Under the pieces are notes generated by a model that was given only the letters and a program-made list of their open reading frames with translations, ran no database searches and had not been told where the DNA came from. The translations under genes and the position numbers were made by a program. Of a stretch of DNA of 38,486 bases, positions 1 to 38,486 are shown piece after piece. The stretch is from Actinomycetota bacterium (GTDB lineage Bacteria > Actinomycetota > Actinomycetes > Actinomycetales > Kineosporiaceae). Every line of letters starts with the position of its first letter. The first letter of the stretch is position 1. The stretch is taken from assembly GCA_016213575.1 (NCBI GenBank), contig JACRAB010000277.1, positions 1 through 38,486 of the forward strand. Reading direction: 5' to 3'.

Positions 1-27
1 CCCGCCGCCCCCCCCCCCCCCCACGAC

Positions 28-1464
28 TCAGCCGACGTCGAAAGTGATCTGCTTCTGGTTGGTGAAGGACGTCGGCGACGCCACTCCGAGGATGCGACCG
101 ATGCCCGACTTCTTCATGCCGCCGAAGGGAGCCAGCAGCTCCCAGTGGTTCGTCGTCCCGTTGACGTGCATGGTGCCGCAGTCGATGCCCTCGGCGAGCT
201 TCCACGCCGTGGGGATGGACGAGGTGAACACCGCGCCCTGCAGGCCGTACGGGGTCTCGTTGGCGATCTCGACGGCCTCGTCGACGGACCGGAAGGTCAT
301 GATCGGCACGACGGGTCCGAAGGTCTCCTCCTGCGCGATGAGCATGTCGGAGGTGACGCCGGTGATGACCGTCGGCTCGTGGTACAGGCCCTCGAAGCCG
401 CCTCCGAACACGATCGTGGCACCCTTCGCGACGGCGTCGTCGAGGTGCTGGCGGGTCTTGTCGAAGCTGCCCGCGAAGCACATCGGCCCCATCGTGGTGC
501 CGGGGTGCAGCGGGTCGCCCCCGACGACCTGCTTGCTCAAGTCCACCACGCGCGCGACGAAGTCGTCGAGCACGGCCTCGTGCACCAGGACCCGCTCGCT
601 GGCGGTGCAGACCTGGCCGCTGACGTAGTACGCGGAGTAGGTCGTCGCCGAGGCGGCCGCGTCGAGGTCGGCGTCGTCCATGACGACCACGGGCCCGTTG
701 CCGCCGAGCTCCAGCAGGAGCTTCTTGACGCCGGCGCCGCGCGCGATGGCCTCGCCGGTGGCGGTGCTGCCGACGAAGCCGAACATGTCGACGAGCGGGC
801 TGCTCACCAGGTGCGCACCGATGTCGCCGCGCCCGTGGAGCACGTTGATGACGCCCGGCGGGAGCGCCTCGGCGAGGCACTCGGCGAGCAGGTGGCCCGA
901 GCCCGGCGCGACCTCGCTCGGCTTCCAGACGACGGTGTTGCCGGTCGCCAGGGCGGGACCGAGGAGCTCGCACGGGATCGCGACCGGGAAGTTCCACGGC
1001 GTGGACAGCCCGACGACCCCGACCGGCACGTTCTGCACCAGCACCCGCTTGGGGTTGTCCGTCTCGGAGGACGTGCCCTGGACGGTCTGGCCCAGCAGGC
1101 GCAGGGCGTCGTCGGCGCCCATCTTCAGGTCGTGGACGGCGTAGTCGACATCCTCGTAGGACTCGGCGAGCGTCTTGCCCATCTCGCGGGTGATCAGGCG
1201 TGCCACCTCGTCCCGGCGCGCGTGCATAAGGTCTCCGGCCTTGTGGACGGCGTGGTTCCGGGCCAGCGGCGAGGCCGCCCCCCAGGCCCGCCGGGCCCGC
1301 GCCGCGGCGTCGATCGCGGCGTCGGCCTGCTCGATCGTGACCGCGGCGGCCGACGACACGAGCTCGTCGTTGTACGGGTTGCGGCGCGTGATGTCGGCTC
1401 CGGCGCCGTCGACCCACTGGCCGTCGATGAGCGCGCGTCCTCTGATCTGCTGGTCCTCGGGCAT
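28..1464 (-). CDS. NAD(P)-dependent aldehyde dehydrogenase family protein
   Basis: Full-length 478 aa ORF with ALDH motifs: PWNFPVAIP, LELGGNGPVVV, catalytic Cys in SGQVCTASERVLV, EETFGPVVP, PFGGMKKSGIGR. Confidence 0.95.
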   Translation of the reverse strand: MPEDQQIRGRALIDGQWVDGAGADITRRNPYNDELVSSAAAVTIEQADAAIDAAARARRAWGAASPLARNHAVHKAGDLMHARRDEVARLITREMGKTLAESYEDVDYAVHDLKMGADDALRLLGQTVQGTSSETDNPKRVLVQNVPVGVVGLSTPWNFPVAIPCELLGPALATGNTVVWKPSEVAPGSGHLLAECLAEALPPGVINVLHGRGDIGAHLVSSPLVDMFGFVGSTATGEAIARGAGVKKLLLELGGNGPVVVMDDADLDAAASATTYSAYYVSGQVCTASERVLVHEAVLDDFVARVVDLSKQVVGGDPLHPGTTMGPMCFAGSFDKTRQHLDDAVAKGATIVFGGGFEGLYHEPTVITGVTSDMLIAQEETFGPVVPIMTFRSVDEAVEIANETPYGLQGAVFTSSIPTAWKLAEGIDCGTMHVNGTTNHWELLAPFGGMKKSGIGRILGVASPTSFTNQKQITFDVG

Positions 1465-1590
1465 CTCGCCTGCTCCTGTTCTGTCCTGACATCTGTGCGT
1501 GCGCGTACGGGTTCGAGTGGGTTCGAGTGGTGGGGTGGAGACCGGTCCGGTCCCGGGCCCTGCCGGCCCGGGACGTCGCCGGGCGACGGC

Positions 1591-2343
1591 CTACACGATG
1601 GTCCAGCCGCCGTCGACGACCAGGGTGTGCCCCGTCATGTAGCTCGAGGCGTCGCTGGCGAGGAACAGCAGCGGGCCGTCGAGCTCGTGGGGATGACCGC
1701 CGCGCTTCATGGGCAGGCGGCGGAAGTAGCGTGCGTGCTCGGGCTCGAACAGGGAGGCGGTCATCTCCGAGGGGAAGTAGCCGGGCGCCAGGGCGTTGAC
1801 CCGCACACCGCGGGCCGACCACTGCGCCGCCAGCTCGCGGGTCAGGCTCGACACCGCGCCCTTGCTCGCGACGTACCCCGCCTCGGGGATCGCGCCGCTG
1901 GCCACCAACGCATTGATGGAGGAGATGTTCACGATCGAGCCGGAGCCCCGCTCCAGCATCGACCGCCCCACCAGCCGGCAGCAGCGGAACAGACCGGTCA
2001 CGTTCACCTCGAGCACGCGGGCGAAGGCGGCGCCGTCCTCGTCCTCGGCCGCCTCCACGTGGGTCGTACCGGCGTTGTTGACCAGGATGTCCAGCGATCC
2101 GCCCCACCGGTACGCCTGCTCCACCGCCGCCGCGACGTCATCCTCGTCGGTCACGTCACCGACGACCGGCAGGATCGCATCCGGGTACGCGCTCTCGAGC
2201 TCCTTGAGCCGGTCCGCACGGCGGGCGAGGACGACGACCTTCGCGCCGCGGCCCGCCAGCGTCGCGGCGAACCGCCTCCCCAGCCCGGACGAGGCGCCGG
2301 TGACGACGGCCACCTTGCCGACGACCGAGAACAGCTCAGACAC
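1591..2343 (-). CDS. SDR family NAD(P)-dependent oxidoreductase
   Basis: TGASSGLG cofactor motif, NNAG, YVASKGAV (YxxxK), C-terminal DGGWT. Confidence 0.94.
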   Translation of the reverse strand: MSELFSVVGKVAVVTGASSGLGRRFAATLAGRGAKVVVLARRADRLKELESAYPDAILPVVGDVTDEDDVAAAVEQAYRWGGSLDILVNNAGTTHVEAAEDEDGAAFARVLEVNVTGLFRCCRLVGRSMLERGSGSIVNISSINALVASGAIPEAGYVASKGAVSSLTRELAAQWSARGVRVNALAPGYFPSEMTASLFEPEHARYFRRLPMKRGGHPHELDGPLLFLASDASSYMTGHTLVVDGGWTIV

Positions 2344-2385
2344 AGCGACCTCGACTCCCTGGTGGTACCGACCGGCACTGACTTA

Positions 2386-2402
2386 TCGAATGTTCATTAA
2401 AG
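2386..2402. promoter_or_regulatory. Putative TetR-type operator (TCGAATGTTCATTAAAG) upstream of the SDR at 1591-2343
   Basis: Matches sites at 12839 and 15701: [CT]GAA[CT]GTTCAT[AT]AA; ~45 bp upstream of the SDR start. Confidence 0.55.
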
Positions 2403-2460
2403 ACTAGGGCGAGTGGATCGAAGCGTCTAGACCCCTCGTCGGGAGTGGCGCCTCGCCAGG

Positions 2461-3186
2461 TCAGGACGGGCGGCGGGTCCGGGTCCGGGCGGTGCCCTGG
2501 GCGCCCTGGGCGACGTGGGCCACGGGGGCGGCGGGGGCGGCGGGGGCGGCGGGGGCGCCGGCCTGGGCCATCGCAAGGGCCAGCCGTTCGTACCTGTTGG
2601 CCACCGCCTCCACCGACAGAGGGCCGTCGGGGTTGAACCAGGTGTGCACGTACTCGCACATCGTGATGATGGCGAAGGCGGTCGTGGTCACGTCCGCGAC
2701 CTGGAAGTGGCCCGTGTCGCCGCCGCTGCGAAGGATCTCCCGGACGTCGTCGAGGTACTCCCGCTCCATCGACCGGATCTCGCGGGCGCGGTCCTCCGGA
2801 AGGTGCTGCGAGAGCGCGCCCATGGTGAAGGCGAAGGCGCGCGCGACATCCGCCTGGTTGAGCTGCCAGGTCACATGGGCCCGCACCACCTGGCTGAGGT
2901 GGGTGACCGGGTCGTCAGCCGTCACGGACTTGCGCACGTACTCGAGGAAGTCGCGCATGGCCGTCTCGATGACGACGGCGTAGATCTCTTCCTTGGAGGG
3001 GAAATACCAGTAGAGCGCCGGCGCCGAGATGTCGAGCTCTTGCGCGATCATCTTCAGGCTCGTGCCGGCGTAGCCGTGCTGCAGGAACAGCTGCCCGGCC
3101 ATCTCCAGGACCCGCTCACGGGTGACCGAGTCGCCCGTGTCCACGGGCCGACCACGCCGTCGCGTCTTGCGCGCCACTTCTGCCAT
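2461..3186 (-). CDS. TetR/AcrR family transcriptional regulator with Ala/Pro-rich C-terminal tail
   Basis: N-terminal HTH (TSLKMIAQELDISAPALYWYFPSKEEIYAVV); C-terminal FAIITMCEYVHTWFNPDGP. Confidence 0.93.
   Translation of the reverse strand: MAEVARKTRRRGRPVDTGDSVTRERVLEMAGQLFLQHGYAGTSLKMIAQELDISAPALYWYFPSKEEIYAVVIETAMRDFLEYVRKSVTADDPVTHLSQVVRAHVTWQLNQADVARAFAFTMGALSQHLPEDRAREIRSMEREYLDDVREILRSGGDTGHFQVADVTTTAFAIITMCEYVHTWFNPDGPLSVEAVANRYERLALAMAQAGAPAAPAAPAAPVAHVAQGAQGTARTRTRRPS
2524..2558. repeat. GGGGGCGGC tandem low-complexity repeat
   Basis: Three to four direct copies of GGGGGCGGC; encodes APAAPAAPAAP in the TetR tail on the minus strand. Confidence 0.85.
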
Positions 3187-3281
3187 CGTCGCCGCTCCTG
3201 GACGTCAGGGGTCACAACAGTTTCCCGCGTTGGCCCGCAACGCGCTCGCCCCTACCGGGGTGGCCGTTCATGTGAGCATAC

Positions 3282-3295
3282 TGAATGTCCATTCA
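3282..3295. promoter_or_regulatory. Putative operator, inverted repeat TGAATG-TC-CATTCA, between divergent TetR and saccharopine-DH-like genes
   Basis: Exact inverted repeat read in sequence; ~18 bp upstream of the GTG start at 3313. Confidence 0.6.
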
Positions 3296-3312
3296 TTTAA
3301 CTAGGAGGTCGC

Positions 3313-4470
3313 GTGGCCAAGGTCGTGGTGGTCGGTGGTGCCGGCGAGGTCGGCCAGTGGGTCGTCCGGGATCTCGCGTCGAGAGCGTCCATCACCGAGG
3401 TGGTGGTGGCCGATGTGGCACGCGACAAGGGACTGGCACTGGCCGGGGAGCTGGGCGCCGGCGTCCGGTTCCTCGACGTCTCCGAGGACCGCAGCCGGGT
3501 GGTCGCCGAGCTGGCCTCGGCCAGCCTGATGATGAACTGCACAAGTCACGTCTTCTTCGACGATATCTTCCCGTTGGCGTTGGAGGCGCGGGTCAACTAT
3601 GCCGACCTGATCTCCGAGCCGACCAGCGAGCAGCGCAGGCAGACGCAGGAGGCAGGGATCCTCGCGGTGTCGGGGCTGGGGATCAGCCCCGGGGTGACGC
3701 AGGTCCTGGTGCGGCAGGCCGTCGAGGACCTCGACCAGGTCGACGAGGTACACGTCTCGGGGGTGTCGTGGCGCACGATCGCTCCGTCCCTGGGAGGCCT
3801 GGAGACGGTGCTGTGGGAGCTGGCCGAGACGACACCGACCCGGCAGTTCTTCCAGGGCGGGAAGTACCGCCGGGCGGGCGGCCTGGAGGGCAGCCGATGG
3901 GTGGACTTCCTCGAGCCGGTGGGCCGTCATCGCGTCTACTACGTGCCGCACCCCGAGACGACGTCCCTGGTGCGCAGCTTCCCGCAGCTGTCGTACTGCG
4001 CGACGCGGGTCAGCTGGCGGGACGAGATCATGGACGACGTGCGCGTGCTCAACAAGTACGGCCTCCTCGACGACGCCCTGGTCAAGGGCGCTGACGGGCT
4101 CACCATCCGGGAGGCGGTCCGGGACCGGATCTGGGAGGTCAAGGGCGGGGAGCGGGACGACTGCGGCTGGGCCCTCATGTGCACCGTGGAGATCGTGGGG
4201 GTGCACGACGGGCGGCCGCATGTGCGGACCTACCAGACGGGTCACCCGGCGTGGGGTCATGACGTCACGGGACGGGTGACCGGGGTCAGCGCGGCCGTGG
4301 GGGCCGAGCTGCTGGCGCTGGCGCCGCCGGTCGCGACCGGCTGGGTGGATCCCGAGCTCGCCTTCGCGCCCGGTCCCTTCCTGGCCGCACTGGCCGAGCG
4401 GGGCACGATTCCCATCGTGCAGAACGACCAGGCTCTCGATGGGCGCGCCCTCGCCCGGGACCACGCATGA
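3313..4470 (+). CDS. Saccharopine dehydrogenase-like (NAD(P)-binding Rossmann) family protein
   Basis: GTG start preceded by AGGAGG; N-terminal VVVVGGAGEVGQWVVRDLA, SGLGISPGVTQVLVRQAVE; architecture of saccharopine dehydrogenase/carboxynorspermidine synthase family. Confidence 0.8.
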   Translation: MAKVVVVGGAGEVGQWVVRDLASRASITEVVVADVARDKGLALAGELGAGVRFLDVSEDRSRVVAELASASLMMNCTSHVFFDDIFPLALEARVNYADLISEPTSEQRRQTQEAGILAVSGLGISPGVTQVLVRQAVEDLDQVDEVHVSGVSWRTIAPSLGGLETVLWELAETTPTRQFFQGGKYRRAGGLEGSRWVDFLEPVGRHRVYYVPHPETTSLVRSFPQLSYCATRVSWRDEIMDDVRVLNKYGLLDDALVKGADGLTIREAVRDRIWEVKGGERDDCGWALMCTVEIVGVHDGRPHVRTYQTGHPAWGHDVTGRVTGVSAAVGAELLALAPPVATGWVDPELAFAPGPFLAALAERGTIPIVQNDQALDGRALARDHA

Positions 4471-4611
4471 GCACGGCTGCCGCGCCGGAGCGGGGCGGGG
4501 GGCCGCGGCGACACGGTGTGAGCCAGGTGGCCGGGCGCGACAAGCGCTCGGCCCCTCCCGACGGGACCTTGACACCTCTCGGCCCCCCTCTTATCTTCGT
4601 CACTAAATTAT

Positions 4612-4627
4612 CGCTCATTAATGAGCG
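4612..4627. promoter_or_regulatory. Perfect 16-bp palindrome CGCTCATTAATGAGCG, putative operator
   Basis: Perfect dyad, followed by a TGAGCGTTCA half-site similar to the other operators; upstream of the TMADH-like gene. Confidence 0.6.
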
Positions 4628-4789
4628 TTCACAGGGGTTCGGGTGCGACGAGTCAGGGTCGGAGCCGGCACGCACGCCGGTGGCTCTGGGGGCTCCGCGC
4701 GACCCGGGCACCTGACATAGCTGGCGTTCGACGCGGCCGAGGAGCCGCCCCGCAGCGCGCTCCACCGAGCCGCCCTCCCAAGGAGTGAC

Positions 4790-6928
4790 ATGCCCAGCAA
4801 TCCCAGGCACGACGTCCTCTTCGAGCCGATCAGCATCGGGCCGAAGGTCGCGCGCAACCGGTTCTGGCAGCCGCCGCAGTGCAACGGTGCCGGCACCGAG
4901 AGCCCCGGCTTCAACGCCCAGCACCGGGGGATGAAGGCCGAGGGCGGCTTCGGCGTCGTCTTCACCGAGCTCATCGACATCGCGCCGGAGTGCGCCTGCG
5001 ACCCCTACGTGCTGCCGGACCTGTGGGACGACGACGACGTCCTCAACCTACGTCTGGCCACGGACGCCATCCACGCCGGTGGCGCGCTGGCCGGGGCGGA
5101 GCTCGGGTACTACAAGGTCACCGGCGGCAACCCGATGTCGCGCAAGGCCGCGTTCGGGGTCACCCAGACCAACAGCGACTGGGTCACCGTCCAGCACGGG
5201 GCCTCGCACAAGCAGTTCGAGGCGGAGGACGTCGACGAGATCGTCCGGATCCACGCCGACGCCGTCCGTAGGTCCATCGCCGCCGGTTACGACCTGGTGT
5301 CGCTGCAGATGGCGCACGCGGCGACGATCGCCATCCGTTCCCTCATGCGCTACTACAACAAGCGGACCGACGAGTACGGCGGGTCGTTCGAGAACCGCAT
5401 CCGCCTCACCCGCCAGATCCTCACGGGGATGCGGGAGGCCGCGGACGGCAAGGTTGCCCTCGGCTGCCGGTTCCACGTCAACACCCTCGACTTCCCCTTC
5501 GGCCTCGGGCCGGACGGGATCACCCGCGAGGAGGGGTACGCGACCCTCGAGGCACTCGACGACCTCGTCGACTTCTGGGACCTCACCGTGGGCGGCGGCG
5601 CGTGGGGCGAGGACGCCGGCTCGTCGCGCACGCACCGCGAGAACCACCAGGCGGAGTACATCAGGGGAGTCAAGGACCACACGACCAAGCCCGTCGCCAA
5701 CGTCGGCCGCTTCACCAACCCCGACACGATGGTGGACGCGATCCGCTCCAACCAGTGCGACTTCATCGCCATGGCACGGCCGTCGATCTCCGACCCGTTC
5801 CTGCCGAAGAAGATCGACGAGGGGCGCCTCGAGGACATCCGCGAGTGCATCGGCTGCAACATCTGCGCCTCGACCTGGGAGCGCGGGGTCAGGATCGTCT
5901 GCACCCAGAACGCCACCGCCGGCGAGGAGTTCCGCCGCGGCTGGCACCCGGAGCTGTTCACCCGTGCAACGAACAGCGAGCAGAGCGTCCTGGTCGTGGG
6001 GGCGGGGCCGGCCGGGATGGAGTGCGCCCGCGTCCTCGGCGAGCGCGGCATGGCCAACGTGCACCTCGTCGACGCCGGCGACGACCTCGGCGGCTCCCTG
6101 CGCTGGATCTCCAAGCTGCCGGGCCGCGGCGAGTGGGGCCGGGTCATCGACTACCGCAAGATCCAGCTGGGCAAGCTCAAGAACGTCCAGGTCATCCTCA
6201 AGACGACGATGACCGCCCAGGACGTCCTCGAGTACGGCGCCGACCTGGTCGTCATCGCGACCGGCTCGAGCTGGGACGCCGAGGGCGTGAGCTGGTACAG
6301 CCAGAGCCCCCTGCCGCTCACGGACGAGGCGCGCGCTCGCGTGCTCACGCCGGAGGACATCATGGTCAAGGAGGTGACTCCCGGCCAGCGGGTCGTGCTC
6401 TTCGACGCGGACAACTACTACATGGGTCACGGTCTCGCCGAGAAGCTCGCGAAGGCCGGGCACTCGGTGACCATGGTGACCGAGTCCGACACCATCGCCT
6501 CGTTCACGGCCTTCACGCTGGAGCACCCGCGTGTCCTGGCGGACCTGCGCAACGCGGGCGTGGAGATGATCGTCCGTGCGGAGGTCTCCGAGGTCGGCGA
6601 CGGTCGGATGACGCTGGCTCACGGGATCAACGGCGAGGAGCGGGTCCTCGACTTCGACAGCCTCGTCGTGGTCTCGCAGCGCTGGTCGAACAACGCGCTC
6701 TACCAGGAGCTGCGTCGGATGCCCGACGCGCTGGCGTCGAACGAGGTCAGCGGGCTGTACCTCATCGGCGACGCGGAGGCGCCGGCGCTCATCGCCGACG
6801 CCGTGTTCTCGGGCCACCGTCTCGCGCGGGAGATCGACTCGCCCAACCCGGCCGAGCCGCTGCCCTTCATCCGCGAGCGGCGCGTCGTGGGGCGCGGCGA
6901 CGAGGCGTACAAGCTGCCGGCCAGGTGA
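4790..6928 (+). CDS. Trimethylamine/dimethylamine dehydrogenase-like Fe-S flavoprotein (OYE-type TIM barrel plus ADP/FAD-binding domains)
   Basis: N-terminal HDVLFEPISIGPKVARNRFWQPPQC; CIGCNICASTWERGVRIVCTQNATAGEEFRRGWHPE 4Fe-4S motif; VLVVGAGPAGMECARVL; RBS AAGGAGTGAC. Confidence 0.93.
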   Translation: MPSNPRHDVLFEPISIGPKVARNRFWQPPQCNGAGTESPGFNAQHRGMKAEGGFGVVFTELIDIAPECACDPYVLPDLWDDDDVLNLRLATDAIHAGGALAGAELGYYKVTGGNPMSRKAAFGVTQTNSDWVTVQHGASHKQFEAEDVDEIVRIHADAVRRSIAAGYDLVSLQMAHAATIAIRSLMRYYNKRTDEYGGSFENRIRLTRQILTGMREAADGKVALGCRFHVNTLDFPFGLGPDGITREEGYATLEALDDLVDFWDLTVGGGAWGEDAGSSRTHRENHQAEYIRGVKDHTTKPVANVGRFTNPDTMVDAIRSNQCDFIAMARPSISDPFLPKKIDEGRLEDIRECIGCNICASTWERGVRIVCTQNATAGEEFRRGWHPELFTRATNSEQSVLVVGAGPAGMECARVLGERGMANVHLVDAGDDLGGSLRWISKLPGRGEWGRVIDYRKIQLGKLKNVQVILKTTMTAQDVLEYGADLVVIATGSSWDAEGVSWYSQSPLPLTDEARARVLTPEDIMVKEVTPGQRVVLFDADNYYMGHGLAEKLAKAGHSVTMVTESDTIASFTAFTLEHPRVLADLRNAGVEMIVRAEVSEVGDGRMTLAHGINGEERVLDFDSLVVVSQRWSNNALYQELRRMPDALASNEVSGLYLIGDAEAPALIADAVFSGHRLAREIDSPNPAEPLPFIRERRVVGRGDEAYKLPAR

Positions 6929-6944
6929 CCTGACCTACCGCGCC

Positions 6945-6980
6945 GAAGGGCCCCGTTGCCGAGAGGCAGCGGGGCCCTTC
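6945..6980. terminator. Probable bidirectional intrinsic terminator hairpin between convergent genes
   Basis: GAAGGGCCCCGTTGCC-GAGA-GGCAGCGGGGCCCTTC: 16-bp stem with one mismatch/wobble, 4-nt loop, between convergent CDSs. Confidence 0.8.
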
Positions 6981-7043
6981 TCCTGCGTCTGACGGGCCGG
7001 CGGACGAGGCGACGAACGAGGCCGGCGCCGTCGGTGACGACGG

Positions 7044-7706
7044 TCAGACCGCGACGGCGATCTCGGCGACGTCGGCCGGCACCTCGATCGGTGCGCCGGA
7101 CGCGGCGAGGACGTCGTCCGTCGTGACGCCGGGGGCGACCTCGCGCAGGACGAAGCCGGACGGCGCGACGTCGAGGACCGCGAGGTCGGTGATGACCCGG
7201 TCGACGACGCCGCTGCCGGTGAGCGGCAGCGAGCACCGGTCGAGGACCTTGTGGGTGCCGTCCCTGGCGACGTGCTCCATGAGGACGACGACCCGCTTCG
7301 CGCCGTGGACGAGGTCCATCGCGCCGCCCATGCCCTTGACCATCTTCCCGGGGATCATCCAGTTCGCGATGTCGCCACCCGACGACACCTGCATCGCGCC
7401 GAGGATCGCGGCGTCGACCTTGCCGCCGCGGATCATCCCGAACGACGTCGCGGAGTCGAAGAACGACGCCCCGGGCCGCAGCGTGACGGTCTCCTTGCCG
7501 GCGTTGATGAGGTCCGGGTCCTCCTCGCCCTCGAACGGGTAGGCCCCGAAGCCGAGGATGCCGTTCTCGGACTGCAGGACGAGCTCGACCCCCTCGGGCA
7601 CGTAGTTCGGCACGAGGGTCGGCAGGCCGATGCCGAGGTTGACGTACGAGCCGTCGGACAGCTCCGCGGCGGCCCGGGCCGCCATCTGCTCACGGGTGAG
7701 CGCCAT
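7044..7706 (-). CDS. scoB: 3-oxoacid CoA-transferase subunit B (SCOT beta)
   Basis: [78 protein letters not shown]. Confidence 0.95.
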
Positions 7707-7707
7707 G

Positions 7708-8517
7708 TCAGGCCTCCTGGCCGGTCGCGGTGGGACGGGGACGCACGGTGCGCTTCTCGATCTTCTTGTCGGCGGCCTGTTCCGGGGTCAGCGGGACGAT
7801 CCGCTGCACGTAGATCCCCGGCAGGTGGACGGCGTCCGCGTCGAGCTCGCCGGGCTCGACGAGCTCCTCGACCTCGGCGATCGCGACCCGGGCGGCCATC
7901 GCGGTGAGCGGGTTGAAGTTGCGGGCGCTCTCGTGGAAGACGAGGTTGCCGTGCCGGTCGCCCTTCCAGGCCCGGACCAGCCCGAAGTCGGTGACGATCG
8001 CGTGCTCCAGCACGAAGGCCTTCTCGACCGTTCCACCAGCACCGTCCGCGTTGGCGAACGGGCGGGTCTCCTTCGCCGGCGACGCGACGAGCACGGACCC
8101 GTCGGCGGCGTACCGCCACGGCAGCCCGCCGTCGGCGACCTGGGTGCCGACGCCGGTCGCGGTGTAGAACGCCGGGATGCCCGAGCCGCCGGCGCGCAGC
8201 CGCTCGGCGAGGGTGCCCTGCGGGGTCAGCTCGACCTCGAGCTCGCCGTCGAGGTACTGCCGGGCGAACTCCTTGTTCTCCCCGACGTACGAGGCGACGA
8301 CGCGGCGGATCCGGCCGGCGCCGAGCAGGATGCCCAGCCCCGCGCCGTCCACGCCGCAGTTGTTCGAGACGACCTCGAGGTCCTTGGCGCCCTGCTCGTG
8401 GAGCGCCGCGATGAGGACCGACGGGATCCCGCAGAGGCCGAAGCCCCCCACCGCCAGCGACGACCCGTCGCCGATGTCGGCGACCGCTGCCGCCGCGTCC
8501 CGGACCAGCTTGTCCAT
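7708..8517 (-). CDS. scoA: 3-oxoacid CoA-transferase subunit A (SCOT alpha)
   Basis: [80 protein letters not shown]. Confidence 0.95.
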
Positions 8518-8627
8518 GCTCGATCACGTCCTTCGATCTGGGTCGCGCCCTGGGCGGCCTGGGCGCCTCGGCGGACGGGATGGTGCTGCCGTCGAGGAAC
8601 CGGGCGCGTCTGCGGGTCCTGCTTGGG

Positions 8628-9416
8628 TCAGGCTGGTCGGTAGTAGCCGGCCGTCGCGCCTCCGTCGATGGCGTAGACCAGACCGTTGGTGTACGACGCC
8701 TCCTCGCTGAGCAGGTGGGCGACGGCGCGCGCGACCTCGTCCGGCATGGCGAAGCGTCCCAGGGGGACACTCGCCCGGTAGAAGTCCGCCTCGCCCTCCG
8801 GCGAGTCCTGGAAGATCCGTTGCGCCATGGGGGTCTCGACGAACGCCGGAGCGACGGCGTTGGACCGCACCCCGTGCGGGCCGAAGTCCAGGGCGAGGCA
8901 GCGCACGAGCCCGACGACCGCGTGCTTGGACGCCGTGTAGGCGGAGTACCCCTGGGCGCCGGTGGTCCCGGCGTCCGAGGCGACGGCGACGAACGCTCCA
9001 CGGGTGTCGATCAGCGACGCCATCGTGGCCTTGGCGACGTTGAAGACGCCGGTGGCGTTGACGTCGAGCGCCCGCTGCCACTCCTCGGGGGCGAGGTCGA
9101 GGACCGACCCGAGCACCTCGATCCCCGCGCAGGCCGCGACACCCGCGAGCCGGCCGTACATCGACTCGGCCCGCCCGACGACGTCACGCAGACCCTGCAG
9201 GTCCGTCACGTCACACGGGGTGGCGAGCACCTGGGCGCCGGCTGCGGCCAGGGTGGCCGCCGCCGCCTCGACGCCCGCGCTGTCACGGTCGACGAGTGTC
9301 ACGGCGCGGCCGTCGCGGGCGAGCCGGGTGGCCACGGCGAGACCGATGCCGGAGGCGGCGCCGGTGACGAGGGCCGGCCCGGGACCGGGGTCCGGGCTCG
9401 TGCCGTCCGTGCTCAT
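8628..9416 (-). CDS. SDR family oxidoreductase
   Basis: VTGAASGIGLAV, YSAYTASKHAVVGLVRCLALDFG, DGGATAGYY; start ATG overlaps the upstream stop (ATGA). Confidence 0.93.
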   Translation of the reverse strand: MSTDGTSPDPGPGPALVTGAASGIGLAVATRLARDGRAVTLVDRDSAGVEAAAATLAAAGAQVLATPCDVTDLQGLRDVVGRAESMYGRLAGVAACAGIEVLGSVLDLAPEEWQRALDVNATGVFNVAKATMASLIDTRGAFVAVASDAGTTGAQGYSAYTASKHAVVGLVRCLALDFGPHGVRSNAVAPAFVETPMAQRIFQDSPEGEADFYRASVPLGRFAMPDEVARAVAHLLSEEASYTNGLVYAIDGGATAGYYRPA

Positions 9417-10432
9417 GCTGTCTGCACCTGACGGACCCCGAGACCCAACAGCTGGCGGTACTCGGCGGGGGTGGCGATGGGGCGTCCGAGGGCGTCGGCG
9501 ATCGAGTGCGCGAGCCGCAGCGCTTCGGCGTTGGACTCGAGGCGGTCCTCGCGGTGCGGCCACTTGAAGTACGTGTCCTCCATCCCGACGCGGACGTGGA
9601 CGCCGAGGGTGGCGGCGAGGGTGGCCAGGTGCATGGAGGCCCGGCCTGCGGCCGAGACGAGGATGATGCCGTTGGGGTCGACGTCGCGGATGAGTCCGAT
9701 GTTGCGGGTCAGGCCCTCGACCATCTGGCGGGGGTTGTCCATCGGGGAGCAGCCCGGGAGCGCCGGCAGGATCACCCAGACCGCGCCTGGTGCCACCAGG
9801 CCGCTGCGCAGCAGGTAGCGGTCGGCGTTGGAGACGTCGGCGTCGGTGTATACGGCGATCTCGGGCTTGGCGCCGGACTCGACGATGAGGCGGGTCTTCT
9901 CAAGCAGGATCGGGGTCGGCTTCACGAACAGGGAGTCGCCGATGTACGTCGCCGTGGAGTTGACCGGGGCGGCGTCGAGCAGCCCGGAGTCCAGCACGCG
10001 CCTCATCTCGTCCCACTCGCCGTCGAGCGCGGGCACCAGGCAGCCGTCGACGACCAGGTCGGGGTACTCGGCGTGCAGCGGCTCGATGACCTGGGCGAAG
10101 CGCTCCAGGGACAGCGTGTTGTAGCCGTTGTCGTCGCGGACGTGGATGTGGACGGTGCTGGCACCCGCCTCGACGACGGAGCGCGCAGCGTCGAGGATCT
10201 CCTGGGTGGTGACGGGCTGCCCAGGGTTCTGAGACTTCTGGAAGAACGCGCCGGTGATGGTGACGGAGACGGCGAGCCGGTCGGGCAGGTCCCACGCCTC
10301 GGAGATCGGGGCGTCGTGGTAGGCCGTGTTCTCCAGGTCGAGGATCGTCGGCAGACCGTAAGGCCGCCAGATCATCTTCTGGCGCTCGCGCTCGACACCC
10401 TTGCGGACGCGGTCCCAGTCGATCGTGGTCAT
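9413..10432 (-). CDS. BKACE family (DUF849; 3-keto-5-aminohexanoate cleavage protein-like) beta-keto acid cleavage enzyme
   Basis: VSVTITGAFFQKSQNPGQPVTTQEI, HIHVRD metal motif, AAGRASMHLATLAATLGVHVRVGMEDTYF; ATGA overlap with upstream SDR supports start 10432. Confidence 0.9.
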   Translation of the reverse strand: MTTIDWDRVRKGVERERQKMIWRPYGLPTILDLENTAYHDAPISEAWDLPDRLAVSVTITGAFFQKSQNPGQPVTTQEILDAARSVVEAGASTVHIHVRDDNGYNTLSLERFAQVIEPLHAEYPDLVVDGCLVPALDGEWDEMRRVLDSGLLDAAPVNSTATYIGDSLFVKPTPILLEKTRLIVESGAKPEIAVYTDADVSNADRYLLRSGLVAPGAVWVILPALPGCSPMDNPRQMVEGLTRNIGLIRDVDPNGIILVSAAGRASMHLATLAATLGVHVRVGMEDTYFKWPHREDRLESNAEALRLAHSIADALGRPIATPAEYRQLLGLGVRQVQTA

Positions 10433-11271
10433 GAGGTGGACTCCTTGTGGTCGGTGGGGGTGTGTTCTCCGAGGCCGGGTTCCCAGGTGGGTTCGTTGAA
10501 GGTGTGCCGGCGCTGCCGCATCCACTGCGGCTGGCCGTACAGCGACTGGCCGCCGTCGACGCCGAGAGTCGCTCCGCTCACCCAGGCAGCGTCGGCGGAG
10601 GCGAGGAACGCGACTGCGGCAGCGATGTCCTGTGGCGCCCCCAGGCGTCGCAGGGGGGTGCGGTCGACGAGGTCGTCACGGACGCCGGGTGCGGCGAGCA
10701 TCCCGTGGGTCATTCCGGTCTCGACGACGCCGGGCAGGACGGCGTTGACGCGGATGCCGTGGACGCCGAGCTCGGCGGCCATCGAGCGGGTCAGGTCGAG
10801 CAGGGCGCTCTTGGTGACGCAGTAGGGGCCGACCTGGTCGGCATGGGTGAGCGCAAGGCTGGAGGAGATGACGACCAGGCTGCCGCCGCGGCCGGCCTCG
10901 GCCATCCGTCGGGCCGCGGCCTGCAGCACGTGGAAGGTGCCGACGAGGTTGACCGAGACGTGCCGCTCGAACGTCCTGGCATCCAGGTCGAGCCAGCTGC
11001 CGAACTTGGCGTACCCGGCGTTCGCGACGACGACGTCCAGAGGTCCGTGCTGCGAGGTCAGGGCGAGCAGCGCCTCGTCGACTGCGGTGCGCTCGGTCTG
11101 GTCGGCGACCGTCCAAGCCCGGAAGGGACCGAGGTCGGCGGGGGCTGGCGCCCGGTCCAGGCCGACCACGGTGTAGCCGTCGGCATGGAGCCGGTCGGCG
11201 ATGCCACGCCCCAGTTCTCCGGCGGCGCCCGTGACCAAGGCGACGCCGGCCCCACCGGTCGCGCGGGTCAC
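10429..11271 (-). CDS. SDR family oxidoreductase
   Basis: ALVTGAAGELGRGIADRL, VANAGYAKFG, YCVTKSALLDLTRSMAAELG, DGGQS. Confidence 0.92.
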   Translation of the reverse strand: MTRATGGAGVALVTGAAGELGRGIADRLHADGYTVVGLDRAPAPADLGPFRAWTVADQTERTAVDEALLALTSQHGPLDVVVANAGYAKFGSWLDLDARTFERHVSVNLVGTFHVLQAAARRMAEAGRGGSLVVISSSLALTHADQVGPYCVTKSALLDLTRSMAAELGVHGIRVNAVLPGVVETGMTHGMLAAPGVRDDLVDRTPLRRLGAPQDIAAAVAFLASADAAWVSGATLGVDGGQSLYGQPQWMRQRRHTFNEPTWEPGLGEHTPTDHKESTS

Positions 11272-11318
11272 TGGGCGGCCTGCAGGGAGCGACGCGAGCG
11301 CATCTGGGCTGCCATGTC

Positions 11319-12503
11319 TCAGGCCTGCGCTCGGGCCGGCGCGGCGATGAGGTCGCGGATGCGCACCCGTTCGGTGGCGACCCCGTTCTCGAGGCGGTGC
11401 AGCTGCAGTCCGCCGCCGCCGCGGCTGACGGTGCGCAGGCTGGCGAAGAAGTCGGCAGGCCGCAGGTGCTCTGGTGAGCGGATCCCGGGGTCGGCGAAGC
11501 GGCCGTCGGCGAGCAGCAGCAGCCCCGCGGCGGCCGGGATCCCGGTGGCCTCGGCCATCTCGGTCTCGGCGCCGGAGGAGTACCGCAACCCGTTGCCGTC
11601 GGTGTGGATGTCGATGACCAGGCCACTGCCGACGCGCCCGGTGTCAGGGCGGGAGTCGCGGTAGGCGGCGAAGACGTCGACGGCCTTGCCCGTGACGTCC
11701 TCGAGCGCGTCGCCGCCCTCGTGGCGGTCCGGGGCGACGGCGTAGGCCAGGCTCCAGGCGACGCGCATGGCGTCGTCCGGGGTGATCGACCCGTAGTTGC
11801 GGCTGTTTTTCACCGGCAGGAACCGCGGCACGGTGAGGGGCTCGGGGTGGGCCAGGCGGACGACCTCCCGCGGCCCGACGCTGCCCGGGAAGTCGATCAC
11901 GACACGGTCCAGGTCGTCCCACGAGGGAACGGGGTGGCTGGTGCCATCGGCGTCCACGAGGTTGAAGCAGTGCCAGAAGTGCCGGACCGCGGCAGGGGTC
12001 ATGTCGCCGATGTCGACGGTCCAGTAGATGTCGACGGAGTCGGCCTGGCCGAGGTAGTCCACGGCGGCGCGAATGAGGACGTTCGTCGTCCCCGGGGAGG
12101 AGCCCATGCCCACCAGGGCGGTGATGCCGGCATTCCGGGCCTGCTCGTCGTACCCGAGCAGACCGAGGACGGCGTCGGCGTCGTCGCAGATGTCGAGGTA
12201 GTCCGTTCCCGCGGCGATGGCGGCGGTCAGGACCGCTGAACCGGTGCGGTAGTAGGGACCCGCGAGGTTCGCAACCACCCGCGCGTCGGCCAGGATCGAG
12301 GCGAGCCGGTCCGGTTCCTCGAACAGGTCCAGGGTCTGGCGCGGCATGCCGAGAGCATCCAGGGCCGCGGCCGCCTCCGGGCGCCAAGCCCGGTCCAGGG
12401 CCAGCCACGACGTGAGCGGTGTGGCTCGGGCGGCACCTTCGATCATCGCCTGCGCCTGGGAGCCACCGGCCCCGATCACGACAACGTCCCACTGACGACT
12501 CAT
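11319..12503 (-). CDS. Saccharopine dehydrogenase-like family protein (second copy in window)
   Basis: MSRQWDVVVIGAGGSQAQAMIEGAA, VVANLAGPYYRTGSAVLTAAIAAGTDYLDICDDA, GITALVGMGSSPGTTNVLIRAAVDYL; start chosen at 12503. Confidence 0.85.
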   Translation of the reverse strand: MSRQWDVVVIGAGGSQAQAMIEGAARATPLTSWLALDRAWRPEAAAALDALGMPRQTLDLFEEPDRLASILADARVVANLAGPYYRTGSAVLTAAIAAGTDYLDICDDADAVLGLLGYDEQARNAGITALVGMGSSPGTTNVLIRAAVDYLGQADSVDIYWTVDIGDMTPAAVRHFWHCFNLVDADGTSHPVPSWDDLDRVVIDFPGSVGPREVVRLAHPEPLTVPRFLPVKNSRNYGSITPDDAMRVAWSLAYAVAPDRHEGGDALEDVTGKAVDVFAAYRDSRPDTGRVGSGLVIDIHTDGNGLRYSSGAETEMAEATGIPAAAGLLLLADGRFADPGIRSPEHLRPADFFASLRTVSRGGGGLQLHRLENGVATERVRIRDLIAAPARAQA

Positions 12504-12823
12504 GTGAGGTCTTCTCCCTGTGCGGTCGCGGATGGCGGGTGCTGGATGTTCGACGGTTCGAGGTGCGTCGCGAGGCGGGTCGCGAGGCCACGGCGCTCGA
12601 ACTCGCCGCTGGCTGTGCGGGCAGCCGTGTGCAACGCACAGAGGCGTTCGTGGCCCACGGCATCCGGCGACGCGGGGACGAGGGGCATGGCTGCACCGGC
12701 GCGGTCGGCGCGGCAGGCGCGCGGTCGACGACCGGCGCGGCAGGGCCCTCCCGAGCGTCGGGCAGGAACGGCCTCGCACCGCTCCCCAGGCTCCCTAGCC
12801 CCGACAAGGGTGACTCGCGCCAC
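12500..12823 (-). CDS. Small hypothetical protein (~107 aa), possible first gene of the operon
   Basis: GTG start with GGAGG at 5-nt spacing; stop overlaps the next start as ATGA; directly downstream of the palindromic operator. No recognised family; Arg-rich N-terminal half. Confidence 0.45.
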   Translation of the reverse strand: MARVTLVGAREPGERCEAVPARRSGGPCRAGRRPRACRADRAGAAMPLVPASPDAVGHERLCALHTAARTASGEFERRGLATRLATHLEPSNIQHPPSATAQGEDLT

Positions 12824-12837
12824 GACCACCTCCATAA

Positions 12838-12849
12838 ATGAACGTTCAT
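12838..12849. promoter_or_regulatory. Putative TetR operator ATGAACGTTCAT (12-bp perfect palindrome)
   Basis: Perfect palindrome in intergenic region between divergent operon and TetR gene; same core at 15701. Confidence 0.65.
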
Positions 12850-12932
12850 AAACGTGGCAGGAAGTCGCGGTATCGTCAACCCCATGCAGCCTGGGATCTC
12901 ACCCAAGACAGCCGGGCCGCTTGTCTCCACCT

Positions 12933-12954
12933 ACGTTAACGTGCGTTAATTAAC
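12933..12954. promoter_or_regulatory. Adjacent 10-bp palindromes ACGTTAACGT and GTTAATTAAC, possible operator of the divergent TetR
   Basis: Two perfect dyads within 22 bp, upstream of the TetR at 13075. Confidence 0.5.
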
Positions 12955-13074
12955 CAGGCAATGCTCGATCCACGTCGATAGAGACCCGGCTGCACACCCC
13001 GACGCCCGCCACCGCGAGGACAGCCGGCGGTGGCCGTGATTCCATCGGCTCAGGACAGGGAGGGCCGACCGGGC

Positions 13075-13719
13075 ATGGCAGCAAGTACGCAGACACGCAC
13101 GCACGACACCGCCACAGCTCGGCGGTCCGACACGAGGGACCGGCTCCTCGCGGTCGCCATCGAGATGTTCGGCAGCCGTGGGTACGACTCCACCAGTCTT
13201 CGCGACATCGCCTCCGCCGTAGGCATCAAGCCGCCGGCGGTGTACAACCACTTCGAGTCCAAGGAACAGCTGCTCGGCGAGGCGGTTTCATGGATGATCG
13301 CCGACTTCATGACCTGCGTGGTCACGCCGGACGATCCGACCGCGGACGCCATGGTCCGCCTGCGCGGGCTGATGACTCGTCACGTGCACTATCAGCTCGA
13401 GAAGGGCGCCCTGGCCCGCGCGAACGACCTCATGATGGAGTCCGAGGCCCTGCGGCACACCATGCCCGAGGACGCAGCAGCACGCGTCCGGCGAGACATG
13501 CGCAGCTACATCGACCTGCTCACGGATCTGGTCGCCCAGGTGCGCGCCAAGGGTGGCGCAGGTCGGAAGGCCACCTCCGCGAGAGTCGTGGCGTTCGGGA
13601 TCGTCAGCATGTGCGACCGGGTCCAGACCTGGTGGCGACCAGACGGTCCGATGACGCCGACCCAGATCGCTGACGAGTTCTGGGCGTTCGCTGCGGAGGG
13701 CCTAGGAGTGCAGGCCTGA
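13075..13719 (+). CDS. TetR/AcrR family transcriptional regulator
   Basis: DTRDRLLAVAIEMFGSRGYDSTSLRDIASAVGIKPPAVYNHFESKEQLL; C-terminal MCDRVQTWWRPDGP resembling the TetR at 2461-3186; start is a choice among 13030/13075. Confidence 0.92.
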   Translation: MAASTQTRTHDTATARRSDTRDRLLAVAIEMFGSRGYDSTSLRDIASAVGIKPPAVYNHFESKEQLLGEAVSWMIADFMTCVVTPDDPTADAMVRLRGLMTRHVHYQLEKGALARANDLMMESEALRHTMPEDAAARVRRDMRSYIDLLTDLVAQVRAKGGAGRKATSARVVAFGIVSMCDRVQTWWRPDGPMTPTQIADEFWAFAAEGLGVQA

Positions 13720-13819
13720 CACCTGCCGGGCACGCGGAGTCTGAAGCGAACACCCCAGCGCCCTGACCTCACGGGCCCAGCCGGCACGGCGATGCATGCC
13801 GCCCTTGCGCAGAGGTCGC

Positions 13820-14236
13820 CTACCTCGAGGCGTCCACGAAGCGGTAGGCCAGCTCTCCGCGACTCAGGCATCCCGCATGGGCGTCCGAGAGGGTCAGCGC
13901 CAGAACCAGCTCCGTCGGCGTCGCGCTGTCGACAGCCACCGCCACGACCACCGGGCTCGAGGACAGCACAGGGCGGATCACGTGCACGGAGCTTCGGGCC
14001 AGCTCCAACTTCTCCCCGTCGCGAACGAACGGACTGGCCGTGAGTCCGTTCGCGGAGATCGCCGCGTGAGCGGCCTGCAAGAACCACCCCAGGATGTGAC
14101 GACTGTCGACGGGACCGAGGCGACCGAACTCGGGCTTGCGCGGCGACACGACGAACTCGAAGGGCCAGCCATCGTTCCCTAGCGCGAGCACAGCCGACCG
14201 GTCGGTCGGAGATGGCTGGGAGATGTCGTTCTCCAT
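13820..14236 (-). CDS. Hypothetical protein (~138 aa)
   Basis: MENDISQPSPTDRSAVLALGNDGWPFEFVVSPRKPEFGRL...; coherent high-GC ORF, no family recognised. Confidence 0.5.
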   Translation of the reverse strand: MENDISQPSPTDRSAVLALGNDGWPFEFVVSPRKPEFGRLGPVDSRHILGWFLQAAHAAISANGLTASPFVRDGEKLELARSSVHVIRPVLSSSPVVVAVAVDSATPTELVLALTLSDAHAGCLSRGELAYRFVDASR

Positions 14237-14433
14237 GGAACTGATCCTCCCGCAACCGTGCCCGCCAAGCCATGACCGCTCGGCCCTTGCACGACGTCGC
14301 GCCCTGGGCGTCCGGACTTGATGACGACTGGGCCATTGCGGGCCCCGGCGGACCCTCCCTCCAGGTGACACGACAGCAGGGCAGGATGCATCTGTCGTAC
14401 CTGCCTGAGCACGACGAGGCCGATCGTCGTCCG

Positions 14434-15399
14434 TCACCGAAAGGCCGCAGCTTCGCTTTCCGAGCTCCGTAGTCCGAGGTGCCTGCCGAGGAACGCAAGC
14501 TGGACGTGGATGACCCCGTCGAACGCCTTGCCGTAGGCGTCGAAGTGCCCGCCCTCGAACAGATGCAGCTCCTTGGGCTCGAGCGCCGATTCGAAACTCT
14601 CCACGGCCAGGCGCGTCGGGGTCACCCAGTCCTCGGTGGCTACGCACATCAGAAGCGGGGTAGGTGAGATCAGGCGCACGTAGGCACCGGGCAGGTACTC
14701 GGAGAAGCGCTCGGCGCTGCGCAGAGTGCACTGGTTCACAAACGCCGGCGCCCCTGCGGCCGAGGTCTCGCTGAACCAGGCCCACGCGTCGGGAGTCGGC
14801 AGGACTGCAGGAGCGGTGGGATCGGGGTCGACGACCTTGACGCGACGCGGCGGGTGACCGGCAGCCCGCGACCTCCGGTCGGCCTCGAACGATCGCTTCG
14901 CACGACCGACGCGGTCAGCGCGGACCATGTGCCTGAAGTTCGCATCAACGTTGACGACAGGGACCTGCGCCAGAACGCACTTGACCCGACGGTCCTGCGC
15001 TCCGACGACGAGGACGTGGCCTCCCGAATAGCTGGATCCCCACACGGCCACCCTGTCAGCGTCGACGCCCGGCAGGGCTTCGGCGAATGTGATGGCGTTG
15101 CGCATGTCGTCGACCTGCTGCCACGGGTTGAGGTCACCGCGCGGTTCGCCGTCCGAGGCACCCAGGCCGCGATTGTCGTAGCACAGCACGTGGCAGCCGG
15201 CCGAGGCGAAGGCCTCGGCGTACCTGTCGAGACACATCTCCTTCACGGCCGCGAACCCGTGGCACATGACAACGATGGGGGCTCGAGCCTGCAAGCCGGC
15301 GGGCGCATAGTGCCATCCGCGCAGCGTCACGCCGTCGGAATCGAACTCCACATCGTCACGCCTGTGCGGCATGCCCGTCACCGTGGCCTCCTTCGGCAC
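14434..15399 (-). CDS. Alpha/beta hydrolase
   Basis: VVMCHGFAAVKE, CHVLCYDNRGLGASDGEPR, VAVWGSSYSGGHVLVVGA; true start may be 15372. Confidence 0.88.
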   Translation of the reverse strand: MPKEATVTGMPHRRDDVEFDSDGVTLRGWHYAPAGLQARAPIVVMCHGFAAVKEMCLDRYAEAFASAGCHVLCYDNRGLGASDGEPRGDLNPWQQVDDMRNAITFAEALPGVDADRVAVWGSSYSGGHVLVVGAQDRRVKCVLAQVPVVNVDANFRHMVRADRVGRAKRSFEADRRSRAAGHPPRRVKVVDPDPTAPAVLPTPDAWAWFSETSAAGAPAFVNQCTLRSAERFSEYLPGAYVRLISPTPLLMCVATEDWVTPTRLAVESFESALEPKELHLFEGGHFDAYGKAFDGVIHVQLAFLGRHLGLRSSESEAAAFR

Positions 15400-15700
15400 C
15401 CGATGCCCGCAGGAGCATGTCGTGCGACCGCTCCTTCGGGCGACGCCTGCTTCAGCACCTCACCGACCTCCATGTTCGGCAACGCCTTGGCAGGGCGAAC
15501 TGATGGGCATCCCGCGATCTCGCGATGCACCGCCTGGCAGACGGACGAGCGGGCGGCCGACGAACTCCCGACTGACCCGCGGTTGCGGCCAACCGGAGTT
15601 TCCTTGCGCCAACGAACTGGGAACACCGCCCTGCCCGTTCAGTGATCCAGACCGCGCCGACGCCACGACCACGATTCACGCCGCACGATTCCTGAATTAA

Positions 15701-15716
15701 CGAACGTTCATAAATG
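15701..15716. promoter_or_regulatory. Putative TetR-type operator CGAACGTTCATAAATG
   Basis: Same core as sites at 2387 and 12839; ~300 bp upstream of the alpha/beta hydrolase gene. Confidence 0.5.
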
Positions 15717-15980
15717 TACGGGCAGCGCCGAGGTTCGTCAAGGACGGGCTCGAGCCACCGTGCCCGGGTCATTCGTTTCGCTCTCAGCAAGAAGGTCGAC
15801 GGCACGGCGGGCAACGGTGTGGCGGGTCACCGGGGCGCCTGACGCTCAGCCGGCCACACCGATCACCCCAAACCCCACCACCCCATGGACTCACGACCTT
15901 CGAGAGAGACCTTCGAGGTGGGGGACGAGTCCCCGGCGATGCCGGACGCGAGCACGGACCCCGTCGAGGCCGCTGTGGCG

Positions 15981-17042
15981 TCAGGCCCCCGTGGCGCGGT
16001 AGGTCGGCGCGGGCAGGTCGAGGACCGTGGACCTGACGAGGCGCCACGCCAGGTAGGCGATCCCGAGGCGGACCTTTCCCATGCCGTCATAGGGGTCGAA
16101 GCCGAGCGCGGCGGTGATCGTGTCGAGGCGGGCCTGCATCGTGCTGTGGTGGATCGAGAGGGCACGGGCCGCCTGCCGCGCGGACCCGGACGTGATGACC
16201 GCATCGAGAGTGTCCTGCCCCCAGGTCTGGGCGGTCACCTGCTCGATGAGGCCCAGGTCCGGGTACTGCGCGTCCGCAGGTGCATCGGCGAAGATGTCGA
16301 CCAGACCCGGGTAGTCCTCCGCAGTCACACGGGGCGTCTTGGGTGGGCGGCTCAGCCGCAGCGCCACCAGGCTCGTGCGGAACGAGTGGTGAAGGAGTTC
16401 CGGCTGGGTCGCGCTGCCGATCCCGCACGGGCTCGCCCGGACGTCGTCGACGGGCGCCTCCGCCGGGACGACGAGTGCGTGGATCGGCCCGTACCGCGTG
16501 GGGACGACGTCCTCGGGGCCCTGCGGCCGTCCTGTCCAGACGGCGAACAGGGGTGCTGCGGCGACCCTGTAGCGGCCGCCGGGAGCGAGTCCCAGGGCCG
16601 CGGCGGCGAGCCTGCGGTCCTCCGCCGGGACCGTCTGGTCGAGCAGCAGCCCCAGGTCGCGCCGGTTGTCGTCGCCGCTGCGGCCGCGGCCGTGGCGGAT
16701 CCGGACGGCGAGGGCGAGACGCTCGAGGATGATGGCGTCGTTGGCGCCCGGCTCGCCCTCCCTCTCGAGCCACACGACGAGGCCGTCGGACGCCTCCGCC
16801 CCGGTCCGGCGAACGGGCTCCCCGACGGCCTGTTCTCCCGCAGGTGTCACCCGTAGCACCCGGTGCGGGCGGTCCTGCTCGAACCCGGCGACACAGCCGG
16901 CCAACGAAGCAGCCGCGCTGAGCAGCGCACGGGTGTTGACGTTCCCGACCACGAGCTCGTCGAAGCACGCGATGACCCGCAGCCCGAGGCTCGCGGTCGG
17001 GTCGAGTCGGGAGATCCGGCCCAGCAGTTCCTGCACCGTCAC
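15981..17042 (-). CDS. PucR-type/CdaR-like transcriptional regulator with C-terminal HTH
   Basis: C-terminal ARALSIHHSTMQARLDTITAALGFDPYDGMGKVRLGIAYLAWRLV, typical PucR-type HTH. Confidence 0.85.
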   Translation of the reverse strand: MTVQELLGRISRLDPTASLGLRVIACFDELVVGNVNTRALLSAAASLAGCVAGFEQDRPHRVLRVTPAGEQAVGEPVRRTGAEASDGLVVWLEREGEPGANDAIILERLALAVRIRHGRGRSGDDNRRDLGLLLDQTVPAEDRRLAAAALGLAPGGRYRVAAAPLFAVWTGRPQGPEDVVPTRYGPIHALVVPAEAPVDDVRASPCGIGSATQPELLHHSFRTSLVALRLSRPPKTPRVTAEDYPGLVDIFADAPADAQYPDLGLIEQVTAQTWGQDTLDAVITSGSARQAARALSIHHSTMQARLDTITAALGFDPYDGMGKVRLGIAYLAWRLVRSTVLDLPAPTYRATGA

Positions 17043-17105
17043 CCACCTCCAGCGCCGAGTGGGTCCGAGAGTATGTCCGGGCGTTGCGCGCCGCCAGAGC
17101 TTGCC

Positions 17106-18071
17106 TCAGTCACCGATCATCTTCTCGACCCACGCGTTCCGGGTCTTGATCATGGAGCGTGAGACGGTGGCGTGCGGCGCGAAGATGTCGCAGGCGTGGA
17201 AGGCGCCGCCCCAGACGTGCAGGTCGGCGTCACCGCCGGCGCGCCAGATGCCGTCGGCGTACGCGACGGCCTCGTCCCGGAAGATCTCGGCGGCACCGAC
17301 GTCGATGAAGGCGGGCGGCAGGCCGGACAGGTCCTCGGCCCGGGCTGGTGCTGCGTAGGGAGACACGTCCGGCCCGCCCCGCAAGCCGCCGAGCAGCGCC
17401 GTCCAGCCGGTGACGTTGCTGACCCGGTCCCACACGCCGACCCCGTCGAACTGCCCCGTGGACGCCGTGACCCCTCGGTCGTCGAGCATCGGGTAGTCGA
17501 GCACCTGACCGCGCAACGCCGGCCCGCCCCGGTCCCGCGCCGCCAACGCGAGCCCGGCCGCCAGGCCGCCACCTGCGCTCGCGCCGCAGACGAGGAGCCG
17601 ATCGCGGCGGATGCCGAGAAGCGCGGCATTCTGCGCAGTCCACTCCAGAACGGCGTACACGTCCTCGCGGGGGAAGGGATCCGGGAACTCCGGTGCCAGC
17701 CGGTAGTCCATCGCGACGAGGACGGCACCCAGTCGGTCGACCCAGTCCAGGACGAGGTCGACCCCGCTGAACCGGTCACCGAACATGAGGCCGCCCGAGT
17801 GGACGAAGACGACACCGGGCCGCTCGTGGACGTCAGCGGCCGGGCTGAGGACCGACACGCCGACGGGGTCACCGCGATGGCCGGGGACCACGTGGTCCTC
17901 CTGGTGGATCCCCCGCTCGCACAGCGTGTCCGCCAGCGGGGGCGAGGCGTACGAGACCCGCATGAAGTCGATGAGCTCCGGGGTGATCGTGGGCGGGAAC
18001 ATGCCACCCACGACGGCCAGGCCCGCCTTCAGCTCCGGGTCGAAGTCGGGCCGTGCCGTCGGGCTGGTCAC
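17106..18071 (-). CDS. Alpha/beta hydrolase, hormone-sensitive-lipase (HSL) family
   Basis: VVFVHSGGLMFGDR (HGGG-like), MDYRLAPEFPDPFP, VCGASAGGGLAAGLAL; GTG start at 18071. Confidence 0.88.
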   Translation of the reverse strand: MTSPTARPDFDPELKAGLAVVGGMFPPTITPELIDFMRVSYASPPLADTLCERGIHQEDHVVPGHRGDPVGVSVLSPAADVHERPGVVFVHSGGLMFGDRFSGVDLVLDWVDRLGAVLVAMDYRLAPEFPDPFPREDVYAVLEWTAQNAALLGIRRDRLLVCGASAGGGLAAGLALAARDRGGPALRGQVLDYPMLDDRGVTASTGQFDGVGVWDRVSNVTGWTALLGGLRGGPDVSPYAAPARAEDLSGLPPAFIDVGAAEIFRDEAVAYADGIWRAGGDADLHVWGGAFHACDIFAPHATVSRSMIKTRNAWVEKMIGD

Positions 18072-18141
18072 CGGTGTCCTCCACGAGGTCGTCCACGGGG
18101 CCGGCGCCGGCCGCCTGGACGGGCGACCGGCGCGGAGGCGC

Positions 18142-19314
18142 TCAGAGGGAGGCGTACAGGGCTTCCTCGAAGTCCCCGTACATCTTCCACGCCTGGTCCC
18201 TCGTGATGAAGGGCAGCGAGTTGGTGTAGATCGACGCGCAGATCCCCGTCGTCCTGTCGATGAAGAAGTGGGTGTTGAACAGGCCCGCCCAGGCGCCCGT
18301 GCCGGCGCGGCGACGTCCAGGGACGTCGGCGCTGTTGAGCAGCAGCCCGTACCCCCACTTGTAGCCCGGCCCGACCGACAGGGTGTCGGTGATCGGCGGG
18401 TCGGCCGTCGGGATCTCGGCCGGAACGTCGAGGTCGCCGATCTGGTTCGTGAACGCGGCGTCCACGGTGGCCTGGCCGAGGATCCGCTCGCCGTCGAGCT
18501 CGCCGCCCCGCAGGAGGGCACGCTCGAAGCGGATGTAGTCGCGGGGCGTCGAGTAGAGGCCGTGGCCGCCGGCCCACCACTCCGGCTGCTGGTTGAGGAG
18601 CTCGCCGGCCGACGTCCAGCCGCCGTCCTCACCGGGTACGTGGACGGTGACGGCGTTCTCCCGGCGAGCGTCGTCGAGCAGGAACATGGTGTCGTCCATG
18701 CGCAACGGGCCGGTGATGCCCTCCTTGACGACGACGTCCAGCCCCCGGCCGGTGACGGCCTCCACGACACGGCCCAGCCAGTCGGTGTTGATGCCGTACT
18801 CGAACCGGGTGCCGGGATCGGCCACGAGCGGCGCCTTCAGTGCCTCGAGGCGGCCGGGGACGACGTTCGGGAGTCCGGTGACCGCCTCGTACTTCACGAG
18901 ATCCGCGTTCCAGAACCAGTACGTCAGGCCGCTCGTGTGCGTGACGAGCTGCTTCACCGTGGCCCGGGAGGCCGGCGGGCGCAGGCGCGGCGTGTCACCG
19001 TCGAAGCCGTCCAGCACCTGCAGGTCGCCGAAGTCGGGACAGTACTGCTCGACCGGCGCGTCGAGGTCGAGCGCGCCGCTCTCCACCTGCTGCAGCGCGG
19101 CCGCGGTGACCACCATCTTGGTCATCGACATGATGCGGAACTGCGTGGCAGCAGTCACCGGGTCGTTCCCGCCGGCCACGCGGACGCCGGCCGCGCCCTC
19201 GTAGACCACGCCGTCCCGATCGGCGGCGATCGCCACCACGTGCGGCACCGCCCCGCCCTCCACAGCCTGCGCGAGCACGGTGTCGATCCTGCCCCCGTCG
19301 ATCTGCTGACCCAT
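18142..19314 (-). CDS. Serine hydrolase, beta-lactamase/class C-like esterase family
   Basis: FRIMSMTKMVVTAAALQQVESGALDLDAPVEQY (SxxK), LVTHTSGLTYWFW, GGHGLYSTPRDYIRFERALL. Confidence 0.92.
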   Translation of the reverse strand: MGQQIDGGRIDTVLAQAVEGGAVPHVVAIAADRDGVVYEGAAGVRVAGGNDPVTAATQFRIMSMTKMVVTAAALQQVESGALDLDAPVEQYCPDFGDLQVLDGFDGDTPRLRPPASRATVKQLVTHTSGLTYWFWNADLVKYEAVTGLPNVVPGRLEALKAPLVADPGTRFEYGINTDWLGRVVEAVTGRGLDVVVKEGITGPLRMDDTMFLLDDARRENAVTVHVPGEDGGWTSAGELLNQQPEWWAGGHGLYSTPRDYIRFERALLRGGELDGERILGQATVDAAFTNQIGDLDVPAEIPTADPPITDTLSVGPGYKWGYGLLLNSADVPGRRRAGTGAWAGLFNTHFFIDRTTGICASIYTNSLPFITRDQAWKMYGDFEEALYASL

Positions 19315-19514
19315 GACTACCTCCGGCGTATCCCCGCGACCGGCCTCGTCGCCGGCCCGTCAGGGCTGCCCAAGCGTCGTCCGCCGCGACCATGACGGGA
19401 ACCGTCAAGGTGACGCAGATCACCGACCCTAGCCCGCCATCTGGCGGTCTGCCGCGTCACTGACCTCCAGGGCCAGCCCGCGACCTCAGCACCGACGGCG
19501 CGCGGCCGTTAGGC

Positions 19515-19715
19515 CGCGTGCCGCGAGCCCGATGCCTGCGCCTTTGATCTCCACCGGATCCGTGCGGGTTCGGGTGGCGACGGCCAGGCCCCGCTTGCGA
19601 TCGCTGGTGTAGGCGGCGCCGCCGAGCCCGTAGGGTCTGTCGTTGGCGATTCGCCACGGCCTCGTCGTCGTCCCGGTAGGCGATCAGGGCGAGGACCGGC
19701 GTGTCAGGCCGACCC
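19515..19715 (-). pseudogene. Decayed C-terminal fragment of an aldehyde dehydrogenase
   Basis: PVLALIAYRDDDEAVA then, after a frameshift, IANDRPYGLGGAYTSDRKRGLAVATRTRTDPVEIKGAGIGLA, recognisable ALDH C-terminal block split over frames. Confidence 0.65.
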
Positions 19716-20121
19716 TCGCCCACCGTTCGTCTGGCACTCCCGACTCTGGTGGAGGCTGCGCCCTTGCAGCAAGTGATCGCCCCGGGCCGCGAGTCGACGT
19801 TTCGGATCCGGCAGGCCCCGAAAAGCTCATGCCCGGACGGACCGCCGAAGTCTGCCTCGAACGGCGCGGGCGACTGAGACACCCCTCGTCCTACGCCCTG
19901 CTGGGCGGCGACATCGTCGACACCTCGCCGCCGCTGGGGCGATCTGCCGACACCCATCCTGGACGGATCCAGCCAATCCGATGTAGGCAAGGGTTGTCGG
20001 CAGGCACGACTGGCAGCCTCCTCACGCGTACCCGTGACAGAGAGTCGAGCGTGTGCTCTGCTGGCGCCTCCAACGCTCGGTCGCACCGGATTCTCTGAAT
20101 CTGCTGGGACGGCAACCGCGG

Positions 20122-20988
20122 TCAAGCGGTCTCCTCCTGGGCCCACTCGTCGCGTGTCACATCGCGTGACACCAACAGGACGCGACCTCCAGGCAGTTGT
20201 CGTGCCGCAACGTCACGCGCGTCCAGCACCCGCCCGGCGTCGTCGCGGAGTACTCCTCGCGCGCTCGTCTCGTCTTGTGTTCGCAAGGCCCGCAGGATCA
20301 GCTCGCCCAGCCAGAGGGCCGCCTCCGGACCGATCAACTCGTCCAGCCACCGGTCGGAGGCTAGGGCAGCTGAGATGCCGAGCGCATCGGCGGCGGTCTG
20401 GTTCACGAAGACCAGCCGGGCGCGAGCCGCCCTGGCCGCAGTGGCGTGACTGATCACCGCCAGGTCGTTGGCCGTTCCTCCGTCGGGGCGCACCACGACC
20501 ACCGCGTCGCTCAACGCATCGAGCACGGTTCTCAAGTCGTCGAGGGCTTCGCTGCGGGTGCGTAGCGTGTCTTCCAGAACGTGCTCGGCGACGACGTGTT
20601 CGGTGATGTCCCGCCAGGTGGACAGCAGATGGTCGTGGTCCAGGCGCACCACAAGCGAGTCCGTCAGCCCGGCGGCAGCGCTGCCAGAGAGTGTCGTTCG
20701 CAGGCGCTGCCGCTGGCCGGTCTGGGCGCACCGCCGGAACGCGTGGATCAGCTGCGCACTGCTGGGGCCGAGCGGTTCGGTCACGTCCGCACCGATGAGG
20801 TGGTCCGGGTCGGAGGTGAACGGCGCGGCACCGGATGCGTTGGTCAGCTCCAGGAGGAACGACTGCGGTCGCCCAGCAGCGTCGCGGACGACACGGTGAA
20901 CGTCGAACCCGTCCGGTGAGGCGTCCAGCGCTGAACGCAGCAGGTCCCAGGCGTCCAACCCGGTGCCGGCGGTGTCAGGGTCGGTCAT
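20122..20988 (-). CDS. PAS-domain protein lacking an output domain (possibly truncated)
   Basis: Two PAS-like segments (ALDASPDGFDVHRVVRDAAGRPQSF...; VLDALSDAVVVVRPDG...RLVFVNQTAADALGI), ends at RDVTRDEWAQEETA; start overlaps upstream stop (ATGA). Confidence 0.75.
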   Translation of the reverse strand: MTDPDTAGTGLDAWDLLRSALDASPDGFDVHRVVRDAAGRPQSFLLELTNASGAAPFTSDPDHLIGADVTEPLGPSSAQLIHAFRRCAQTGQRQRLRTTLSGSAAAGLTDSLVVRLDHDHLLSTWRDITEHVVAEHVLEDTLRTRSEALDDLRTVLDALSDAVVVVRPDGGTANDLAVISHATAARAARARLVFVNQTAADALGISAALASDRWLDELIGPEAALWLGELILRALRTQDETSARGVLRDDAGRVLDARDVAARQLPGGRVLLVSRDVTRDEWAQEETA

Positions 20989-22208
20989 CCGACGCTCCGA
21001 TCGGTGGGCGATGGTTCCGGCGTGCCAAGGCAACGTCCGAGAGCGCGGGTGAGCTCGTTGGCACGGTGATCAATCACCGGGCCCATCTGACAGCTCAGGT
21101 AGGCGAACCCCACGCCAAGGTCGGGATCCGCGAAGGCGAGCTGCCCACCGGCTCCATCGTGCCCGAAGCTACGCGGCCCGAGCATGGGCCGGCTGGGCGG
21201 CGAGGAGATCATGAACCCGGTGCCCCAGCGTTGCCCGAGGTCCGGGTCGCCCAGCAACATCTGTCCCCAGGATCGTGGGACGAGCGCGTCCTCGACGGAC
21301 TGCGGCGTGAGCAGGGCCGGCCCGTCGATGTCGCTGACGCAGCCTGCGTAGAGCCGGGCCATGGACGGCGCACTCGCGAAACCGTTGATGCCCGGCAGCT
21401 CCGCAGCTTGGAGCTGCGGATCGTTGAGGGTGACGACGCCGCTGTCGGTGGGGAACGGCAGTGCACTTCCCATGGTCATTGCGCGGTGCACGATCGCAGT
21501 CGACTGGACCTCGGCGGTCCGCCGGACCACCGCGCTGTCGTCGTCCGGCAGCGGAGCCTCCATCCACGCGACCGCGTCCCGGGCGTTCCAGGGAACTCCG
21601 ATCCAGACGTCGAGGCCACGCGGCGAGGCGACGCGCCGGCTGAAGAAGGTCCCGGGGAGGACACCCGTGACGCGGCGGACGACTTCACCGACGAGCCAGC
21701 CCAGGGTGACCGGGTGGTAGGAGTGCGCGGACCCGGGTGGCCACAGCGGGGTCTGCTGCTCCAGGGCCTGCACCGCGGGGAACCACGCGCACACCTCGTC
21801 GCGGGTCATCGGGCTTTCGACTGCGGGCAGCCCGGCTCGGTGCGCGAGCACCTCGCGCACGGTGACCCGGTCCTTGCCGTGGGCGGCGAACTCGGGCCAG
21901 TACCGCGCCACGGGGCGGTCGAGGTCCAGCAGGCCGTCCTGCACCAGCAGGTACGCGATCAGCGCCAGCAGGCCCTTGGAGCAGGAGAACAGCGCCGCGG
22001 CGGTGCCGTGCTGCCACGGTCGGGATGACCTTGAGTCCTGCTCGCCAGCCCATACGTCGACCACGGCACGTCCGTCCACGAAGACCGTGCAGCCTGCGCC
22101 GCGGTCGCCGCGCAGCCGGAAGTTGTCGACGAAGGCGTCGACGACGGCTCCGAAGCCGTCCTCCGCGCCACCGTGGACCTCTGGCAGGTCGGAGTCCTGC
22201 GCAGGCAT
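20985..22208 (-). CDS. Serine hydrolase, beta-lactamase/class C-like esterase family
   Basis: FSCSKGLLALIAYLLVQDGLLDLDRPVARYWPEFA (SxxK), VLAHRAGLP, FGHDGAGGQLAFADP. Confidence 0.92.
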   Translation of the reverse strand: MPAQDSDLPEVHGGAEDGFGAVVDAFVDNFRLRGDRGAGCTVFVDGRAVVDVWAGEQDSRSSRPWQHGTAAALFSCSKGLLALIAYLLVQDGLLDLDRPVARYWPEFAAHGKDRVTVREVLAHRAGLPAVESPMTRDEVCAWFPAVQALEQQTPLWPPGSAHSYHPVTLGWLVGEVVRRVTGVLPGTFFSRRVASPRGLDVWIGVPWNARDAVAWMEAPLPDDDSAVVRRTAEVQSTAIVHRAMTMGSALPFPTDSGVVTLNDPQLQAAELPGINGFASAPSMARLYAGCVSDIDGPALLTPQSVEDALVPRSWGQMLLGDPDLGQRWGTGFMISSPPSRPMLGPRSFGHDGAGGQLAFADPDLGVGFAYLSCQMGPVIDHRANELTRALGRCLGTPEPSPTDRSVG

Positions 22209-23101
22209 CAGGCGAGGTGGCGGCGCAGGAAGTCGGCGATGCGTCGCCAGGCCTCGCGTGCCTGATCGGGTGGGCCGATGTGGGTGAAGCCGTGCTGACA
22301 TCCGGTGAACATGACGTGCTCGGTCGGCACGCCGGCCTGCTCCAGCATCTTCGCGTAGCGGTCGGCCTCGGCGCGCAGGATGTCGAGCTCGGCGGTGATG
22401 ACCAGGGCGGGGGGAAGCCCCGTCAGGTCCGTCGCGCACACCGGTGACACCAGAGGGTTGCTGCGTTCGGCCGCATCGGGCACGTACCAGTTGTCGAACT
22501 TCTCCGCGCTCGCCAGGAGGAACGCCAGGAGCTCGGGTGGGATGGACGGGTCCGGGTTCGGCTTGGCGGACGGGCTGGTGACGAGATCCATGGGTGGGTA
22601 GTCAAGGATCTGGCCGCGGAGGGCGACACCGCCCCGCTCGGCGTTGAGCAGGCAGACGGCAGCGCTGAGGTTGCCCCCGGCGCTGTGCCCACCGATCACC
22701 ATCCGGGTCGCGTCCAGGCCGTACCCGGCACCGTGCTCGGTCAGCCACACCAGCAGGGCGTGGACCTGTTCGACAGCGCCTGGGAAAGGGTGTTCAGGCG
22801 CCAGGACGTAGTCCATGTTGACGACCGCGCATCCTGCCTGGTCCGCGAGCAGCCGGCAGTACGGATCGTCCGCCTCCCAGTGGCCGAGCACGAACCCGCC
22901 GCCGTGCAGGTTCACGTACACCGGATGGGGAGCAGCGACACCCGCGGGCCGGTAGAGCATCAGGTCCGTCACCGGCGCCTGGTGCAGGGCAATGGTCTCG
23001 AAGGTGCCGTACGACAGGTCGGTCAGGGCCGGCGGAAAGTCTGCAGCTTGTGCACGTGCACGCTCGCGGAACTCAGCGACCTCGACAGCAGGGATACTCA
23101 T
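22208..23101 (-). CDS. Alpha/beta hydrolase, HSL family
   Basis: YVNLHGGGFVLGHW, NMDYVLAPEHPFP, IGGHSAGGNLSAAVCL; RBS-like AGAAGGAA before ATG at 23101. Confidence 0.93.
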   Translation of the reverse strand: MSIPAVEVAEFRERARAQAADFPPALTDLSYGTFETIALHQAPVTDLMLYRPAGVAAPHPVYVNLHGGGFVLGHWEADDPYCRLLADQAGCAVVNMDYVLAPEHPFPGAVEQVHALLVWLTEHGAGYGLDATRMVIGGHSAGGNLSAAVCLLNAERGGVALRGQILDYPPMDLVTSPSAKPNPDPSIPPELLAFLLASAEKFDNWYVPDAAERSNPLVSPVCATDLTGLPPALVITAELDILRAEADRYAKMLEQAGVPTEHVMFTGCQHGFTHIGPPDQAREAWRRIADFLRRHLA

Positions 23102-23178
23102 GGGTTCCTTCTCGTTCGGTCCGGTCAAGGTGCTTCCGGTGAGGATTGGCTCCCGGGCAGGGCTCGGCCCGGTCGGGC

Positions 23179-24066
23179 CTACTTCAGTGCGCCGGCAACC
23201 ATTCCCTGGATCACATGGCGCTGGATGAAGACGTAGATCACGAAGACCGGCAGCATGCCCAGCAGTAGGGCGGCCATGGTCGGCCCGTACTCCGTGGTGT
23301 GGCTCTGGACGAAGGCGAGGGTGGACAGCGTCAACGTCCGCTGCTCGGGTCTGCGCAGCACGAGGAACGGCAGCAGGAAGTCGTTCCAGAACATCAGGAC
23401 GTCGAGGATGGCGATCGTCAGTGTCACTGGTCGCAACAAGGGGAAGATCACGTAGAAGAAGGTCTGGAGTCGCGAGCAGCCGTCGAGCGTGGCGGCCTCG
23501 TCGAGCTCGTGCGGGATGGACCTGATGAAGCCGGCGTACAGGAAGACGGCGAGCGGGACGCCCGACGCGAAGTACACGTAGACGATGATCCAGCTGTACC
23601 GCAGGAGGCCCAGGTCCCCGAGGATCTTGATCATGGGGATCATCAGCACCTGGAAGGGCACCATCATGGAGAGGACCATCAGGTAGAAGGTGGCGGTGTT
23701 CGGCGCCCAGCGCACCCGGGTGAGGAAGTAGGCGGTCATCGACCCGAAGAAGCAGATGACGACCACGCTGCTGATGGTGATAACCGCGGTGTTGATGAGG
23801 CTGCCGAGGAAGTTCATCCGGTCGTAGGCGTCGACGTAGTTCTGCAGCGTGGGTCGCGTGGGCGGGGCCAACGGGTTGCCGATGATGTCGGCGCTCGGCT
23901 TGAACGAGTTGCCGATCACCAGGAGCACCGGGGCGATGTAGGCCAGCAGGACGACGAACATCCCCAGCGTGGACGCCCGGCTCGCCCTGTCCCCGCGGAG
24001 CAGGGCGGGGGCCCGCAGCCCGCTGGTGGCGGCGACCCTGGGTCCCGGAGTGGCCGCGACGCTCAT
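23179..24066 (-). CDS. Carbohydrate ABC transporter permease (MalG-type, CUT1)
   Basis: Multiple TM segments; EAA-like motif PHELDEAATLDGCSRLQTFFYVIFPLLRPV; 4-bp overlap with upstream permease. Confidence 0.95.
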   Translation of the reverse strand: MSVAATPGPRVAATSGLRAPALLRGDRASRASTLGMFVVLLAYIAPVLLVIGNSFKPSADIIGNPLAPPTRPTLQNYVDAYDRMNFLGSLINTAVITISSVVVICFFGSMTAYFLTRVRWAPNTATFYLMVLSMMVPFQVLMIPMIKILGDLGLLRYSWIIVYVYFASGVPLAVFLYAGFIRSIPHELDEAATLDGCSRLQTFFYVIFPLLRPVTLTIAILDVLMFWNDFLLPFLVLRRPEQRTLTLSTLAFVQSHTTEYGPTMAALLLGMLPVFVIYVFIQRHVIQGMVAGALK

Positions 24067-24938
24067 AGGTCGACCTCTCCTCTGCGGGACAGTGAGACCT
24101 GGACGGCCGAGATCACCGCCACGATCAGGAACAGCAGCAGCGCCTGAGCCTGGCCGGTGCCGAACTCCTGGTAGACGAAGGCCTTCTGGTAGACGTGCAT
24201 GGCGACCATCTCCGTCGAGCCGTACGGCCCGCCGTTGGTGAGGGTCAGGTTCACGTCGTAGGTCATGAAGGACCGGCCCATGGCCAGGAAGACGCAGATC
24301 GTGATGGACGGGCGTACCAGGGGCAGAGTGACGAGGCGCAGTTTGGTGAGCCCCGAAGCGCCGTCGATGTCGGCCGCCTCCAGCACGTCTCTGGGCAGGG
24401 TGCTCAGGCCAGCCATGTAGATGATGGTGAGGAAGCCCACCAGCTGCCACACGCTGGTGATCACCAGCGCCCAGAACGCCTGGCTCGGCGAGGCCAACCA
24501 GGACGAGGACAACGCCTCGAGCCCGAGAGCTTCGCCGACCGCGACCAGCCCCTGGGTGAAGATGAAGTACCAGATGAAGCCGAGCACGACCCCACCGATG
24601 AGGTTCGGTGTGAAGTACCCCGCACGGAGCAGGCCCTTGCCCCTGATCTTTCCGGAGAGCCCGAGCGCCAGGAGGAACGCCAAGACGTTGGACAGCAGCA
24701 CGACGAAGAGGACGTAGCGGCCGGTCATCGCCAAGGACGCCCAGAACGCGCTGTCGGCGGCCGCCGCTCGGTAGTTGTCGAGCCCGGCGAAGGACAGGGA
24801 CGTGCTCAGCCCGTCCCAGTTGGTGAATGTGAGCACCACGCCGGCGACGAACGAGACGATGGTGACGGAGCCGAAGGCGAATGTCGAAGGACCTGAGAAC
24901 ATCAGGTAGCCGCCGGCGTTGCGCCAGTGACGACTCAT
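24063..24938 (-). CDS. Sugar ABC transporter permease (MalF-type, CUT1)
   Basis: FSGPSTFAFGSVTIVSFVAGVVLTFTNWDG; EAA loop DVLEAADIDGASGLTKLRLVTLPLVRP. Confidence 0.95.
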   Translation of the reverse strand: MSRHWRNAGGYLMFSGPSTFAFGSVTIVSFVAGVVLTFTNWDGLSTSLSFAGLDNYRAAAADSAFWASLAMTGRYVLFVVLLSNVLAFLLALGLSGKIRGKGLLRAGYFTPNLIGGVVLGFIWYFIFTQGLVAVGEALGLEALSSSWLASPSQAFWALVITSVWQLVGFLTIIYMAGLSTLPRDVLEAADIDGASGLTKLRLVTLPLVRPSITICVFLAMGRSFMTYDVNLTLTNGGPYGSTEMVAMHVYQKAFVYQEFGTGQAQALLLFLIVAVISAVQVSLSRRGEVDL

Positions 24939-25037
24939 GCGTGAACCCCTTAGGGCTGGGCGGGGTGGGTGAACTGCGGAGCGGAACCGTGACCGGACGC
25001 CGGGAGGTGTTGTCCGGCCACGGTTCCGCGCCTGCGG

Positions 25038-26345
25038 CTACTTCGCCGACGTCCAGTAGGCCTGGATCGCCTTGGCGACAGCGGCGCGGTCGAGCTTGCC
25101 GTCGAGGTACTTGACCATGATGTCGCCGACCACGGGCAGATGGTCGGCCGGCAGGTCGAGGACCGGGCTGTACGTGCCGCCGGAGCTGACATCGGCGGCG
25201 ACGGCGCGCCCGAGCGGGTTGCTCGGCGGCAGCTTCACGTTCGAGTACGCGGGTACCTGACCGGCCTTGGTGACCATGTAGTCCTGGCCGCTGGGACTGG
25301 TGATGTACCAGTTGAGGTAGGCCTTGGCCGCTGCCTGCTGCTCGGGGGTGCTGACGGTCTTGTCGATGCAGAGCATGAAGGACGACGAGGCCATCAGTTT
25401 CTGGTTCCAGGGGTCCGTGGGGTCGTTGCTCACCGGGACCGGCAGGATCCCGTAGTCGTCGGACGCCGGGTCGAGCCCGAGCGCCTGCAGCACCGGCCAC
25501 TGGAAGTCACCCATGAACCAGAACGCCACCTTGCCGTCCGCGAAGGCCTTGGAGTCGGTGTCGATGGTGCCGGTCAGCGGCTTGGCTGCATTCAGGTTGT
25601 AGGTGCGCATCAGGTCGAGCGTGTCCATCAGGCCGTTGAACACGGCGTTGGACATCAGGTCGACCTTCCCGGCGCGCAGGTCGGCGAGGAACTTCGCGCG
25701 CGCGGCGTCGTCCCCCTGGGCGTCGTACAACTTGCCCATGTACTGCGCGCCCAGCGACCAGTTGAGCGGGGAGACCTGCGTGGCGGCGGCCACCCCGGAG
25801 GACTTCACCGTGGCGAACAAACGCTCGAGGTCAGTCCTCGTCCTGACGGTCGCCGGGTCGAAAGGGCCACCGATGGCCTTCTCGACCAGCTTCTTGTTGT
25901 ACAGGAACCCGATGGCGGTGACACTCGCCGGCACACCGAGCACCTTGCCGTCGATGGTGCCTTGCGCCTTCGCCCACGGGTAGGCGTTGTCCACCCAGGG
26001 CTCACCTGACAGATCGAGCAGCTTGTCGGACACCAGATGGACCGACGAGGTGTCCAGGACGAAGACGGTTGGCACGTTGCCGGCGGCGTACATGGCGGTC
26101 AACTGCTGCAGCGGCGGCTGGTTCAGCTGGCCCTGGACGAACGTCATCTTGTACTTCGGGTTCTCGGTGTTGAACACCTTGATGGCGTCCTCTGTCTGGG
26201 TGAGGATTCCGGGCCCTCCGACAAACCCGGAGAACTCCACCGGAGCGGCACCGTTCGCGCCATCACCCGTTGAGGAACCCGCCGCACTGCAGCCCCCTAC
26301 GAGCAGCGCCGCGACGGCCACCAGAGCCGCTGACTTCCTGCGCAT
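25038..26345 (-). CDS. Extracellular solute-binding lipoprotein (CUT1-type)
   Basis: Signal peptide with lipobox MRRKSAALVAVAALLVGGCSAAGSS; FADGKVAFWFMGDFQWPVL; SBP fold signature. Confidence 0.95.
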   Translation of the reverse strand: MRRKSAALVAVAALLVGGCSAAGSSTGDGANGAAPVEFSGFVGGPGILTQTEDAIKVFNTENPKYKMTFVQGQLNQPPLQQLTAMYAAGNVPTVFVLDTSSVHLVSDKLLDLSGEPWVDNAYPWAKAQGTIDGKVLGVPASVTAIGFLYNKKLVEKAIGGPFDPATVRTRTDLERLFATVKSSGVAAATQVSPLNWSLGAQYMGKLYDAQGDDAARAKFLADLRAGKVDLMSNAVFNGLMDTLDLMRTYNLNAAKPLTGTIDTDSKAFADGKVAFWFMGDFQWPVLQALGLDPASDDYGILPVPVSNDPTDPWNQKLMASSSFMLCIDKTVSTPEQQAAAKAYLNWYITSPSGQDYMVTKAGQVPAYSNVKLPPSNPLGRAVAADVSSGGTYSPVLDLPADHLPVVGDIMVKYLDGKLDRAAVAKAIQAYWTSAK

Positions 26346-26377
26346 CGACCCACACTCCCTCGTGCCTCATGGTCATT

Positions 26378-26391
26378 TGGAACCGATTCCA
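26378..26391. promoter_or_regulatory. LacI-family operator TGGAACCGATTCCA (near-palindrome)
   Basis: TGGAA-N4-TTCCA in the divergent SBP/LacI intergenic region. Confidence 0.8.
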
Positions 26392-26437
26392 GGAGGGAGT
26401 ACGCTAGCATCGCAACTCGCTGACCAGCAAGTATACG

Positions 26438-26451
26438 TGGAATCGATTCCA
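26438..26451. promoter_or_regulatory. LacI-family operator TGGAATCGATTCCA (perfect palindrome)
   Basis: Perfect 14-bp palindrome, second copy of the site at 26378. Confidence 0.85.
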
Positions 26452-26492
26452 GTTCAGTTAGCATCTGGGGCACGCGCGGACATTGGAGGAAC

Positions 26493-27572
26493 GTGGTCGC
26501 CACCATCGCCGACGTCGCCCGGCTCGCCGGAGTGGGCGTCGGCACTGTCAGCCGTGTCCTGAATGGGCGCCCCAACGTCGGTGCGTCCACCCGGGCGCGC
26601 GTGCTTGCGGTCATCACCGAGCTCGACTACGTCCCCAACGCCACCGCGCGGAGTCTGTCCTCCGGACGCACCCGGACCATCGCCGTCGTCTGCATCCACT
26701 TCATCATTCCGTCGGTGATCGAGCGGATCCACGGTGCGGAACGAACGCTCACCGACGCCGGGTTCGACCTGATCATCCGCAACGTCGAGACCGCTGAACG
26801 CCGCGACCAGGCCCTGCGCGACCTGACACATGCCGAACGTGTCGACGGTGCCATCCTCATCTCTGTCACGCCGAACGAGCAGGACTACCAGCACATCCGC
26901 GCCGCAGGCCTACCCGTCGTTCTCGTCGACGCTTCGCACCGCAGCATGGCCCGGTTCGTCTGCGACGACGTCGAGGGTGGCGCAACGGCAGGCAGACACC
27001 TGCTGTCCCTGGGACACAGGCGGATCGGCTTCGTCGGAGACCCGCCCCGCCCTTCGCTCGGCGTCCCGTCCAGCCGCTCCCGCCTTCGTGGGCTGCGTGA
27101 GGCGCTGGCCGAGCAAGGGCTCGACGTGGCGCCGCACCATCTCGCCGAGGGTGAGCACTTCCGCGCCGGAGGCTACGAGTCGGCCCTTCGCATCCTGAAG
27201 CTCAAGGACCGCCCGACAGCAGTGTTCGCCGCCAACGACACCCTGGCGTTCGGCGTCCTCCAAGCCGCTCGAGAGCTCGGACTCCGGGTACCGACCGACC
27301 TCTCGGTGATCGGATACGACGACATCGACGCCGCCGACCTGGTCGGCATGACGACGGTTCATCAGCCGCTCTACGACTCGGGAGCCGCAGCCGCCGCCCG
27401 CCTGCTCCGACTGCTCAACGGGCAGGACCACGGCCCGCTGAGGACCGTCATGCCGACACGGCTGACCGTGCGTGAGACGACCGCGCCGCCGAATACCGGA
27501 ACGGCTCCGGTCAAATCCATTCACGGATCATCGGCGCCCGTGTCGTCCAGCAATCATCACCGGGTCCGGTGA
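26493..27572 (+). CDS. LacI family transcriptional regulator
   Basis: ATIADVARLAGVGVGTVSRVLNGRPNV HTH; periplasmic-binding-like effector domain. Confidence 0.96.
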   Translation: MVATIADVARLAGVGVGTVSRVLNGRPNVGASTRARVLAVITELDYVPNATARSLSSGRTRTIAVVCIHFIIPSVIERIHGAERTLTDAGFDLIIRNVETAERRDQALRDLTHAERVDGAILISVTPNEQDYQHIRAAGLPVVLVDASHRSMARFVCDDVEGGATAGRHLLSLGHRRIGFVGDPPRPSLGVPSSRSRLRGLREALAEQGLDVAPHHLAEGEHFRAGGYESALRILKLKDRPTAVFAANDTLAFGVLQAARELGLRVPTDLSVIGYDDIDAADLVGMTTVHQPLYDSGAAAAARLLRLLNGQDHGPLRTVMPTRLTVRETTAPPNTGTAPVKSIHGSSAPVSSSNHHRVR

Positions 27573-28099
27573 CGGCCGAGTCACGGAGCGACCGCCGACT
27601 CCTGCACCGGCCACACGGCAGTAGGGACACCTCATGGCCTTCGTGTTCTGACGACGATCCTGATCCGGACCTTGCCTTTGCCGTTGGAAGAGGCGAAGCA
27701 GGGAGCGGTGGCACCGGTGCCGGGCGGCACCTATGCGGTCCGGCGCTGCTCGCTACCCGTCCGGCTCGAGAGCGGCAACGTCGCGGTCGTCGCCGATGCC
27801 TGGATGGTGGACCACTCGTCCACGTCGCCCAAGCCGGAGCAACGCCCAGCGTCCGTGGGTGGCGAAGACCGCAAGGGCAGGGGGATCGGGGCCATCACCT
27901 TCGCGCGACGCGGCGGATGGTCGGCAGCTCCGGGCTTCCGGAGTTCCGTCCGGGACTACTGGCCGACATGGGCCCATGCCAGGGCGCTGGGGGAAGTCCA
28001 GGCAGGGCCGTCCAGACAGTGCCCGGCGGGAGCCAAGATGACCATAGTGACCGACCGTACGGGCAGCCGCCTCCGTGACATGTGCTCGCCGAGCGTGCG

Positions 28100-28136
28100 C
28101 GACCTTGTCGCGTCAGGAGCCGCCGCGACAAGGTCG
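28100..28136. repeat. Perfect 13-bp inverted repeat (hairpin) in a region without clear CDS
   Basis: CGACCTTGTCGCG - 11 nt - CGCGACAAGGTCG. Confidence 0.8.
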
Positions 28137-28425
28137 TCATCGCGCTGGATGTAGCCGTGGACACGCGCAACCCGTTGGCCTCCGAAAGGAGGGCCTTCGG
28201 AACTTGCACGTCGTCCGGCGCGTCGGCACCATCCGCCTTGCCCGTCGCGGCCGGTGCCTCGTCCCACCAGGGTCCGGGGGCAACGCGGCCGCGTGGCGCT
28301 GTGGGTCGTCGGTTCGGTCAAGGGCCGCCAACCGCGAGTCACCGTTTGCGGGGCGGCATGCGGCGACAGAACGGCCGGCCGACGCCGCGGGCCCTTCAAC
28401 CGGACTCAGTCGCGGGACGCGGTGG

Positions 28426-29277
28426 TCACACCGCCAGGACTGCGTCGACGATTGCGCTCGGTACCTCGTCAACGGCCAGGTGACCAGTACGCGGCAGAAC
28501 CGTGACGGCAGCACCCATCGTGTCCTGCGCGACCCGTCGGACGGCGTCCGGCGGGAAGAAGCAGTCCCGCTCGCCGACCAGCACGATGACGTCGCGTCCT
28601 CGCCACCGGGCGAGAGCCGTCCTCCCGAGCGGACCGGGCGCCCCGCTGGTCCGGGTGTGCCGGGCGACCGCGGCCATCCAGCTGACCGCGTCCGGGTGAG
28701 GCCGCCGACCTGGGCCGGACATCGCTGCGAGCAGCCTGGCCGCCGTGCGCTCGGACGGACGCACGAGCCACGGCAGCGTCGCCGCCAGGACCCGGACACC
28801 GACCTTGACGCCGATCAGGCCCGCAGGCGAGACGAAGACGAGGCGGTCCACGAGGTCCGGTGACGCGCTCGCGGCCGCCGCGGCACCGCGCGAGTGACCG
28901 GCCACCACGACCCGAGCACCGGGACCACTCGTCCGAACCCGGCCCAGCACCTCGTTGATCCACGCCGCGAACGCCGGCTCCTCGTCCTGCGGGCGGGCCG
29001 GGTCGCTCAACCCGGGCTGGCCCGGCAGGTCGACCGCGACCACACGGCAGCGTTCGGCGAGCGCGGTGAGCACCGGGAGGCTCGTCGCCGCGTTGAAGCT
29101 CGTGCCCGGCAGGTAGACGCAGACCGTACTCCCCGCGCCGGCCTCCACGAGGTGCGTCGACCCGAGGGACGTCTCGACCGTCGTCGACGTGTGCAGGGCC
29201 GCCCAGTCGTTCAGCCGCTGTCGACACATGGCCCGCACCTGGTCGCGCCCGGCGGTGGAACGGTAGAGCGGCTGCAT
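28426..29277 (-). CDS. Alpha/beta fold hydrolase
   Basis: VVAVDLPGQPGLSDPARP, VVVAGHSRGAAAAASA, VLVGERDCFFPPDAV, LPRTGHLAVDE. Confidence 0.9.
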   Translation of the reverse strand: MQPLYRSTAGRDQVRAMCRQRLNDWAALHTSTTVETSLGSTHLVEAGAGSTVCVYLPGTSFNAATSLPVLTALAERCRVVAVDLPGQPGLSDPARPQDEEPAFAAWINEVLGRVRTSGPGARVVVAGHSRGAAAAASASPDLVDRLVFVSPAGLIGVKVGVRVLAATLPWLVRPSERTAARLLAAMSGPGRRPHPDAVSWMAAVARHTRTSGAPGPLGRTALARWRGRDVIVLVGERDCFFPPDAVRRVAQDTMGAAVTVLPRTGHLAVDEVPSAIVDAVLAV

Positions 29278-29928
29278 CCGACCATCCCCCTATCCCTTCG
29301 TCGCGATCATTCCTCATATGGCTGCACGCCCGGAAGATCAGCGGCCAGAACGACATGGAGCGCGCCCGGCTGCTCATGTCTACCCGGCACCAGCCGCACC
29401 TGTGGCTGCCAGCAACTCGCGCACAAGCGGCCGACCTCGACGCCTGCCCCCGCCCACCCGCGATCGGTGATGGTTCCGTTGACAGCACGGGTGACAGCAA
29501 CGAGGCTGAATCCGGGCACACTGTGTGGGACGTCCCAAGGGCAAATCCCCTGATCAGAGGCTTCTGCCACACCGTGGTGGACGATCCTGAACGCGAAATC
29601 GGAAGACCCAGTCCGTCTGCTGCCGGATACTGCCGGCTGCTCCGCGTGGGTGCCAGCACAGCACACCGAGGAGAACCGCCTGCGTCCCGCGGACAAGCGC
29701 GCTTGTCGCACTGCAGGTGACGGCCGCCGACGTAGCGCGCCCTATCGGCAAGCACCCTGGGTGATTCTGGAACGGCGTCTCAGGAGCCCACTGCGTTGCG
29801 ACCATCCAGGGCGCGCGTCCGGCCAACGCGCGCGGCCCTGAGCAGCACGTCGTCGAAGCCGAGCATCTGGGGCAGCGGTAGGTCCGGGGGCGGTCTCCTC
29901 GGCGAACGGCTGAGCCGACCGGGCCGGG

Positions 29929-30819
29929 TCACGCCTCCGGGATCGGACGGCCGTAGGCCTCGAGGGTGATGGCGTCGGGCTCGGGGCCGCCACGCCTGCC
30001 GGTGTCGAGGGTGTCGACGGCGGCGAGCTCGTCGGCGGTGAGGTCGAACCCGAAGACGTCGAAGTTCTCCGCGATCCGCGCCGGCTTGGTGGACTTCGGG
30101 ATCACCGAGCGTCCCTGCTGCAGGTGCCAGCGCAGCATGACCTGCGCCGGGGTGCGGCCGTGCGCCTGCGCGACGGCCACGATCGTGGGGTCCTGCAGGG
30201 TGCTGCTGTGCGTGCCCTCCCGGTAGAACGTGATGCCGCCGATCGGGGACCACGCCTGCGTCAGGATGCCGTGCTCGGCCCCGAACGCCTGCACCTGCGA
30301 CTGCTGGAAGTACGGGTGCACCTCGATCTGGTTCACGGTCGGCACCACGGTGGCCCTGTCGAGCAGGCGGGTGAGGTGCTCGACCATGAAGTTGCTGACC
30401 CCGATCGCGCGCACCTTGCCGTCGGCGTACAGCCTCTCCAGCGCCCGGTACGCCTCCAGCGTCCGGTCGAACGCTGTCGGCAGCGCCTGGTGCAGGATCA
30501 GCAGGTCGAGCCGGTCGACCCCGAGCTTCGCGGCGCTCTTGTCGAAGGCGTGGAGCGTCTCGTCGTAGCCGTAGTCGCTGATCCAGATCTTCGTCTCGAG
30601 GAAGACCTCGGCCCGCTCGAGGCCCGAGGCCCGCACCGCTTCCCCGACCTGCCGCTCGTTGCCGTACGCCGCGGCGGTGTCGATGTGCCGGTAACCGGCC
30701 GCCAGCGCCGCCGTCACGGCGTCCCGGGTCTCGTCCGGCGGGGTCTGGAAGACACCCAGCCCGATCGCCGGGATCGTCGCTGCGTTGTTCAGCTCGAGCT
30801 GGGGGACGTCGTTGCTCAT
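29929..30819 (-). CDS. Aldo/keto reductase
   Basis: MSNDVPQLELNNAATIPAIGLGVFQTPP, GYRHIDTAAAYGNERQVGEAVRASG, AIGVSNFMVEHL, VIPKSTKPARIAEN. Confidence 0.96.
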   Translation of the reverse strand: MSNDVPQLELNNAATIPAIGLGVFQTPPDETRDAVTAALAAGYRHIDTAAAYGNERQVGEAVRASGLERAEVFLETKIWISDYGYDETLHAFDKSAAKLGVDRLDLLILHQALPTAFDRTLEAYRALERLYADGKVRAIGVSNFMVEHLTRLLDRATVVPTVNQIEVHPYFQQSQVQAFGAEHGILTQAWSPIGGITFYREGTHSSTLQDPTIVAVAQAHGRTPAQVMLRWHLQQGRSVIPKSTKPARIAENFDVFGFDLTADELAAVDTLDTGRRGGPEPDAITLEAYGRPIPEA

Positions 30820-30930
30820 CGGGGTACTTCTCCTGTCGGATCGGTCGTCTGGTGGAGCCTGCCGCCGGGTGCCGCGGCGGCAGCGCCAAGAAGGTCGGGC
30901 GGGCGGGGCCCGGGACCGCGTAGGGGCGCC

Positions 30931-31308
30931 TCAGCCGCGGGGTAGGACCCGCAGGGTGGTCCGTGCAACGTCGGCGCCGGTGACGGCGCCGACGGGTCCG
31001 GGGCCGTAGCGGTCGTACTTGGCCTGGTAAGCAGCCGTGACGTCGAGGTTCACGTCCGGCGGGGCGGGCGCGAAGGTGACGTCCTTCTGCACGCCGCCGG
31101 AGCTGATCCGGCCGGTCCCGGTGGCGACCGCCCGCCGGAACCAGGTGTTCTCCGGTCCGTGCGCCGACCGGATGTAGACGGCGTCCCCGACGACGACCTG
31201 CCAGATCGGGATTCCGCGTCGCAGGGTCCCGTCCATCCGCGCGGTCGAGACGGCCAGCTCGACCGCCGCGCCGATCCGGCGCAGCTCGTCCTGCGTCCAC
31301 CCGGTCAT
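30931..31308 (-). CDS. DUF2255 family protein
   Basis: GIPIWQVVVGDAVYIRSAHGPENTWFRRAVATGTGRISSGGVQKDVTF, resembles DUF2255 proteins. Confidence 0.8.
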   Translation of the reverse strand: MTGWTQDELRRIGAAVELAVSTARMDGTLRRGIPIWQVVVGDAVYIRSAHGPENTWFRRAVATGTGRISSGGVQKDVTFAPAPPDVNLDVTAAYQAKYDRYGPGPVGAVTGADVARTTLRVLPRG

Positions 31309-31340
31309 GACTGCTCCCTCGCCTTCCTGCGTCGTCCGGG

Positions 31341-32402
31341 TCACGGCCGGATCATCACCTTGAGCGCCTCGCGGGCGTCCATCGCCGCGTACCCCTTGGG
31401 GGTGTCCTCGAGCGCGACCGTGGTGTCGAACACCCGGCCCGGCCGGACCGACCCGTCGAGCACCGCGGGCAGCAGGTCCTCGATGTAGGCCCGGACCGGG
31501 GCCGGGCCGCCGGTGAGGGTCACGTTGCGTCCGAACAGCGACCCGAAGCCGACCGGCGCCTGCTCGTACTGCGGGACACCGACTTTGGCGATCACCCCGC
31601 CGGCGCGGACCACGCCGACCGCCTGCTCGTAGGCGGGCAGGTGCCCGACGGCCTCCAGGACGACGGGGCTGCCGCCGTCCGTGAGGTCCTGGACCGCAGC
31701 GATGCCCGCTTCGCCGCGCTTGGCGACGACGTCGGTGGCCCCGAACTCTCGGCCGAGGTCCGTCCGAGCGCTGTGCCGGCCCATGAGGACGATCCGTTCC
31801 GCGCCGAGCCGTCGCGCCGACAGGACGGCCATGAGACCGACTGCGCCGTCGCCGATGACCGTGACGGTGCTGCCGGTGGTGACACCGCCCCGGACGGCGG
31901 CGTGCCAGCCGGTGCCGTAGACGTCGGTCAGCGTGAGCAGGGACGCCAGCAGGTCCTCGTCGGCGTCCCGCAGGCCGTCCCCGGACAGCTCCGGGACCGT
32001 GACCAAGGTGCTGTCGGCGAGCGGGACCCGCACCGCCTCGGCCTGCCCACCGGCGGTCCCGAGCCGGGCGTCGTTCCAGAAACCGCCCACCCCGCAGGAC
32101 GTCTGCAGCCCGGCCCGGCAGAACTCGCAGCGACCGCAGGAGACCGCGAACGGGGCGATGACGAAGTCCCCCGGACGCAACCTCCTCACCTCGGCGCCGA
32201 CCTCCTGGACGACGCCGACGAACTCGTGCCCGATGGACGAGCCGTGCTCGGAGGCGGGCCGGGAGTGGTACGGGTGCAGGTCGCTGCCGCACACGCAGGC
32301 GCGGCTCACCCGCACCACGACGTCCGTGGGCTGCTCGATGGTCGGGTCGGGGGCGTCGACGACGCGGACGTCGCCCGCGCCGAACAGGTAGATCGCTCTC
32401 AT
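31341..32402 (-). CDS. Zinc-dependent alcohol dehydrogenase family protein
   Basis: CVCGSDLHPYH, GHEFVGVVQEVG, four-Cys structural zinc CGRCEFCRAGLQTSC, VIGDGAVGLMAVLSA. Confidence 0.95.
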   Translation of the reverse strand: MRAIYLFGAGDVRVVDAPDPTIEQPTDVVVRVSRACVCGSDLHPYHSRPASEHGSSIGHEFVGVVQEVGAEVRRLRPGDFVIAPFAVSCGRCEFCRAGLQTSCGVGGFWNDARLGTAGGQAEAVRVPLADSTLVTVPELSGDGLRDADEDLLASLLTLTDVYGTGWHAAVRGGVTTGSTVTVIGDGAVGLMAVLSARRLGAERIVLMGRHSARTDLGREFGATDVVAKRGEAGIAAVQDLTDGGSPVVLEAVGHLPAYEQAVGVVRAGGVIAKVGVPQYEQAPVGFGSLFGRNVTLTGGPAPVRAYIEDLLPAVLDGSVRPGRVFDTTVALEDTPKGYAAMDAREALKVMIRP

Positions 32403-32438
32403 ACCGGCCAGTCAACCCCTGTCGTGCAGCGCGTGGGA

Positions 32439-32464
32439 GGACCGGCCTTTCCAGGTACTGACAG
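32439..32464. promoter_or_regulatory. Shared motif GGACCGNNNNTTCCAGGTACTGACAG upstream of the Zn-ADH
   Basis: 21/22 defined positions identical to 34484-34509 and the same distance from the start codon. Confidence 0.7.
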
Positions 32465-32517
32465 ACCCCGTCTCGTCACCGCAGCGCGCCCCGGGGTGCG
32501 GCCCCCGGCGTGGCGTG

Positions 32518-32916
32518 TCATCCGTGGCACTCCTCGTCGGTGACGTGCTGCAGCCAGGACGTCGTGCCGGCGGGGTCGTCGGCACTGTCCAGCATCGCGA
32601 GGTGCTCCATGAAGGAGTCCGGGGCCGCGCCGTGCCAGTGCTCCTCGCCGGGCGGGCAGTAGAGCGTCTGCCCGGCGTGCGCCTCGACCTTGGCCTGCCC
32701 GCGGGACTGCACCCAGGCGACGCCCTGCGTCACGTGCAGGGTCTGGCCCAGTGCGTGGGAGTGCCAGGCGGTCCGGGCACCGGGCGCGAACCGCACCCTG
32801 GCGACCACCATCCGCTGTCCAGGGTGACGAGGGGACGCGATCGGGTCGAGCCAGACGTCACCGGTGAACTGCTCGGGCGGGTTCTTCGTCGTGGGTGTGC
32901 GCGGGTCGATCTGCAC
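32518..32916 (-). CDS. Cupin domain protein
   Basis: VRFAPGARTAWHSHALGQTLHVTQGVAWVQSRG, HAGQTLYCPPGEEHWHGAAPDSFMEHLAM; GTG start with GGAGGAGC RBS. Confidence 0.92.
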   Translation of the reverse strand: MQIDPRTPTTKNPPEQFTGDVWLDPIASPRHPGQRMVVARVRFAPGARTAWHSHALGQTLHVTQGVAWVQSRGQAKVEAHAGQTLYCPPGEEHWHGAAPDSFMEHLAMLDSADDPAGTTSWLQHVTDEECHG

Positions 32917-32966
32917 GAGAGCTCCTCCAGGGCGGCTGCTCCCGGACGGTCCGGGGGCAGGGGCGG

Positions 32967-34448
32967 TCATGAGTGGGCGCGTCGGGCGGGCAGCAGGACG
33001 CCGACGGCGACGAGGAGACAGGCGGCGAGCAGCGCCGAGGCACCGGTGAGGGCGGTGCCGAACCGGGCGGCGACGGCGGCGGCGCTCGTGGCCGCGCCGG
33101 AGCCGGCGTGCGCCGAGAGCGTCACGAGGACGCCGAGGCCGAGCGCCATCCCGATCTGGTGGGCGGTGTTGAGCAGACCGGACGCCGCGCCGGCGTCCTG
33201 CGGTGACACCCCGGCGATGCCGGCGGCGGTCAGGGGCGCGAACGCCATGCCCTGGCCGATCCCGACGAGTACCATCGGCGCCGCGACCGCGCCGAGGTAG
33301 GACGCGTCGGCGCCGGCCCGGCTCAGCCACACCATGCCTGCGAGGGTCAGCGCGACACCGCCGGTGAGCAGCACGGCGTTGCCGACCCGCGCGACGAGCC
33401 GCGGCACGGCCATCGCGACGGCGAAGTTCACCAGGGACATCGGCAGGAAGCCGAGCCCGGCCTGGAGCGGCGTGAAGCCGAACGCGTCCTGCATGAGCTG
33501 CGTGGTGAAGTAGAAGAAGCCGATCATCGCGCCCATGTAGAGCATCCGGGCCGCGTAGGCACCGCTGCGCTCCCGGCTGCGGAACAGGCGCAGCGGCATG
33601 ACCGGCTGCTCGACCCGGGCCTCGTTGACGACGAGCGCGGCGAGCAGGGCGATGCCGGCGGTGAGCGCGACGACGACACGCGGTGAGGTCCAGCCGGACC
33701 CGGCGGACTCGATGATCGCGAAGACGAGCGCTCCGGTGCCCGCGGTCGCGCACAGGGCGCCGACGACGTCGAACCGGCCGCGGATCCGCGGGGTCTCGGG
33801 CAGGACCCGGCGGGCCCCGATGATCATGGCCACGGCGATGGGTACGTTCATCCCGAACGCGGCGCGCCACGAGAGCAGGTCGGTGACGGCACCGCCGACG
33901 AGCAGCCCGAGGCTGGCACCCAGGCCGGCGGTGGCGCCGTACCAGGCGACCGCGCGGCTGCGGGCCTCGCCCTGGAACGTCGCGGTGATGAGGGCCAGCG
34001 AGGTCGGGGCGACGATCGCCGCACCCACCCCCTGCAGGGCGCGGGCGGCGATCGCCCACCAGCCGGCCGGCGCGACCGCGATGAGCAGGGAGGCGGTGCC
34101 GAAGACGGCCAGCCCGACGACGAACAGCCGGCGGCGGCCGAGGATGTCGCCGGCCCGGGCGGCGAGCAGGAGCAGGCCGCCGAAGACGAGGGTGTAGGCG
34201 TCCTGCACCCAGGACAGCGCGGCCGGCGACAGGTCGAGCCCCGCGCGGATGCTCGGCAGCCCGGTGAAGATCACCGAGTTGTCGAGCAGGATCATGAAGT
34301 ACGCGACGAGGATGATCGCCAGGACGGGACCGGTCCGGGGGCGCGCCGGTGGCCGCGCCGCGGAGGTGTCCGTCGCGCGCGCGGGGGCGCCGGTCGTGGG
34401 TTCGGGGTCGTCGGTCGTGGAGACGTGAAGCGGGTGGATCGCTGTCAT
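32967..34448 (-). CDS. MFS transporter, DHA2 (EmrB/QacA)-type
   Basis: ~14 hydrophobic segments; DNSVIFTGLPSIRAGLDLSPAALSWVQDAYTLVFGGLLLLAARAGDILGRRRLF. Confidence 0.95.
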   Translation of the reverse strand: MTAIHPLHVSTTDDPEPTTGAPARATDTSAARPPARPRTGPVLAIILVAYFMILLDNSVIFTGLPSIRAGLDLSPAALSWVQDAYTLVFGGLLLLAARAGDILGRRRLFVVGLAVFGTASLLIAVAPAGWWAIAARALQGVGAAIVAPTSLALITATFQGEARSRAVAWYGATAGLGASLGLLVGGAVTDLLSWRAAFGMNVPIAVAMIIGARRVLPETPRIRGRFDVVGALCATAGTGALVFAIIESAGSGWTSPRVVVALTAGIALLAALVVNEARVEQPVMPLRLFRSRERSGAYAARMLYMGAMIGFFYFTTQLMQDAFGFTPLQAGLGFLPMSLVNFAVAMAVPRLVARVGNAVLLTGGVALTLAGMVWLSRAGADASYLGAVAAPMVLVGIGQGMAFAPLTAAGIAGVSPQDAGAASGLLNTAHQIGMALGLGVLVTLSAHAGSGAATSAAAVAARFGTALTGASALLAACLLVAVGVLLPARRAHS

Positions 34449-34483
34449 GGGTCCAGTCCAGCGTTGATCCCGCGCTGGCGGCA

Positions 34484-34509
34484 GGACCGCTCGTTCCAGG
34501 TACTGGCAG
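34484..34509. promoter_or_regulatory. Shared motif GGACCGNNNNTTCCAGGTACTGGCAG between MFS and XRE genes
   Basis: Second copy of 32439-32464; contains CCAG-GTA-CTGG inverted repeat. Confidence 0.7.
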
Positions 34510-34558
34510 TGCCTGCCTCATCTGCGGCGGCCCGGCCTACGGTGGAGACGTGGAGCAG

Positions 34559-35461
34559 ATGGACGTGCCGGCGCAGATCCGGGAGTACCTGAGCTCGCGC
34601 CGTGCGCGGTTGTCGCCCGAGCAGGCGGGGCTGCCGGCGTACGGCGGCAACCGGCGGGTCAAGGGGTTGCGTCGCGAGGAGGTCGCGATGCTCGCCGGGG
34701 TCTCGGTCGACTACTACGTGCGGATGGAGCGGGGGAACCTCGCCGGCGCCTCCGACAGCGTGCTCGACGCCCTCGCCACCGCGTTGCAGCTCGACGACGC
34801 CGAACGCGACCACCTGTACGCACTGGCCCGCGCCAGCGCCCCCACCTCCGGTGCCGCCCGGCGACGCCGCTCGACACCGGCGACGGTCCGGCCCGCCGTC
34901 CAGCAGGTCCTCGACGCAATCACCGGTGCGCCCGCGTGGGTGCGGAACGGACGGCACGACATCGTCGCGATGAACGCCCTCGCCCGGGCCCTGTACGCCC
35001 CGGTCCTGGAGTTCGCCGCGGCCGACGACCCGCGCCGGCCGGCGAACACCGCCCGGTTCGTGTACCTCGCCGCGGACGCCGCCCGAGACCTGTTCGTCGA
35101 CTACGACCAGATCGCCCGGGACGCAGCCGCGATCCTGCGCCTCGAGGCCGGCCGCAGCCCGCACGACAAGGCCCTCGTCGCTCTCGTCGGAGAGCTGTCC
35201 ACCCGCAGCGAGCTGTTCCGCCGGCACTGGGCGTCGCAAGACGTCCGCTACCACCGCAGCGGCCGCAAGCGGCTCCAGCACCCCGTCGTCGGGCTCCTCG
35301 ACCTCGACTTCGAGGCCATGGCGCTCGCCTCCGGACCCGGGCTGCAGCTCAACATCTACACCGCCCCGGACGGGACACCGACCGCGGATGCACTCAGGAT
35401 GCTCGCGTCTTGGGCCGCGACCCACGACACCGTGCCCGGCGGGCAGACCCCCGCCGGCTGA
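34559..35461 (+). CDS. XRE-family HTH transcriptional regulator with MmyB-like ligand-binding domain
   Basis: [32 protein letters not shown]...; [25 protein letters not shown]; start could be GTG 34550. Confidence 0.93.
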
Positions 35462-35508
35462 CCCTTCGATCACGTCGGCCCCTCGAGCACGACGACAGGG
35501 AGAGACCA

Positions 35509-36475
35509 GTGGAGTACGGGCGGCTCGGTGCGTCCAGGCTCAGGGTCAGCAGGATCGCGTTCGGGTGCATGAGCTTCGGCGACACCTCGCGCGGGTTCGC
35601 CGAGTGGGCGCTCGGCGAGGACGCCGCGCAGCCGTTCTTCCAGCAGGCCGTCGAGCTCGGCATCACGTTCTGGGACACCGCGAACGTCTACTGCTACGGG
35701 TCGTCCGAGGAGATCACCGGACGCGCACTGCGCCGGTACTCGCGTCGCGAGGACGTGGTCCTCGCGACGAAGCTGCACTTCCCCATGCACGACGGCCCCG
35801 GCGGGAAAGGGTTGTCCCGCAAGGCCGTCATGAGCAGATCGACGCCTCCCTGACCCGGCTCGGCACCGACTACATCGACCTCTACCAGATCCACCGGTTC
35901 GACCCCGACACCCCGGTCGAGGAGACCATGGAGGCCCTCCACGACGTCGTCAAGGCCGGCAAGGCCCGCTACCTCGGGGCATCCTCGATGTGGCCCGGCA
36001 GTTCTCCAAGATGCAGCACACCGCGACCCTGCACGGCTGGACCCGGTTCGTGTCCATGCAGGACCAGTACAAACTCCTCATGCGCGAGGAGGAGCGGGAG
36101 ATGTTCGGCCTGCTCGCAGACCAGGGCGTGGCGTCGATCCCCTACTCCCCGCTGGCGAAGGGCCGGGTGTGCCGGCCGTGGGGCGAGAGGACGGCGCGGA
36201 TGGACGCCGACCCCGTCGGCCGCCGGTTCGACCTCGACGACGACGCCCCGATCGTCGACGCCGTCCAGCGGATCGCCGAGCAGCGTGGCGCCCCGATGGC
36301 GCAGGTCGCGCTCGCCTGGGTGCTGCGCAACCCGGTCGTGACCGCGCCGATCGTCGGCGCCACCAGACCGCACCACCTCGCGGACGCCGTCGCCGCCCTC
36401 GACGTGCGGCTCACCGACGACGAGGCCGCCGCGCTCGAGGAGCACTACCGGCCGCGCCTGCCCAGCGCCTTCTGA
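35509..36475 (+). pseudogene. Aldo/keto reductase ORF interrupted by two single-base frameshifts
   Basis: [20 protein letters not shown]... | [39 protein letters not shown]... | [40 protein letters not shown]... contiguous homology over three frames. Confidence 0.9.
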
Positions 36476-36560
36476 CGCAGCACCTTCCGACACGCATTCC
36501 GACGCAGCCTTCCGAGACCTCCTCTTCCCGACCACCGCCCGAACGGACCCGACGAGCCCT

Positions 36561-37362
36561 ATGACGACCCCGCCCACCACCCCGCAGACACCCCCGCAGA
36601 CCCAGATCAGTGCTGCTGCGCACGAGTACCACGGGAGCCTGTTCCCCGGCCGCGTCTCGACGCTCGCCGTGACCGACCCGGAGTTCGTCGCGGTCTTCGA
36701 CAGCTTCGCCTTCGACGAGGTCGTCGCGCACGACGTCCTGGACACGCCTCAGCGGCTGCGGGTCACGCTCGCCGCTCTCATCGCGCTCGGCGCCGTCCGC
36801 GAGTACACCGTCATCCTCGGCGCCGCCCTGAACATCGGGGTCACCCCCGTCGAGGCCAAGGAGATCGTCTACCACGCGGTCCCCTACGTCGGGCAGGGCC
36901 GCGTCTTCGACGTCCTGCACACGACGAACGAGGTGCTCGTCGCGCGCGGGATCGCGCTGCCCGCTGCCCGGCCAGGCGACCACCACCCCCGCGACGCGCC
37001 GCGAGACCGGCCTGGCCCTGCGGCGGGAGATCTTCGGCGCGCAGGCCACCGACGCGGCGTACACCGGCGCACCCGCCGGCCAGGAGCACATCCAGCACTT
37101 CCTGTCCGCCAACTGCTTCGGCGACCACTGGACGCGCACCGGTCTCGACGTGCCCACCCGCGAGCTGCTCACCGTCGCGATGCTCGCCGCCCTCGGCGGC
37201 TGCGAGGCCCAGCTGCGCGGCCACGTGCAGGGCAACGCCAACGTCGGCAACGACAGGACCGTCCTGGTCGCTCTCGTCACCCAACTCGTCCCCTGGATCG
37301 GCTACCCCCGTGCCCTCAACGCCCTCACGGTCGTCAACGAGGTACTGGCGGAGGGGCGGTGA
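36561..37362 (+). pseudogene. Carboxymuconolactone decarboxylase family ORF interrupted by one frameshift (~36960)
   Basis: Frame 1 to HTTNEVLVARGIALP, then a second frame ATTTPATRRETGLALRREIFGAQ...IQHFLSANCFGDHWTRTGLDVPTRELLTVAMLAALGGCEAQLRGHVQGN. Confidence 0.85.
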
Positions 37363-37486
37363 CCGCAAGCCTCGCCCCTACGCGCCGAACGGGCAGGCTC
37401 GGTGGAGTCGTACACGATGACGGCCACCGCGGATCAGCGCACGTGTGGTCACCGCTCGCAACGTTCGATCGGCTGCAGCTCGTCGG

Positions 37487-37698
37487 CTACTCGTTAGGCC
37501 GGCAGATCCCGGCCGCCGAACACGCGGCGTCGATGGCGCGCAACGTCGCCACGGTGGCCGCCATCGGCCTCAGGGGCGTCTCGAGGTGACCTTGGGCGAC
37601 GTGATCCGCTGGATGGTGCCGGCGCGGACGGCGCGGATGAAGCGGTCCGCGATGCGGCCCGTGCCCATCACACCCCCACGCAGGGTCGGCGCAGTCAT
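37487..37698 (-). pseudogene. Remnant of a Gfo/Idh/MocA-type oxidoreductase with large internal deletion
   Basis: N-terminus MTAPTLRGGVMGTGRIADRFIRAVRAGTIQRIT followed within ~100 bp by a C-terminus-like HLETPLRPMAATVATLRAIDAACSAAG in another frame. Confidence 0.5.
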
Positions 37699-37739
37699 CG
37701 GGTCGGGCGCGCGCGCCGCGATGCTGTGAGGTAGCGGCG

Positions 37740-38475
37740 TCATGGGTTCGAGGTGGTGGAGCGTCGTCGAGCGTGGGCGTCGAGCCGTTCGGCGAGGGTC
37801 GGTGCAGGTGCGCCCTCGGCGAGCGCGCCGAGGACGAGGTCGGCCTGGGTGGGGGGTGCCAGGCCGCCGACGGGTGCGTCGAGGTCGAGGTTGGCCATCC
37901 GGCGGACGTCGGTGGTGCGGTTGGTTCCGGCGGCATGCAGAAGGGCTGGGTTGAAGAAGACGGCGTCGCCCTTGGCCAGCGGCAGTTGGACGTGGCGCGC
38001 CTCGAAGAGTGCGGTGAACTCCGGCCGGTGGGAGGCCACGTAGCCGGGCAGGTACTTTCTGCGAGTGGGGCAGGTACATCGTCGGCCCGGTCTCGACGGG
38101 CATGTCGCAGTGGGCGACCGCGCCCTGCAGGGTCATGAGCGGAGACAACCGGTGGATGTGGGCAGCGTAGGCGGCACTGCGGGCCCCGCTCATGAATCCG
38201 AGGTGGTAGTCGCGGTGGGCGACCTGGGCCGCACCGCTGGGGTTGACCACGTTGACCTGGCTGGTCATCTGGTACCCCGGCCCGAGCCAGGCCTCGCAGA
38301 CCAGGGCGACGGCGTCGTTCGCGTAGTACGCGGCGAACGCAGCAGGATCGCGTAGTGCGAGCTTGTCCAGGGCTCGCCAGACACGGTCGTTGGCGCCTGG
38401 CCGGGCGAAGTGGTCCCCGCGTGCGGTCCCGGCGGCCTTCTCCTGCTCGATGAGCGCCTCGAAGACGGTGGTCAC
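37740..38475 (-). pseudogene. Phytanoyl-CoA dioxygenase (PhyH) family ORF with one frameshift (~38055); 5' end may extend past the window
   Basis: MTSQVNVVNPSGAAQVAHRDYHLGF...HCDMPVETGPTMYLPHSQK then a second frame YLPGYVASHRPEFTALFEARHVQLPLAKGDAVFFNPALLHAAGTNRT. Confidence 0.85.
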
Positions 38476-38486
38476 GGTGTCGACGA

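Follow-up and report, generated by a model that had tools for sequence, protein, structure and literature searches.

Described enzymes of the TMADH family

In the TMADH family, an amine is oxidised on a 6-S-cysteinyl FMN, and the electrons leave singly through a 4Fe-4S centre to an ETF. Arguments about what the Tyr-His-Asp triad does in TMADH have relied on mutants, and Val344 and Tyr442 of this enzyme are presumably its ETF-docking residues. Dimethylamine dehydrogenase (DMADH), considered here through its reported residues only, is said to differ from TMADH by the substitutions Tyr60 to Gln, Ser74 to Thr and Trp105 to Phe. Quaternary ammonium compounds are not known to be substrates of the established members (TMADH, DMADH, histamine dehydrogenase and Pno), all of which oxidise amines whose lone pair is free.

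We take PDB 6l6j to be, probably, the 6-hydroxypseudooxynicotine dehydrogenase Pno of P. geniculata, based on the alanine at its cysteine position (PMC7688666). Pno acts in an alkaloid pathway, where it oxidises a bulky N-methyl amine with an ETF as partner (PMC7688666). In the Rhizobium histamine dehydrogenase, the active site or the entry tunnel is built from Gln60, Glu74, Tyr171, His174, Phe176 and Trp263, and Tyr171, His174 and Asp265 constitute the catalytic triad (PMC10180351).

Family membership and active-site residues

The window, that is, the whole stretch of DNA analysed, comprises 38,486 nucleotides of an Actinomycetota bacterium assigned to the Kineosporiaceae (contig JACRAB010000277.1), and its features are collected in Table 1. 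The TMADH-like open reading frame has no internal stop, its ATG start is preceded by AAGGAG, and its codon bias is strong. Pfam assigns PF00724 (Oxidored_FMN), PF22620 (OYE-like second alpha/beta domain) and PF07992 (Pyr_redox_2) to the protein, whose single chain comprises an FMN barrel, a 4Fe-4S cysteine motif and Rossmann domains at the C-terminal end, the arrangement by which the TMADH/histamine dehydrogenase family is recognised. Methylophilus TMADH (PDB 1djn/2tmd) matches it over the whole length (residues 4-698, 621.7 bits, E 1.7e-185) with 45.9% identity, the highest value for any solved enzyme; the histamine dehydrogenases of Nocardioides/Pimelobacter (3k30) and Rhizobium (6de6) reach 43% and 40%, respectively, 6l6j reaches 38.6%, and the closest sequence found reaches 51%. 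An AlphaFold model built from four sequences has a pLDDT of 48 and a pTM of 0.44. Judged by the sequence comparisons, the reading frame encodes a complete TMADH-family protein distinct from both TMADH and histamine dehydrogenase.

Table 1. Features of the window (positions counted from its first letter)
Feature	Position	Strand	Remark
Aldehyde dehydrogenase (ALDH)	28..1464	-	
SDR oxidoreductase 1 (SDR1)	1591..2343	-	
Operator-like motif	2385..2401	-	upstream of SDR1/ALDH
TetR regulator 1 (TetR1)	2461..3144	-	
Operator-like motif	3280..3296	-	between TetR1 and SacDH1
Saccharopine-dehydrogenase-like protein 1 (SacDH1)	3313..4470	+	directly upstream of TMADH-like gene, same strand
Sigma-70-like promoter TTGACA-17-TATCTT	4569..4597	+	upstream of TMADH-like gene; 1 found, 0.1 expected
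Palindrome CGCTCATTAATGAGCG (4612-4627) and operator-like motif TTAATGAGCGTTCACA	4612..4633	+	just past -10 box
TMADH-family iron-sulphur flavoprotein, 712 aa	4790..6928	+	Oxidored_FMN barrel, [4Fe-4S], Rossmann domains
Cys31 codon	4880..4882	+	TMADH Cys30, 6-S-cysteinyl-FMN site; alignment
Leu61 codon	4970..4972	+	TMADH Tyr60, bowl; alignment
Leu75 codon	5012..5014	+	TMADH Ser74; alignment
Gly106 codon	5105..5107	+	TMADH Trp105; alignment
Gln173 codon	5306..5308	+	TMADH Tyr169, Tyr-His-Asp triad; alignment
His176 codon	5315..5317	+	TMADH His172, triad, retained; alignment
Ala178 codon	5321..5323	+	TMADH Tyr174; alignment uncertain by one residue
Trp272...Asp275	5603..5614	+	TMADH Trp264, Asp267, retained; alignment
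[4Fe-4S] site Cys353-X2-Cys356-X2-Cys359...Cys371	5846..5902	+	alignment
Trp363 codon	5876..5878	+	TMADH Trp355; alignment
3-oxoacid CoA-transferase subunit B	7044..7706	-	
3-oxoacid CoA-transferase subunit A	7708..8517	-	
SDR oxidoreductase 2 (SDR2)	8628..9416	-	
BKACE (beta-keto acid cleavage enzyme)	9413..10432	-	
SDR oxidoreductase 3 (SDR3)	10429..11271	-	
Saccharopine-dehydrogenase-like protein 2 (SacDH2)	11319..12503	-	58% identical to Rhizobium, Sphingobium plasmid proteins
Operator-like motif	12834..12850	+	between SacDH2 operon and TetR2
TetR regulator 2 (TetR2)	13075..13719	+	40-43% identical to TetR of plasmid modules (about 42%, Rhizobium)
Alpha/beta hydrolase	14434..15267	-	46-47% identical to plasmid-module hydrolases (Rhizobium 46%)
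Operator-like motif	15696..15712	+	intergenic, upstream of alpha/beta hydrolase

Residues were mapped by aligning the protein with TMADH, the two histamine dehydrogenases and relatives. Besides the domain layout, it shares with TMADH the flavin cysteine (C30, here C31), H172 (H176), R222 (R227), W264 (W272), D267 (D275), W355 (W363) and all four Fe-S cysteines (345/348/351/364, here 353/356/359/371). Replaced are Y60 (L61), S74 (L75), W105 (G106), Y169 (Q173), Y174 (A178), H29 (Q30) and N57 (F58), and Val344 and Tyr442 correspond to Glu352 and Arg451; the choice between Ala178 and Thr179 is uncertain by one residue because the protein has a one-residue insertion there. The original prediction had read the flavin and Fe-S cysteines, His172, Trp264, Asp267 and Trp355 as kept and Tyr60, Tyr169 and Tyr174 as changed to Leu, Gln and Ala; the alignment agrees on every residue named, the last with the same uncertainty, and adds the changes at S74, W105, H29 and N57 that had been overlooked.

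The accompanying description of an altered aromatic bowl stands for one residue of three, since in Tyr60/Trp264/Trp355 (here Leu61, Trp272 and Trp363) only Tyr60 is altered, and Tyr169 is a triad residue (PMC10180351). On this alignment, the Gln that replaces it alters the catalytic triad, not the bowl. The triad, Gln173/His176/Asp275 here, is not intact; it is typical of the family without defining it, and family membership stands because the full-length homology and the cofactor ligands hold. The Leu, Gln and Ala positions, for which a place outside the pocket would have counted against the proposal, lie within it, as their equivalents line the active site or tunnel of the Rhizobium histamine dehydrogenase (PMC10180351). 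With larger side chains replaced by Leu, Gly and Ala, the pocket is probably remodelled, roomier and more hydrophobic, and four smaller or aliphatic replacements (L, L, G, A) would fit a bulkier substrate.

FMN would be covalently bound at Cys31. Beside it, at position 29, stands a glutamine where 45/45 sequences outside the clade described below have histidine, and this substitution could weaken flavinylation. Flavinylation of TMADH is autocatalytic, and a search for ApbE was set aside on that account.

Phylogeny and gene surroundings of relatives

A maximum-likelihood tree was built from 52 full-length sequences drawn from the same class and phylum, plasmids, other genomes and the PDB. The Aminobacter aminovorans pAA02 relative (L061 10001-12149), a split gene annotated as two overlapping pieces and apparently frameshifted, was left out. 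The TMADH-like protein falls in a clade of seven members (support 100/98), together with G499, a Rhodococcus plasmid, two copies in G588, G049 (same genus) and a Gemmobacter plasmid; these six others come from five different genomes or plasmids, and none of the characterised enzymes among the 52 sequences belongs to the clade. This placement, along with identities that peak at 45.9% for solved enzymes and 51% for any sequence, supports the proposal of a family member distinct from TMADH and histamine dehydrogenase; the value for characterised enzymes stays below the 60% beyond which that proposal was to be given up.

An intact Tyr169+His172 pair is present in 0/7 clade members and in 42/45 sequences outside (Fisher p 9e-7, a value that overstates independence because the rows are related). 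Phe57 occurs in 7/7 members versus 1/45 outside, a Pro/Gly insertion at residues 236-238 of the TMADH-like protein in 7/7 versus 0/45, and Trp355 in 6/7 versus 6/45. The cysteine at position 30 is not universal, with Ala in 14/45 sequences outside the clade, and the nearest sister in the tree, L015 (G499), lacks both the flavin cysteine and Trp355 and has unrelated neighbours.

Trp264 and Trp355 are kept, and together with the 45.9% identity they would suit an enzyme that still acts as TMADH or DMADH with a drifted pocket. However, true orthologues on plasmids of Azoarcus and Cupriavidus (82% identical to TMADH) and of Paracoccus (74%) keep the whole bowl and triad, and the TMADH clade (support 100/100) excludes our protein, in which Tyr60, Ser74, Trp105 and Tyr169 are changed; we regard such a function as highly improbable. 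At positions 60/74/105 the protein has Leu/Leu/Gly, and DMADH reportedly has Gln/Thr/Phe. A primary-amine substrate, as in histamine or polyamine dehydrogenases, is very unlikely. The fold, the flavin cysteine, the Fe-S site, Trp264 and His172 are common to the protein and these enzymes, and Glu and Arg stand at TMADH positions 344 and 442, as they do in nearly all non-TMADH members. The histamine dehydrogenases nevertheless fall in the other half of the tree, possess the triad tyrosine and carry Gln60, Glu74 and Asp355, where the protein has Leu, Leu and Trp; the set Gln60/Trp264/Asp355 that the prediction had given for them was correct by the alignment. Unlike our protein, 6l6j has Ala at the cysteine position (non-covalent FMN), an intact triad and Val in place of Trp355.

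The altered residues might instead mark lost amine dehydrogenase activity in a decaying or repurposed flavoprotein, since the protein departs from its relatives in 14 alignment columns that at least 88% of them conserve, and saturation mutagenesis of Tyr171 and Phe176 in the Rhizobium histamine dehydrogenase gave active clones with the wild-type residue only (PMC10180351). Decay is hard to reconcile with an open full-length frame, strong codon bias, the retention of all cofactor ligands, a promoter-like site of its own and a shared operator-like site, or with six other clade members, from five genomes or plasmids, that likewise lack an intact Tyr-His pair, and we consider loss of activity a scarcely credible explanation.

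Several relatives offer functional hints through their neighbours. The folate-gene-linked proteins of the clade (G049, G588 and Gemmobacter plasmid p2; 48-50% identity) share with ours Phe57, Trp264, Trp355 and the broken Tyr-His pair but differ in keeping or varying Tyr169, in having lost His172, and in lying adjacent or close to an aminomethyltransferase gene. For instance, the neighbours in G049 are a GcvT-like aminomethyltransferase, PurU, FolD, ETF beta and alpha and an APC permease, while an aminomethyltransferase, an APC permease and PurU are near the Gemmobacter plasmid gene. Judged from translations, both G588 copies lie a few kb from an aminomethyltransferase-like gene, and one is also close to an amino-acid-permease-like gene. 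The Aminobacter relative has the same kind of context (aminomethyltransferase and APC permease nearby), but its gene is split. The aminomethyltransferase/PurU/ETF/permease context is the signature of a folate-linked N-demethylase. Within the window, no ETF or folate gene adjoins the TMADH-like gene. The Rhodococcus plasmid relative belongs to a catabolic cluster that also encodes P450, a reductase, hydrolases and aldehyde dehydrogenases, and the G499 relative has amine oxidases, an acyl-CoA dehydrogenase and a CoA ligase as neighbours.

The catabolic module

The module around the TMADH-like gene is largely conserved on plasmids of Rhizobium sp. Pop5, Sinorhizobium chiapasense and a tomato-associated Sphingobium, with identities of 49-54% for SDR3, 43-46% for SDR2, 44-67% for BKACE and 52/68% for the CoA-transferase. 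BKACE, SDRs, a saccharopine-dehydrogenase-like protein, TetR and an operator-like motif, all common to the window and the rhizobial and Sphingobium plasmids, identify it as the same module. The plasmid versions (L087 10936-28581; L088; L063 7446-20987) comprise SacDH-like, BKACE, SDR, CoA-transferase or CoA ligase, ALDH and TetR genes, and instead of a TMADH-like gene they carry a DAO flavoenzyme, a choline-kinase-like kinase and SurE; the rhizobial ones also carry an ETF. Since they have a DAO and no TMADH-like gene was found near them, the TMADH-like enzyme may be an add-on to the module.

At the limits used, SacDH1 had no homologues in the plasmids or in the 395 class genomes, its own aside, and among those 395 SacDH2 was found in its own genome only. 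The presence of both genes in 1/395 class genomes suggests that they were horizontally acquired.

Lysine fermentation (3-keto-5-aminohexanoate cleavage) was rejected as a role for BKACE, which scored 128.6 bits against a cutoff of 382. The literature on calystegine, tropine and tomatine pathways as substrate sources gave no matching gene cluster, and no substrate of the plasmid module was found in the literature searched. The series to which the Sphingobium isolates belong was obtained from soil treated with tomatine, and we found no mention of the module in the consulted text of the paper describing them (PMC10653915).

Promoter-like site and shared operator-like motif

The sigma-70-like promoter of the TMADH-like gene is followed by AATGAGCGTTC, which overlaps the palindrome (4612-4633). 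With one mismatch allowed, AATGAACNTTC has seven matches over both strands of the 38 kb, at five places, against a mean of 0.27 expected, a statistic that is not fully independent because the motif was first recognised by inspecting these sites. All five places (2388, 3283, 4620, 12837 and 15699) are intergenic. In a leave-one-out analysis, a matrix built from four sites ranked the fifth 4th-8th of about 77,000 positions, and everything ranked above it was a further copy or strand of these five sites. The same matrix recovered promoter positions in the Rhizobium, Sinorhizobium and Sphingobium modules, whose genomes are richer in A+T, with scores of 24-29 compared with at most 14 in unrelated loci. 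A TetR regulator would act through this putative operator, and the shared sequence suggests joint induction of the TMADH-like gene and a plant-associated breakdown pathway.

A stricter 16-base motif had one additional match across the 5.9 Mb genome, as many as a reversed control pattern. It lies on contig C541 and precedes an APC permease gene by 44 bp, and a second, weaker operator-like site is located just upstream of a DAO-GcvT fusion with a dimethylglycine/sarcosine-dehydrogenase-like layout. This region (L109, G000; 2571-10717) also contains ETF beta/alpha, one of three ETF pairs in the genome, and PurU, and the contig additionally encodes a CoA ligase and an SDR; these are the kinds of genes that adjoin the TMADH-like gene in the sister clade.

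As a special case of our main reading, given below, the TMADH-like enzyme could replace the DAO flavoenzyme of the rhizobial module on the same intermediate. The DAO enzymes of the rhizobial and Sphingobium modules are 61% identical to each other, the window module has none, and the best match to them in the genome reaches 26%. On the other hand, the DAO-GcvT fusion on C541 has the same operator-like motif, so a DAO partner may exist, and only some module genes are common to both versions; we judge this replacement unlikely.

Proposed function

We think it probable that the gene encodes a regulon-embedded N-alkyl/N-methyl amine dehydrogenase, a reading that includes its promoter, the TetR-type operator and the BKACE module. 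The reaction, electron acceptor, substrate class and order of module reactions are what we infer from the comparisons above. The enzyme would oxidise the C-N bond of an N-alkyl amine on covalently bound FMN, the substrate being most likely an N-methyl tertiary or secondary amine from a plant compound; this class is extrapolated, as the clade contains no characterised enzyme. A betaine, which the original prediction had offered as an option, is unlikely because known family members act on amines with a free lone pair. Electrons would leave by way of the [4Fe-4S] centre, with an ETF as the most likely acceptor, and the missing Val344 and Tyr442 say little on this point, since 6l6j, probably the ETF user Pno, also lacks them (PMC7688666). 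The imine product would hydrolyse to an aldehyde and the dealkylated amine.

In the pocket, the two tryptophans would hold the ammonium group, with Tyr60, Trp105 and Tyr174 gone. Proton handling must differ if the enzyme works without the tyrosine of the Tyr-His-Asp triad, and deprotonation of the substrate ammonium would have to rely on His176 or solvent in place of Tyr169. The gene would have a promoter of its own, controlled by a TetR-type operator common to the catabolic module. In this module, a beta-hydroxy acid would be oxidised to a beta-keto acid, which BKACE would cleave, with acetoacetate recovered through the CoA-transferase.

More tentatively, the protein and its clade might form a third functional TMADH branch that oxidises plant-product N-methyl amines without the triad, our protein acting in an undescribed operator-linked pathway common in outline to actinobacteria, plasmid-bearing rhizobia and sphingomonads; we see this as possible but somewhat doubtful. 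A natural clade in which every sampled member lacks an intact Tyr-His pair offers a direct test of the triad requirement and would show the same scaffold reshaped for new amines. The module and its linked operator sites suggest that a plant-associated N-methyl or N-alkyl compound is broken down by an undescribed route, for which Rhizobium and Sphingobium offer ready genetic models. The clade-wide triad loss and the module are more notable than the bowl residue alone.

Additional genes

A paralogue of the TMADH-like gene, 48% identical, ends at the edge of contig C162 (L042, G000; 7506-8654). It has Glu/Glu/Asp at positions 60/74/355, nearer to the histamine dehydrogenase pattern, and relatives in G049 and G093 show the same pattern. 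Downstream of the module, the window encodes two beta-lactamase-fold (family VIII-type esterase) proteins (18142-19314 and 20985-22208) and several alpha/beta hydrolases. An aldo/keto reductase frame at 35569-36475 is seemingly split (35569-35853 and 35990-36475), perhaps by a frameshift or an assembly error, and a phytanoyl-CoA dioxygenase-like protein at 37570-38475 has an odd arginine/proline-rich tail, as if frameshifted.
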